Origin: Sanderia malayensis
Lineage: Eukaryota > Cnidaria > Scyphozoa > Semaeostomeae > Pelagiidae
NCBI GenBank assembly: GCA_013076295.1
Contig: RQOL01000776.1
Span: 1 to 64,000, forward strand
Length of the DNA stretch: 64,000 nt
Reading direction: 5' to 3'
How positions within the stretch are numbered: position 1 is the stretch's first letter; the number at the start of each line of letters is the position of its first letter. The notes below the pieces were generated by a model. The model made no database searches, was not told the origin of the DNA, and worked only from the letters and a program-made list of their open reading frames with translations. The translations under genes and the position numbers were made by a program. Of this stretch, positions 1 through 64,000 are shown piece after piece.

Positions 1-4
1 CTTG

Positions 5-146
5 TTAATGTCCAACCCCAACTGAGCCACAGCCAGAGTGGTGATTGACTTGCGGGAAAATTGGGCATCTGTGCACTGCCCTGATTTGCCCGCAGAATAC
101 TGCACTTACTGTCAGGTGATTGGCTAGGGAAAGCACAGATTTCCGG
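5..146 (+). repeat. 142-bp direct repeat, copy 1
   Basis: This copy is nearly identical over 142 bp to 431-572, in the same orientation, with only a few substitutions. No coding potential is evident. It probably belongs to a dispersed repeat or a non-autonomous element that begins before the window. Confidence 0.85.
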
Positions 147-271
147 GCAATGCACCTTGTCCGACAGATGTCGGAAGATAGTGTGGAAGACAGGAGAAAC
201 AAAGACTAAAGGGCAGGTAGCAAGAATGGAGATTAAAAAGAGACAGATATTAGGGGACCAGGGAGGGTGGG

Positions 272-433
272 AAACATTAAAACAAAGCAGTAATTCGGCA
301 AGCATGCAGCACGCATGTAATCCAAAGCCAACTGACCACCCACTGGGGAGGAATGCTACATGGCGCAACAGGGAGCAGTGGGGTGCCTGTCCATTAAGCT
401 TGGTTAAACCACACGTGCTCTAACCTGTGATTA
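272..433 (+). repeat. Dispersed repeat, copy A (related to 4707-4821)
   Basis: The segment matches 4707-4821 in direct orientation from the shared AAACATTAAAAC start to the shared GCTCTAACCTGTGATTA end. Copy A carries about 46 extra bp (370-416). The two copies bracket the minisatellite block, so that block may lie within or between copies of one larger repeat family. Confidence 0.75.
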
Positions 434-572
434 ATGTCCAACCCCAACCGAGCCACAGCCAGGGTGGTGATCGACTTGCGGGAAAATTGGGCATCTGTGC
501 ACTGCCCTGATTTGCCCGCAGAATACTGCACTTACTGTCAGGTGATTGGCTAGGGAAAGCACAGATTTCCGG
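431..572 (+). repeat. 142-bp direct repeat, copy 2
   Basis: Second copy of the 5-146 repeat, with equal length and orientation. The 284 bp between the copies contain another dispersed repeat (272-433). Confidence 0.85.
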
Positions 573-787
573 CCCAACGAGCCCGAAAGGTGACGGCTAA
601 TCACCCTAATCTTTACTTCACCCTTTTACCCGGAATCGGAATATGAATGTCTGGCTGAGAGTATCCTAGGGAAATCGGAGAGTGAGGACGGAAAAGGAAG
701 AGATAAAGATATAGCGAACGACGACAAGAGGCAGAGGCTAGTGTCTGCTCACCATACAGAGGCAGCCACCAGCCAATTGCAATGCGG
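573..787. other. Non-coding spacer
   Basis: I see no gene or repeat here. Short antisense open frames lack any recognisable domain. Confidence 0.4.
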
Positions 788-1160
788 TATTGACTCACGC
801 AGGTGAGTTGCTGATATGCGGGGTCGGTTTGTCATCCAGAGACAGGGACCGGCCAATGCGGTATTGACTCACGCAGGTGAGTTGCTGATATGCGGGGTCG
901 GTTTGTCATCCAGAGACAGGGACCGGCCAATGCGGGAATTTACTCACGCAGGTGAGTTGCTGATATGCGGGGTCGGTTTGTCATCCAGACACAGGGACCA
1001 GCCAATGCGGTATTGACTCAGGCAGGTGAGTTGCTGATATGCGGGGTCGGTTTGTCATCCAGAGACAGGGACCGGCGAAATGCAATATTGACTCATCCAG
1101 ATGAGTTGCTGATATGCGGGGTGGTTTGTCATACCAAGACTGATACTGACTCAGGCAGCT
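788..1160 (+). repeat. Minisatellite 1, 74-75 bp unit, about 5 copies
   Basis: The CTCACGCAGG anchor recurs at 794, 868, 943, 1017 and 1092, giving periods of 74-75 bp. A degenerate copy follows near 1150. Most units hold TGACTCA followed by CAGGTGAG. The array drifts into the related 87-bp array downstream. In-frame translations across the array are repeat artefacts. Confidence 0.9.
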
Positions 1161-1252
1161 GAGTTGTCAACAATGCGGAATGGAGGGCTCGTGGTACCAT
1201 GGCAGTAGTCGCAGCGCCAACGCCGAAGCTATGCAACGCCAATCTACCCTAT

Positions 1253-3465
1253 TCACGCATGTGAGCTGCCGATAGCAACAATTTTGGATTGGCTCATCCT
1301 ATAAAGACAGCTGCAGGCCGAATGCAAGGCAATACTGGCTCACGCATGTGAGCCGCTGATAGCAAAGATTGTGGATTAGTTCATCATGCAAAGACAGCAA
1401 CAATGAGAATGCAAGGCAATACTGACTCAAGCAGGTGAGCCACTAATAGCAAAGATTGTGGATTAGTTCATCATGCAAAAACAGCAACAGTGCGAATGCA
1501 AGGCAACACTGACTCAAGCAGGTGAGCCGCTAATAGCAAAGATTGTGGATTAGTTCATCATGCAAAGACAGCAACAGTGCGAATGCAAGGCAATACTGAC
1601 TCAAGCAGGTGAGCCGCTAATAGCAAAGATTGTGGATTAGTTCATCATGCAAAGACAGCGACAGTGCGAATGCAAAGCAATACTGACTCAAGCAGGTGAG
1701 CCACTAATAGCAAAGATTGTGGATTAGTTCATCATGCAAAGACAGCAACAGTGCGAATGCAAGGCAACACTGACTCAAGCAGGTGAGCCGCTAATAGCAA
1801 AGATTGTGGATTAGTTCATCATGCAAAGACAGCAACAGTGCGAATGCAAGGCAATACTGACTCAAGCAGGTGAGCCGCTAATAGCAAAGATTGTGGATTA
1901 GTTCATCATGCAAAGACAGCGACAGTGCGAATGCAAAGCAATACTGACTCAAGCAGGTGAGCCGCTAATAGCAAAGATTGTGGATTGATTCATCATGCAA
2001 AGACAGCGACAGTGAGAATGCAAGGTAATACTGAAATGCAAGGAATACTGACTCAAGCAGGTGAGCCGCTAATAGCAAAGGTTGTGGATTAGTTCATCAT
2101 GCAAAGACAGCGACAGTGCGAATGCAAAGCAATACTGACTCAAGCAGGTGAGCCGTTAATAGCAAAGATTGTGGATTAGTTCATCATCTAAGAGCAGCAA
2201 CAGTGCGAATGCAAGGCAATACTGACTCAAGCAGGTGAGCCGCTAATAGCAAAGATTGTGGATTAGTTCATCATGCAAAGACAGCAACAGTGCGAATGCA
2301 AGGCAATACTGACTCAAGCAGGTGAGCCGCTAATAGCAAAGATTGTGGATTAGTTCATCATGCAAAGACAGCGACAGTGCGAATGCAAAGCAATACTGAC
2401 TCAAGCAGGTGAGCCGCTAATAGCAAGGATTGTGGATTAGTTCATCATCTAAGGACAGCAACAGTGCGAATGCAAGGTAATACTGACTCAAGCAGGTGAG
2501 CCGCTAATAGCAAAGGTTGTGGATTAGTTCATCATGCAAAGACAGCAACAGTCCGAATGCAAGGCAATACTGACTCAAGCAGGTGAGCCGTAATAGCAAA
2601 GATTGTGGATTAGTTATCATGCAAAGACAGCACAGTGCGAATGCAAGCAATACTGACTCAAGCAGGTGAGCCGCTAATAGCAAAGATTGTGGATTAGTTC
2701 ATCATGCAAAGACAGCGAACAGTGCGAATGCAAAGCAATACTGACTCAAGCAGGTGAGCCGTTAATAGCAAAGATTGTGGATTAGTTCATCATGCAAAGA
2801 CAGCAACAGTGCGAATGCAAGGCAATACTGACTCAAGCAGGTGAGCCGCTAATAGCAAAGGTTGTGGATTAGTTCATCATGCAAAGACAGCAACAGTCCG
2901 AATGCAAGTCAATACTGACTCAAGCAGGTGAGCCGGTAATAGCAAAGATTGTGGATAGTTCTATCATGCAACAAGACCAAGCGACCAGTGCGAATGCAAA
3001 GCAATACTGACTCAAGCAGGTGAGCCGTTAATAGCAAAGATTGTGGATTAGTTCATCATGCAAAGACAGCAACAGTGCGAATGCAAGGCAATACTGACTC
3101 AAGCAGGTGAGCCGCTAATAGCAAAGGTTGTGGATTAGTTCATCATGCAAAGACAGCAACAGTCCGAATGCAAGTCAATACTGACTCAAGCAGGTGAGCC
3201 GGTAATAGCAAGGATTGTGGATTAGTTTATCATGCAAAGACAGCAACAGTCCGAATGCAAGACAATACTGACTCAAGCAGGTGAGCCGCTAATAGTAAAG
3301 ATTGTGGATTAGTTCATCATGCAAAGACAGCAATAGTCCGAATGCAAGGCAATACTGACTCAAGCAGGTGAGCCGGTAATAGCAAAGATTGTGGATTAGT
3401 TCATCATGCAAAGACAGCAACAGGCCGAATGCAAGGCAATACTGACTCAAGCAGGTGAGTCCCGA
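1253..3465 (+). repeat. Minisatellite 2, 87 bp unit, about 25 copies
   Basis: The CTCAAGCAGGTGAGC anchor recurs at 1426, 1513, 1600 and 1687, giving a period of exactly 87 bp. Units vary slightly (GCTAATAGC or GTTAATAGC; AAGACAGC or AGAGCAGC). A higher-order pattern of about three units seems to recur. Units at about 2585-2650 and 2940-3000 hold clusters of single-base indels. Each typical unit keeps TGACTCA and CAGGTGAG. Confidence 0.93.
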
Positions 3466-4706
3466 ACAGTGCTGATTGAAGGCTCTGTGTGCCGTAAGAG
3501 CCTTAATGGAACTAGGCGCCAAGCCATAGACAGCAGAAGCGTGAAAACATGTGGCACAATAATAATGAGTATCCGGAAAAGAAGCAAAACAAACGAGCAA
3601 GAGAATAAGCAAATGATTAACATCACGAAATTTGCTGCAGCACTTGGCTGGGTGTGATGCGTCAACTAACAGTGGGAGTGTTAGTGCGAGTGCAGCATAA
3701 GCTAGGCTGCGTGGAGGTGTTGTGAGATATTTGCTAGAGCCGCAGGGGGGGGGGGGGGGGGTGCAAGGTGAACGAGTGCTATTGTCTAGGGTGTCGAAAG
3801 GTTGCAATTTGCGAGAAATTTGCTGGCAGGGTTGACATATTGTCATATTTTAAGTTTGCTGGCCTAACATTTGTGTATGGCATATTGCCCTATCTTGGCA
3901 CATTGACAGAATGGACAGACAAGCCACTTGGACGACGCAAGCAATTTTAAGCCTGAACAGCAAAAGGAGATACATGTGAGCGAAGCAAGCTCCTGGTGAA
4001 TCCGACATGGTATACTGTACTTTTTGCCAAGTTAATACTCAGGCAAGATTCAAATCTTAAGCAACACGAAGAAACTACAAAGCACACAATGGCTATAAGA
4101 GTGATATCCAGCAACGCAAAGATCTGTCCTACACAGCCTTCAGAACATAGAATGTATACGAAAATGTTAACGAGGGGAACCTCGACGACAGGAGCCGAAA
4201 GTTTTCGACAGCGCAGCAGACGAATCAGTTGTTAAAAACGCCTTTTTGGCATGGATAAACGCTGCAATTGTGTATACTGAACACGGGTATTGCCAAAGTC
4301 AAGACGTACCGTTGACGCAAGGGCAAAATATAGAGACGAGGTAATGAACGAAGAAAAGTAACACAGACACGCGTATCGGGCAAGGTAAGCAACGGCAATA
4401 AGAGGCGAGCAACAGCAAAAAGGAGTTTCGCAATCTGTAGGTTCGTTAGAATGATGTACATTAATTTAGATAAGCATGGATGTACATGTGGGAGCATAAG
4501 AAACAGCAAAATAAATGGAACGATCTCACCGAGAATGCGGGCCTGAAGGGACGATACAACGAGCAACTTTTCAACTTGAAATTCCGGCGTGGCCAGGCAG
4601 CTATAACATGTCGAAACAAGCCCAGCGGAGAAGCCACAACAGCAATCAATGAATGCTAAAATAACCTCTTGAAACTGGCAGCCAATTGTGAGATAAACGA
4701 GCGATA
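3466..4706. other. Gene-poor stretch with a 17-G run
   Basis: The left part is moderately GC-rich and the right part AT-rich. A run of 17 G lies at 3745-3761. An antisense open frame at 4225-4803 (192 codons, rich in Leu, Cys and Phe) resembles no family I know and runs into a dispersed repeat, so I treat it as chance. Nothing else is recognisable. Confidence 0.5.
3745..3761 (+). repeat. Poly-G tract (17 G)
   Basis: An uninterrupted run of 17 G. Its length in the assembly is uncertain. It could form G-quadruplex structures. Confidence 0.8.
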
Positions 4707-4821
4707 AAACATTAAAACCAAGCAGCAATTCGGCAAGCATGCAGCACGCATGTAATCCAAAGCCAACTGACCACCCACTGCGGAGGAATGCTACATGGCG
4801 CAACGCTCTAACCTGTGATTA
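4707..4821 (+). repeat. Dispersed repeat, copy B (related to 272-433)
   Basis: Direct-orientation copy of 272-433 without its 46-bp internal segment. The match starts at AAACATTAAAAC and ends at GTGATTA. Confidence 0.75.
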
Positions 4822-5126
4822 CCAAACGATTCAGCGGTGGGTGTGGCCGGGCGTGGTCACGTGATGTCATATCAAATTTGTCCTATGTTTGGCCCGGGTA
4901 AACGGTGGAAAGCTACTTAAATCAAGTGAAAATATGTCCTTAAAAGGAAATCGACGTTGCTCTCTGTTCCATGAATATAGGGACCCTATAGGGAAAACAA
5001 GGGGACGCAGGGGGCCATTTTCCCTAATTTTATCAATATTCCATTATTGGGTGTGCTCAAACGAGTTCTCGCTTAGTTTTTGTTGAATAGTCATTAAAAA
5101 TTACAAACGAAAACTAAAGTGTACTT
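4822..5126. other. 3' flank of the FEN-like gene
   Basis: No gene is recognised. It follows the stop codon of the minus-strand FEN-like gene and should contain its 3' UTR, if the gene is transcribed. Confidence 0.35.
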
Positions 5127-5490
5127 TTAGGAAAGATATTCAGGGTCATCACTGTCATATTCATCACTTTCAGAGCTAAAATCTTCAAATAACTGCTCCC
5201 AAAATTCTACTTCGCTCGCATTATCATCATGAGCATCGAAATCATTATTCAATTCTTCTCTTTCTGCATCACTCCCAGAAGTCTCTACATCTGTGGTGTG
5301 CTGAGATCTTGGTCGGTTTTGTCTTGCTGTAGCTGATGGAGGCATTTGAGGACCATCATACCACCGTGGATTCAAAACACCATCTTTGCAATACCATCCG
5401 CTATCACAGGGATTTATTTTCTGAACGATTCGTGTGCCAAAGTGTTTGAGGTAGTAAGCTGCCATATTTGCTCGCTTTACCGCATAAGCA
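5127..5490 (-). pseudogene. FEN-like multicopy protein, C-terminal segment (third of three pieces)
   Basis: This is the C-terminal end of the gene whose other parts lie at 13431-15160 and 8065-9651. It is separated from the middle piece by the ISL2EU-like element at 5493-8064. About 120 codons remain: a VKRANMAAYYLKHFGTRI segment, then GWYCKDGVLNPRWYDGPQMP, then a highly acidic Ser/Asp/Glu tail ending at the stop. With one copy of the AT target duplication, the frame joins the middle piece exactly. The RAN..AYY and W-x-GPQ-P motifs recall the end of a cnidarian and fish multicopy family, some members of which carry CXC domains. That assignment is from memory of the family. Confidence 0.7.
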
Positions 5491-5820
5491 ATAGATGATA
5501 TGCATATTGACGTCACAGTCCCTTCGCCGCCATGCTGATTGGTAAAATGAGTGGTAAGATGGCGGCCACGAAGTAGCCTCTAAATAGGCCCCTTCAAAAA
5601 TTACATAATAGACAAGGATGCCAAGTCAGATTTGCAAAAAAAATTTGTCACTTGACGTCAAAATAGTAGTTTTCTGTAATGAAATCAGATTTTTATCTGA
5701 TAAACTTTCTTTCTTATAAAAAATTTAACCGAAAAACAGCCTGTCGGCCAAGGCTCGCGGCTTTTTAGAAAAAAAGTTAGGCCGAAGTACCAAAATCTCT
5801 GTCATTGACAAGAGAGGCTG

Positions 5821-6066
5821 GTGATGAACAAAAAAGGGCGCGCAAAACAAATTTCGATTTTGAAGCGATATTTTTTCAAACTGGTTAAGTCTTGTTCTGT
5901 TCTTGGTTGCACGAAAAATTGGTTTAAGAATGAGGTCAAATTTCATCGAATTTCCAAAGACCCTGAACGGAGGGAAAGGTGGATTTTTATTGCCAAAATA
6001 AACCCAGATAGCAATATTGACCATGCTTGGGTTTGCGGAATTAACTTTGTCTCAGGTAGGCCATAA
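5821..6066 (+). pseudogene. THAP-domain exon of ISL2EU-like transposase
   Basis: The product contains CSVLGCTKN, then KFHRISKDPERRERW, then AWVCGINFVSGRP. This is the order of a THAP zinc-coordinating DNA-binding domain (C-x2-4-C ... C-x2-H). The last zinc ligand, normally His, is Asn here, so the domain may be dead. The frame ends at a GGTAGG splice-donor-like site. The transposase helix-turn-helix follows at 6243. In this family THAP binds the transposon ends. Confidence 0.65.
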
Positions 6067-6242
6067 CATATTTGTATTTATTCACCATTTTTTCCCTACG
6101 GATTGCTCTGATTGGGATGTGAGATTATAATTATCTGTTTTACACGTTTATAACTCAATAGATACATATGTCTCCTTAATGTTTAGGTCAGAAAGTGAGA
6201 ACATAATCGGAACTTAAAGGAAGACAACATATTGTAATTGTA

Positions 6243-6620
6243 TTGAGGTCAGAGGTTTTCCAACTGAGGACTGATTTGGCATTGTTATCTTTTGAGCAAT
6301 GTACTCTGGAACATGACAATAACAAGCTCCTTATGAAAATTCTTGGTTTCGTCGAACCTTACATGCATTCCCATCACAACAGAAAGCTCTCTAATTTTCA
6401 AGAACTTCTTCTTGCACTTATCCGGTTACGTCTTGATTTATCAGAGCAATACTTGGCTTATCGTTTTGGAATTCACCAAAGTTGTATTTGCAGAATTTTC
6501 TACAAGTGGATTGTTGTTTTGTCAACATGTCTATCTGTCCTTATTCTTTGGCCTGAAAGGGAAGTTCTTCACAGACCATGCCTACAGCATCCAGAGAGTA
6601 TTTTTCAAAGTGTGCTGTGA
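6243..6620 (+). pseudogene. Transposase helix-turn-helix (HTH_Tnp_4-like) exon
   Basis: The segment KLSNFQELLLALIRLRLDLS, then EQYLAYRFGIHQSCICRIF and YKWI, matches the helix-turn-helix that precedes DDE_Tnp_4 nuclease domains in THAP transposases. The frame stops soon after. The DDE aspartates are absent, and the following 1 kb is AT-rich and non-coding. It is read with the THAP exon at 5821-6066, with an intron or decay between them. Confidence 0.65.
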
Positions 6621-7245
6621 TCATTGATTAACATTATCTAATGCACAAATCTACACTGAACTGAGGACCAAATTTCCAAAGCATGGGTGTCTTTTGGACC
6701 TCTCGCTCCAAGAGACCCATGCTTGCAAATGATAGCATGAAATGCCAATATATTAAAAATCATTATTTTTATCTATCTCAGGCACTTGAATATTTTGAAT
6801 GTTTTATTCGTTCTTGTTTTTTGCTTTGAATTTTGTTGAGTTCCATAAATGCAAAACTCCTGTTAAAAACTTAACAATGCCCTGTTGTCATACTATGTGA
6901 CTTGAATTTATTTTGGCTGAAATCAAAATTTTCAAATATTATACACTTGGGATGGCTTTTTAAATTTTCACGATTAATAAATGCAATATTTCATGATTAT
7001 AAATGCAATATTCCACATGCGAATCCTTGTGGAAAGAGTAATTGGACTGCTTTGAAATAAATTTACAATGTTGCAGAGCATCATCCCCATGAAGTTGCTG
7101 ATGAGTAAAACTACAGAAGAAGATAGCATTCTTGATGATCTCTTGGTTGTATGTTCAGCTCTTTGCAACCTCTGTGAGTCTGTTGTTCCTCTGGAATGAA
7201 ACAGCAGCACTGAATTTGTCACCATTTAAACGGCTTTTTTCAAAG
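6621..7245. other. Internal non-coding part of the ISL2EU-like element
   Basis: AT-rich sequence in which the transposase nuclease domain should lie. I see no coding match. An imperfect inverted repeat at 6681-6722 (GCATGGGTGTCTTTTGGA against TCCAAGAGACCCATGC) could form a hairpin. Confidence 0.4.
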
Positions 7246-7922
7246 CTACCCAATAGACCAATGTGTAGCCCCTTGTGTTGTCAAACAGAGTTTGTGTATG
7301 TTATATCTAGTGGGGCGAATTGAGTTGTTACCCAACCAAGAACAAAGTTCTGAAGTACAAGAAGATGTAGACTTTTCTTCGAACTCAGAAACACTATAAA
7401 TATAAAAAAAAATTGCCGCAACATGAAAGCAACCTTCCCCTTGTCCAACCAAACAAGTATAATGTCCCCTACATACAGATCCATCATCATTAACGACGAC
7501 CCAAGCTTGATTAGGAAATTTTTGTGAAAATACTGCGAGTGTCGTACTTTGGCAAAAAAAAGATACAAAGAGGGCTGGATTCGCTTACAAATTTCCTCAT
7601 AGGTTTGGCAAGTGACAACATACGGATATGCATTCATACTTTTATAAGCTTTCAAACTTGAATGGGTAAAATTGCTTGTTGAAGTAACCAGATAATTGTA
7701 AACGGCTGCGTAAGAAAATTTAGGCCACTGCTCCAGAGGAGTATCAAAATCAGACTTTTTCAATAAATATGGGTCTGATATCTGTAAAAATTGCAACTTC
7801 TGGTCGTAAACTAATTTTAGCTCATAGGTGAGACCAGAGTAATGTACAGAAGGCGAGTGACAAGCTCCAAAAGGGGCGTTCTCCTTCGGCGCCTTTTTCG
7901 CGGCCGCCATTTTGCCACTCAT
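7246..7922 (-). pseudogene. SWIM zinc-finger protein fragment of the ISL2EU-like element
   Basis: Reading from 7922, the product starts MSGKMAAAKKAP and keeps SSLKAYKSMNAYPYVV and FAKVRHSQ. These are typical of the N-terminal region of SWIM plus YqaJ proteins carried by ISL2EU elements. At about 7450-7500 the frame shifts, and the SWIM core (VGQGEGCFHVAA, with the C-x-H pair) continues in another frame, followed by SCTSELCSW. The YqaJ nuclease domain that should follow is missing. It is a frameshifted, truncated gene. Its ATG lies inside the terminal repeat zone, with the GGCGGCC motif just downstream. Confidence 0.65.
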
Positions 7923-7945
7923 TTTACCACTCAGTCCGAAAAGAA

Positions 7946-8024
7946 CATAGAGATAGGAGATAAGATAATCTTATATCTTATAATCTTATAATCTTATAAG
8001 ATTATCTTATATCCTGTCTCTATG
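7946..8024. mobile_element. 79-bp MITE with CATAGAGATAGG ends
   Basis: It starts CATAGAGATAGG and ends CCTGTCTCTATG, with a palindromic AT-rich core. It is flanked by GAAAAGAA (7938-7945) and AAAAAGAA (8025-8032), an 8-bp target duplication with one mismatch. The ends match the larger element at 37618-38520. An 8-bp duplication fits hAT or P superfamily elements. Confidence 0.75.
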
Positions 8025-8064
8025 AAAAAGAATGAGTTCTGTGACGTCAATATGCATATCATCT

Positions 8065-9651
8065 ATGCTGCCAGGGTCTGGTATGATGGTCTGTGTTGTT
8101 TTCAATCGAAGCCTGTCATATTGTCTGATCCTGAGACTCACCAAGTCTTCGTCGGATTTTCCATTGTAAATTACGTTCTTTATGAAACTAGTAACATCGT
8201 GTTGGTCTTCAGCATCCAGTGTTCTTGCAGTTCCAAGCTTGTCAAGCAGATGAAGATGGTTGCCTTTCCTTGCTTTCTCGAAGATACACCTCTTTGATGT
8301 ATGGTAAAAATAGCTTGTTGTATCACAGCCTGTGATAACATGGAAGGCAGGAAGATAAATAGAAGTTTCTCTTCCAAGAAATGTCACAATTTTTCTAACA
8401 CTGATAAATTTATCATTGTCAATCTGTATACACCAATCGAAATCCGGTTGCTTTGAGGCGTACGCGTAAACCATGAGAATAAATACGTCTGTATCCTTGG
8501 CTTTTACAACTACTGGACCTTCACACTGAAATGCATGTAGAACAATTCTCGTGTCCGCTTCCTCGTGATTACAATCCCCCAGTTCTTCAATGTTCGTGTT
8601 GCTGACCTTTAGAGTGTAGAATCCATGATTAACAGTGTACTGAATTCTCATCTGATTCCTCGTTTGTTGTTGCTGAACATAGTCTACGAACCGCTTGATT
8701 AACTCATCCTTGTTTTCGTTATTGTGCATGAAACTTTGAAAATCCTTCCCTTGAATCATATCTTGAACGTTTGTTCCCATATGCACTCTTGCGCTGGTGC
8801 CTCTTTCAATTCTTGTCGCTTGTTTGTTTGAAAATTCTTGGTCGTCTATGTAATTATCAAACACAACTACTGACTCCGCTGCATTCAATGGAGAGGCAGG
8901 CGTGAAAGATCTCAGTTGGTTTGCCATGTAATCACCCCGCATTTTTGCTGGCTTCGAAGCTCTTATTGTAGCCATGGCATCATAAATCCACGTTGCTTGC
9001 AAAGGGGGTGACATTATAGATGCATCGGCTTCCTCGATGCTGTAATTCCGAAATTTGGCCTTTGAGCCTGGTTGATAAAGCTTGCCATCTGTAGTAGCTA
9101 TTGCAAGTGGATAAGTAGTCAGGCAGTGTGAAAAGGCGTCCCTTTTATTGTGACACTTTTCAACAATGATCCCGAGAGCTTGGCGGTCTTCTTTCAACAC
9201 TGACAGCACCTTCCCAGTTTTCTTCTTTTTTTCTGACCCAGTTTTGATACCACTTTTCTTAACTGGCTCAAAGAAATCAACATTGCATGAAATCAGTCGA
9301 TCTGAATAAAAAGCATTATGCATTTCTTCTCCTATTGACCTTGCTTGTAAAAGACCCTCCACTGTGACAGGTTGTAGCTCAATGCCACTTGAAGTCAATC
9401 TTGCTGGTCTAGAAAACGGATTTGGATATGTTTTCAACTTTTCTACCATTGCTGTTACTTGTTTTTCATGCTTTGATTTTGCACCAGCGGTTGTTTCACT
9501 GTGCGTCGTAGATGTTTTCACCAGAAATTGATCCTTTACTATTTTTCTCAATTTTGCAAGTTTGTGTGAATTTTTGTAAAAGGTATCAACAGCTTCAGGA
9601 GATGTGCTATATCCACCTCTCATGGGACCCCCACGAATCTTGCTTTCTCTG
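8065..9651 (-). pseudogene. FEN-like multicopy protein, middle segment
   Basis: This is an open frame of about 528 codons between the Harbinger insertion upstream and the ISL2EU-like insertion downstream. It contains GGPMRGGYS near its start, AESVVVFDNYID followed by basic residues with IERGT, then CNHEEADTRIVLHAF, VVVKAKDTDVFILMV and LPAFHVITGCDTTS. The FD-x-Y ... K ... R segment, EAD and DTDV resemble the acidic residues of FEN/XPG-type (PIN-like) nucleases; this is my inference. The frame is continuous with 13431-15160 and 5127-5490 once both insertions are removed, so the gene was intact until recently or belongs to an active repeat family. Confidence 0.7.
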
Positions 9652-9654
9652 TTA

Positions 9655-10007
9655 AGGCGGGTTTACACGATCGTTTTTTGCCAACATTTTTTTTTATATT
9701 GGACTGCGAAGCTGAAGAAGGATCGTGTAAATGGCCAAAATTGTTGGCTGGGCATGCTGTTTTTAATCCGCTTATCTGTTGTTAATCACCCATCGTTGTA
9801 AATTTTATTTTGATTCAAGGTCAAAATAAAATCGCTCCAGCATTTTTTTTCAAAGACGCCGACAATGCCTGACGTCATGTTTGACTCGGAGGGTTTCGAG
9901 AATCACAAAGTTGGGGTGAAATAAGAAACACTTGAACTTTAATTTGCTTTTTCATCAACAGAACAAACATGAATACTAAATTTTCAGGTAAAATATAACA
10001 GTTAATA
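9655..10007. repeat. Harbinger left terminal inverted repeat (353 bp)
   Basis: The reverse complement of 13078-13430, nearly identical along its whole length, including a TGACGTCA motif. The high identity suggests a recent insertion. Confidence 0.92.
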
Positions 10008-10069
10008 CGCCAAAGGTGTAAAATGTGCAAAGAACAAGATTCAAATTATTAACTAATTGTTTGAGATGT

Positions 10070-11029
10070 CTAGAAAAGAGGGGAGTATGGTTCTCTCTCA
10101 AATTCGTTTGAAATACTGGACGCTCGTGTATTTGTTCGCCGTATAGAATCCATTGATGGAGATGGTGTACCACGACCGTCGTCTAAATTCATTAGCTGCT
10201 GAGTTGCTTGCTGTTGTGTTTGCAAGCTAGAATGTTTTGCATGTAATAGCTGCCGTTGAATATCAATCTTAACCATATCTTTCTTGACCCCATCCGGAAT
10301 TTCTTGTAGCATCTTCCAAACCAGCTCGCTGAACACCTTGTTCGCCGTTCGTTCCTCTACTTTCTCTGATACAGCTGCTGGTCTTGGCCTCTTCAATACG
10401 TTGATGGCTGTCTCGAGAAGCTCATTTGTCATCTTAGCCTCTGTTTTTTTGGTAGATTTTGACGAAGGAGTGTTTTGCACTGGATAGGCATATTCTGTGC
10501 GATTTTCAGTGCCCCGGTCCACTTGTCCTTGGCTCGCCACATTTGACTCTGTTCGTCGTGGGTTTATGTTGTCTGCAAGAAACTGCAACGATTCGTAGAA
10601 TTGCCACCTAACTTTGTAGGCATCGTTTGTCCCTGCTCCACTTGCTTTGCTCTGGTGGACTTTGTTTCTTTCTGCTACAAAGTATCCTCGCAACGAGTTC
10701 ATCTTACGGTTTGTTTCTTCCCAAGATGGCACAGGATCGACACCCCTTTCTTCCAACTGTCCAATTACTTTTTCTATGGCTATTCTCCTTTTGTCCTTCA
10801 AATGGTATTCAGGATGCGAGACATCGAACAATACTGTATGCTGCTGCCATTCGGTTATAAGGTCTTCCACTAGGTCGTCTGACCAATCGAATTTTGCGAC
10901 TTCTTTCTTTCTTGCAGATTCAGTGGACTTGTTTTTTTTCTTCTGTTTGCTAATCGGTGCAGATTTTTCCACGGTTATCACTTCGATCTCATCTTCATTC
11001 GTACCTTCAGTTCCCAAGCTACAATGCAT
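10070..11029 (-). CDS. Harbinger Myb/MADF-like DNA-binding protein
   Basis: 319 codons, divergent from the transposase. A Lys-rich N-terminus is followed by FDWSDDLVEDLITEWQQH, LFDVSHPEY and SWEETNRKMNSLRGYF. This is the trihelix arrangement of MADF/Myb-SANT proteins that accompany Harbinger transposases. A C-terminal coiled segment (KKDMVKIDIQRQLLHAKH) resembles the oligomerising tail of MADF proteins. By analogy with known Harbinger systems it should bind the transposon ends and bring the transposase into the nucleus. The ATG at 11029 could follow an unseen upstream exon. No disruption is visible. Confidence 0.75.
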   Translation of the reverse strand: MHCSLGTEGTNEDEIEVITVEKSAPISKQKKKNKSTESARKKEVAKFDWSDDLVEDLITEWQQHTVLFDVSHPEYHLKDKRRIAIEKVIGQLEERGVDPVPSWEETNRKMNSLRGYFVAERNKVHQSKASGAGTNDAYKVRWQFYESLQFLADNINPRRTESNVASQGQVDRGTENRTEYAYPVQNTPSSKSTKKTEAKMTNELLETAINVLKRPRPAAVSEKVEERTANKVFSELVWKMLQEIPDGVKKDMVKIDIQRQLLHAKHSSLQTQQQATQQLMNLDDGRGTPSPSMDSIRRTNTRASSISNEFEREPYSPLF

Positions 11030-11612
11030 ACATTATATATAGGAATAAACATATCTGCAAAGCAAACTGTTGTGTAAGGAGGAAACAATATGAAAGAATG
11101 AACAGAGAAAATGCTGTACGTTATTAGCTACCTTTTGGCATTGGCTAATTCTTTTTGCCGCAAATATTCTTGAAACTCAATGTTCATATAATCAATGATT
11201 CGTAATAATTCGTAATTCGTAGTATGCACCAGCGAAGCTTATTAATGCTGTAAGTACTTGCCCAGAAAGAAATGGTTGGCAGTAGAACATGGTTTGTCTC
11301 TTAAATACTGAAGACACGGAACCCGAGAGCCAGCTGGAAACAAGGAATTGAAACTCGAAATAGGATCTATCTGTGTGCAAAGCGTTGCGCAATGCAATGC
11401 ATTACATGATGCAATTTGGGAAGTTTATTCTTGCGTAAGCTAGATTGCGAGACACGGAATCGAAAGTGAAGGGTGCAGAAAGAAATAGAACATATCTTCA
11501 ATGTGACCAGGAACAGAAATCAAGAGCACAATGTCATATGATAAGTTTCGTGTTCCGCTCAAATACTTTGAAAGAGAAGGATGTAGTGTCAGAAAATTAA
11601 ACAGTAGTTGAG
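11030..11612. promoter_or_regulatory. Divergent intergenic promoter region of the Harbinger element
   Basis: 583 AT-rich bp separate the two divergent Harbinger genes, so this interval should hold both promoters. I could not assign a clear TATA box to either gene. Confidence 0.4.
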
Positions 11613-13002
11613 ATGGATGATACCGAAACAACAGCTGTGTGTGCAATTATAATTGGGTGCGCTTTGAAGAATAGAAGACGAAGAAGAGAAAGACGTGTGT
11701 GGTGCAAAGAATGGTTAAAAAAGAGAGACAGTAATTGTCTGTATACCGGTCTTGTGAATGAATTGAAATTGGCAGACAGAGGAGACTATAGACGTTTTAT
11801 GCGTATGAATTCGGAGACATTTGAGGTAATTGCATGTTTACAATTAACATTACCGTAAAATAACAAGCATATGAAAAATTGTTGTACATGCATCTAAGGC
11901 GCAGTGAGTGATTTTCATTTGTATGATGTAGGAATTATTAGGCAAGGTTCGTCCACAAATCGAAGGGCAGTTAACGAATATGCGACAGCCTATCAGTGCT
12001 GAACAGAAGCTTGCTGTAACCTTACGTTTCCTGGCCACTGGAGAGTCCTATCAGAGCTTGAAATACAAGTTCAGGGTTCACAGCAGCACCATAAGTATTT
12101 TCGTGCCAAAAGTTTGTCAGGCTATATATGATGCTCTCCAGGAAGATTATTTTTCATGTCCAACGACAGAGAAGGAGTGGATAGAGTTAGCAAATGAAAC
12201 TGAAAAGAATTGGCAGTTTCCCAATGCATTTGCAGCAGCCGATGGCAAACATGTTGCTATTTTTCACCCCTATGATTCAGGGGGAACATTTTATAATTAT
12301 AAAGGATTTTTTAGCATTGTACTTTTAGCTTTTGTCGACCATGACTACAAATTTTTGTATGCAGATGTCGGTTGTCAAGGAAGGATCAGCGATGATGGGG
12401 TGTACCGAAACTCCTCATTTGCACAAAAGCTAGAATCGCTGCAACTTAATTTACCTAAGGACAGGCTTTTACCGAGATCTAGAAATCCTGCTTGGAAGCC
12501 GTACGAAACGGACGACAACGTTCCATTTGTGTTTGTGGCTGATAATGCTTTCGCATTAAGTAGACATTGCATGAAACCTTATCCCGATAAAAGTGCAGAT
12601 GACAAGAAACGAATCTTTAATTACCGACTGTCTCGCTTTCGTCGTGTCTCTGAAAATGCCTTTGGTATATTAACTGCAATTTTTAGAATTTTTGGAACGA
12701 AAATAAATCTGAGCCCCGACAAAGCAACGCAAGTTATCAAGGCCGCATTAGTGTTGCACAATATGTTGAGAGTCAGGTCACCAGAGTCATACACCCCGGC
12801 AGGGTTTACTGATGAAGTTCAGGATGACGTAGTTATCGAAGGGCGATGGAGACAAGAAACATCGAATACATGCCTTCAGCCTTTACCTCCCAGATCCAAA
12901 GGCAACAATACCAAGGCCTCTGCAGAAAGTGTTCGACAGACATTTGCAGACCATTTTTTTGGGCCTGGACAGGTTCCATGGCAATGGAAGTGTTTAGTTT
13001 GA
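11613..13002 (+). CDS. Harbinger DDE transposase (HARBI1-like nuclease), two exons
   Basis: Exon 1 is 11613-11825, exon 2 is 11932-13002, with a GT-AG intron at 11826-11931 (GAG|GTAATT ... TGTAG|GAA) in phase 0. The product is about 427 residues. Exon 1 ends FMRMNSETFE, and exon 2 opens with ELLGKVRPQ and a helix-turn-helix (AVTLRFLATGESYQSL). The DDE core is visible: first Asp in AAADGKH, then YADVGCQGRISD, second Asp in VADNAFALS, and Glu in RRVSENAFGIL. All three catalytic acids are present. It cuts and joins the element ends at TTA/TWA targets. Confidence 0.9.
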
Positions 13003-13077
13003 ATTTCTCATATGTTCTTCAGTTTGAATTGTGTTGCTATATTCACTTGTTAACTTCTTGTTTAAAAACCTTTTGCT

Positions 13078-13430
13078 TATTAACTGTTATATTTTACCTG
13101 AAAATTTAGTATTCATGTTTGTTCTGTTGATGAAAAAGCAAATTAAAGTTCAAGTGTTTCTTATTTCACCCCAACTTTGTGATTCTCGAAACCCTCCGAG
13201 TCAAACATGACGTCAGGCATTGTCGGCGTCTTTGAAAAAAAATGATGGAGCGATTTTATTTTGACCTTGAATCAAAGTGAAATTTACAACGATGGGTGAT
13301 TAACAACAGATAAGCGGATTAAAAACAGCATGCCCAGCCAACAATTTTGGCCATTTACACGATCCTTCTTCAGCTTCGCAGTCCAATATAAAAAAAAATG
13401 TTGCCGAAAAACGATCGTGTAAACCCGCCT
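13078..13430. repeat. Harbinger right terminal inverted repeat (353 bp)
   Basis: Partner of 9655-10007. It starts just downstream of the transposase stop codon, so it may also supply the polyadenylation region. Confidence 0.92.
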
Positions 13431-15160
13431 TTAGGACCTACTTCAGTTACCAAATCCCCTGGGATGCTTGAAAATCTTTCACCACTGAGGCTAATGCCAG
13501 GACCATAAATCGACAAATCATCATAAGCATCAGGATCTTCTTCCTTCATATTAGACAGCACAATATGACTGTGCGTCAGATACCGAGAGTAATTGTGGTG
13601 GTTAAAAGCAAAGAGCAGCGGTATTAACTCTTGCAGTGCTTGCAAATGAAGCTCCATGTTCTTTTCTCTGAAACTAGCAATGAACGAGAGCATGCAGCTA
13701 ACATCTTTGATATATTTTACGATTAGCTCGCCCATCGTCTCTTCACTTCGAAGAACTTCGAGCTTTGCCAAATAAAAATCCGCGTCAGAAATAACGTTTT
13801 TCAATGCTACTTCGGAAACTTCTGAGTGCAAAGTTTTGAGCTTCTCTTGCAAGTTTGTTGAAATTACCATCTCGGAAACTTTGAATCTTATAAATGCTTC
13901 GAAAGATTGCTTGTGCAAACGCAATGATCGAGAATAATGCCTGCCTTCTAATGCTTGATCAACTGATCCTTGGGCTATTACATTAGATTGGCACCACCAT
14001 TCTCGGAATCCTAAAGCTCCATATTGCTTGTAAAGAACTTTCAACCAACACAGAAGTATATGAAATCCACCCATGATGCACTTGACTTTGTCATATTTTC
14101 CTGAGTCTTTCCAAATGATTTGTGACATTTTGGAAAATGCAGCTTGATCGCAATGCACAAAGATATGGTGCAATTGCAGGCTATCAGCTAAATCAAGTAT
14201 GTAATCGAGATAATATTTACAAATTCTGTCATCCGGGGCATGGGGTATTGTAGGCAAATATTCACATCGTGACTGCGTAGTTTCGACTGAAGTAACGTTT
14301 TTGTTAAAGGCAGTCCAAGATCCCAAGTAGGTGTTTATTTCTTGGTCGGTTTGAGCTAAATTTCCTTCTACGTCAACAGAGTCTACTGTAAGAGACTGCT
14401 TGTTCACAGCTGCGGCTAATACCCAAGCACAATCCTTGTTAAACCTGTCATTAAGTTCACTTTTATCAGTGCTTGGAGTGTATTCTTTTATCATGGGAGG
14501 AGCCTTTGGTTTGCCTATTTTGTATTCACCATAGTCTACATCAGCAGTTTCACCGTAGTCTTCCAGATCGCGGGATCCTCCTTCTTGAACATCGGTAATA
14601 ACTTCTTCACCGGGAAGTGTTGGCTGGTTTATTGTCCCAGTGGTATCATGTGTGGTTCCAACACCAGTTGATGTCATCTGCCTCCCATCGTTATTATCAA
14701 GTGTGACATGGGTAGGTTTGAATGGTTGCAATAGAGGTGGTGCTGCTCTCGTGTTCAACTCTGCAGTAGTATCGTTTGCCCACTTTTTCGACGTTTCCAT
14801 GATCTTCGTGTATGTTGGGGTCATTCCTGCTTTGCTAAGGATATTGATAACTTCTTTGCTACCAGTAACTCGATGTATGACCATTCCCAATGCAAGCGAG
14901 GATGGAGATGTACGTCGTGTAAGCAGCTGCTGCCAAATGTCAGCAATGGACCACACTTTACGGGCTTGAAGAGGTGAAACTGCTGCGAACCCATACTCAT
15001 TTATCTTGCATGAAGGATTCAATGACATGGCGATCACATTATAAAGCTCAGGTATGGGCTCATGCTTTTCTAGGCCTTGAATCATATCATCAAATGAAAA
15101 AGTGCTACTTTCTGGGGAATTATTAGCATCAGCTCTGTATTTTATTTTTCTGTTTATCAT
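13431..15160 (-). pseudogene. FEN-like multicopy protein, N-terminal segment
   Basis: An open frame of about 576 codons until the Harbinger end. It has a region of low complexity, an acidic patch (DYGETADVDYGEY), then YLDYILDLADSLQLHHIFVH, VKCIMGGFHILLCWLKVLY and VDQALEGRHYSRSLRLHKQS, a signature of a multicopy cnidarian and fish family. It joins 8065-9651 in frame when the Harbinger element is removed. The first ATG is 15160. Family members normally extend further N-terminally, and an AG acceptor-like site sits just after this ATG, so upstream exons may be missing or may lie beyond the Polinton insertion at 15345. Confidence 0.65.
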
Positions 15161-15174
15161 TTTAGCGGTTGGGA

Positions 15175-15285
15175 GTTATAGTTATAGTTATAGTTATAGT
15201 TATAGTTATAGTTATAGTTATAGTTATAGTTATAGTTATAGTTATAGTTATAGTTATAGTTATAGTTATAGTTATAGTTATAGTT
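15175..15285 (+). repeat. Hexanucleotide microsatellite (GTTATA)n, about 18 copies
   Basis: Perfect hexamer array in the 5' flank of the FEN-like gene. Long repetitive translations across it are artefacts. Confidence 0.97.
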
Positions 15286-15344
15286 GGGAGTTATTTTATC
15301 ATTTTATCATTTTACTGTTTATCAGTCTCGTTTGGGATATTGCA

Positions 15345-15811
15345 AGTAGGAGATGAGGTAGGCGTCCTAGGACACGCATGCGCAGTAGAATGTGTTAAGA
15401 TCGCGCATGCGCGAGAGTCTTCGAGAATTGAAAAGAGCATGAACAGTAAAAAATAATCGAAAACGACAGGTTGTGGAAAGTTAGTTTGAAGTTGCAAAAC
15501 ATCGCCAAAGCTGATAAAAAAACCCATAAAAACCTTAATAACTAAAAAACGGTTTTGTTTATGAAAAAGATTTTTACAGCAATAAAAAGAAAATCTCTTG
15601 GTTATATTGAATGAATTATTTCATATTTTTCATGCACTTATAAGATGATAGAAATTTGTTAAATAAATCGCAAGAAAGCACAAAAATATCGAGGAACTGG
15701 CAAATTCACGTTCTCGGCTCGAGATTGAATTCAAAGAACCAATCAGAAACTTTCGAATGCGACGTTCGAATGTACGCGTCAAATCTCTGTCATGAGAAAT
15801 CAGAAACTTCT
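15345..15811. repeat. Polinton left terminal inverted repeat
   Basis: 467 bp, the reverse complement of 36769-37243. The outer part has two GCATGCGC palindromes resembling NRF1 sites. The inner end contains the first heat-shock-element-like cluster. Confidence 0.92.
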
Positions 15812-15970
15812 AGAAGTTTCCAGGAACTATCAACCAATCAGATCACAGGGACTTTTCAGAAGCTTCCAGAAGTAAGTTGTGGGAAAGTTCTAGAAAGTTC
15901 TATGACGTCATAAAGAAGTTTCCAGAAGCAGAAATCTCTACAATCTGATTGGTTGATTTATGTATATAAA
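15802..15970 (+). promoter_or_regulatory. Polinton polB promoter: heat-shock elements, CRE, CCAAT and TATA
   Basis: Four clusters obey the GAA-nn-TTC rule: 15803-15820 (four perfect units), 15859-15871 (three), 15883-15900 (four) and 15915-15927 (three). A CCAAT box lies at 15834-15838, a TGACGTCA at 15903-15910, an inverted CCAAT (ATTGG) at 15948-15952 and TATATAAA at 15963-15970. The polB ATG is at 16011. The layout is like that of heat-shock gene promoters. Inducibility is inferred. Confidence 0.7.
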
Positions 15971-16010
15971 TCATTCTCGGAATAAAATCACTTCAAATCA
16001 CGATCTAGTC

Positions 16011-19000
16011 ATGAAGAGATCACACGAAGAAAGCGCAGCTGCTGGTAATAGCAAGAAAAGAAAAATCTCTTGCTATCAATGTGGGAAAGTATTCAATAGA
16101 ATGGCGAATCTAATGGCGCACAAACAAACAACTCATAATGTACAATCGCCACCCAAATTAGTTGGCGAAGGTAGGAAAAAGAAGAAGATAGATGATAAAG
16201 CATTTAAAATATATACTAAGGAAGAGGATATTGAAAATATGAAAAAGATCAAGCAGCACATCATTCGCGAACTTATGAGTGAGATATTTACACATAAGCA
16301 AGGGATAAAGTATTATATTGTTCTCGAAGTAGAATTTCATAAACCGATAGGGGATATCATATCAGATCTACCGCCAGTATTCAGATCTGCTATCTATTCA
16401 CTGCTGCGATCAGAGATTGAAGATATCGAAGAGCTTGAAGACCAAATAGACGACGCCATAAGAAAGTTAAAAAATGACATAGATGAATTTACAGAAGATG
16501 GAAGCGGCTGGATATTTACAAAGTATATCAAACTGCTAGTGAAGATGTTCGACTATGAAGCAATCAAAGGTAAAAAATATTTGCAGCTACCCACCAACAT
16601 CAAAAACAAAAAAGCAGTCATTAACGTGCAAAACGATGATGATAAATGCTTCATCTGGGCAATTCTATCTGCACTACATCCACAATCAATCCATCCAGAA
16701 AGAGTCGCAAAGTATCAACAGTACTTGAACGAGCTTAACTGCGAGGGATTGAAATATCCAGTAAAAGTGCAAGATGCAAAGATGATTGATACATTCGAAA
16801 TAAACAACAACATTTCAATCAACATCTATTTAAATGAAGATGATGAAATTATACCAGTAAGAATAGCGAAAAAAAGAACTTGGAAAGCATGTGGATTTGC
16901 TACTAATAATTAATGATGATGATGAGAATCACTACTGCTGGATTAAAAGTATGAGTCGTTTGTTGGCCGGACGTCCTCGACATAAATATCATGGAAAACG
17001 TTTTTACTGTCCGCTATGCCTGTCATCATGTACAAGTCAAGAAAATCTAGATAAACATAAAACATTATGTCAGAAAATCAAAATCTTCCAAGGTGTTGAA
17101 TATCCCAAAGACGCAGAATTAAAGTTTGAACATTTTAAAACCAATGCATGCTACCATTCATCATATATGCAGATACTGAATCTATTTTGGAAAGTTCAAA
17201 CAAGGGAGCTGCTTATCAAGAACACAAACCAATCAGTTATTGTATTTACGCCACGTCAATCGATGATAGGTGGCAACGACCGTTGGAATGTTATACCGGA
17301 GAAGATTGCATGGAGGTGTTTATGAATAGTTTAGATAAGCTAAATGAAGAAATACGAACAGTATTCAAGAAAACCATGCCAATGATTAGATTAACACCGG
17401 AAGAAAATGCGGAACATGCTGAGGCTATGCATTGCTATTGTTGCAATCAACTATTCAATGATAATGATAGACAAAAAGTCAGAGATCATTGTCACATTAC
17501 CGGAAGATACAGAGGTCCAGCTTGCAAGCATTGCAACTTCAAACATCTGGATATAGTAGCAAACTATCACACCATCCCGATCGTCTTTCAAAATCTAAAA
17601 GGATATGATATGCATCATATTCTGAAGAATTTGAATGGCAGAAATGCAAAGATCATCGCCAATTCGAAAAAAAAGATCATGACTGCACAGATTGGTGGTT
17701 ATTCTGAAGAAAATGAAGAAGATAGAAATACCAATACTAATGGAATCAAATACATTGATTCATTCGCATTTTTAAGCACCAGCTTAGCAACACTGGCCAA
17801 CAACCTGCCGAAAGAAGACTTCATATCTATGAAAAAATACTTGCATGATGAGATCACCCAACAACAATATCCTGAGATACCTAGAAATGAAGGAGAAAGA
17901 GTTACAGAATTGGAAAGAGAACGCCAAAACATGTTTGAACCGGGCGTAGCATGCAAAGATCCGCTAAAAAATGAAGATGTTTTGGATTATAGAAATTGGA
18001 AAATACCACCAAAGAGAGCTTTAACAGAAGCAGAAGATGCAGATGTCAAGAAAGCGTTTGATTTGCTGACAAGGAAAGGTGTTTATCCCTATGACTGGGT
18101 GGATAGTATAGAAAAATTGCAAGAAACATCTCTACCACCAAAAGAAGCATTTTACAACAAACTCTATGATTCCAGCATCAGTGATGAAGATTATACATAT
18201 GCTCAACAGGTTTGGCAATTTTTCAACTGCCAGACCTTTCAAGATTATCATGAGCTATATCTGAAAACTGATGTGCTGCTGTTAGCTGATATATTTGAAT
18301 CGTTCAGAAAGCAGAGTCTAAAATTCTACAAGCTTGATCCTGCTCATTATCTAACTGCTCCTTCACTAGCTTGGGATGCAATGTTGAAGATGACTGGTGT
18401 AACGCTGGAATTACTATCTGAAGAAAAGAAGGACATTCACCTTATGATTGAAGATGGTATTCGAGGCGGTGTTTCGATAGCAGTGAAACGTCATGCTGAA
18501 TCGACGGAAAACAACACGTTGATGTACTTAGATGCAAACAATCTCTATGGATGGGCAATGTCGCAGCCAATGCCTTATGGTGGTTTCAAACAATTTACAC
18601 AAGAAGAAATTAAAAACACAAACATTGACGCTTTGTTGTCAAGATCTGATGAAGATATTGGCTACATTCTCAAAGTTGACTTAGAATATCCAGCCGAGTT
18701 ACATAATCATCATGCAGATCTACCATTAGCACCACAAAGATTACAAGTTCAAGAAGAAATGTTATCAAAATATCAAAGACAAGCTCATGGGGAAAAGTTT
18801 AAGTCGACACCAAAGCTAATACCAAATCTATATGACAAAAAAGAATACACCATGCATGAAAGAAATTTGAAGCAGTGTTTGGAATTGGGGTTGAAGCTAA
18901 CAAAAGTTCATGAGATTATTGAATTCAAGCAAAACTTTTGGTTGAAAAAATATATTGATTTCAACACTCAAAAGAGAACTCAAGCAAGAAACGACTTTGA

Positions 19001-19013
19001 AAAAGATCTTTAC
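16011..19013 (+). pseudogene. Polinton DNA polymerase B, frameshifted and 3'-truncated
   Basis: I chose the ATG at 16011 because it follows the TATA box at 15963 at a plausible distance. An N-terminal C2H2 finger (CYQCGKVFNRMANLMAHKQ) is followed by NDDDKCFIWAILSAL. A frame change occurs near 16870-16895, next to an A7 run, and another near 17140, returning to the first frame. Then come the exonuclease motif PFIIYADTES, an endonuclease-VII-like block (VRDHCHITGRYRGPACKHCN), NLKGYDMHHIL and polymerase motif A (YLDANNLYGWAM). The reading stops at DFEKDLY, before motifs B and C, where sequence antisense to a capsid gene begins. It cannot encode an active polymerase. Confidence 0.88.
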
Positions 19014-19293
19014 TACTCCTACAAATTCTGCAGTTGTTTTTCCAATATCAGCTCCATTTGCTTTCTTAATAGCAAGAGTTGAGACGAAATAAGAATGATT
19101 CAAGTCAATCATATGATCTGGCTGGGCAGGAATGTCAAACACAACAGTCTGCTTTGAGGAATTGAGAGCAGCAGTTTGTGGAAAATATTCAACATCTTTA
19201 AAACAATCAACATCGCTTTGAACTATCGGTGTACTGAATAAATAAATCTAAACTCTCACTAGGGCACTCAGTATATTCTGTTTTTATACTCAT
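19014..19293 (-). pseudogene. Polinton major capsid protein, N-terminal fragment
   Basis: Starts at the ATG at 19293, which overlaps the stop of the upstream core-like gene (ATGA). It reads MSIKTEYTECPSESLDLF, shifts frame near 19220, then gives FDIPAQPDHMIDLNHSYF and STLAIKKANGADIG. This resembles the first beta-strand region of Polinton and adintovirus double jelly-roll major capsid proteins, where an IDL segment is followed by NG. Everything after about 95 residues is gone, joined tail to tail to truncated polB. A single deletion across the convergent 3' ends explains both losses. Confidence 0.6.
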
Positions 19294-20020
19294 TGTAACA
19301 ATTTCTTCTTCAGCAGTTTCTTCAACAAATTTTTTCTCAAATCCAGTAGCGTCGTGGCCGGGGGGACCAGGGGGGGCCATGGCCCCCCGAAGAAAAGCAA
19401 AATTGTCGGATTTGTCGGAAAATTATGGGTTTTACTCAATTTTTTGGAAAATCGAGTCTTTAAATGCATCGTTTCTAATTTTGTCGAAAATTTTTTGTTT
19501 TTGGTCCCCCCTAAAACTTAGGCCCCACGACGCCCCTGCTCAAATCTGGACGCTTTGCTTCAGGCTTCTTGCTCTTATTTGGCATGAAGATCCCTCTCAT
19601 GGTGCTTTCTTTTATGGTTCTTTTAGGACGACTCCTTGATTTCCTACCAGTGGCAGGCTGCTTCTTACTGACAGAGCGCTTCTTGGCAGGTGGTTTTTTT
19701 GCTTTTTTTACGACATTTACAATTTCTTCAGTAGCTTTTCTTTTAATTCCTTTCATAGAAGATCGTGCGGTATCTTTCATAACATTTTTAACATTTTCAC
19801 CCGCTAAAACTCGATCAACCGCCTTTTCTCCAAAATCTTTTAAAACAGGAAGTATAACTTTTTTTGTAGATTTTAGTCCTTGCTTTTTCAAAACTGGTAT
19901 TGCAGCTTTAACAGCTCTTTTGAAAATAGACCCAGCTTTCTTGAAAATAGTACCTACTCCTCTCCCACGCTGGGAAGCATAGAAATATGGAGTTGATTTG
20001 TAAATTGGAAAATCATACAT
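19290..20020 (-). pseudogene. Polinton basic core-like protein (interrupted by a MITE)
   Basis: Reading from 20020: MYDFPIYKS, then ASQRGRGVGTIFKKAGSIF, then Lys- and Arg-rich runs (KKAKKPPAKKRSVSKK). The Gly-Arg-Gly plus amphipathic Lys pattern resembles adenovirus-like core or pX proteins, which condense the genome in the virion. Similarity is at the level of composition and pattern only. The hAT MITE at 19344-19538 interrupts the last codons. Without it and one target copy, the frame runs 176 codons to a TGA that overlaps the capsid ATG. The start overlaps the end of the minor-capsid-like gene. Confidence 0.55.
19344..19538. mobile_element. hAT-type MITE (195 bp)
   Basis: Its ends are CAGTAGCGTCGTGGCC and GGCCCCACGACGCCCCTG. 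It is flanked by a perfect 8-bp duplication, CTCAAATC (19336-19343 and 19539-19546). It lies in the 3' end of the core-like gene. It is G/C-tract rich, like the MITEs at 40859 and 52336. Confidence 0.9.
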
Positions 20021-21019
20021 GCTTTCTTCTAAAATGTAGCAAGAATGTTGTCTTTGTCTTGTAAAATTGTATATCTTTTCCTAGCTCGTTGTAGACTTTT
20101 ATAGTAAATTCGTTTATGTCGTTGTACAGCAACGGATAGTAGAACAGATTTTCAAATTCTAAAAAATTCAGCACATGTTTGTTAATCTTCAATGGAATGA
20201 AACGTAGCAATGGTGTGCTAATTTTCCCGACTACACGGTAGTCTAGCATGGAGCAATATATAAATATATTCTTCCCTTCTGCGTTGACTTGGATTGATCA
20301 CCAGTCACATCAGTTGTTCTTTCGATAGCCTTGAATGTATGATTTGATAGTAATCCAATAGGTGGATCTAGACTACTTGTAAACGGGCAAGGTGTCCATC
20401 TCACATCTCTATAATAGACATAATTTATATTGCGACTATATTCCTGCACATCTTCAACAAAACCAAACAATTTACCTAAATCTTTTCCCATTGCAATTCT
20501 TTTTGCATACTTTGGAAATGTTATCTTGACTTTTGAAGCAACAATTGAAAACTCTGGTCCACCTTCATAAGGTAAACCTAAATCAGTTACATATTCTTTC
20601 AGTTCTCCCTCTTGCTTTTTTACGTTTTCATTGAAAATTGCAACGATTTCTCTCATTGTGAATTTTTTAATAGTATCTCCACTCGAGATTTCATCATAGA
20701 AGTCGCGATATTGTATCCATCTCTCAGGTTTATCTGCTGCTTGATTCCATTTTTTCGTATATTCATTACTTGACGCTACTCTCACATTTAACTCATCAAA
20801 GCCAACCTTATCAGTGGCAAGTTGCATCAATCCACACATTTTCCAACTATTGTAAACACCATGTTTAAATTGAGCAGGATCAAATACAAGTCAATCACTC
20901 AGCTCATAGATCATTTCTACCAGCGCCACTTCCCATTTCCCATGTAAATGTAATTGTTCTTTAAGTTTTATTTTTCCATCAGAATCAGTAGGACATGTGA
21001 GGTAAAAATCATTAATCAT
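20013..21019 (-). pseudogene. Polinton minor-capsid (penton)-like protein, paralogue 1
   Basis: Starts at ATG 21017-21019 (MINDFYLTCPTDSDG) and has KWEVALVEMIYELS, a family hallmark. An in-frame TGA follows at 20891-20893. Reading resumes in the same frame to 20243. A frameshift near 20245 leads to MLDYRVVGKISTPLLRFIPL and then YYPLLYNDINEF and FLLHFRRK, the characteristic C-terminal jelly-roll block of Polinton minor capsid proteins. Length (about 330 residues) fits the family. One stop plus one frameshift make it a pseudogene. A paralogue lies upstream at 21394-22896. Confidence 0.7.
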
Positions 21020-21200
21020 CTTTAACGAATGATAAATCAATTTGACAATTTTCTTCAAATTTATCTGATATATCTTCCAGAGTTTCCCAGTTGATAATTT
21101 TAATATCGAATGATTTTATGTTAGATCTTGTTACTCTATACGGTGCTGGATTTATAGTTGATCTGTGAATTGATTTTGAATCGTCAATAACTAGCCCCAA
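21012..21200 (-). CDS. Small ORF in the Polinton structural block
   Basis: 62 codons ending within the start of the minor-capsid-like gene, an overlap typical of the compact minus-strand block. The product (FDIKIINWETLEDISDKFEE and an Asp-rich end) matches nothing I recognise. It may be the C-terminal remnant of a larger gene, since the upstream 190 bp are AT-rich and broken. Confidence 0.3.
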   Translation of the reverse strand: MGLVIDDSKSIHRSTINPAPYRVTRSNIKSFDIKIINWETLEDISDKFEENCQIDLSFVKDD

Positions 21201-21393
21201 TAGAGGAACAGCATCTTGCTACATTTTAGAAGAAAGCAGCATACTTATAATGAAATTGCAACAAACAGCAAACACTTTTTCACTCTCATCTTTTTCTTTT
21301 TTATTTAAAGTACAAGCAATCATACTACATTTTCAATTAGTACCCACTGGAAGTGGATTATCAAAATTTACATTCTATTATTTAGTGTCACAC
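21201..21393. other. AT-rich gap in the Polinton structural block
   Basis: No open frame of note. It separates the end of minor-capsid paralogue 2 from the small ORF at 21012-21200. Confidence 0.4.
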
Positions 21394-22896
21394 TCATATT
21401 ACTGGTCTAATTCGAACGGTCAGTGATGTTTCTCCAATATACTGCTTTGTGGAATCGAGAGATGTTAATTTTATAGGATTTCCATCATCATCTACCAATT
21501 TTATTTGAATTTGTTGAAACTGCAGCCTCTCCAGTGGTGTGTAAATTATATTCTTTGGAGCGTAATATCTAACATATGTATCGAGATCTGTATCGTAAAA
21601 TGCTAGTTTTCTCAAAACTCTTCGTTTGTTAACACCTCCAAGATAATTGCTTTCCAATAGATCACATTCTACATTTATAGAAGTATGTTCATTTAGATGA
21701 ACACCGTCCTTTACCGTAAATCTTCGAATAAGCCCCCACGTTCGAATAAGCGCCCCCCTCGATTAAGCCCCCACCTAAAAAATCATTTTTGCAAATAAGC
21801 CCCCCCCTCGAATAAGTCCCCATGGGGTCTTATTCGAGGGAAGCATAAGTGCAGAATAATATCTTAATTCGAGAAAGCCCCCACAGGACAATAGCTATAC
21901 AGTATCACTTCCTTAGACTCGAGACAAAAAAGCAAAAAGAAACGCGATTTTCGTGATGATAAACAAATTATAATATTTGTTAGATCTTCACACAGCACTT
22001 TCTGAAAAAAGTTTAGCTGATTGAGAAAACTATGTCGTCCTTTTTCTGTCAACCTTTGAGGAAAAAGCAAAACTTTTAAATAAGCCCACCCCTCAAATAA
22101 GCCCTCCCCTCGAATAAGCCCCCACCCAAAAATTCATTTTTGCAAATAAGCCCCCGGGGGCTTATTCGAGGATTTACGGTATTCTGCTTAAGCAGTTTAT
22201 CTTTCCTCCGGTCAGCGAGTCACCATCTGCCTTCCTTTTGTAAACAATCAGTTTCATTGTTTGACTGGATTGTATACTATCAGAAATCTTGTAGTGAAAG
22301 TATTTGACTATTGAACCATTTGATAAAGTGTGGGTGACCTGATCTTCTAAACCAAGAAAATGTGCCAAAGGTCTTGAAAATGTTATTAAAAGTGCACTAG
22401 TATATCTCCGTCATTTACCTCCATGAGTTGCAAAGCCTAATGTTTTCAAATCATCTTTCATTTCAAGCTGTATCTTTCCATCAATTAATGATACTGATAA
22501 TATGTTTTTTAATATGTACCCAAATTCAGGGAAATCCAAGACTCTATCATTGAAAAGTCTTTTGAATTCATAATACATCAGAGTATTATCACGGGTTTCG
22601 ATAATTTCTTTATCAAGACGGATCTTTTCATAGAAAAAACCATCTGTACCCCAAGAAATCAAATTTCCATCTTCATCGGTAATAGTCACATACTCGTTGG
22701 AAATTGAAAACCAGTATTGATCATGTAATGATTTTTCTCCTCTATCTGGCAGCGTCATTTGTAGTAATGCCATTTCCCATATTCTTTTATTGTTTAATTG
22801 AAAAACGTGAGGTAAATCAACTGTGAAATCTACTAGTTTTAATCTATCAGTAACAAATTCCGAAGGAAGAACCAAGTCAAATTCTTCATCAATCAT
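21394..22896 (-). pseudogene. Polinton minor-capsid-like protein, paralogue 2
   Basis: Starts MIDEEFDLVLPSEFVTD and has IWEMALLQMTLPDRG, parallel to KWEVALVEM of paralogue 1. An in-frame TGA at 22411-22413 breaks it, and the same frame continues (FSRPLAHFLGLEDQ). A MITE at 21714-22179 interrupts the last third. The C-terminus VECDLLESNYLGG, YYAPKNIIYTPLERLQFQQI and KLVDDDGNPI matches the C-terminal block of the same family. Without the MITE and one TA the frame is 345 codons with a single internal TGA. The start overlaps the integrase stop (ATGA). Confidence 0.65.
21714..22179. mobile_element. CCGTAAATC-ended MITE with TA target duplication (466 bp)
   Basis: It starts CCGTAAATCTTCGAATAAGC and ends with the complementary GCTTATTCGAGGATTTACGG, flanked by TA. 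It has many CGAATAAGCCCCC motifs in both orientations. A TA duplication suggests Tc1/mariner-type mobilisation. A relative lies at 51683-51939. Confidence 0.8.
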
Positions 22897-23948
22897 ATTG
22901 TCTCTAATTGACTTTCAGCTACCCACTCATCAAACTGGGGAGGATAACCTCTCCACCTGATTAAATAGAAGTTTTTACTTCTTTTTTTCTTAGTTTCCAA
23001 CACTTGCTCGACCACGAAGGTTTTTGGAAGATACACATGTTGTAGCTCCTCTTTATAGAAGCGATCATCTATCTCTTCATCTTGGAGACCTTCAATTTTA
23101 TACATTACTGGATACCTTTCTTTAAATACTTTGCTAATCTTGAATATTTCTTCAGTATAATTGTGTAAATAACCTTTCTTAAACATTCTTTTCTTCAAAC
23201 TCAGTCTTACATAATCTCCAATTTTAAAGATCTTTTTATTTTTTTTAGTTTCTTTTTTAAACAGGTTTTTTCGAACAGTGCTCACATTGTTTGGATTAAC
23301 TTCAGAAGGTCTCATACCAATAGATCTATGATAGGTATTGTTGTAAGAGTCAACAAAATCTTGTAGATTATCAATATATCTCAACGTATTTTTAGGTGTG
23401 AAGTATCTATACATTCTTCCTTTAAGTGTTCTATTGAATCTTTCCACAATTGCTGCCTTTACATCATTATTTGCAGTGTAAAAATCGATATCGTTTTTCT
23501 TCAGCAAAGCTTGAAATTCTTTGTTTAAAAACTCAGTACCTTTATCAGATCGTACCTTTTTGGGCTTTCTTTCCAATAAAATTTCTTTAAAAGCATCGAC
23601 AATTTCTTTTGCTGTTTTTCTTTTCAGAGGCTTTACCCAAGCATACTTGCTAAAAGTATCAATACAGCATAATAGAAATGTAATGTTGTTGTTTTCTTTT
23701 TTCAAATATGCCATATCAACAAGATCGCATTCCCATAAATAATCAATGTTATTAGTTAGTATCCGCTCACGTTTAAAGTTCCTCCTACTTGGTCTGTGCA
23801 ATGAATATGCAAGACTAGTTTTACTCCACTCTTTAACATCTTTTCTTGTTAGATTAGGAATTACTTTTTTAAATTCCCTATATGCTTTATCTAAACCTCC
23901 AAGAGAACCCGGAACAGAAGGATCAGAATATAACTTTTCTAGATTCAT
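22893..23948 (-). CDS. Polinton integrase with C-terminal chromodomain
   Basis: 351 codons, uninterrupted. The RVE catalytic residues are visible: Asp75 in ECDLVDM, Asp135 in RSDKGTEF and Glu169 in AIVERFNRTLKG. Residues about 310-351 form a chromodomain (EQVLETKKKRSKNFYLIRWR, then GYPPQFDEWV), which can direct integration to modified chromatin. The start codon overlaps the stop of the small basic ORF upstream, and the stop overlaps the next start. It cuts and joins Polinton ends to 6-bp staggered targets. It is one of the few intact genes in this copy. Confidence 0.92.
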   Translation of the reverse strand: MNLEKLYSDPSVPGSLGGLDKAYREFKKVIPNLTRKDVKEWSKTSLAYSLHRPSRRNFKRERILTNNIDYLWECDLVDMAYLKKENNNITFLLCCIDTFSKYAWVKPLKRKTAKEIVDAFKEILLERKPKKVRSDKGTEFLNKEFQALLKKNDIDFYTANNDVKAAIVERFNRTLKGRMYRYFTPKNTLRYIDNLQDFVDSYNNTYHRSIGMRPSEVNPNNVSTVRKNLFKKETKKNKKIFKIGDYVRLSLKKRMFKKGYLHNYTEEIFKISKVFKERYPVMYKIEGLQDEEIDDRFYKEELQHVYLPKTFVVEQVLETKKKRSKNFYLIRWRGYPPQFDEWVAESQLETI

Positions 23949-24169
23949 AACAAATCAATTAATATTTCTAACAATTTATCATTTATAGAGTTTTTCTTCC
24001 GTCGTCTGTATATTCCTTTCCTTTTGCCACATGATAGACGCTTTTTAGGCTTTCTTCCTTTATTTACGATCTTTTTGGGCTTTTACTTCGCCGGTTCATC
24101 AACAGTTGGAAATGATTCGCTAGGTTGTATGATTATCTTTTCAAAAGAAGTCATTTTTGCTGTTTTCAT
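23945..24169 (-). pseudogene. Small basic Polinton ORF with one internal stop
   Basis: Reading from 24169: MKTAKMTSFEKIIIQPSESF, then DEPAK, an in-frame TAA, then KPKKIVNKGRKPKKRLSCGK and IYRRRKKNS. It ends with a TGA that overlaps the integrase ATG. The position and the very high Lys/Arg content suggest a virion or DNA-binding protein. I do not recognise a family. Confidence 0.4.
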
Positions 24170-24183
24170 AAACATATAGATGG

Positions 24184-24858
24184 CTATTTATAACCTTTTT
24201 TAGACTTGTACACTGCCATGGGAGCTTCATGAGGGAATATATTTGTTCGAAATCTCATATCTTCATTCATTGATTGGGTGAAATCACAGAGTAGATATCC
24301 ATAAATTCTTGCTGTTGCATCATTATAAATGTCAAGAAATGTTTTAGGAGATGCAGGCATAATTTGTCGTGCGAGAAATCTAATTTGACTTCTATCTCTA
24401 GGATTTTTGAAAAGAACTTGATATTGAGTATTGAGAGCCAAATTTCCCATTTCCGTTCCTCTTGGGAAAGGATTTTGCATCATAACAATAACATTAATGT
24501 TGAGATGACATCTTCCTTTTGTGAACAATTTTACCAAATCTTTGAAGTTCGCAATTTCATGCATTAGATCATCAACAACAATAGTTAATCTTTTGTCTGA
24601 CCTCTCGATTTCTTCGTACAAGTCTTCAGGTAATTCAGTAATAAATCTACAATTCCCAACAAAACTTTTTTTAATACGCTCAAATAGCTCTGGCTGGTTC
24701 GTTCCTGAGATCCACATGAGATTGGGATATTGCCTGCCATCATCGATTATATTATTATAATTTTTAAATAGATTTTCTACCCAAGTAGTTTTGCCGCTTC
24801 CGCTTACTCCAGATAAAATCAGAGAAAAAGGTGCTTTAAATCTCAAGTCATAACTCAT
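24184..24858 (-). CDS. Polinton genome-packaging ATPase (FtsK/HerA type)
   Basis: 224 codons, intact. Walker A is GVSGSGKT (residues 17-24) after FSLILS. Walker B is LTIVVDDLM (91-99). NVIVMMQNPFPRG matches the sensor region of this family. The length fits Polinton A32-like ATPases. It would pump DNA into capsids. It precedes the small basic ORF and integrase on the same strand. Confidence 0.9.
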   Translation of the reverse strand: MSYDLRFKAPFSLILSGVSGSGKTTWVENLFKNYNNIIDDGRQYPNLMWISGTNQPELFERIKKSFVGNCRFITELPEDLYEEIERSDKRLTIVVDDLMHEIANFKDLVKLFTKGRCHLNINVIVMMQNPFPRGTEMGNLALNTQYQVLFKNPRDRSQIRFLARQIMPASPKTFLDIYNDATARIYGYLLCDFTQSMNEDMRFRTNIFPHEAPMAVYKSKKGYK

Positions 24859-24970
24859 ATTTATAACAAATTTAGAACGTCTCTTTGCAACAATAACTAA
24901 CCTCTATTTATAACAAATTCTAGAACAAATAACTAACAACTATTTTTAACATAAATAATGTTCATAGAAC

Positions 24971-25921
24971 TTAAGCAAACGGTGTGACTAAATTGTTTAT
25001 AATCCTGTTCAATATCTGTAGCAAATATACGGATGTAGAGAGGTTTGTATGTGATAATTCATCATACAGATTTCCGACATGGGATTTGATTGTTTGAGTT
25101 AGACGTCCATTCTTCAACTCATCAAACATTGATTTTTTGAACGATTCTTTCCCCTCAGCCAGCATATCGGCGTTGACATAACTGATGTGAAACGATAAAA
25201 ATCTGAAAGCATTGTGAACCATACAATCTTGCTTGTGGTCAGTAGCATCAATTGATGTAGAGTAAATCTCTGTAGTTGAGCATTTTTCACAGAATTGTTT
25301 TGCTTTTTTGAAAATGCGTTTCAAGAGAATTTTAGCATATGCTTCTTGTACTCGTACATCAGCATCTTCTTTTTCTTGGAGTTCAGCATATGCTTTTTGC
25401 AGCATTTCAACATCATTTCCTGATGCTGCTTTAACTGAGGAATCATCAACATGTTCTTTCTTTTTTTGAGCTGTGATATTTTCTTTTTTTTTCTTCGCAA
25501 CAGATTCGGCACTTCCAGAAGATGATGGTATAATCAATGATAGAGGCCTTTTGCGGGATGACGGTGCTAGCATTTTTAGATCAGCAAGCTTTCCATGCAA
25601 TCCTTCCAACATTTCTTCTTTAAGATTTATTCCAGTTTTAGTTGGTTTCTCATTCTTCCATCTTCGTATTCCCAGGCATAACTTTATGGGAAAATCACCA
25701 TTTTTCTGCAGATAGATTACAACCTTATCTTCATGTGCTTCTTCTTTGCTCAAAACTTCAGTGTATAGGGTTAGAAATTGAGTATACGTTCCCCCATATC
25801 GCTTCGTTTCAATGATGGCGCCGTTCTTCTCAAACAGACTTGTAACATCTTCTCCATGAAATTGTAATTTATGATTTATCTCATCGAGATTTATGTTGCT
25901 ATCAACTATTTCCAAGAGACG
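24971..25921 (-). pseudogene. Polinton gene of unknown function, C-terminal part (split by Gypsy)
   Basis: From the Gypsy insertion at 25921 it reads RLLEIVDSNINLDEINHKL onward to a stop at 24971. Notable are a Lys-rich, nuclear-signal-like tract (AKKKKENITAQKKKEH) and a repetitive Glu/Ala helix. The N-terminal 53 codons lie at 31250-31409, beyond the retrotransposon. Without the Gypsy element and one GACG the frame is 369 codons. I do not recognise the family. Its promoter carries the heat-shock-element arrays, so it may act early. Confidence 0.6.
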
Positions 25922-26177
25922 TGTAGTATATGTCATCTCAAGCTGATTATATAATTTATGTATCCTAAACTCTAATTTGTAAATCTGCTAACTCTGTTTG
26001 TGTACGTTCCGTTGTCTCTTGTAATGCTGTGTTAATAATTGTGATAATTCGACTTGTATGTTAAAATATTGATATTTTATCAAAGTTAGTTAGTCTTGAT
26101 TTGAGCATCAAAGGAATAAGTCACACGTTGTGTTTTATCTTGACTTGGCCTATCAAGCGAACCATATACACGCCACA
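25922..26177 (+). repeat. Gypsy 5' LTR
   Basis: 256 bp, TGTAG...CCACA, apparently identical to 30994-31249. Confidence 0.95.
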
Positions 26178-26206
26178 AATTGGTGACAGAGGTAACTGGT
26201 TACGAT

Positions 26207-27139
26207 ATGGCCGCTCAGATACTACCGGAACGTTTTCGTGAGGGAGACTTTGCTGCTTGGCTGCGTCATTTTGAGCGCTGTGCTACCGCAAATGCATGGA
26301 ACGCGAACACCCGTCTTGCGAAGCTACCAGCATTTCTACAAGGCCCAGCTGCCACCTATTTCGATTCTCTGGATGCGGAGGCTAAAGATTCTTATGAAGA
26401 TTTAACTGCCAGTTTACAGAATTGTTTCTCTCCTCCAGTCAATCGGGAAAAGTTCTATCACGAATTTGAACAGCAGCACCTACGCCCCTCAGAAGATCCT
26501 TCAATTTTCCTCTGGCGTCTCAAAGATCTTCTTCGCCATGCCGAGCCAACTCTCACCGATGACGCCTTCGATGCATTGTTGCGACGCCAATTCCTGAAAG
26601 GTTTACCCTTGCAGATCCGGATCAAACTTTTGGAAACAGATCCGACACCGGACTTGGACACCATGCTGTCTTTTGCACAGCGGTTTCGTGCTCTAGACTC
26701 GCCACCCACTGATCCTTCGGCGGCTTGTGCCGCTGTTAGCTGCCAGCCCGTTGCCGACCCACAGCCGTCACAGCCTCCTTCTGAGCCCAAACTGGACCGC
26801 CTCACTCAGCTTGAAGAAATTGTTTCCAAGATGGCGGTTCAACAGACCAATCTTATTGCCGCTATTTCTGCCACTTCCCGGCCTGATGCTACACCACCAC
26901 GACGATCCACCGATGTCCGTTGTTTTTATTGCCACGAGCATGGTCATTTTGTCCATAATTGCCCAGCTCGGAAGACTGCCAAACGCTGCACCGTTTGTAA
27001 TGGTTGGGGCCACGATCCGGCCTACTGTGCGACCAAAGCTTCAAGTTCCCGCATGGACATTCCTTCTTTTCAACCTTCTTTGTCTCAACATCAAAATCGT
27101 AAGTTTAATTCTTTAAACTTCAACGGGATGCCTCACTAA
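26207..27139 (+). CDS. Gypsy gag (capsid and nucleocapsid)
   Basis: I chose ATG 26207 (MAAQILPERFREGDFAAWL). About 310 residues. The capsid-like region has FREGDFAAWLRHFERCATAN and RLAKLPAFLQGPAATYFDSL, typical of metazoan Ty3/Gypsy gag. A nucleocapsid follows with two zinc knuckles, CFYCHEHGHFVHNC and CTVCNGWGHDPAYC. The stop is at 27137-27139, 18 nt after a slippery heptamer. It packages element RNA into virus-like particles. Confidence 0.93.
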   Translation: MAAQILPERFREGDFAAWLRHFERCATANAWNANTRLAKLPAFLQGPAATYFDSLDAEAKDSYEDLTASLQNCFSPPVNREKFYHEFEQQHLRPSEDPSIFLWRLKDLLRHAEPTLTDDAFDALLRRQFLKGLPLQIRIKLLETDPTPDLDTMLSFAQRFRALDSPPTDPSAACAAVSCQPVADPQPSQPPSEPKLDRLTQLEEIVSKMAVQQTNLIAAISATSRPDATPPRRSTDVRCFYCHEHGHFVHNCPARKTAKRCTVCNGWGHDPAYCATKASSSRMDIPSFQPSLSQHQNRKFNSLNFNGMPH

Positions 27140-27162
27140 AGGGCTGGAGTGATCAGCATCCC
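27112..27162 (+). promoter_or_regulatory. Gag-pol -1 ribosomal frameshift signal (TTTAAAC plus stem-loop)
   Basis: T_TTA_AAC at 27112-27118 sits in the gag frame as TTA AAC. A 6-nt spacer is followed by a stem: GGGATGC (27125-27131) pairs with GCATCCC (27156-27162), and TCACT (27133-27137) with AGTGA (27148-27152), with a 10-nt loop. A -1 slip at this point enters the pol frame exactly. This is the standard architecture of -1 frameshift sites. Confidence 0.85.
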
Positions 27163-27192
27163 TCTGTCTTTGCTATTGGAGTTGCCACTGCC

Positions 27193-30100
27193 ATGTCTAT
27201 TCCCAGCCAGCCTCTTGTTTTTTGTGAGTTTGAGGGAGGTATTCAGTTATCTGCTCTTGTTGACACGGGGTCTATGAGGTCCATTTTGAGTTTGGATGCT
27301 TGTCAACGGATCTTAGCCCTTCGTCACCCACCCCAAAACATGCCCAATCTTCATTGCAGTGGCAATTCTAATCCATGTTTGTCAGTTACCGGTCAGCCCT
27401 TAAATTCTGTAGGGACCCTTTCTACTCAGTTGTCTTTACCAGGCAGTAATTTCCAGTATTCTGGAGACTTTCTGGTCTGTGACAATATGTCACATCCCCT
27501 TCAGTGTATTTTAGGCTGGGATTTTCTGGTGTCTCACAGATTACAACTATCCTTTCTTGCTGGTTCCTATGTCCTTGTTGGCCCCCATGGTAGCACTCCC
27601 TTAAAACCTTTAGATTCTCATCCCTTGCCGCCCACTGTTTCAGGTGAAGTTTCTGTTCACCCCTCTCTGGGCAGGGAGCCACCCGTATTTGCCCAGTCTC
27701 AAACGTGTGGACCAGTGAAGGTGACCCTTGCTGATGGTTTCACTCTTCCAGGGCGTAGTGAATGTATAGTTCCATGTCACATCCCTAGCAGCAGCAGTAA
27801 CAAGCTTGGTATGATTAGTCACCAAGGAGAAACCCCAGGGTTTTTGGTTGCATGTACAGTTAGTCAGGCTATTAACAGAAGTGTTCCAGTTAAGATCATG
27901 AATCCGTTTAACACAGTCATAGAGTTACATGCCGGTCAAATTCTTGCACACTTCTTTCCCATCAGTGAAATAATTCCAGATTCATCTAACCAATCTAACG
28001 CTTTCACTGCCTGTGCTGTCACTGAACAAACCCCAGACTTTACAGAACAGACTTGGACTGAGATAACGGCTGCCATTAACCCTAATCTGTCTCCTGCAGA
28101 TAAGAAATCTTTGCTCAAAACACTGCAAGCCTTTCCTGACGTCTTTAACGACAGTTTGGGTCATACCACTGTACTTTCTCACAAAATAGACACTGGTGAA
28201 TCTGTACCCATCCGACAATACCCTAGGCGACTGCCATATCATTACAGGGCCGAAGTTGATAGACAAGTAAATGATATGTTGCATCAAGGGGTAATCCAAC
28301 CTAGTACCAGCCCCTGGGCTTCACCAGTGGTGCTTGTTAAGAAGAAAGATGGTTCATTTCGTTTTTGTATCGACTACAGGAAACTCAACCATGTCACAAA
28401 GATTGATGCTCACCCCCTTCCTAGGGTAGATGATTTGCTTGAATCATTAAATGGCAACACCATATTTACCACATTAGATCTTCGTAGCGGCTATTGGCAG
28501 GTCAGTATGGACCCCAATGACCGTAATAAAACGGCCTTTAGCACCCCTGGGGGGCTGTATGAATTTCTCCGCCTCCCATATGGGCTATCTGGGGCCCCAG
28601 CCACTTTTTCTCGTGCTATAAGTATTGTTTTATCAGGACTCTCTTATGAAAATTGCTTATGTTATTTTGATGATGTCATAATTTTCTCCAGGACAATGTC
28701 TGATCACTGCAAACATTTAACATCAGTTTTAAAACGATTTCGGCAGCACAATCTGCGTGTTAAGGCCTCCAAATGCTCTTTTGCAGCTGAGGAAGTTGTA
28801 TATTTGGGTCACACTGTGTCTCGTTCAGGTATTCATACCGACCCGAAGAAAGTTGAAGCAGTAAGAGACCTCTCTCCACCCACGAATTTGGGGGATTTGC
28901 GATCGTTTTTGGGTCTCGCAGGATATTATCGTAAGTTCATTCCCGATTTTGCCACTATCTCTGCCCCTTTAACAGACCTAACCAAGAAGGGTGTGAGGTT
29001 TATTTGGGATGAGCAACATCAACAGGCCTTTTTAACTCTCAAAAAACATCTCTGCTCTGCCCCAGTTCTTGCGTACCCCAACTTTTCTAAACCATTTATG
29101 TTACAAACAGACGCCTCTGATATGGGTTTAGGAGCTGTTTTAGCGCAGCACGATCCTTCTGGGGTTGAACGTGTGATTGCATATGCCAGCCGCACTCTTA
29201 CCACCCGTGAACGCAACTATACGGCCATGGAAAAGGAAGCACTCGTTATTGTTTTTGCCGTTCAGCATTTTCGGTATTACCTATTGGGTCAAAAATTTTG
29301 TGTCATCACCGACAATAGTGCTTTGCGTTGGCTTCGTTCCGTAGAACCGAAAGGCAGGATTGCGCGTTGGATCATGGAACTTCAGGAATTTGAATTTAGC
29401 GTACAACATAGACCTGGTACTGCAAACCAAAATGCAGATGCCCTTTCGCGGTTAAATCATAGTCTTTCTGATCCCATCAACCCAATGTGTTACTCAGTCA
29501 GTTTAAGCCCGGATACCAACTTATTTGAAGCCCAAAGGAGAGACCCTGATATCAGAAAAGTTATTGAAATGAAGGAACACAAGTTACCCAAACCACCCCC
29601 TTTCGTTTGGCAAGATATGCCAAACTTACGCACTTATTGGAATTGTTGGGACGAACTTTTTTTATGTAATGGTCTCCTCACTCGTTCGTTAGCCTCGCAC
29701 ACCAACTTCCCTAGAAATGCTGTTGTCCTCCCTACTGCATTAATTCCTAAGGTTCTGGCGGGACTGCACAGTAGCCCATCTAGCGGGCATATGGGCATTA
29801 ATCGTACTATAAATCGCGTTAAGGAACGTTTCTTTTGGCCCAAGATGCGAGATTCCGTAACAAGCTTTATCCAAAATTGTCGTGACTGTAGCAGTAGTAA
29901 ATCTAGCTTTCCTAAGAACAAAGCCCCTTTGCAACCCATACAAGTGAGCGAGCCCTTTGTATTCTGGGCCCTTGACTACATGGGCCCATTGCAAGAGACT
30001 GCAGCAGGAAACAGGCACATCCTTGTCGTAATGGACCATTTTAGCAAATGGTGCGAAGCTTTCGCCACAAAGGATCAGAAATCAACCACTGTTGCCCAAA

Positions 30101-30954
30101 TTCTTGTGTCCCGTTTGTTTTCTCGGTTTGGGCCTCCAACTGTTCTCCATTCTGATCAAGGCCGGAACTTTGATAGCAATCTAATGCACGAGGTTTACGA
30201 TATGATGGGTTTAAAAAAGACAAGAACAACAGCATATCACCCTCAATGTGACGGCCTGGTCGAACGACAAAACCGCACTCTACAGGAGATCCTTACTAAC
30301 TTTGTTTCCGACCATAGTAGTGATTGGGATGCCTGGCTAGACCAAGCAGTATTTGCATATAATACCAGTGTGCATGAATCGACCGGACTGTCTCCTTATG
30401 AGATAGTGTTTGGGAGGCCAGCCAGGATGCCCATAGAAGTAGAGCTAGGAGTACCACTACAGAACCCATCTAGCCAATCAGATTATAGCCAGTCACTTAG
30501 AAAAGCTATCCAGCTAGCAAACCAAGTAGCCCAGAACAACCTTGTTGAAGCTAGAATACGACAAAGTGACCAGTATAACAAGGGTTGCCAACGTTGGAAA
30601 CCGTTTGAGCAGGGGCAAACAGTTTGGCTAGCGCGCCCCAAAAAGTCTAAATTTGGGAGGAAATGGGTCGGTCCGTATATCATATCCAAGCGCAATGGGG
30701 TCAATTATGTACTTGGATCCCAAACGGGAAAGGACATTGTCGCCCACCATAACCAACTAAGACTTTGCCCTACCCCGTTGGATCAGGGCGTACCAGTACA
30801 ACCCTCTGTAGAGACACCAGGAATTATCTTTCGCGACCCGGAGCCGGTAGAACCACTAGAGGAGCAGGTTAATCAAGGCGGTGCTGTCAGACCTGCACGA
30901 CTCCGCCAGACCATTAACCCACCCCTCAGATTCGGAGAATTCGTAATGCACTAG
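27193..30954 (+). CDS. Gypsy pol polyprotein (protease, RT, RNase H, integrase)
   Basis: 1253 codons from the first ATG in frame. The frame is also open back to the slip site at 27112, so translation probably enters by -1 frameshifting. Aspartic protease: ALVDTGS (about residue 21). Reverse transcriptase: FCIDYRKLNHV (about 390) and CYFDDVIIF (about 489, the x-DD active site). RNase H: LQTDASD (about 637). Integrase: an H-H-C-C zinc finger (about 858-900), DYMGP (about 926), LHSDQGRNFDS (about 985) and GLVERQNR (about 1021), then a GPY-like module. No chromodomain. All catalytic acids are present and no stop is seen, so it may be competent. Confidence 0.95.
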   Translation: MSIPSQPLVFCEFEGGIQLSALVDTGSMRSILSLDACQRILALRHPPQNMPNLHCSGNSNPCLSVTGQPLNSVGTLSTQLSLPGSNFQYSGDFLVCDNMSHPLQCILGWDFLVSHRLQLSFLAGSYVLVGPHGSTPLKPLDSHPLPPTVSGEVSVHPSLGREPPVFAQSQTCGPVKVTLADGFTLPGRSECIVPCHIPSSSSNKLGMISHQGETPGFLVACTVSQAINRSVPVKIMNPFNTVIELHAGQILAHFFPISEIIPDSSNQSNAFTACAVTEQTPDFTEQTWTEITAAINPNLSPADKKSLLKTLQAFPDVFNDSLGHTTVLSHKIDTGESVPIRQYPRRLPYHYRAEVDRQVNDMLHQGVIQPSTSPWASPVVLVKKKDGSFRFCIDYRKLNHVTKIDAHPLPRVDDLLESLNGNTIFTTLDLRSGYWQVSMDPNDRNKTAFSTPGGLYEFLRLPYGLSGAPATFSRAISIVLSGLSYENCLCYFDDVIIFSRTMSDHCKHLTSVLKRFRQHNLRVKASKCSFAAEEVVYLGHTVSRSGIHTDPKKVEAVRDLSPPTNLGDLRSFLGLAGYYRKFIPDFATISAPLTDLTKKGVRFIWDEQHQQAFLTLKKHLCSAPVLAYPNFSKPFMLQTDASDMGLGAVLAQHDPSGVERVIAYASRTLTTRERNYTAMEKEALVIVFAVQHFRYYLLGQKFCVITDNSALRWLRSVEPKGRIARWIMELQEFEFSVQHRPGTANQNADALSRLNHSLSDPINPMCYSVSLSPDTNLFEAQRRDPDIRKVIEMKEHKLPKPPPFVWQDMPNLRTYWNCWDELFLCNGLLTRSLASHTNFPRNAVVLPTALIPKVLAGLHSSPSSGHMGINRTINRVKERFFWPKMRDSVTSFIQNCRDCSSSKSSFPKNKAPLQPIQVSEPFVFWALDYMGPLQETAAGNRHILVVMDHFSKWCEAFATKDQKSTTVAQILVSRLFSRFGPPTVLHSDQGRNFDSNLMHEVYDMMGLKKTRTTAYHPQCDGLVERQNRTLQEILTNFVSDHSSDWDAWLDQAVFAYNTSVHESTGLSPYEIVFGRPARMPIEVELGVPLQNPSSQSDYSQSLRKAIQLANQVAQNNLVEARIRQSDQYNKGCQRWKPFEQGQTVWLARPKKSKFGRKWVGPYIISKRNGVNYVLGSQTGKDIVAHHNQLRLCPTPLDQGVPVQPSVETPGIIFRDPEPVEPLEEQVNQGGAVRPARLRQTINPPLRFGEFVMH

Positions 30955-30993
30955 TATTCTCTTTCTCTTTACATCTTGTAAGAGGGGGGAAGG

Positions 30994-31249
30994 TGTAGTA
31001 TATGTCATCTCAAGCTGATTATATAATTTATGTATCCTAAACTCTAATTTGTAAATCTGCTAACTCTGTTTGTGTACGTTCCGTTGTCTCTTGTAATGCT
31101 GTGTTAATAATTGTGATAATTCGACTTGTATGTTAAAATATTGATATTTTATCAAAGTTAGTTAGTCTTGATTTGAGCATCAAAGGAATAAGTCACACGT
31201 TGTGTTTTATCTTGACTTGGCCTATCAAGCGAACCATATACACGCCACA
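30994..31249 (+). repeat. Gypsy 3' LTR
   Basis: 256 bp, preceded by the polypurine tract at 30981-30993 and followed by the target duplication GACG. Confidence 0.95.
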
Positions 31250-31409
31250 GACGAGCCAGTGCTGCATGAGAAATAGCCATTGATTTTACAGCTAGTGCAC
31301 CTTTAATCATATCTTTCACCACCAGCACCCATTTGTTAGAGGCAGCTTGAACAGCAAATGATGTCTTGATTAGGCCCTCTTCATTTCTAACTTCGTAAAT
31401 TCCTGCCAT
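31250..31409 (-). pseudogene. Polinton gene of unknown function, N-terminal part
   Basis: ATG 31409 (MAGIYEVRNEEGLIKTSFAV), 53 codons to the Gypsy target site. It continues in frame at 25917 once the retrotransposon and one GACG are removed. Its promoter at 31503-31777 contains repeated heat-shock elements, so the Gypsy insertion left the promoter in place but cut the protein. Confidence 0.65.
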
Positions 31410-31502
31410 GATTCTTCAGCGATTCTTTAGTGATTTTTTAAGCTCTGCACTCTTCAACAGCTCCGCACGACTGAATTGATTTAGCTTCCGACGTCTGTTT
31501 AT

Positions 31503-31777
31503 GTATATAAATCAACCAATCAGACTGCAGAGATTTCTGCTTCTGGAAACTTCTGGAAACTTCTGAAATATCTCTGTGATCTGATTGGCTGATAGCCTCT
31601 GGATACTTCTGGAAGCTTCTGCTCCTGGCAACTTCTGGAAACTTCTGAAAAATCTCTGTGATCTGATTGGCTGGATAGCCTCTGGAAACTTCTGGAAGCT
31701 TCTGCTCCTGGAAACTTCTGGAAACTTCTGAAAAATCTCTGTGATCTGATTCATCGTTCGAATGTTCTAGAACCTTC
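31503..31777 (-). promoter_or_regulatory. Stress-type promoter of the split Polinton gene: heat-shock-element arrays, CCAAT, TATA
   Basis: In the minus direction the order is HSE arrays, CCAAT (ATTGG on minus, 31516-31520), a TATATA-type box (31503-31510), then ATG 31409. Perfect alternating TTC-nn-GAA runs are at 31541-31563 (five units), 31607-31619, 31633-31645, 31685-31702, 31711-31728 and 31765-31777. The 17-nt CTGATTGGTTGATTTAT next to the TATA box is identical to the one in the polB promoter. Confidence 0.72.
31531..31752. repeat. Tandem repeat, 82-83 bp unit, about 3 copies, carrying HSE and CCAAT motifs
   Basis: CTGATTGG recurs at 31581 and 31663, with a degenerate copy near 31746. 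Units share CTTCTGGAAGCTTCTGCTCC and AAAATCTCTGTGATCTGATT. Tandem duplication has multiplied the regulatory motifs. Confidence 0.85.
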
Positions 31778-31833
31778 TTCGAAGTTTCTAGTTATTATTG
31801 AAAGGTGGTGTTAGCATTCGAAGTTCGAATTTT

Positions 31834-32385
31834 CTAGAACTTTCTTTCGAAAGCGTTTGAGGTAAATTCTTCTACAATTTCTGCTAGAACTTTAATCATA
31901 TCACTTAAAAATTTATCCTGATTCCACTCTATTAAATTTCCAGTTAAATAATAATACAGCAACTTCGCCAACCTTCCATTTCCATCAGGAAAAGGACGAA
32001 TCCATAATAACAATGCTGTATATTCTATTGGATTATAGTAATGCTGCCTCTTTATTAATTGGTTTAATAAAATTTCTATCTGATCAGGTTTACAATATTC
32101 AATTATCTCTGTTTCACTTATGCGTGCACATCTTACACTATTTGCAAATTTACCATGATATTCAGGTAAAATAAATTCATGTGTTTCTTTTACCATGTCA
32201 GTGTCGATTGTAAATCGAGTAATATAATTTCTACCAAGCACAAGCTCTCTTATCCTTCTTAGATATACATAAGCATCCTCTAAATTTGTCATGTTTATAC
32301 ATTCAACTTCACCTTCTGACTTTAAAATAGAATGCAACATCTTTCTTTCTACTTCATCAACATTAATTCTGTATACTCGATTCAT
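31834..32385 (-). CDS. Fic-domain-like protein in Polinton cargo
   Basis: 183 codons, intact. Residues 76-90 (YHGKFANSVRCARIS) resemble the G-x-F/Y-R strand of Fic proteins. Residues 120-146 (IEYTALLLWIRPFPDGNGRL, then AKLLYYYL) match the Fic core HPFxDGNGRxxR, but the catalytic His is Arg130 and the last Arg is Lys141. Fic enzymes transfer AMP or related groups onto target proteins. With His replaced, this one may be inactive, act as a decoy, or use different chemistry. It is on the same strand as the rest of the Polinton block. No adjacent antitoxin-like gene is seen. Confidence 0.7.
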   Translation of the reverse strand: MNRVYRINVDEVERKMLHSILKSEGEVECINMTNLEDAYVYLRRIRELVLGRNYITRFTIDTDMVKETHEFILPEYHGKFANSVRCARISETEIIEYCKPDQIEILLNQLIKRQHYYNPIEYTALLLWIRPFPDGNGRLAKLLYYYLTGNLIEWNQDKFLSDMIKVLAEIVEEFTSNAFERKF

Positions 32386-32491
32386 TATGAATTATTCTCG
32401 AGCTCCTATCTCCGCGAACTTCTTATTGGAAATGAGCTTTTTGTCTGAGATTTGTTCATCTATTTCTTTCAATTTTGTTCATTTAAAAATG

Positions 32492-32917
32492 TTAGGTTCT
32501 TACTCTTGCTATTTTTATAGATCTAGTCCCACTTCGTCTACCTTTCATATGCTTCTTCCGCTTCTTACGCATCCTCCGCTTTCGACCGCCTTGCATTTTC
32601 CTCATAGCTGTGTCTAAATCATACCCAGCTGCAACGATTGCTCCACCTTTTGCAGCTTTCTTAGCACCTCTCAATGCTATCTTTTTAACAGCTTGTTTAC
32701 TAACTCGTCTTGCTATCGCTCTTCCACCCTGTCTTACAGCTTGTTTAATAGCTTGCCTAGCTGCTACCTGTGCTATTGCTGAACCCATGTTTGTTGATTT
32801 CCTCTCTCCTCTCCGTTCACGTTTTCGTATTCTATCCCTTTTATACTTTCCTTCACCCGTCATTAGTTTAGTCGCTTCAACTCCACCATCATCCTTCAAC
32901 ATATCGTCTATCAGCAT
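32492..32917 (-). CDS. Basic Polinton core-like protein
   Basis: 141 codons. An Arg/Lys-rich N-terminal part contains GKYKRDRIRKRERRGERK. The middle repeats Ala, Arg, Gln and Val in amphipathic helices (ARQAIKQAVRQGGRAIARRV). Then come GAKKAAKGGAIVAAGYDLD and a very basic end (GGRKRRMRKKRKKHMKGRR). Composition fits a DNA-condensing virion protein such as adenoviral pVII or mu. I cannot assign it to a family. Conceivably the true start is internal (MGSAIAQVAARQAI). Confidence 0.5.
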   Translation of the reverse strand: MLIDDMLKDDGGVEATKLMTGEGKYKRDRIRKRERRGERKSTNMGSAIAQVAARQAIKQAVRQGGRAIARRVSKQAVKKIALRGAKKAAKGGAIVAAGYDLDTAMRKMQGGRKRRMRKKRKKHMKGRRSGTRSIKIARVRT

Positions 32918-33039
32918 TGATAGACGATATGTATGATATGACGATATGACGATATATATTATGCTACAACACTTGCTGCTATGCTAGCCATGATTATATT
33001 ATAGCTATTAAATTGTAGCGTTCTTCCTTCTTTTATAAT

Positions 33040-33319
33040 CTATTTCTTAAATTCTTCATCTGCATATGCCCACTTATCGCGTTGTTTTTTCGGTACTCCA
33101 GCAGCTCTCCAAAATTCCCTAGGAATGAATTGTAGGGGTTTTGGTTTTTTCCAACCCTTTTTCCATATTGTTGGTTTCAACTCTCGCTGTAATCCTGGTA
33201 GTGGTGTTGCTGCAATAGCTGTTTTCACAACCCAAATTTTGTATGTTTTTAAAAAGACCTTTACCCCTAATTCTCTTAGTGAGCCGTTTCTTTCTACTCT
33301 GTCTCTTGCGCTTACCCAT
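33040..33319 (-). pseudogene. Small basic Polinton protein with a frameshift
   Basis: From 33319: MGKRKRQSRKKRLTKRIRGK, then a frame change near 33225 to TAIAATPLPGLQRELKPT, IWKKGWKKPKPLQFIP and REFWRAAGVPKKQRDKW. Both parts are basic and adjacent, so one ancestral ORF of about 93 codons is likely. The family is unknown. The position among virion genes suggests a structural role. Confidence 0.4.
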
Positions 33320-33419
33320 CTTTATTTATGAGGTAAATGCATTGTTTTTATAAGAAATTTAAGACGAACAAGCTGTTTAATGAATGCGTGCATTGCCCTC
33401 CGACATTGTGCCATTTTCA

Positions 33420-34007
33420 TTATTGTAATGATGCAGATTCCTTATATAGACCCATGCATACAAATAAAAACACGCATTTACATGAGGATATCATTTTGTG
33501 TAATTTCAACATCTCCCCATTCTCTAAAACACAATCATATTTAATGTTATAAAGTAAACAATCCACCCATAAATTACTAATGTTGTATTGTTTCTTTGTG
33601 TGATGATAGATAATTTGCTTCTCTATCCAAAGGAGTATCACAGCAAACCTTCCCAAGTTTCCATTTGCATCAGAAAAACTTTCATTGAATAGTGTTTTCA
33701 AGGTGTCATTGATCCTGTCTTTCCATCCATCTTCATTCACCGGAGATTCTTCAATCAGCAACCCATCTTCAGCATCCTTTGCTTGTGGTAGATTTCCAAG
33801 ATTAACGCTTATTCGAGCAAATCCCATAAACTTGTGTAAATTCTTGTATACTTTCCCAAGATATATGCGCCGAACTTGAACCTTTGTATTAATGCCCATT
33901 ACATCTCTAAAATGCTCCTTCAAATAGACTAAGAGCAAATCTTTTTTTGTTCTTTGCAGAAATGACCTAAAGTCATTAATTATAATGTGTGCTAATGTTA
34001 GCAACAT
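33420..34007 (-). CDS. Probable Bcl-2-family protein in Polinton cargo
   Basis: 195 codons, intact. Residues 109-126 (ESFSDANGNLGRFAVILL) align with the BH1 region of Bcl-2 proteins (F-x-DG-x-NWGR), keeping F, D, N, G and R but with Trp to Leu. About 20 residues on, LWVDCLLYNI ... LENG has the same spacing as the Leu-Trp ... Asp-Asn-Gly of helix 6 and BH2. The all-alpha look and length (about 180-200) fit. A weakly hydrophobic stretch (CKCVFLFVCMGLY) lies at the C-terminus. Cellular and viral Bcl-2 proteins bind BH3 helices and control mitochondrial apoptosis; adenovirus E1B-19K is such a homologue. A survival role here is inference. Confidence 0.6.
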   Translation of the reverse strand: MLLTLAHIIINDFRSFLQRTKKDLLLVYLKEHFRDVMGINTKVQVRRIYLGKVYKNLHKFMGFARISVNLGNLPQAKDAEDGLLIEESPVNEDGWKDRINDTLKTLFNESFSDANGNLGRFAVILLWIEKQIIYHHTKKQYNISNLWVDCLLYNIKYDCVLENGEMLKLHKMISSCKCVFLFVCMGLYKESASLQ

Positions 34008-34381
34008 CTTTGCTACTGAGATAATAAGTGAAATCGATCGTTTTTATAGATTACTCGAAATCCGGCGCATGCGCAGTTAAGAGGTCGGTTCTAGCCCACC
34101 TGATTAAGGTATGCCAATTCGAATGAAGATTATGTAATCATTCAAAGAAGATTCGAGCCATAAAATGATGCTTGCGCAGTTGAGAGGTAGAAACATATAA
34201 GAATACACACAGTAATATTTTTCTCAATTATCATTTTTAACATTATTAAATTATTCTTCATCATTAACATCATCATCATCATTATCATCATTATTATCAT
34301 CATCATCATCCTGTTCTTCGCTTATTATAAACCTCTTTTGAATAGTTTCATCCCTCAATGCGTGGGCAAAAATCTTCATGA
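34008..34381. repeat. Intergenic Polinton DNA with ATC/CAT microsatellites
   Basis: Two imperfect trinucleotide tracts, 34262-34313 here and 34385-34445 just beyond. A GCGCATGCGCA palindrome lies near 34065, as in the Polinton termini. No gene is evident in this stretch. Confidence 0.5.
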
Positions 34382-34540
34382 TCACTTCATCATCATCATC
34401 TTCAAATCATCATCATAGTCTTCAAAATCGTCATCATCATCAGGGCATCGGTGGTTTATGCCCAAGAACGGCAAAAGTGCCCAACACATCGGACATTCAA
34501 ATGCAATTAAAATACCATTTTCAATTGTTAATGGATTCAT
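34382..34540 (-). CDS. Small Cys-rich acidic-tail ORF
   Basis: From ATG 34540 the product is 52 residues: MNPLTIENGILIAFECPMCW, then HRCP, then a run of Asp with Glu and Tyr (DDDDDFEDYDDD) and a Met-rich end. The C-x2-C ... H-x-C pattern could bind zinc. The acidic tail arises from an ATC microsatellite, so this may be accidental. It lies between the Bcl-2-like gene and the duplicated terminal repeats. Confidence 0.3.
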   Translation of the reverse strand: MNPLTIENGILIAFECPMCWALLPFLGINHRCPDDDDDFEDYDDDLKMMMMK

Positions 34541-34687
34541 GCTTGTCAAGCTCTAAAATAAGCGAATCATAATCACTAATATTATGAATTAATTCCAAAT
34601 AAAGCTGTAAGGATAAAACGATTTGATGCAGAAAAAACACAACTTACTTTTTGAATGTCCGATGTGTTTGAATGTCATTCCAGATTC

Positions 34688-35022
34688 CAGAAGTTTCTGC
34701 TTTCTCATGACAGAGACTTGCCGCGTACATTCGAACGTCGTATTCGAAAGTTTCTGATTGGTTCTTTGAATTCAATCTCGAGCCGAGAACGTGAATTTGC
34801 CAGTTCTTTGATATTTTTGTGTTTTCTTGCGATTTATTTAACAATTTCTTATCATCTTATAAGTGCATGAAAAATATGAAATAATTCATTCAATATAACC
34901 AAGAGATTTTCTTTTTATTGCTGTAAAAATCTTTTTCATAAACAAAACCGTTTTTTAGTTATTAAGCTTTTCATGGGTTTTTTATCAGCTTTGACGATGT
35001 TTTGCAACTTCAAACTAACTTT
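34688..35022 (-). repeat. Internal partial copy of the Polinton terminal repeat
   Basis: Matches the inner part of the right terminal repeat (about 36769-37100) in the same orientation, with a few changes. It lacks the outer 140 bp or so with the element end. Confidence 0.85.
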
Positions 35023-35031
35023 ACCAGATTC

Positions 35032-35137
35032 TAGAAGTTTCTGCTTTCTCATGACAGAGATTTGCCGCGTACATTCGAACGTCGCATTTGAAAGTTTCTG
35101 ATTGGTTCTTTGAATTCAATCTCGAGCCGAGAACGTT
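35032..35137 (-). repeat. Second, shorter internal copy of the Polinton terminal repeat
   Basis: About 106 bp matching the innermost part of the terminal repeat, directly after the first internal copy. The right end of this Polinton therefore holds three direct copies of the inner repeat. Confidence 0.82.
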
Positions 35138-35361
35138 AAATTATAGTTCATCATCCTCTTCATCATTTATTATAATAAACCTTCTTTTTGCAGAAGTTTC
35201 TGATGAAAAATTGTATATTTTTAGATGATGATTATTTTAATTGAAAAATGCTGGATTTATTTCGCGTACTATTTCACGCCAGAGCTTGAAGAGTATATAA
35301 AAGAAATTGTTTTTCCTTCTCATAAATAATTTCTATAAACATATAGACAATTTAAAACACT

Positions 35362-36592
35362 TTAAAAACACTTTAAAAACACTTTAAACAACAATAAATT
35401 ATTAAAAATGACCATAGCGGGGGTCCATCGGTTTCTGGCCAATTCAAAAACTTGTTCTCTAAAATTAATCATTGTTGATAAAAAGTTTAAGTTCTCTGTG
35501 CTAGCATTAGCATATCTCATCACAGCCAATAATTGTTCTGGATTATTAATCTCATCTTCTTCATCCTCGTCTTCGATGCTTGGGCTGTATCTGGGATTGA
35601 CGACTATTGTTGGAGGGATGCCTCCATCAAATGCCATCCTGGCCATTTCGTTAACTGTGTCCTGCCATGGGCTCGGGAGACCTTGCCGGTCAGTATCCCC
35701 CGATGGAACCCATGGCTCTTCTAATGCTGTTGGTGCTGCCTCTACTGGCTCTTCCAATGCTACTGGTGACAATGGTGCTATTATTGGCGGCGATAGAAAT
35801 CGTTACTGACGATGATGCTGATGATACTGTTATCGGTGATGATGGTGGTGTTGTTGGTGATGCTGCCCTGAGAAACCGACGAGATATTCTCGATGTTGGT
35901 GATGATCTCAGAGACAGGCGAGTCCGCATCGACGGTGTTGATGTTCTTCGCCGAGATCGGCGAGATCTCCGCACTCCTCGCAGTGGTGCCCGCGGCGGTG
36001 TTTGCGGTGTCCTGAGTTGAGGCGCTGATTGCAATATCTAAAAATACAAAAAAAAAGATTTAAGCGAAGATCTTTACATTAAAATGTGCATTAGAATAAG
36101 TAAAAATTATATTAAAAACTAGATACCTCAATCCGTAAATATACTGCTGGCGTCAGCCTGCACAGCGGACAGTTGTTGTTGTATTCGCTCCATCTAAACA
36201 TAAGAATAACCAATTAAAAATAATCAATTATTAAGTAAAAAGCATAATTAATAAATGAACAACAACAACAACTTACTGTATGCTACATGCCGCATGATAC
36301 ACCTGCCGGCACTGGGTACATCGGTGAAAAGCTCCCTCCTCCGTATCGTCACTCATACATATCCTACAATTTCCCTCGGGGAAAATTTCCTCTTTTGGCA
36401 ACCTAGAATAAAAATGTGGTTCGAGTCATTCCAGATTCCGAGTGGCCTGGTTTATATACGAGCACGCACGAGTCTATGATAGAAGCCGGGCCAGGTGAAG
36501 TTTTTGTAAACAGATAATAAAATGATAAGTATTGCATAGTCTTATGCTGCTAACATTACATACCTCAATACACTTCTTCTTGCTATTGGTTG
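35362..36592 (-). CDS. RING-finger protein gene with introns, inside the Polinton
   Basis: Exons on minus: 36564-36592, 36277-36402, 36127-36193, and a last exon from 36037 downward. All introns have GT-AG ends (GAG|GTATGT, ACA|GTAAGT, GAG|GTATCT donors). Splicing joins CRICMSDD, HRCTQCRQVYHAAC and, in the next exon, NNNCPLCR: a complete RING finger (C-x2-C ... C-x2-C ... H-x2-C ... C-x2-C type). The last exon adds an Arg/Ser-rich tail (RGVRRSRRSRRRTSTPS) open to 35690. A different frame continues to 35362 with an acidic, Pro-rich end, so there is one frameshift or another intron near 35700-35770. The first exon is not found. RING proteins are usually E3 ubiquitin ligases. Confidence 0.7.
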
Positions 36593-36768
36593 CTGAAATA
36601 TAATAACAACTTATTAAAGCATTTCAAAGAAAGTTTTACGAAATTTGAAATAGCGTGCCAACTTTCAAAGCTGTCCCTGTTTTTTAAAACACCTGCTTAG
36701 TATTTAAAAACAATAGCACTTGCAACCATTCTTTAGTCTTTATCTTTCTTCTGAAACGAAGGAAAGAC

Positions 36769-37243
36769 AGAAGTTTCTGATTTCTCATGACAGAGATTTG
36801 ACGCGTACATTCGAACGTCCGCATTCGAAAGTTTCTGATTGGTTCTTTGAATTCAATCTCGAGCCGAGAACGTGAATTTGCCAGTTCCTCGATATTTTTG
36901 TGTTTTCTTGCGATTTATTTAACAAATTTCTATCATCTTATAAGTGCATGAAAAATATGAAATAATTCATTCAATATAACCAAGAGATTTTCTTTTTATT
37001 GCTGTAAAAATCTTTTTCATAAACAAAACCGTTTTTTAGTTATTAAGCTTTTATGGGTTTTTTTTATCAGCTTTGGTGATGTTTTGCAACTTCAAACTAA
37101 CTTTCCACAACCTTCCCATTATCTTTTTCGATTATTTTTTACTGTTCATGCTCTTTTCAATTCTCGAAGACTCTCGCGCATGCCCGATCTTAACACATTC
37201 TACTGCGCATGTGTGTCCTAGGACGCTTACCTCATCTCCTACT
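36769..37243. repeat. Polinton right terminal inverted repeat
   Basis: 475 bp, the reverse complement of 15345-15811 with small differences (for example GTGTGT for GCGTGC near the tip). It ends CTCCTACT, followed by the target duplication ATTGCG. Confidence 0.92.
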
Positions 37244-37249
37244 ATTGCG

Positions 37250-37609
37250 ATCTCGTTTTGGAAATTTTGAAATAAAGATAAAGAGTTAGAAAACTGAAGG
37301 ATGATGATTGTGCCGGGATTGTGCGGGTAAAATTTGGGAGGAGATTCGGAAAGAGCATGAAATTTTACATAGGAAAAATGTTACAAACAATATCTGTTTT
37401 CAATATTCAAAAGATTTTGCGCCTGTACCTGTCTAATACCTTATATGGGCAAGAAAAAGTCTACACAGACACAACATTTTTCAGCCTGATCACATCACAA
37501 ATATGAACATAATGACCATATGCACTCTGCAAGCAGATATGAACGTTGTGTTCATATCTGGTATATGTGTTATAGAGTGCCCTTTTTACATGAAGTACAT
37601 AGTATGTTG
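37250..37609. other. Gap: pre-insertion flank of the Polinton
   Basis: AT-rich sequence that was contiguous with 15338 before the Polinton inserted. No gene is seen. Confidence 0.4.
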
Positions 37610-37617
37610 GGGGTTGC

Positions 37618-38520
37618 CATAGAGATAGGATATAATATACACTAGAGTGCGAACCAGGCCCCGGGCGGTGACGCAGTTTGGACGCCATCTTGTTGGAGGC
37701 TCATTTCAGAATTTCACGGTCTGAACCCTTATATTTTGAACAATAATTACGTGGATATTGCGATTGTTTAACCTCGAATAAAGATTGGAACCTTCATAAT
37801 ATCATAGTCGGTTCAACATATTGAAGTTTTGTCGTTAGATCGAATGTATTACTACTATTTTTAGAAAACGGATTTCCATTTTACCGACTGCCCCCCCATA
37901 GGGTAAATTAAATATCAATCGATCGGAAATGACCTTCTGAGTATGAATCTGCAATAATATTCACAAAAGATCCCCGCATTTAAAAGATTTTAGCAATATT
38001 TTTACTTGCGCCCACCTTTAGTTGCTGTCGATCTGTGATTTGTTGGTGTTAGGCCCCCGATAAGAAGGAGCATAACTTTTGAATGCGGGCGTGTTCTTCA
38101 AATTTTATTGCAGATTCGTACTCAGGAGGTCATTGCGTATCGATTGATATCTAATTTACCTAGTTTGGGCGTCGTCCGTAAAATACAAATTCGCCCGTAC
38201 TTCGTATCGCAAAATGCCAAGGCCACTGTTTTCATACAGCACTCCACAGCAAAATATGGTCTTCTGGAAATGGTAGTAATACATTCGATCCACCAATAAA
38301 ACTTTAATATGTTGAACCGACCATGCTTTGGGGAACATTTGAGTATTTATTTGATCTTCAGCAATAATAATATCCACGTATTTTACATTTGAATTATAAG
38401 GCTTCAGACCGTAAATTTCGTCCGCGAGCCTCCAACAAGATGGCCGCCAATGCTTCAACTTTTGTATTGATGCGTCAATTGGAGTGCGCACTCTAGTGTA
38501 TCTTATATCCTATCTCTATG
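37618..38520. mobile_element. Non-autonomous DNA transposon, 903 bp, CATAGAGATAGG ends
   Basis: It starts CATAGAGATAGGATATAA and ends with the complementary TTATATCCTATCTCTATG. Inner parts of the ends also match (CACTAGAGTGCG; AACAAGATGGC). The perfect 8-bp duplication GGGGTTGC is at 37610-37617 and 38521-38528. No transposase ORF is present. An 8-bp duplication and CA ends fit hAT or P elements. The 79-bp MITE at 7946 is the same family. Confidence 0.88.
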
Positions 38521-38528
38521 GGGGTTGC

Positions 38529-39776
38529 ACAGATTCTTCTTCTTCTGTTGTTTTTGTAATGGCGGCGATTGGCCTAGTTGCAAATTGCACATTGTATTTT
38601 AGGTAGTATTAAATGATTTTTATGTAGAGTTGTAAATTATAGGATTCGCATTTAAATAATAGAACATTCTTGAAGAAGTTCAAGCATTTTGGCTTTTTCC
38701 AAGAGCTGATGAATGGGCAAAATAATGCTTTACCTCCTGCACAAAAAACGAAACGAAGAACTGAAGAAGAAATCCCACGTTCATTGAGGTTTAATAGAGA
38801 TGTTGAAATTAGACATTACAATGGGAAAATCCTGCAAGGGTTTACAAACGTGGAAAGGCTACTGGATAAAAGAATCTAATGGTATAATTACACCAAATTT
38901 AATTTCTAATAAACTTAAATACATAAACATAACCTAATAATACATGTAATAGGAAGCAAAATTGTTTTGATTTTAATTGAGTGATAAACGTGTTTTGACA
39001 TTTTTAAGCAGGCTCTGATGCAAGTTATAGTAAAATTTTGATGAAGTGCCCGGAGCACATTGAATATTCCATCTAAGGCAAATACATACTTTATAATACA
39101 TTTTTTGTATGATTAATTTGTTAAATTTCACATTGATGGTTGCTTTGAACATGAAACTATGAGTGACACCAAAATTGGGTTTTTCTATTCTCATGCTGCA
39201 ATTAAGTGCAAACATTGATAGACTACCCAGCTCTTCTTCCTGATATCAAGTGAATTTCTTGTAGCAACATCAAGCTCAATGCACAATTGCATGTCAGGGT
39301 ATTCATGGCAAATCATTGATGTAGCATTTTATTTTGTCTTGATGTCTAAGTGTTTAGGCTTACAAATGCTTAAATTTTAAATATTCCTATCTCAAACTGT
39401 TCATGGAAGGTTATTGTGGAACTGGAAAGGTTGGAACAGAGTTTCCTTCTTTAAAAAAGAAACACAGTGGTAAATGATAAAGAAAACATTGAATGAAAGT
39501 TGGCCTTAAGTCAGAGAAAGCTTACTTCGACATAATATGTTTGATTAGTGATTGCATCCCAGATAATGCTGCCATTTGCAGAAACTGCAACATTCTTGAT
39601 GCAAGTATTTGGTGCATGTCATGCCTTAAGCTCTTTGCACTGAATGTGAGAGTAAACTTCATTGAAAGTTAGCTTTTCTCAAGAGACACTGTTGGCTTAA
39701 TGGCTATTCCCAACAAATAGGAAATGGATTTACAGTAGTTGAGAGAGTGATATTTGTATAGTTGGTCTTGTAATTA
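38529..39776. other. Intergenic DNA, no supported gene
   Basis: AT-rich. A 69-codon plus ORF at 38670-38879 (EEIPRSLRFNRDVEIRHYNG) has plausible protein-like composition but no recognised family and no splice context. I could not support it as a gene. Confidence 0.35.
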
Positions 39777-39955
39777 CAGTCTACTCTCGATAAGTGGAAC
39801 CCCGGATAAGTGGAACTTTTGTTTAATGGAACCAATTTCTCCGGCCCCTTGGATTTGCATTAACGAACCTATAATTCGGATAAGTGGAACATTCGATAAG
39901 TGGACCATTTTTTCGGTTCCGTGCAGGTCAGGTTCCACTTACCGAGAGTATACTG
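39777..39955. mobile_element. Tc1/mariner-type MITE (179 bp)
   Basis: It starts CAGTCTACTCTCGATAAGTG and ends with a complementary CACTTACCGAGAGTATACTG, flanked by TA. It is rich in GATAAGTGGAAC motifs. Similar in design to 54620-54797. Confidence 0.85.
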
Positions 39956-40858
39956 TAATCAATTGAGCAACGAAATTGCTCGGTAAACTCGGTAAGCCGG
40001 TCAGTAAATCTCGTAACGCATCTATGTTACATTTTCAGTTCTTTAGATCGTGAGACATTCTGAAGGCTATCGTGTTTCTCAGATACGTCAAGAAATAGAG
40101 TAAAGCCGAGGAAATCAATGTTTTCAAGGAAGATTGCTTTGAAACATGTGATTGAAAAATATAACACCACAACGAAGCTGGCAAGCAATGCAATGCTGCG
40201 TTGATGTTATTTATAGAGACGCCATTTGTGGCAAATTTCCCTGGAATAATGAGGATGGTTCGTTTCAATGATTGACTTAAATTACTTAATTATGTCCCCG
40301 TATTCCTAAAAAGGACCACTGTTAATAAGCACGTGATGAAATAATTTAACGTATAAAAATCAGTTGCTTTGAAGATTCGCTAATGCTCATGCTCCTTTCA
40401 ACCACACGTACAGTGGGTTAGCTCGCTACGCTCGCTTGTCTATCTATTATCAAGAAACATTGACTGATATACTATATTGATAAGCATGTGCTGGTAAAAC
40501 GATGTAGGGAAGAGCTCTCTTGTGCACTGAAAAAATGTCAGTTGTATAAAGAGAAAGTGAAAGTGGCAGAGTTGAAAATTGTAAAAATTGACAATAGAAT
40601 TCAAGATTAACAGCATAATTTCGTGTTTTACTATGCAAATATCTTGCTTATTAATGCAATTTGTGCTTATGTTGGTTTAACTTTTTCTTTGTTAGAAATA
40701 AAGAATTGTGGAAACGACTTTGCTTTTGGTTCAACTTCATACAGATTTACTAAAAATCCAGTATATGTAAGTGCTTTTAAGTCAATTGTTTTATTATATA
40801 TAACCTATTATACTTTTCAATTCAAAAGTAATGATGATCATCTGACCAAGTTCGCATT
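39956..40858. other. Intergenic DNA with a short dispersed repeat
   Basis: Around 40370-40470, TGCTCATGCTCCTTTCAACC followed by GGGTTAGCTCGCTACGCTCG matches the repeat block at 54890-55080. No gene is evident. Confidence 0.4.
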
Positions 40859-41045
40859 CAGTGGCGTAGCCAGAGGGTGGAGATTGGGGGGGGGGGGGGG
40901 CAAACGGGCAAATTTTTTGGCAAGGAAGCCTTGTTTTTTTTGTCGTACCCCTACAAAATTTATTGCAGATTTGCACTTTTCTCAGAGACCAATTTTATGC
41001 GAATTGGGGGGTGGCTGCCCCCTTGCCCCCCTCGCAACGCTACTG
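40859..41045. mobile_element. hAT-type MITE (187 bp)
   Basis: It starts CAGTGGCGTAGCC and ends GCAACGCTACTG. It is flanked by the perfect 8-bp duplication TTCGCATT (40851-40858 and 41046-41053) and carries a run of about 14 G. Confidence 0.92.
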
Positions 41046-41053
41046 TTCGCATT

Positions 41054-43593
41054 TGACCAACAGAATTATTATTTGCTGCTCTTTACGGTTTGCTTTGCAA
41101 CCTCCTTTTGGGATGGTATGTAACGATCATTTTTGAATATTTATACTGAATGCCCGTATGTAGGATGGATTGGATTAAATGAAGTCTCATTAAGAAGGCG
41201 AAAGAAAACTTTCATTCATAAGTTAATTTTTGGAAAAGTGGGAGCTAGTAAGATGTATTTTTGCAATGAGCATGGGGGAAAAAACTGTTGATAAGGGCGA
41301 AGTTAAAATATAAGCCTTGCTAACTTTTTATTTTGATTATTATTGCAAATTATCTGAGTAATATAAAATATAACGGAAGTTATATTTTTCTGACAAACGA
41401 AGTTAGCGCATGCGGTAACGTTCATGACGCCCAATCATCTTGTGGGTATGGCCACTATATGTGAAACTATATGTGAATTATTATCGTGCATAAAGCTATG
41501 CACAATAATTTATTGAAAATGATTCATTTCTATCATTGTGAGCATAAAAGCCGTAAAACGTCCTTGGGGTCTGCTGACATTGTTAATTGTGAATAATTGT
41601 AAAGAAGAATCTATTTTCACTTCCAAGTTAGCTATAAATGGGTGAGTCAGCTCTATTTACTTATTCATTACAATTATTACCGCTTTTTTGCTTAAATTCA
41701 TAATATTTTAGATCTTTAGAAAACGTGGCGCATAGTCTTTCTAATAAGTGATTGCTGATAAATAAGGAAAACTGCGGGAGATTTGTTTAAGAAAGCCAAG
41801 AGTCCCATAAAAAACTGCTTAATTCTAGAGTATACAAAAATTGTGGTGGGTGAGGAGATACTTTCCATATCTTTCGAAATCAAGTTTACATTACTGGATT
41901 TATAAATCGAGTTCCCAACAAAAAAGGAGGTTTGAAAATCATTTTTACATTTTGACGCAAGAAATTGTTTAAAGATGCAAAAATGAGTCAGAAGATGCAC
42001 AATAACAAACTTTTGACATGCTATGAGTCGCATCCAACTAATCGATATTTTCTGGAATACGGTGTGCATTTTGATTATCAAAATTGTACCAGGCAAGTTT
42101 TTATTTTCGGATTTGCTTTCTCCAAATTGTGGTAGCTACAAATGAAAGCTTCATATTTTATAATGACCTGAAGTATCGGCAAATAATCTTCGAACTTCAC
42201 ATTTTTGATTGTTGTTACCAGAAAGAAAGCCAAAAATTGAACAAAGCACAATATGTTATTTTCAGTTATTTGTGGTGATAAAATTATTCCATTGTGAGAT
42301 TTTCCTAAGAGATTTTGTCTTTAGTACTCTAGATGCATTCACGCATCATAAAAGCTATGAACACAACGTTCATATCATATCTTAATTGAAATAGGTGGAA
42401 TCACTTTGAATAACATTCGGAGTGTGATGTAAGTTAATGTTTAAAACAACGCTAACTAACATCAACAAAATAATTATCAAGATACAAGTCAGGTTAAATA
42501 GAAGATTTCTAGTAAGTTCTATTTTAAGTACCGGGATTATTATAGATTGCATCCCAAAAAATGCCAACAAAATTTTGCGGCCCAATTGTTTGGGGGGCCT
42601 TGGTTTTATGCAAAGGTGCACACCGTACGGTTCCCACTGTCCCGTTGTTGCATCGAAACTATACCATTTATCGAAGTTACACGGGTTAAATTTATTTGTT
42701 CTAATATATTCCATATCCCTCTTTCATCCAATTTGACTGAAACGTTTCAGTTTATGGAAACGAAAGTTTGCCGCACTTTTGGCTGGCCGAAAAGACCTGC
42801 GATCAAATTTGCAATACCCTTGAAAATATCTACATTTTCTAAATAGTCTTCCACCACAAAAGTGAACTGCTTAATAAGCTCATTGAATGGGTGGAACACG
42901 AGTTAAAATGTAAAGGCGCGTGCCAAACCACGGCACGGGTCCCATGCGGACAAGAATGGGACACCATGTCACAACGCTTGTTTTTATTATTATTGTAAGC
43001 ATAAATAGAGTAAAGTGAGTAGAGAAGGATTGGGAGAGCAAAACAGTCCGTCAACCTCAGAGGGTTAAAGAAAAGACAAGTGCTAGCTACAGTGGCGGCC
43101 TTGGGCCAGCCCCACCGCACCTTACGATAAAAACTCGCTGTCTTTATTGTGTCTAGGTTGTTTCGCCACTATTCAATAGTATCTCTGAAATTTCTTGGAA
43201 AAGTCTTGACGAGAGTGGTGTGAAGAATTCGAATTTCTTATAACATTTTAGTAATTTCAATCGTTCAATCGGGACACATACCTTAAATACTTTAACAATT
43301 ATTTAGCTTCGATCGCCATTTAGGCCCAATACAACTCATTAGCATATAGCCTCGTTTTGGTTCAAACAACATGACTCAGCATGACTGGAAATATCTAGAT
43401 CGGACGAGAACATTCTGGAGGTCCAAAAATAGAACATTGTAACCATTTATTCTTACATAATAATTAGCCAAATCATGATGATTGTAGTAACTAGAACTTT
43501 CGATTTAAAACATATAAAAGAATCAGAATTTGTGAGATGGAAAAACGCGAGATATATCAAAATTGAGAAAAGGTGATTCTATCGTAATCTTTT
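41054..43593. other. Long gene-poor stretch
   Basis: AT-rich. A minus ORF at 42382-42714 (110 codons) starts MEYIRTNKFNPCNFDKWYSF, has GQWEPYGVHLCIKP and ends with one hydrophobic segment. It could be an exon of a membrane protein, but I do not recognise it. A minus ORF at 41716-42096 has no recognisable motif. The 43100-43600 part should contain the 5' LTR and leader of the BEL element, but I could not mark the LTR. Confidence 0.35.
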
Positions 43594-43747
43594 GTGCAGA
43601 ACATTCTACCTGTGAGTTTATTGTCGCGGTTAACAGAATCTAATTCCCGACAAAGTGGCACCCCAGATGGGAGATATCGTTCACAAAATATCAGAGACGA
43701 ACATATAAACCAAGAGAGACAAAACGCATTTCAAAGCAACAATAAGA

Positions 43748-46700
43748 ATGGAGACAACAGACAAAATACAGAAGAATCTTGACGCAATAATTCAAATGCT
43801 AAAGTTTGCTCAAGAAGAAACAGAAACAATCTTGAAGAAGAACAGTGTAAAACCTTTACAACGTCAGTTGAAAAAATTCGAGAGCTTGTTAGATGAATTC
43901 GAAAATCTGAAAGTTCAAATGCAGAAGCTCAAATTTACAAATGGAGAAGAACCACAAGACGTCAGAAGTTGGAGTCTAGAAATAGATGGGGAAATCACTA
44001 CATTCGAAGACACCATTGATGCAATTAACGATAAAATTGATGCTTTCAAAGAAGAAGCAGCAAGAGAGGAGAGACAACGTGAGGAAGATATTACAGAACT
44101 CAGAAGACAACGCCAGCTTGAAAGAGACATCAAACTCGAAGAAGAAAAAATGAAAATCAAGAGAGAGCTCGAAAGAAAAATGGACGAAGAACGAGAGAAG
44201 TCACACCTGAGCAAAGGTCAGACACCAAAAGCAAAGCTACCTAAACTTGTCATCACCAAATTTCAAGGTACACACATAGACTGGCCAAGGTTTTGGAGCC
44301 AGTTTGAGGCTGAAATAGACTGTGCAGAAATCGGACAAGTGGCCAAATTTTCGTATTTGAAAGAGTTGCTGATACCAAAAGTACGTCTGGGAATTGACGG
44401 ATTGCCATTCACCACAGAAGGCTACGAGCGTGCAAAGCAAATCCTAAAGACGAGATACGGAAAGCCAAGTGAAGTTGCCAATGCATATATCCAAAACCTG
44501 TTGAGTCTACCACAGATTCATGGAACAAGCCCCTCGAAACTTCACGAATTTTATCAGAATTTAGTGACTAACGTTCAAGTACTGGAGACAATGGGAAAGT
44601 TGAGGGAAGTAACAGGCTACGTGCGCTTAACATTGGACAAATTGCCAGGCATTCGAGCAGATTTGGTCAGAATGGATGATGATTGGCAAGAATGGGGGTT
44701 TGGTCACCTAGTTGAAGCTCTTCGTAAATGGTGTGAACGAAATCCTATTCCGCTAAATGATAGCAGACACGGCGCATGGGCCAATGACAGAGAGCCGAAA
44801 CAACAAAGAAGGGACAAAGTACTTCAAACAAAGCAGCAGGAATGGAAGCCACGAGCCTGTGTGTACTGCGATATGATCAATCACAAATCCGGTGAATGTG
44901 ACAGAGTGACAAGTATAGCTGAGAGGAAGAAGATACTCAGTTCCAAAAGACTTTGCTTCAACTGTACTGGTAGCAAACACAGAGCTTCCGAATGTCACAG
45001 CAAAATTGATTGCCAAAAGTGTAAAGGCAGACACCACACTTCAATCTGTGACAAAGGAGCGGATCAAGTACTGGTAGCAACAGGAGAAAGAACAGTGATT
45101 TATCCAGTGGTCATTGTAAAAGTGGATGGCATCAAATGTAGAGCGCTGTTAGATACAGGGGCTGGAAGTTCATACATGTCAGCAACGTTGAGTCAACTGC
45201 TTAACAAGAAACCTTCACGCACAGAACATAGACAAATTGAAATGATGATGCACTCAACGAGCAAGAAGATTGACATTTATGCAGTTACAGTGGAAAATCT
45301 CAAAGAAAACTTTCAGCTGAACGTTAATGTGAGCAAAGTTGACAAGCCTGTTTTGCTATCACTGCCAAATCCGAACTATGAACACTTGATCAAGACCTAC
45401 AAATATTTGGAAGGAGTCAAGATGGATGATACTGACACCAAGTCTGAACTGCCCATCCACATGATTTTAGGAGCAAGCGAGTATTCAAAGATCAAGATGA
45501 ATACAAAGCCAAGAGTGGGACAGCCCGGACAACCGGTTGCAGAACAGACAACATTAGGATGGTCACTCATGTCACCTGGTGCCGATTCAACCCTGGACAA
45601 CGTTTATCTAACTCAATCGTCAACAGCAGATTACGAAAAGCTTTGTAATTTGGACGTTCTGGGACTACAAGACAGATCAACTGGAGACCAGATGTCGGTT
45701 TACGATGAATTCAAGTCACAACTAATACGAAGTCCCGAAGGCTGGTATGAAACAGGGTTGTTATGGAAAGCAGAACATGCAGAATTACACAACAATGAGA
45801 ACGGGAGCATGGGAAGGCTGTCAAATCTCGTAAGAAGACTCAAAAGAAATCCAGAACTTTTTGATGAATATGACAAGATCATCCAGGATCAGCTAGCAGA
45901 AGGAATTATCGAGAAAGCACCATCAACAGCTGAAGGGAAGGAATTCTACATTCCGCATAAACCAGTAGTGAGAGAGTTGGCAGAAAGTACAAAGACAAGA
46001 ATTGTTTATGACGCTTCAGCAAGAGCTAATGACAATGCTCCATCGCTAAACGACTGCTTGGAGACGGGGCCCCCTCTGCAAAACTTAATATGGAACATCT
46101 TGGTAAGAAACAGATTCAAGCAAGTTGCATTGGCGGGAGATCTACAGAAAGCCTTTCTACAAGTGAGAATCCGGGAACAAGACAGAGATGCCCTAAGATT
46201 CCATTGGATAAAGAACAAAGACCCATCACAAGTTGAAGTTTATCGTTTCACCAGAGCATTGTTTGGTCTCGTTCAAAGCCCATTCCTTTTAGGAGGCACA
46301 ATAGAAGAACATCTAAAGAGCTGCGAATCAGAGTATCCAGAAGAAGTAAAAGAAATATGGAAATCACTTTATGTAGATGACGTAATCACCGGAGCGAACA
46401 ATGTTCAAGAGTTACAACATCTGAAAGAAAGTGCGGTAGAAATCTTCGGGAGAGCCCAGTTCAAACTACACAAATGGCACTCAAACATTTCGGCATTAGA
46501 AAATGAAGACACAGTATCTAATGAAGAATGCACATATGCAAAACAACAACTGGGAGTGAAAGTGAATGAAACAAAAATGCTTGGCCTAACCTGGAACAAA
46601 AACAGCGATACATTAAAAGTGACATTTCCACGCGAGAAAGCAGATGTTACAAAGCGAGGTATTTTACGATTTCTTGCTACTATATTCGATCCACTTGGAA

Positions 46701-48210
46701 TAGCTTCACCAATAACTCTGTCTGGTAAAGAAGTCTATCGAACCACATGTGATGAGAATGTACCATGGGATAAAAACCTTCCTGAGATCATACAGAAGCA
46801 ATGGGAGAAATTTGAGAACAAACTACCGGTAGAAATCGAAGTACCACGAAGTCTAGTAGCACACCAAGAGCAGATCGAGAAAATTGGCTTACACGTCTTC
46901 GGTGACACAAGTGGAACAGGAACTGCAGCAGTAGCTTATGCTGTCGTATATCAGAAATCTGGGATAAGTCAAGGACTCATAGCTGCAAGATCTCGACTAG
47001 CAAAGAAAGGACTGACCATCCCAAGACTGGAACTTGTTTCTGCTCACATGGCGGCAAATCTAGCACAGAACATCATAGATGCACTCGAAGGATTTCCAAT
47101 TCAACAAGTTACCGGATGGCTTGATAGCACGGTCGGGTTACATTGGATCAGAGGAGACGGTAATTACAAGCAGTTTGTGGCAAATAGAGTGAAGAAGATC
47201 CGAGAAAAGAACTTCATACAGTGGCGATATATACCTACAAAAGCAAATCCTGCTGATGTCGCCAGTAGAGGAATAACGACTATGAAATTGGGAGAAACCT
47301 GGTGGATTGGACCGAGCTGGCTGCCAGAATCTGAACAATGGCCTGGAGATAAAGTTACTGAGCCAAACAAGGAAACTGAGGCGGAAGCGAAGATGATCAA
47401 ACAGGTTTTGGCAACAACAATGGAAACCCAGGACGTATTACTCAAACTTCTTGAAAAGCACAGCTTTTGGAAAACAATACGCATATCTGCCTGGATCGCA
47501 AGATTCCTTCACAACTGCAAGGCACAGAGAGGGGAGAGAATGTATGGACACTTGACAACACATGAAACAGAGAAGCAGATACAGCTATGGGTAAAAAGGG
47601 AGCAGAAAACGGTCGCCGAAACTGAAGCCTTCAAGCAAGACAGATTGCGACTGAACCTTCAGCAGACCAGTGATGGAATCTACATATGTCAAGGACGAAT
47701 ACAAGGCGTTTATCCAGTATACCTACCGATGAACAGAGTTTTCAGTGAGAAGCTTGTAATGGACGCCCATCTACGGACTCTTCATGGGGGAGTTGGACTG
47801 ACAATGACAGAGGTGCGTCGTCAATATTGGATTCCTCGGTTGAGACAGCTAACAAAGCGAGTCATACGAAACTGCAACGGATGTAAACGTTTCCAGGCTG
47901 TGGCATTCAATGCGCCATCACAGGGACAACTGCCAGTGGATAGAACCAGAGGAAGCATACCGTTTCAAGTGATTGGGATAGATTATGCTGGACCACTGAA
48001 GTATGTAAAGAAAGCAAAGCAGTTGGGTAAAGCTTATATCCTGCTATTCTCGTGTAGCCTGACGAGAGCACTTTATCTTGAGATCTTGCCCAATCAAAGT
48101 GTCCAAGAATTCCTGAAAAGCTTTAAGCGCTTCGTTGCCAGAAAAGGCCGCCCAGACAAGATATACTCGGACAACGGGAGAACGTTTGTTGCAGCTTCAA
48201 AGTGGCTACG
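43748..48210 (+). pseudogene. BEL/Pao gag-pol polyprotein, 3'-truncated in integrase
   Basis: One open frame of about 1488 codons from ATG 43748. A Lys/Glu coiled-coil N-terminus; gag with FQGTHIDWPRFWSQFE; CCHC knuckles (CVYCDMINHKSGEC, CFNCTGSKHRASEC); aspartic protease LLDTGAGSS (about residue 467); reverse transcriptase with IVYDASA (about 751) and YVDDV (about 874); RNase H-like FGDTSGT (about 1050); integrase zinc-binding HLRTLHGG (about 1340), IDYAGP (about 1408) and IYSDNGR (about 1472). These are BEL/Pao hallmarks. The frame is cut at 48211 by a hAT-like element before the integrase Glu. A primer-binding-like TGGCACCCCAG lies near 43655. Confidence 0.92.
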
Positions 48211-49935
48211 CAGGGGCGGATCCAGGAAAAAAATTGAGGGGTGCTCAAAAAATTTTGGGGCGCAATTTTTGTGAACCACGCCCATTTTTAGTAGAACCTC
48301 GCTAATAAAGAACGATTGAAATGTTTCGTTTTATTGTAAAATCAATATGAAAATAAAGTCATTAAGATTGTAAAAAATGTTCAAAAATGTTCTCTAGCAA
48401 AACAAACTGCTGGAAAGCAAACAAACAAGTTTATATGATAATAAATTGATAACTCAGGGGTTACTCGGAATGTTCTGTGACTAAAATATGAAGATATTTC
48501 ATTCTTCTTGGGTGCTTGTTAGCAAATCAGTCAATAATAGTTTGTGGTTTAGTTCAATTTCTCTATGGACATGCAACATTGCAAGTCCATTCAGCCTATT
48601 CCCAACCATGGATAGAATCAATAGACTTGCACTCATTATTTAACTGAGGGTTAACATGCCATTGAACAGCATCTCATCTCATATATGACTCAAAAAGAGC
48701 TATCAACAATGGGATAGTAGTATTCATTTAGCCTGCCAACAACACTTGAAATTGCAGAAGCAGAAGTACTAATGAATGATGAAAAACTGTCATTATTTGC
48801 AACATTTGCAGCTTCTGAGAATACAGCTGGAACTCTATCATTTTTGGAAATTATTTGTTTGCCTCATTGGATTGGAGTTGTAAAGGAAAAAATTGTATTC
48901 TCATCAACAACTTGAATATCTCTGATATGGCCATAAAGAAGAGGATGATCAGCATAGTAACCTGGCATGCAATAATAGCTCCATACATGTCAGACATAAC
49001 AGACAAATTTTCGTCCCCAATCAATGAAATGGATGAAGCAGCATTAAAAAGACAAGATCTGTTTGGTTTTAGAGCACACATATATAATTTAATGTGTGTA
49101 AATCTGAAATCCTGAACTTACTTAGGATGTTAAGAGGTAGTCAATTCAATTTTGTTAGCCATTCAGCCAAAAAAAAAACAAGTTGGAAACTGCAACCTTG
49201 CTGCTTCGTCGGGCCTAGGCAAACCCAAACGCAAGCTCATTCTTTGCCTTTTTGATTTTCACATTACAAGATTCCTTGTCTTGATTTTCAAAATAATCCG
49301 AAACAAAGCGCAGACACGCTTCCTTCAAATTGCATAAAATTTTCGGTTTGTCATGATAGTCAGGTTTTTCATCCAAAATGACTTCACGGATTTCACGAAG
49401 CGTGACAGCCATTTTGGATGAATAGAATGAAAGTTGCTTGAGCAACTCCTGGTCAGTACTCTGCCACTCTTCACGAGACCTTGATCATTTGAGCAACCCT
49501 TATACGATGATTTGATTGGTCTGCGAACTATTTTTGAAAAAGAGTTGCTCCCGCTTCATTTGAGCAACCCTCATACGATGTTTTGATTGGCCTGCGAACT
49601 ATTTTTGAAATAAAGAGTTGCTCCCGCTCGATTTGAGCAACTTCTCCTTCACAACTATGATTGGCCAGCAACCTATTTTTCCTCGTAACAAACACCGGGC
49701 TAATATGCAGACCAAATTAGCTGGAATCGGCATAAAACGGAAAGGAAAATTTGTCAAGACAGAATCGCAATCTGAGCAACTCAAAAAGAGATTTTACAAT
49801 AATCCCAATCATACTCAAGATGCTTATAATATTAAATAGGACTTTGGGCAAAATGTTCTATACGTATTTTAAGTTTTTTCTTAAAAATTTGAGGGGTGCT
49901 CAAGCAACCTCCGCACCCCTCTGGATCCGCCACTG
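48211..49935. mobile_element. hAT-like element inserted in the BEL integrase (1725 bp)
   Basis: It starts CAGGGGCGGATCCAGG and ends CTGGATCCGCCACTG, a common hAT end pattern. Inner ends also match (GAGGGGTGCTCAA). No perfect 8-bp duplication is visible (TGGCTACG left, TGCTTGAG right), so one flank may be rearranged. No transposase is seen. Short ORFs at 48855-49115 (plus) and 49215-49445 (minus) are unrecognised. Confidence 0.75.
49484..49690. repeat. Tandem repeat of about 72 bp, 3 copies
   Basis: TTTGAGCAAC recurs at about 49488, 49559 and 49632. Units share GATTGG(T/C)CTGCGAACTATTTT and GAGTTGCTCCCGCT. It lies inside the hAT-like element. Confidence 0.8.
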
Positions 49936-50409
49936 TGCTTGAGAAAGATCTTGTTGCCTTGCCGTAGTCTTTTGGTTTTAGTGTTGTTGGGCCGCCGTTT
50001 GTGCAGTGTTGGAGATACTGCTGTCGTTGTTTGTCGTTTGTCGACAGTCGTTATTGTATGCTTTAAAGAAGCTCTTGGTTTCGTGACAGAAATGAAAGAA
50101 TAAATATGATTGTGTGATATTGTGTATTGTATGTGTGCGTACTATTTGCTGGTTCGAATCTCGTGATAAGAGAAACATTGGTGAACAGAGAAAGAGTAGA
50201 GCTTTAGACAGGAACCAAGTTGACAATTTATCAAGAAGTCACGAATGTAAATATCGTGACGCCCGGAAATATCACGGAAGACATCACCGAAACCGTAACA
50301 ATTAATTTAAATTACTTCATAAATGGGGATTCCGTCTGGTCCAAAACTATGGTCTGGTCTTATGGTCTGGTCCTATGGTCCGGGGCTATGCCTTAATAGA
50401 CTATGCCTT
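49936..50409. other. Gap, possible retrotransposon remnant
   Basis: No gene is supported. TGCTGGTTCGAATCTCG near 50150 resembles a primer-binding site or tRNA T-arm, but no paired LTR or full tRNA was found. A short repeat, TATGGTCTGGTC(C/T)TATGG, lies at 50345-50390. Confidence 0.3.
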
Positions 50410-50667
50410 TTGAGTAAGATAGTTTTAGTTTTTGTATGACCGCCATTGTTGCTTCGGCATACTGTGACGCTTAGGCCTAATGTAAACAAAGTCAAAGTTT
50501 TAAGAAACAAATTATGATAAAGGGTTATCAGGCGAGCGGAGCGAGCCAAACTGTTGTAAGAGCGACGTAGAACCAAAGATGGCCAACTCCACGAAGAACG
50601 CTTTGAAAAGTTAAAGATTAGCCTTGCTTCGTCCATACCCAACAGTTGTTTTTTTGCTTTTCATTGC

Positions 50668-51326
50668 ATGCCTGACATACAGTCTTCAAGTGATACATCC
50701 ATTGTTGCCGAAGTGGTTGATGCACTGGACTCTCCATTTGAAGAATCATTTGTTGAACTATTTGTTGCCAATCTCGCTGATCCTGTAATCTTAACTGATG
50801 TCTATGATATATCTTGTGCTAATTTTAAAAACATGATGAAATTCTATGCTCAGTCTCATTTGATTCTGGACTCATCACAGATTATTGAAAATGAAAAGTC
50901 CACCTGTGGCCAATCATCCAATGCTGCCTGGAGGCAACACAGATTATATAGGATAGCTGCATCCAATTTTTACTCAGCTGCAGGCAATAGAGTGGAACCC
51001 TCCCCGAAATTGAAATCAATGTTTTATTCCGAATTTTTTTCTGGCAGTACAAGACATGGTAAAATGTATGAACCACATGTTCGTTCTTTGTATTTGGATA
51101 AGATGAATAAAGCCCATTGCCATATATCGGTAGAAGAGCCAGGCCTCATCATCTCCAAATATCATTCTTTTCTGGGTGCATCTTTAGATGGTATAGTTGG
51201 ACATGGTAACATCTCCTGGGGACTTGAAATAAAATGTCAATTTTCAAAATTTTCAACTTCTCCTGAAGATGCACTTGCTGACAACCATTTCTTTCCCACA
51301 AGAACGTCAAAGATCCACCGAACAAT
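50668..51326 (+). pseudogene. YqaJ-like nuclease gene, 5' part
   Basis: Product: CGQSSNAAWRQHRLYRIAAS, then KMYEPHVRSLYLD, then LIISKYHSFLGASLDGIVG and WGLEIKCQFS. This is the lambda-exonuclease/YqaJ fold (GQS..W...R...TAS-type start, G-x-x-E, LGASxDG, EIKC). The catalytic Asp in SLDG and the E-x-K of EIKC are present. A frameshift lies near 51285-51300, because the continuation uses another frame. It is then cut by a hAT element at 51327. Further pieces lie at 52200-52335 and 53767-53897. ISL2EU-type elements carry such genes. Confidence 0.82.
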
Positions 51327-52191
51327 CAGGGGCGCCGGAAGCATTTTGAGGCGGCAGGGGCAGCTGCTCAAAAAGGGCACATTTTCAAAACCATTTCTTT
51401 ATTTGGCGCACCGTATTCTAAATGTACGTTCTGCTATTGCTGATGAAAGTGCTACAAAATTGCATAGTTGCCGCCAATGGCGTAGATAGGAAATTTTATA
51501 TGGGAGGGGGGGGGGTAATTCAGAATTTACGACAAAAATTTAATAAGCATTTTTGTTTCTACAAGACAATGAATGTAAGATAAAGAAATTAGCTAGAGCT
51601 GACGTAAACAGAAGATATTTATTTTCCGACAAGATCAGCAATTTTCTGACAAAACGGCAGTTTAGCTCTACAGCAATATATATCGTAAATCCTCGCAAAA
51701 CCGAAATTTTAACCTAATTATTGTTCAATATTACGCAAGATAAAAGCTATACAATGCAGCCAATCAATGAATTTATTGGTTTAAACTTGCTGTTATTTGC
51801 AATACATTCCTAAAAAACTTCAATGTTTAGAAGCCTTGACCCAACATCCTTGCAAATAATTATCAGGATGGGGGCTTATTTGAGGGTAGGAAGGCTTATT
51901 CGAAGTTGGGAGATTATTCGTGGATTCAAGGATTTATGGTATGGGCAACTCTTGGAGTTCCTTTTTTAACGCGTCTAAATCGATAAGGTCAGAAATGCAG
52001 GCTAATTTATCCTTCACATCCTCTCTAAAGTTTTAATTTTTTAACATCTTGTCCAAGTAGCACATACCCCATTGAATATGTAACACACATTGACATTTTC
52101 AAAAGGGCACAGTGCTGCCCCCGCTCGCCCCCGTAGCGTCAGGGCAGAGGGGTCAGCTGCCCCCGCTGCCCCCGTGCTTCCGGCGCCCCTG
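51327..52191. mobile_element. hAT-type element (865 bp) in the YqaJ gene
   Basis: It starts CAGGGGCGCCGGAAGCA and ends TGCTTCCGGCGCCCCTG. Perfect 8-bp duplication CGAACAAT (51319-51326 and 52192-52199). No transposase. A TA-flanked MITE lies inside. Confidence 0.95.
51683..51939. mobile_element. CGTAAATCC-ended MITE nested in the hAT element (257 bp)
   Basis: Begins TCGTAAATCCTCG and ends GGATTTATGG, flanked by TA. Related to the MITE at 21714-22179, including GGGGGCTTATTTGAGG-type motifs. Confidence 0.65.
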
Positions 52192-52199
52192 CGAACAAT

Positions 52200-52335
52200 C
52201 ATCCTTATTATTATCAAATTCAAGGGCAGATGTTTTGTTCTGGTTTGGACAGAGTTGATCTTGTTGTTTGGTTTGGTGACCATGAGCCATTATTTATCCA
52301 GTCCATTGAATATGATGCTGACTTTATCCAGTCAT
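52200..52335 (+). pseudogene. YqaJ-like nuclease, middle piece
   Basis: Continues the nuclease in one frame: YYYQIQGQMFCSGLDRVDLV, VWFGDHEPLFIQSIEYDADF. The QIQGQM segment and the following VVW correspond to conserved C-terminal motifs of YqaJ nucleases (the Q-x-Q-G motif). It ends where the second hAT element begins. Confidence 0.78.
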
Positions 52336-53758
52336 CAGGGGCGCAGTGGGAGCTATTTTGCAGGGGGGGGGGGCAAACCTGAAAATTTTCCGACAAAAAC
52401 ACATTTTTTCCGACGGATATTTGGCAAACCAAAGCAACTGGGGGGTCCGGAAACCCTCAGAGTACCCCCCGGAAGAAGGTATGGCCACGCCGTTTTGATT
52501 GGCTTAAAATGCAACCACACCAATTCAAAAGTAATATAAGCCAAAAATAATTTAAGTCATATAACTTGTAATAACTGTAATAACTTGTTCAAAAAATCAA
52601 TCTTAGAAAAAACTTTCTTGATGTAATAATCTCTAAAGCGTAGTTTACACGAGCAATTTTCTATGACAATTTTCTTTGACAAGTTTCCTTGTTCGCGTGG
52701 ATGGATATTTGACAATTTTTTAATTGTCAAATGTAATTGCTCGTGTGGATGAGCAGCAAGTTTTTTTGACAAGTTTTCGTTCTGAAGGCAATGGATTTAA
52801 CCAGCGGTATTTACAAGACATAAATTTAAAATGCAAGTAGACGAGAAGGATCTCATCCTTTGGCATATTTTTTATTTCGGCATACTTCGTCTTTTTAATG
52901 TTCCTGTTTTTATACCTCTCAGATTTGGAGTTCCATAGGCTTTTGCAACTCCCGGAGGGCTTTTAAAAATGTAGATGTGGCTTGATTTGTCCAAATCAGT
53001 CTGGCAGTCTTTGCAACGAAAAATTAATGACGCGAAGAATGCCTGCGTTGTGTAATACGAGGTCTGGGGTCCAAAGAAAATTGTCAAGTTTACTTGTCAA
53101 AGCGTTTACACGAGCAAGTCTCAAATTGACCTCATCTACACGAGCAAAATATAATTGTCAATTAAAAATTGTCATAGAAAACTTGCTCGTGAAAACTAGC
53201 CTTAAACAAGCAGGAAACAGAACATCTTACACTGCGATTGCGAAGTAAACTAAAAACTTAGTGCGGTTAAAATATCAATCTTCTCTGACTGAAGATAAAG
53301 CGAAGCAGGATTTGTTATCGCAAACATTTGCTTGAAGAGGTGAGCAGTTAAAACAGTTTCAAATGAACAGATCTTATGTAAAAGTGCTTCTGCATCTGTA
53401 ATTGTTTCACTGCTAATTGTCTAACTAACTGCTAACTAATTGTCCAAATCCAAATGTGATGAAAAGTGACTTCAATGTTTCTGTTACATGACGAGAATCC
53501 CCAACCCCGTGGTCATTGGCTTCCCCCCGGATGACGCAACTAACTTTTTCCGCACACGGTGCAATGGTTCAAAAGTTCAATAACTTTATTTTTACGGGAA
53601 AGACATTTCCGACAAACTAACACTTTTAATTTTTCCTAATAAATCATGCTCTCCATGTTTGTTTGTTAGTATTAAAATTTCCCAAAATTTCCGACAAACC
53701 CACGTATTTTCCGATTTTTCCGACAAAATTCTCGCCCCCCCCAGCCACTGCGCCCCTG
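52336..53758. mobile_element. Second hAT-type element in the YqaJ gene (1423 bp)
   Basis: It starts CAGGGGCGCAGTGG and ends CCACTGCGCCCCTG. Perfect 8-bp duplication CCAGTCAT (52328-52335 and 53759-53766). It contains a G run and TTTTCCGACAAA motifs near both ends. It carries a nested Harbinger-type MITE. Confidence 0.95.
52637..53202. mobile_element. Harbinger-type MITE (566 bp) nested in the hAT element
   Basis: Its ends are AGCGTAGTTTACACGAGCAA and its near-complement TTGCTCGTGAAAACTAGCCT, flanked by TAA (52634-52636 and 53203-53205). The GTTTACACGA motif also occurs in the ends of the Harbinger element at 9655, which could mobilise it. Confidence 0.75.
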
Positions 53759-53766
53759 CCAGTCAT

Positions 53767-53897
53767 TCATTGTTCCCCAACTGTATCATTTCTATTGTAA
53801 AGCTGTATTACCAGAGTTTTGTATTCTTTCCTTTGCCACCATGTCGGTTTACTGTTCTGTTCTATATCAGAACCCCAGCTTGTGCTGGAGTCAGTAA
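53767..53897 (+). pseudogene. YqaJ-like nuclease, C-terminal piece
   Basis: After removal of the hAT element the frame continues with SFIVPQLYHFYCKAVLPEFC to a stop near 53897. It overlaps the 3' end of the minus-strand DUF6589-like gene by about 35 bp. Confidence 0.6.
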
Positions 53898-54592
53898 TGC
53901 TGATACCCTGGTAATGAGGTGAAATGCAGCAATAGCATATGTTTGATGACCATCTGCTTTGTAAAATAAAAGAAAGAACCTCCAGCAACGAATAATTCTT
54001 TCCCCGTCTCCTTCCTTTACAGCATCATCAACATTTTTCAGAAGTAATTCTAAATTTAAATGGGATGTTACATAGCTATAAACATTGTCTGTTTTAGGTT
54101 TAACCTCTTTTTTGTCGAAATCCTGTCTTTTTAAATGGTACTTTTGTTCATGATTTGATCGTAATTTGTCAAATCTGAACACTCGGATGCAACCCTGTAC
54201 TCTACAAGGAAAAAGACAATCTGCATTTACTGGTGCATTGATCAAACACTCATTGGAACTAAGCTCTTCTGGGCACATATAATATGATTCTGGATCATTT
54301 GTCGCACACATTCATGAAGCCATTTAAACTTGTTTTCTTTGTTTGCATGCAAAATATGTGGTGGAATGACATCCTCCTTATTTGCAGACAAATTTGTCAT
54401 GCCAAGGTATTTCATTGCGAGTACAATTACCAATGCATCTGTTTCAAAAGACACAAACTCTTTACAAGCACTGAAATGATCTAGGGCATTGCCCCTTGCA
54501 TTTGAATTTTTGATCAAATTCCTGTTGTATGTCATGGAGCCAATGTCTTTTACAGAATTTTCATTGTAGAATATTTCATAAAGAATCTGCAA
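53862..54592 (-). pseudogene. DUF6589-like protein, C-terminal part
   Basis: The 5' piece (54592-54242) follows a TTTTTTATTGCAG splice-acceptor-like sequence and has DHFSACKEFVSFETDALVIV. A frame change near 54305 leads to the second piece: PCRVQGCIRVFRF with a zinc-finger-like C-x4-C, KTDNVYSYVTSHLNLELLLK, then DDAVKEGDGERIIRCWRFFL. This GDGERIIRCW block is the signature I associate with DUF6589 proteins, abundant in cnidarian genomes and of unknown function. Upstream exons are missing in this copy. Convergent with YqaJ. Confidence 0.6.
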
Positions 54593-54619
54593 TAAAAAAC
54601 AACAACAACAATTTATATA

Positions 54620-54797
54620 CAGTGGAATCCAGATAACTCGAACCCCCGGTAAATCGAACCTTGGATATCTCGAACCAATTTGTATTCCCTTCCCTTAAGC
54701 TTTTCTGGTACTTTGTAGCCCTCGATAACTCGAACATTCGTTAACTCGAACCATTTTCATCGGTTCCATGAAGGTTCGAGTTATCGGGATTCTACTG
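54620..54797. mobile_element. Tc1/mariner (pogo-like) MITE (178 bp)
   Basis: It starts CAGTGGAATCCAGATAACTC and ends with a complementary GAGTTATCGGGATTCTACTG, flanked by TA. It has several CTCGAAC motifs. Confidence 0.88.
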
Positions 54798-54819
54798 TAT
54801 CTATATATAACTAGCCAGG

Positions 54820-55136
54820 GGCACTCTCGTTCGCTCGCTGCGCGGAAGGAGGCAAGTGAAAAAAACTTGTGTGGTTGGCGAACTTCGTGCGGTACATTCG
54901 CTTATGCTCATGCCTCTTTCAACCCCACGTACAATGGGTTAGCTCGCTACGGTCGCCTGTGGTTGGCACACTTCGTGCGCTGCACTCGCCTGCGCTCATG
55001 CCTCTTTCAACCCCACTTACAATGGGTTAGCTCGCTGCGCTCGCCTGTCTATCTGTTGTCAAGAAACATTAACTGATCGGGCGCACTTCAAGTGCTGCAT
55101 TCGCTAATGCTTATGCCTCTGCCTACTCCTCTTCCA
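54820..55136. repeat. GC-richer direct repeats, about 108-bp period
   Basis: GCTCATGCCTCTTTCAACCC, then AATGGGTTAGCTCGCT, is present at about 54910 and 54998, with a third partial copy near 55090. Related to 40370-40470. Likely a dispersed repeat with a tandem expansion. Confidence 0.6.
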
Positions 55137-55510
55137 ACAGCTTGGATCGCTCCGCTCCCCTGATAACCCCTTATCATAATTTGCTTATTAAAACTTTGAG
55201 CTTGTTTACATTACGCCTAAGCATCGCAAGCATGCCGAAGCAACAATGGCAGTGGCCCACTACAAAAACTACAACTATCTCACTCGAAAAACAAAACAAA
55301 GCTATCACCTGTGTTCTCAATTGTTTCCTGTAATTTTCCAGACGTCTTCCAAACAAGTCTTTACAAGGATAATTCAGGTTGTAAAACACTTTGAAAGGGG
55401 CCCAGTTATCCTTTGTGTGCAAAACAAAAACATGCGTCTTCTCCAAAAGGACCTGCTGTTAAATGTGGCACGCTTTGCGCACTGCATTCCCTCCCGGTGA
55501 TGGCCATACA

Positions 55511-55770
55511 TACATACCTACATACCTACATACCTACATACCTACATACCTACATACCTACATACCTACATACCTACATACCTACATACCTACATACCTA
55601 CATACCTACATACCTACATACCTACATACCTACATACCTACATACCTACATACCTACATACCTACATACCTACATACCTACATACCTACATACCTACATA
55701 CCTACATACCTACATACCTACATACCTACATACCTACATACCTACATACCTACATACCTACATACCTACA
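55511..55770 (+). repeat. Octanucleotide microsatellite (ACATACCT)n, about 32 copies
   Basis: Perfect 8-bp array. Repetitive THIPTYL-type translations over it are artefacts. Confidence 0.97.
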
Positions 55771-55784
55771 ATAGGGGACAATGC

Positions 55785-55976
55785 GACCCCCCACTCCCCC
55801 CAAAACAATGTTGTCTTGTGCACCAGTCCTTTCTTGTCGTCGGGCCAAAAGAATTTCGGCGATATTGAAAAACACCGCCTCTACAAACAACATTGTTATG
55901 GGTGGGAGGGGGATGAAGTATGCGTGTAAAACTTGCTAAAATCCTGGGTGTCCCACGACTTTTGTCCCCTATTGTC
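55785..55976 (+). repeat. GGGGACAA-family repeat, copy 1
   Basis: About 190 bp nearly identical to 57905-58098 (shared: TTCGGCGATATTGAAAAACA and CCGCCTCTACAAACAACATT). It ends GACTTTTGTCCCCTATTGTC. The left end is truncated at the microsatellite side. Confidence 0.8.
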
Positions 55977-56640
55977 TGGTATCAAATTCTTCAAACATGT
56001 CACTTATACAGCTGGTTTTCGTGTTTTCTGGGGTTTTCAAGGCCGTTGATCTCGATGAGCATGTCAAAAATTTTCTATATAGTACGTATGACGTCATACC
56101 ACGTGATTGTCCCATTTTTGGCTCATTTGGAGCTCTAAAGTGGTCGTGTTGTCCGAGCGAATTGTTTTTTTTTGTGGAAACCATTTTGGGAAAGAGAACA
56201 AGGTATTGTGAATATATTGTGAAAAAAACGAGTCTGAAAATGTTATAAAAGTGTCTGAAAAAGGCATGTTCGTGAACTTGAAGTATGCCTGTAAAACCTG
56301 TTAAAATCCTGGGTGTCCCATGACTTTTGTCCCCTATCAAATTCTTGAAATACATCACTTATAAAGCTGGTTTTCGTGTTTTCTGAGGTTTTCAAGGGCG
56401 CTGATCTCGATGAGCATGCCAAAAAATTTTCTATATATTACGCATGACGTCAAACTAAGTGATTGTCCCATTTTTGGCCCAAATGGAGCTCTAAAGTGGT
56501 CTTGTTGTCCGATACAAATTGTTTTTTGAGTGGAAACGATTTTGGCAAAGAGAACAAGGTATTGTGAACATATTTTGAAAAAAAGGAGTCTGAAAATGTT
56601 TTAAAAGTGTCTTAAAAACGCATGTTCGTTAACTTGGAAC
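55918..56640 (+). repeat. Tandem duplication, about 356-bp unit, 2 copies
   Basis: The segment starting at GTGTAAAACTTGCTAAAATC recurs at about 56290. Shared blocks include TCGATGAGCATG and GAGCTCTAAAGTGGTC. Copies differ by roughly 10 percent by eye. It lies 5' of the Rep-like gene. Confidence 0.8.
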
Positions 56641-57018
56641 AAAAAATGAAAACAATGCTACACGTGCACCGGAGAAAAAAGTAGAGAATAGTCACATGGA
56701 AAACGAGTAAATCTTGCAAGCAAAATATTGTTTATTACCTGCATGATATCGTAATACTTGAACTATGTAATCTGATTAATTGTGGCATATCTGTCAACAG
56801 TGATTGTCCTTGAAACATGCCAGTCCTTTAAAGGTGTCTCTCAGCAAGGGGTGAAATCCTGGCAATGTCAATACCATAAGAAAACAATAGTAAAGCAGCA
56901 GGCAATTTCAAATTCAAATTTATTTCACATAACATGACGGTTACAATCACTTACTGTTATCATTTTCACAACTGCATGTTCACTAGCCGTTCTACATTGT
57001 TTATACATTATTATCATA

Positions 57019-57826
57019 ATGGCATCATCATTAAATGTGGACAATGTTAGAAGGGCTCACCTAATTACTTACAGCAAGGCAGACACTGAAAAATATAACA
57101 GGAGGTCATTCAGCGATACAGTTCTTGCAGCATTCCATACAGTCACTACAGCCATCATATTACAGTTGGCTTGTTGCATGGAAAGTCATGAGGATGGTGG
57201 TGTCCATTTCCACATGTGCGTCCTGCTGGACAAACTTCAGCGCTGGTCGAAAGTAAAGAAGCACCTACAAGAAACAAAGGACATTGTCGTACACTTCTCA
57301 GGACATCCTGGCTATCACACAGCATATGAATATGTCACAAAGCTAGATAGCCAAGTTCTGAGAAGTGAAGGTCATCCTACCTTGAAAGGGGCTCCAAAGA
57401 CCCTGCCAGCAATGAAGAAGCGAAGCAGGACATCTGCTTCTGGTATGGATACCACACAGAAGAGCACCAGGTTGGGTAATTTGGAAGTCTCTGATATGAT
57501 TATCTCCAACGGCATTGACTCCAAGTTGCACTTCCTGGCACTGGCCAAGAAGAAGAAAACAGATGGTGACAGCAGGCTGTATGAGTGTGTCTTGAACAAA
57601 GGCGAGAAACGGATCAGTGAACTTGTGCAGTTTGTCTGGGCAATGGAAACAGCACAGCAAACGTTGGAGAGACGTTCAATGTCAAGAATTGACCTCTTGA
57701 AGATGGCCTACAACGACAAGTGTGTCTGTCAAGGTGAATGGTTGGTTTGTGCAAAGGAAATCCTTAAAAACAACAGTATCCAGCAAAGCACTATCTATTG
57801 TACTTTGATTTTCATACCAGACAATA
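57019..57826 (+). pseudogene. HUH Rep-like endonuclease gene, 3' truncated
   Basis: About 269 codons from ATG 57019. The three Rep motifs are in order: HLITYS (residues 14-19), VHFHMCV with the HUH pair (62-68) and AYEYVTK with the catalytic Tyr and Lys (102-108). The later part (LGNLEVSDMIIS, QFVWAMETAQQTLERR, CQGEWLVCAKEILKNN) matches a multicopy cnidarian family, in which I expect an SF3 helicase next. Here a GGGGACAA-family MITE cuts the gene before any Walker A motif. Origin from a ssDNA-virus-like Rep is inference. Confidence 0.72.
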
Positions 57827-58098
57827 GGGGACAAAAGTCCCTACACACCTGAAAATTGCATCCCATAATGCTGTGATTCTGCACGCTTTGTTCTCTGTGA
57901 GCAGAATGCGGCCCCCCTCCCCCCAATACAATGTTGTCTTGTGCACCAGTCCTTTCTCGTCGCCGGGCCAAAAGAATTTCGGCGATATTGAAAAACACCG
58001 CCTCTACAAACAACATTGTTATGGGGGGAGGGGGATGAAGTATGCGTGTAAAACTTGCCAAAATCATGGGTGTCCCAGGACTTTTGTCCCCTGTTGTA
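57827..58098. mobile_element. GGGGACAA-ended MITE cutting the Rep-like gene
   Basis: It starts AGGGGACAAAAGTCC and ends GGACTTTTGTCCCCT. The similarity of the flanks ATACCAGACAAT and ATTGTCTGGTAT in copies 1 and 2 suggests that the true ends lie 12 bp further out. Its right part duplicates 55785-55976. No clear target duplication. Confidence 0.65.
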
Positions 58099-58099
58099 T

Positions 58100-61000
58100 A
58101 CACGTAAATACAGCTAAAACTATAGGAAGATTAACTTTCATTCCAACAATTTACACATGAATCCACGTTGGTACATCTAAATTTAGTAGAAACCTCTTTA
58201 GTAATTTGTTCAGGGATATTAAGATTCATTCCCACAATTTACACAGGATTCGGCGCCAATAAATCTAAAACTTAGTGAAATACTCGATTATTCACTTGTT
58301 TTGAGTGGTATTAACATTGATTCTCATAACTTACACATAAATCCACGTAAATATACCCAAAACTAATGAACATATAATATTCATTCCCACAATTTACACT
58401 AATGAAAATTAACATAAATTGAAACAATTTACACATCAAGTAACGTAAATAAAGCTAAAACTAAGGAAATTATACAGCTATACACGTAAATACAGCTAAA
58501 TTTATAGGAATATTTAGTTTCATTCTCACACTTTACACTTGAATCCATGTAAACAAAGCTAAAACTAAGGAAATTATAACATTCATTCTCAAAGTTTAAA
58601 CCAAGTAAGATTTACTTTCATTCCAACAATATTCACATGAATCCATGTTAATACATCTAAATCTTAGTGAAAACACTTTTAGTTACTTGTTCGGAGATAC
58701 AAACATTCATTCCCACAATTTACACATGATGACGTCGTGTTGACACATGACGCAATTTACACATGACGCCGCCATGTTGACGTCGTCGACGTACCGTTTG
58801 CACAGCCTTGCGACAATACCAAGATCTGAGAACCGAGATTTGAACGTACGATCCCACCATATCATGAAAATCTGCACTAAGTTGCCTGTAAGCTCAAGGC
58901 CAATCATTGATCTCTTTGATTCGTTTTCTCTAACATGAAGTTGACCAATTCCTTTATGGCCTCGTCAAGAGTTATTAGCAATAAAAAAAAAATTAACATT
59001 TATTCCCACAATTGACACTAATGAAAATTAACATTCATTCCCACAATTTTCACATAAATTCACGTAAACACAGCTAAAATAAGGAAATGATAACGCTATA
59101 CACGTAAACATAGCTAAAACTATAAGAAGACTAACTTTCATTCAAACAATTTACACACGAATTCACGGTGAAACATCTAAAACTTAGTGAAATACGCAAT
59201 TATTCACTTGTTTTCAGTGATAGTAACATCCATTCCCATAATTTATACATGAATCGATTTTAATACATCTAAGTGCCAGTAAAAACATTTTTAATTACTT
59301 GTCCAGAGATATTAACAGTCATTTCCACAAATTACACTTGATTCCACGCTAATAAATCTGAAATTTATTGAAATACACGATTATTCACTTGTTTTCAGTG
59401 ATATTGACACTCATTCCCCTAATTTATACATGAATCCACGTAAATATATTCTAAACTAATGAACATATAACATTAATTGCCACAATTTACAGAAATGAAA
59501 GTTAGCATTCATGCCCACAACTTACACATCAATTCAAGTAAATACAGCTAAATAAAGGAAATTAAACAGCTATACAAGTAAATACGGCTAACTCTATAGG
59601 AAGATTTAGTTTCATTCTCACAATTTACACATGAATCCACGTTGATACATCTAAATTTATTGAAAACCCCTTTAGTTACTTGCTCAGAGATATTAACATT
59701 TTTACCACAATTTACACATGATTCCGCGCTAATAAATCTAAAAAGTAATGAAATACACGATTATTCACTTGTTTTCAGTGATATTAACATCCATTCCCAA
59801 AATTTACACTACAAAAAATTAACATTCATTACCAAAAATTACACTAATGAAAATTAATATTCATTCCCGCAATTTACACATGATTCCCCGCTAATAAACC
59901 TAAAACTTAGTGACATACACGATTATTCACTTGTTTTCAGCGATACTAACATTCCTTCCGATAATTTACACTAAAAAATTAAAATTCATTCCTACAATTT
60001 ACACTAATGAAAATTCACGTTCATTCCCGCAATTTACACATGATTCCCCGCTAATAAATCTAAAACTTAGTGACATACACGATTATTCAATTGTTTTCAG
60101 CGATACTAACATTCATTACGATAATTTACACTAAAAAATTAAAATTCATTCCTACAATTTACACTAATGAAAATTCACGTTCATTCCCACAATTTACACA
60201 TCAATTCAAGTAAACACAGCTAAAATAAGGAAATGATAACGCTATACACGTAAAGACAGCTAAAACTATAGGAAGACTAGCTTTCATTCAAATAATTTAC
60301 ACACTAATCCACGGTGAAACATCTAAAACATAGTGAATACACGATTATTCACTTGTTTTCAATGATATTCACATTCATTCCCATAATTTATACACGAATC
60401 CAGTAAATACGTCCAAAACTAATGAGCATATTACATTCATTCCCAGAATTTACACTAAAGAAAATTGGCATTCATTCCCACAACTTACACAGTAAATACA
60501 GCTAATTCTATAGGAAGATTTAGTTTCATTCCCACAATTTACACATGAATCCACATTGATACATCTAAATTTAGTGAAAGCCCCTTTAGTTACTTGTTCA
60601 GAGACATTAACATTCATTCCCTCAATTTACACATGATTCCGCGCAAATAAATCTAAAAAGTAACGAAATACACGATTATTCACTTGTTTTCAGTGATACT
60701 AACATTCATTCCCATAATTTACATAGGAATACAGGTCAAATCATCCAAAACTAATGAACATATAACATTTATTCCCAGAAATTACACTACAAAAAATTAA
60801 CATTCATTCCCAAAATTTACACTAATGAAAAATAATATTCATTCCCACAATATACACATCAATTCATGTAAATAGAGCTAAACAAAGGAAGTTACACTGC
60901 TATATACGTAAATACAGCTAAATATATAGGAAGATTTCGTTTCATTCCCACAATTTACACATGAATCCACGTTCATACATCTAAATTTAGTGAAAACCCC

Positions 61001-61822
61001 TTTAGTTACTAGTTCAGAGATATTAACATTCCTTCCCACAATTTACAGACGATTTCACCCTAATAAATCTAAAACTTAGTGAAATACACAATTACTCACT
61101 TGTTTTCAGTGATATTAACATTCATTCCCATAGTTTACACATGAATCCAAGTAAATACCCACAAAACTAATGAACATATATCATTCATTCCCACAATTTA
61201 AACTATTGACAACTAACATTAATTCTCACAAATTACACATGAATCCACGTTTCAGTGATATTAACATTCATTCCGATACTTTACATATGAAAACACGTCA
61301 ATACATCCGAAACTAATGAACATATAACATTCATTACCACAATTTACACTAAAAATTAACATTCATCCCCACAATTTACACTAATGAAAATTAACATTCA
61401 TTCCCACAATTTACACATCAATTCACGTAAAAATAGCTAAAACTAAGGAAATGATAACGCTATACACGTAAATACAGCTAAAAGTATAGGAAGATTTAGT
61501 TTCATTCCTAAATCCTAAATCCTAAATTCCTAAATCTAGGATAAATATAACATTTATGCTCACAGCTTAAACCATGGAAGATTTACTTTCATTCCACATA
61601 ATAGACATGAATCCATGTTAATACATCTAAATTCTAATGAAAACAATTTTAGTTACTTGTTCAGAAATATTAACATTCATTCCCACAATTTACACATGAT
61701 TCCACGGTAATAAATATAAAATTAAAGAAATAAACTATTATTCACTTGTTTTCAGTGATATTAACTTTCATTCCCATCATTTACATTTGACTTCACGTGA
61801 ATACATCCAAAACTAATGAACA
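58100..61822 (+). repeat. Complex AT-rich satellite, first block
   Basis: Dozens of variants of CATTCCCACAATTTACACATG followed by alternative modules (GATTCCGCGCTAATAAATC; AATCCACGTTGATACATC; AATTCACGTAAACACAGC). Module spacings of roughly 33, 64 and 88 bp recur in mixed order, so a higher-order repeat of several hundred bp is likely. No genes. Confidence 0.9.
58730..58985. other. Non-satellite island within the satellite
   Basis: About 255 bp of GC-richer sequence with no satellite motif (AACATGGCGGCG on minus, TTGACGTCGTCGACGTACC on plus), ending close to a run of 10 A. It might be a retroposed fragment. The minus frame (RFSDLGIVARLCKRYVDDV) is unrecognised. Confidence 0.5.
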
Positions 61823-61824
61823 TA

Positions 61825-62900
61825 CACTTAGTGAGCATAAGTTACGCACCACCCGATGAAAAATGGCGTCTAAAAGTGGCCCGAGGCCTAAGCAAGAAAA
61901 TTTACATAACAATATATAAATACCAAACGGGTTTCAATTGGGAATTTCTTTAGCAGAAATATACTCAGAATTTCATAAATTTTCAAATGAAAACATTATT
62001 TAAACTATATCATATTGTTTTACAATAATATTTAAAGAAAACTGCGAAGAGGTTTTTTAAAAAATGTTCACAAAAATTTATCGAAATGGAGTAATTAAAA
62101 CGCCAATAATTATAATTTCTTTCACTCAAAGCCACGCAAATTTTCTCTCATTTAAAAGAGAATATTTTGAAATTTTGAAAAATGTAAAGATTTTTCATGT
62201 AACTGTCTTCACCTTTTATAATTTTCAGTTTCAGTTTTTGTTTACCACTGGGGAAGCACATGTTTTGTTTTTCAAATTTTAGAGTGGGTTTTAAAAAACA
62301 AAATTTTTGTTAACTTCAGAAAGTATGAAGCCCTTGAAAATTATATCAAATTATAGTATTTGAAACAAATTATAGGAATATCCATGTCGGATTTTTTGTT
62401 ATGGCGCTTAACCTTCTTTTTTTTACTCTGAAAAAAAATTACGGAAAAATAGGTTTTATCAAATCACATTCCTAAAATGATAAACAGAGGCTAAAACTGA
62501 AAATTATAAAAGGTCAAGACAGTTACATGAAAATTTTTTTCATTTTTCAAAATTTCAAAACATTCCCTTTTAAATGAGGGAGAATTTGCGTGGTTTTCAG
62601 TGAAAGAAATTAAAATTATTGGCGTTTTAATTACTCCACTTCGATAAATTTTTGTGAACATGTTTTAAAAAACCTCTTCACAGTTTTCTTTAAATATTAT
62701 TATAAAACAATATGATATAGTTTAAATAATGTTTTCATTTGAAAATTTAAGAAATTTTGAGTATATTTCTGCTAAAGAAATTCGCCATTGAAACCCGTTT
62801 GGTATTTATATATTGTTATGTAAATTTTCTTGCTTAGGCCTCGGGCCAATTTTAGACGCCATTTTTCATCGGGTGGTGCGTAACTTATGCTCACTAAGTG
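61825..62900. mobile_element. Foldback element with about 390-bp inverted arms (1076 bp)
   Basis: It starts CACTTAGTGAGCATAAGTTA and ends with the exact complement, flanked by TA (61823-61824 and 62901-62902). The arms stay complementary for about 390 bp around a centre of about 270 bp. No transposase. It is inserted in the satellite. Tc1/mariner-type mobilisation is inferred from the TA duplication. Confidence 0.9.
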
Positions 62901-62902
62901 TA

Positions 62903-64000
62903 TAACATTCATTCCCAAAATTTACTCTAATGAAAATTAACATTAATTCCCACAATTTAAACATCAAGTCACGTAAATTCAGCTAAAACTAAGGAAATTA
63001 TACAGCTATACACGTAATACAGCTAAAACTATAGGAAGATTAACTTTCATTCCAACAATTTACACATGAAGCCACGTTGGTACATTAAATTTAGTAAAAA
63101 CCTCTTTAGTTATTTGTTCAGCGATATTAGGATTCATTCCACAATTTACACATGAATTCACGTTGATACATCTGAATTTAGTGAAAACCCCTTTAGTTAC
63201 TTGTTCAGAGATATTTACATTCATTCCACAATTTACACTAATGAAATAACATTAATTCCACAATTAAACATCAGTAAATTCAGCTAAACTAAGGAAATTA
63301 TACAGCTATACACGTAATACAGCTAAAACTATAGGAAGATTAACTTCATTCCAACAATTTACACATGAAGCCACGTTGGTACATTAAATTTAGTAAAACC
63401 TCTTTAGTTATTTGTTCAGCGATATTAGGATTCATTCCACAATTTACACATGAATTCACGTTGATACATCTGAATTTAGTGAAAACCCCTTTAGTTACTT
63501 GTTCAGAGATATTTACATTCATTCCCACAATTTACACTAATGAAATTAACATTAATTTCCACAAATTAGACATGAATCCAAGTAAATACCGCCAAATCTA
63601 GGGAAATTATAACATTTCTTCTCACAGTTTAAACCAAAGAAGATTTACTTTCATTCCCACATAATACACATGAATCCATGTTAATCCATCTAAATTCTAG
63701 TGAAAACACTTTTAGTTACTTGTTCAGAGATATTAGCTGTCATTCCCAAAAATTACACGTTTCCATGCTAAAAAACCTAAAAATTTATGAAATACACGAT
63801 TATTCACTAGTTTTCAGTGACATTAACATGCATCCCCTAATTTAAGCATTAATCCACGTTATTACAGCTAAAACTAAGGACATTACAACACTCGTTCCCA
63901 CAGGTTAAACAAAGAAAGGTTAACACGTATTGCCACAATTTATACATGAATCCACTTTAATACATCTATAACTCAGTGAAAACAGTTTAAGTTAATTTTG
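62903..64000 (+). repeat. Complex AT-rich satellite, second block, with a 300-bp tandem duplication
   Basis: The same module family as 58100-61822. Blocks starting at 63001 and 63301 (TACAGCTATACACGTAATAC) repeat with a period of exactly 300 bp. They differ mainly by single-base losses in homopolymers. The block continues past the window. Confidence 0.88.

Follow-up and report, generated by a model that had tools for sequence, protein, structure and literature searches.

A Polinton/Maverick-like element in a 64,000-nucleotide stretch of Sanderia malayensis DNA (the window) was found to carry arrays of heat shock elements (HSEs) in two paralogous promoters. Through these arrays, if they are functional, host HSF would switch on the replication genes of the element under stress, a reading to which we assign a probability of roughly 0.6. 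The same switches as those of heat-shock genes precede polB and a second gene, and for this reason the element is probably woken by stress.

The element and its genes

The element shows traits of a Polinton/Maverick: a chromodomain-type rve integrase, an A32-type ATPase, long terminal inverted repeats (TIRs) and a 6-bp target-site duplication, the flanking hexamers ATTGCA and ATTGCG being equal at 5 of 6 positions with one mismatch (Table 1). For capsid and protease traits, a Pfam search of the ORFs at 19511-20020, 20243-20839 and 22411-22896 gave no match.

The polB gene of the window gave an Endonuclease_7 match (E 9.3e-6) and no match to the DNA_pol_B_2 profile. This profile matched copy L118 below the cut-off, and was found above the cut-off approximately 2 kb downstream of two other polB-promoter copies, in frames of 968 and 973 aa (C829). 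Uninterrupted natural frames of 368 aa are available for the second gene in two copies (L027 and L033); its product may, with low confidence, be Pur-alpha-like.

The copy of the element present in the window is damaged, which the first-pass annotation did not mention: the polB frame is fragmented and the second gene is split by an LTR retrotransposon, named Gypsy from the appearance of its proteins.

Table 1. Features of the Polinton-like element and of its two promoters (window positions)
Feature	Position	Strand	Remarks
Polinton/Maverick-like element	15345..37243	.	TIRs and target-site duplication; contains genes for integrase and ATPase
Terminal inverted repeats	15345-15761 / 36820-37243		arms 97-98% complementary
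polB gene	16011..19082	+	open only piecewise here: ORFs 15960-16913, 16951-17325, 17148-19082
Integrase with chromodomain	22893..23948	-	rve E 2.5e-11, Chromo E 1.9e-8 (Pfam)
A32-like packaging ATPase	24184..24858	-	Pox_A32 E 5.2e-7
Second gene, remainder	24971..25920	-	
Gypsy LTR retrotransposon within second gene	25921..31249	+	257-bp repeats identical; ORFs 26207-27139, 27193-30954
Second gene, start part	31250..31409	-	severed here by Gypsy insertion
polB promoter: HSE array, 4 perfect units	15803..15820	+	inner edge of left TIR; 4-unit array in 38/40 promoter copies
polB promoter: CCAAT box	15834..15838	+	CAACCAATCAGAT in 37/40 copies
polB promoter: HSE array, 3 units	15859..15871	+	
polB promoter: HSE array, 4 units	15883..15900	+	
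polB promoter: perfect CRE-like palindrome TGACGTCA	15903..15910	+	intact in 34/40 copies
polB promoter: HSE array, 3 units, proximal	15915..15927	+	
polB promoter: 17-mer common to both promoters	15945..15961	+	holds inverted CCAAT (ATTGG 15948-15952); TCTGATTGGTTGATT in 31/40 copies
polB promoter: TATA box	15963..15969	+	TATATAAA in 39/40 copies
Second HSE promoter region and putative 5' untranslated part	31410..31870	-	
Second promoter: TATA-like TATATACATA	31500..31509	-	GATTGGTTGATTTAT[AG]TA in 23/30 loci
Second promoter: third tandem-repeat copy	31509-31586		69% like reference copy
Second promoter: CCAAT box (ATTGG in transcription direction)	31516..31520	-	TCTGATTGGTTGATT in 29/30 loci
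Second promoter: HSE array, 5 units	31541..31563	-	
Second promoter: two near-identical 78-nt units of 82/83-bp tandem repeat	31591..31751	-	HSE arrays at 31607, 31633, 31685, 31711
Second promoter: HSE array, 4 units	31760..31777	-	
Second promoter: HSE array, 4 units	31827..31844	-	

HSE arrays of the two promoters

The first-pass annotation had described perfect GAA-nn-TTC arrays upstream of both genes, and had named a density no higher than in shuffled sequence, or absence from related copies, as refuting outcomes; neither was observed. The arrays it named, two of four units in the polB promoter and one of five in the second promoter, were recovered, and both promoters contain at least three alternating nGAAn units in perfect phase. 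The window holds 15 perfect alternating GAA/TTC arrays of at least three units, 13 of them within the element; the 42.1 kb outside it contain two three-unit arrays. The window contains seven arrays of at least four units, whereas shuffled sequences had 0.045 on average (0/200 shuffles reached 7), while arrays of at least three units numbered 4 in the polB promoter and 7 in the second promoter, against 0.019 and 0.033 in shuffles (0/1000 in both cases).

CCAAT and TATA boxes had been said to accompany the arrays, and were found in both promoters (Table 1); as in a host hsp70 gene, CCAAT is present and the arrays stand shortly upstream of the TATA box. The TATA box of the polB promoter showed zero substitutions at its 7 sites in a tree of 40 promoter copies. 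Transcription of polB probably starts near 15994, and the first downstream ATG is at 16011; for the second gene the putative start is near 31478 (-). The 17-mer reported as identical in the two promoters occurs once per strand, the second occurrence being at 31507-31523 (-), and is part of a wider homology; another segment, for example, agrees at 64 of 74 bases. The two promoters are paralogous: HSEs, CCAAT and TATA are present in both, and one adds a CRE-like site. This palindrome was absent from the first-pass annotation.

The tandem duplication of 82-83 bp ascribed to the second promoter was confirmed: its three copies follow one another at intervals of 82 and 83 bp, and the first is just 69% like the reference copy; the tandem units include four-unit arrays at 31685-31702 and 31711-31728. 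A comparable HSE-CCAAT-HSE unit occurs one to four times per locus among 30 second-promoter loci. Such variation in number is in line with inert arrays, which would have arisen from a short palindromic repeat through slippage and tandem duplication and have been passed on with the copies of a young family. We regard this as quite improbable: 11 of the 13 element arrays of at least three units are placed directly upstream of TATA boxes, in the two promoters.

Conservation of the arrays among family copies

Copies of the polB promoter were taken as the best-scoring 40 of 138 candidates in the 184-Mb host genome, and those of the second promoter as the best-scoring 40 of 191 scored, 30 of which were fetched; since only best-scoring candidates were examined, well-kept promoters are favoured. 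Arrays of at least three units, whose presence in related copies had been proposed as a check, were found in 40/40 polB-promoter copies (the best of 138) and in 30/30 fetched second-promoter loci. Arrays of four to six units were common in family copies and reached six units in five loci. The copies are not independent, because at least two represent the same insertion.

Changes per site were counted over 116 HSE units (60 distinct), units without an end-to-end match being left out, and amounted to 1.19 in the core, 2.30 in the spacers and 1.88 at other sites (permutation P 0.013). The lower change of core letters than of spacers in this larger set also argues against inert arrays. In a set reduced to 12 units by an overly strict filter the core change was not lower (2 changes among 24 core positions, 1 among the 47 remaining). 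For the polB promoter alone, lower change in the core was not significant when compared with spacers and other sites together (1867/20000 permutations) or with spacers (7041/20000 permutations), as would be expected of arrays under no constraint. The stretch just upstream in the polB promoter was equally conserved (0.35 vs 0.33 changes per site), and 13 of 80 shifted masks equalled or outdid the core mask. Of the two conservation tests on complete data, one speaks for purifying selection on the GAA/TTC letters.

Distribution in the host genome and in other sequences

The five-unit pattern was found 93 times in the host genome, against 3 matches for the backwards control, and the four-unit pattern 492 times against 30. 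The Polinton family accounts for 59 of the 93 five-unit matches: 36 lie at copies of the second promoter, 15 lie at most 20 kb from a family integrase, 4 have the same sequence without a nearby integrase and 4 belong to a variant that precedes the gene at the right end. A different simple repeat accounts for 23, and nine sites are unexplained (C155:1283169, C405:1990511, C478:4260277, C487:54875, C686:4808929, C781:4033880 and three on C815); a locus from C815 (L101) matched nothing in the window.

A five-unit site was present within 20 kb of 38 of the 78 places of the family integrase, compared with 0 of the 17 places of lineage B, which is 40-46% identical (Fisher P 6.5e-5, the places not being independent). 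Other species encode integrases that are 88%, 85% and 75% identical (P0001-P0003). The absence from lineage B speaks against binding of the arrays by a protein of the element itself (integrase, terminal-protein complex or Pur-like protein) for end recognition or replication. One array is located at the inner edge of a TIR and has partial counterparts at the right side, as such a function would have it, but the densest arrays (31541-31844) are internal and distant from the ends, and we regard this explanation as highly improbable.

The GAA/TTC pattern by itself is no proof, because 15 viral_contigs records also contain the perfect six-unit pattern, and those among them that were searched for genes (L108, L113 and L114) have phage-type ones; these phage contigs are in line with inert arrays. 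No relatives were confirmed in viral_contigs via integrase or ATPase, and a DNA search of phage records with the polB promoter region and TIR gave no match.

Five HSF_DNA-bind (PF00447) matches over the cut-off were found in the host, at C809, C901, C571, C829 and C616; the scores of those of C809 and C901 are identical. With five such matches, the arrays could bind HSF for germline or developmental use, with expression in gametes or embryos, where transposition is heritable, and heat incidental. The sequence evidence is the same as for the stress reading, and the CRE-like site of the polB promoter would suit it, as would HSF5, which works in male meiotic prophase without stress (PMC11059408). 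HSF2 is said to prefer two or three repeats and HSF1 longer ones (PMC12047821), whereas the family arrays commonly have four to six units, and we consider a germline or developmental role rather unlikely.

Comparison with host hsp promoters

The promoters were compared with those of host hsp70 and hsp110 (L071 and L100); two further loci with starts of hsp70-family genes, L083 and L087, were inspected but did not enter the comparison. Among the 120 matches listed for HSP70, the closest full-length one with a name comes from the jellyfish Rhopilema (78%), and a nameless EukProt protein reaches 94%. Upstream of its ATG, hsp70 has a five-unit array from -299, CCAAT at -169, a three-unit array from -128 and a TATA-like sequence at -104; hsp110 has a five-unit array from -118 and a four-unit array from -236, without CCAAT. 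Host and element promoters are thus alike in having arrays of three to five units near the start, and hsp70 also in CCAAT and TATA-like sequences. The similar arrays in host hsp promoters are a further point against inert arrays.

Capture of a host hsp70 promoter was considered and rejected. The core of the second promoter exceeded 1000/1000 shuffles in similarity to hsp70_443k, but with HSEs masked 45/1000 shuffles reached its score, and for the remaining three masked pairs 82, 580 and 228 of 1000 did so. Since masking reduces the similarity to a borderline or chance level, descent from the hsp70 promoter is unsupported, and no homology beyond the HSEs clearly survives. The hsp70-type design attributed to the element promoters therefore holds for the list of parts (HSE, CCAAT and TATA-like, as in host hsp70) and not for origin.

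A possible stress-driven switch

In the stress reading, host HSF trimers in stressed cells would bind the three- to six-unit arrays of the two promoters, and factors binding CCAAT and CRE would assist them. TATA-dependent transcription, presumably inducible, would then produce polB on one strand and the second gene on the other, the latter perhaps encoding a Pur-alpha-like single-strand-binding protein with a putative role in this process. Replication of the element would in this way be coupled to proteotoxic stress, with a possible benefit to the element. Longer HSEs are bound cooperatively by HSF1, as stated in PMC12047821.

Tentatively, and with more doubt, the arrangement might resemble prophage induction, HSF acting on a polymerase and single-strand-binding module; the family, having spread, would now be the chief supplier of long HSE arrays in the host genome and may rewire the host heat-shock response. 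The family holds most of the long arrays of the host genome (59/93 five-unit matches) and is therefore a candidate for reshaping the heat response of host genes, which would parallel what was reported for Caenorhabditis Helitrons. We know of no established trigger for waking integrated Polintons in animals; a multi-copy, defined HSE promoter would offer a simple, testable one.

Relation to known systems

Among the papers listed in a literature search on Polinton/Maverick together with HSE, HSF1, heat shock or heat stress, which mostly excluded subscription papers, none reported a Polinton driven by HSEs. Maverick particles have not been observed, according to PMC8097293. In a sea anemone, a Polinton-like transcript was up 5.95-fold at low pH, where Hsp70 was also up (PMC6505742, Table 1); we give this little weight because two transcripts in the same table bear the ids assigned to Hsp90 and Grp94 in Table 2 of that paper.

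HSE-driven mobile elements are already known. DIRS-1, a retrotransposon of the amoeba Dictyostelium, is among the closest known systems (cited in PMC2685390). The element described here differs from it in being a DNA element of virus-like kind, whose arrays are internal except for one at the edge of the TIR. Helitrons of Caenorhabditis are a DNA transposon group that supplies the majority of the HSEs of the genome (PMC6927752), whereas here the arrays form the promoters of the element's own genes, together with CCAAT and TATA, and HSF binding is predicted.

Herpesviruses are DNA viruses that employ host HSF to act on genes of latency or reactivation through HSEs in their promoters, as in EBV EBNA-1, KSHV ORF50 and EBV BZLF1; the ORF50 and BZLF1 sites have three and two units (PMC12047821), whereas the Polinton has several arrays of three to six units per promoter. 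Mavirus-like EMALEs, which are integrated and related to Polintons, likewise have motifs in their promoters that match the signal of a trigger; there the motifs match the late promoter of a giant virus (PMC8547959), whereas those of the Polinton match the site of a host stress factor.

HSE arrays in two paralogous promoters

The window, positions 1-64000 of contig C729, carries a Polinton-like element, assigned from its terminal inverted repeats (TIRs; 97-98% alike), the hexamers at its flanks (ATTGCA / ATTGCG) and the chromodomain integrase and A32-type ATPase encoded within it. The host assembly (184 Mb, 918 contigs) is evidently that of a eukaryotic genome. This copy of the element is damaged, since the polB frame is open in pieces only and a Gypsy-like retrotransposon, whose 257-bp repeats are identical, interrupts the second gene. 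Loci L027 and L033 hold the second gene as a natural uninterrupted frame of 368 aa, and two further polB-promoter copies on contig C829 are followed, after about 2 kb, by frames with a polymerase domain, 968 and 973 aa long.

Features of the element and its surroundings in the window
Feature	Position	Strand	Remarks
Polinton-like element	15345-37243
CRE-like site of polB promoter	15903-15910		perfect TGACGTCA
First polB ATG past inferred transcription start	16011	+
Two 87-nt copies	21718-22155		80% alike, spaced 351 bp; AATAAGCCCCC-like units abundant
Full Gypsy-like element	25921-31249
Start of second gene	31409	-
Fic/DOC-domain gene	31834-32385	-	E 2.3e-7; within element, adjoining second HSE promoter
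Partial extra TIR copies, right side of element	34685-34983; 35029-35142		each with 3-unit HSE fragment at one end
ORF	57019-57852	+	weak, below-cut-off similarity (E 9e-4) to replication-associated protein ORF2/G2P

The GAA/TTC arrays described in the first-pass annotation proved to be real: the window has 15 perfect alternating arrays of at least three units. The polB promoter accounts for four and the second promoter for seven; the right-side partial TIR copies have two, and two more lie outside the element. Shuffled sequence gave means of 0.019 such arrays for the polB promoter and 0.033 for the second, and the observed counts were reached in 0 of 1000 shuffles; for arrays of at least four units in the whole window, seven were observed against a shuffled mean of 0.045 (reached in 0 of 200). 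At 15803 the array forms an inverted repeat (GAAACTTC followed by GAAGTTTC); the arrays are therefore more than a tandem 10-mer.

A 17-nt identity between the promoters had been noted; it is common to both, but belongs to a wider homology and is not isolated. The HSE-CCAAT-HSE modules align at 64/74 and 62/73 bases, and the order is the same in both (HSEs, shared block, ATTGG, TATA). Judged by sequence, the two promoters are paralogous. The tandem duplication announced for the second promoter was found as an 82/83-bp repeat, and the HSE-CCAAT-HSE unit occurs one to four times per locus across 30 second-promoter loci. The CRE-like site, absent from the first-pass annotation, is intact in 34 of 40 polB-promoter copies.

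Retention of the arrays in related copies

Among 138 polB-promoter candidates, the best 40 gave 40 long and 10 short matches. All 40 long ones, which were examined, have arrays of at least three units, and 38 a 4-unit array; TATATAAA is present in 39/40, the upstream CCAAT block in 37/40 and exact TCTGATTGGTTGATT in 31/40. For the second promoter (best 40 of 191 candidates, 47 rows), arrays were found in each of the 30 loci examined, the longest over the whole locus having four (9 loci), five (16) or six units (5). Sampling of best-scoring candidates is biased to well-kept copies, and the copies are not independent, because those of the window and contig C781 share a flank and represent one insertion. 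Both carry the LTR, with a retrotransposon body beside it in the window copy only; in the C781 copy (L022 1086-1342) the LTR is identical and the adjacent DNA different, so that it may be a solo LTR of the other haplotype.

Of 20 polB-promoter copies with flanks, 17 (L003-L016, L018-L020; offsets were unusable for L017) have an extra 3-unit array, GAAACTTCTAGAA, at 0.8-1.2 kb upstream of the promoter; the copies of the window and C781 lack it.

Substitutions were counted along a tree built from the 40 polB promoters. The rate per site was 0.33 for GAA/TTC letters, 0.45 for spacers, 0.60 for the remaining promoter, 0 for TATA and 0.62 for the CRE-like site, with 0.35 just upstream and 0.80 downstream. 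The GAA/TTC rate did not differ significantly from spacers plus rest (1867/20000 permutations) or from spacers alone (7041/20000), and 13 of 80 shifted masks equalled or bettered the GAA/TTC mask. Across 116 paralogous units (60 distinct) of both promoters, the rate was 1.19 for GAA/TTC, 2.30 for spacers and 1.88 for other sites, significantly lower for GAA/TTC (P 0.013 vs all other sites, 0.015 vs spacers, 0.028 vs non-spacer sites). Support for constraint is modest, as the permutations take sites as exchangeable and the units have a common history. That the arrays are an inert expanded repeat, a reading with which the polB-promoter rates alone would agree and the 116 units less so, appears unlikely.

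Distribution in the host genome

The 5-unit pattern has 93 matches in the genome, against 3 for the backwards control; with each 6-unit array, which is matched twice, counted once, there are 83 arrays. Second-promoter copies account for 36 of the 93; 15 have a family integrase within 20 kb, a further 4 are of the same sequence without nearby integrase, 23 belong to a different simple repeat and 15 are others: 4 upstream of the family right-end gene (three on C434, one on C426), one each at hsp70 and hsp110, and 9 further. The family share is 59/93, or 52/83 hand-merged arrays. A 5-unit site lies within 20 kb of the integrase in 38 of 78 family places (54-100% identity; best 116 of 626 candidates) versus 0 of 17 places of a second integrase lineage, 40-46% identical. 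The 4-unit pattern has 492 matches vs 30 in the control, with none, among the matches listed, on C245, C250 and C289, contigs with integrases of that second lineage.

The right-end gene has a variant upstream region with its own 5-unit array (C434:72339, 93298, 110386; C426:76117); 4 of 40 listed places (best 40 of 109 candidates) match this variant beyond the gene's 5' part. The simple repeat, GAAATTTCATGAAATTTCATGAA and kin (e.g. C44:19711), likewise makes perfect 5-unit patterns. Three viral contigs (L103, L113, L116) share a perfect 6-unit GAA/TTC run, on either strand. As L113 has terminase- and portal-like genes, this run is probably an array of phage palindromes rather than an HSE.

Host heat-shock promoters and the proposed response

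Counted from the ATG, a host cytosolic-type hsp70 (L071) has 3-unit arrays from -409 and from -128, a 5-unit array from -299, CCAAT at -169 and, at -104, a TATA-like box. The hsp110 promoter has one 5-unit and one 4-unit array, without CCAAT. Arrays of at least three units lie within 500 bp of four of the five hsp70-family gene starts used, and HSF DNA-binding domains were found in the genome. In design, the sequences of the Polinton promoters resemble hsp70 promoters; descent is not claimed and was rejected as unsupported, since similarity with HSEs masked is borderline or at chance level.

These sequences point, with a probability of roughly 60%, to host HSF binding the arrays under proteotoxic stress and activating polB and the second gene. 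Proteotoxic stress would bring HSF to the arrays, and bound HSF would switch on both genes. That the element senses stress, as first proposed, is an inference. The main alternative, distinctly less probable, keeps HSF acting on the arrays and places it in germline or embryo; the arrays and HSF domains would suit it too. That the arrays are sites for the element's own proteins seems very improbable.

In the literature searched, with subscription papers mostly outside it, no report of an HSE-driven Polinton was found; HSEs in mobile elements and viruses are already known, and in a Polinton are apparently unreported as far as searched. DIRS-1 is a known HSE-bearing mobile element, and it, Helitrons and herpesvirus promoters bear HSEs as does the Polinton family here. 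In C. elegans, Helitrons are given as making up 1.7% of the genome and containing 61.4% of its HSEs (PMC6927752), and HSEs are described in herpesvirus promoters (PMC12047821).
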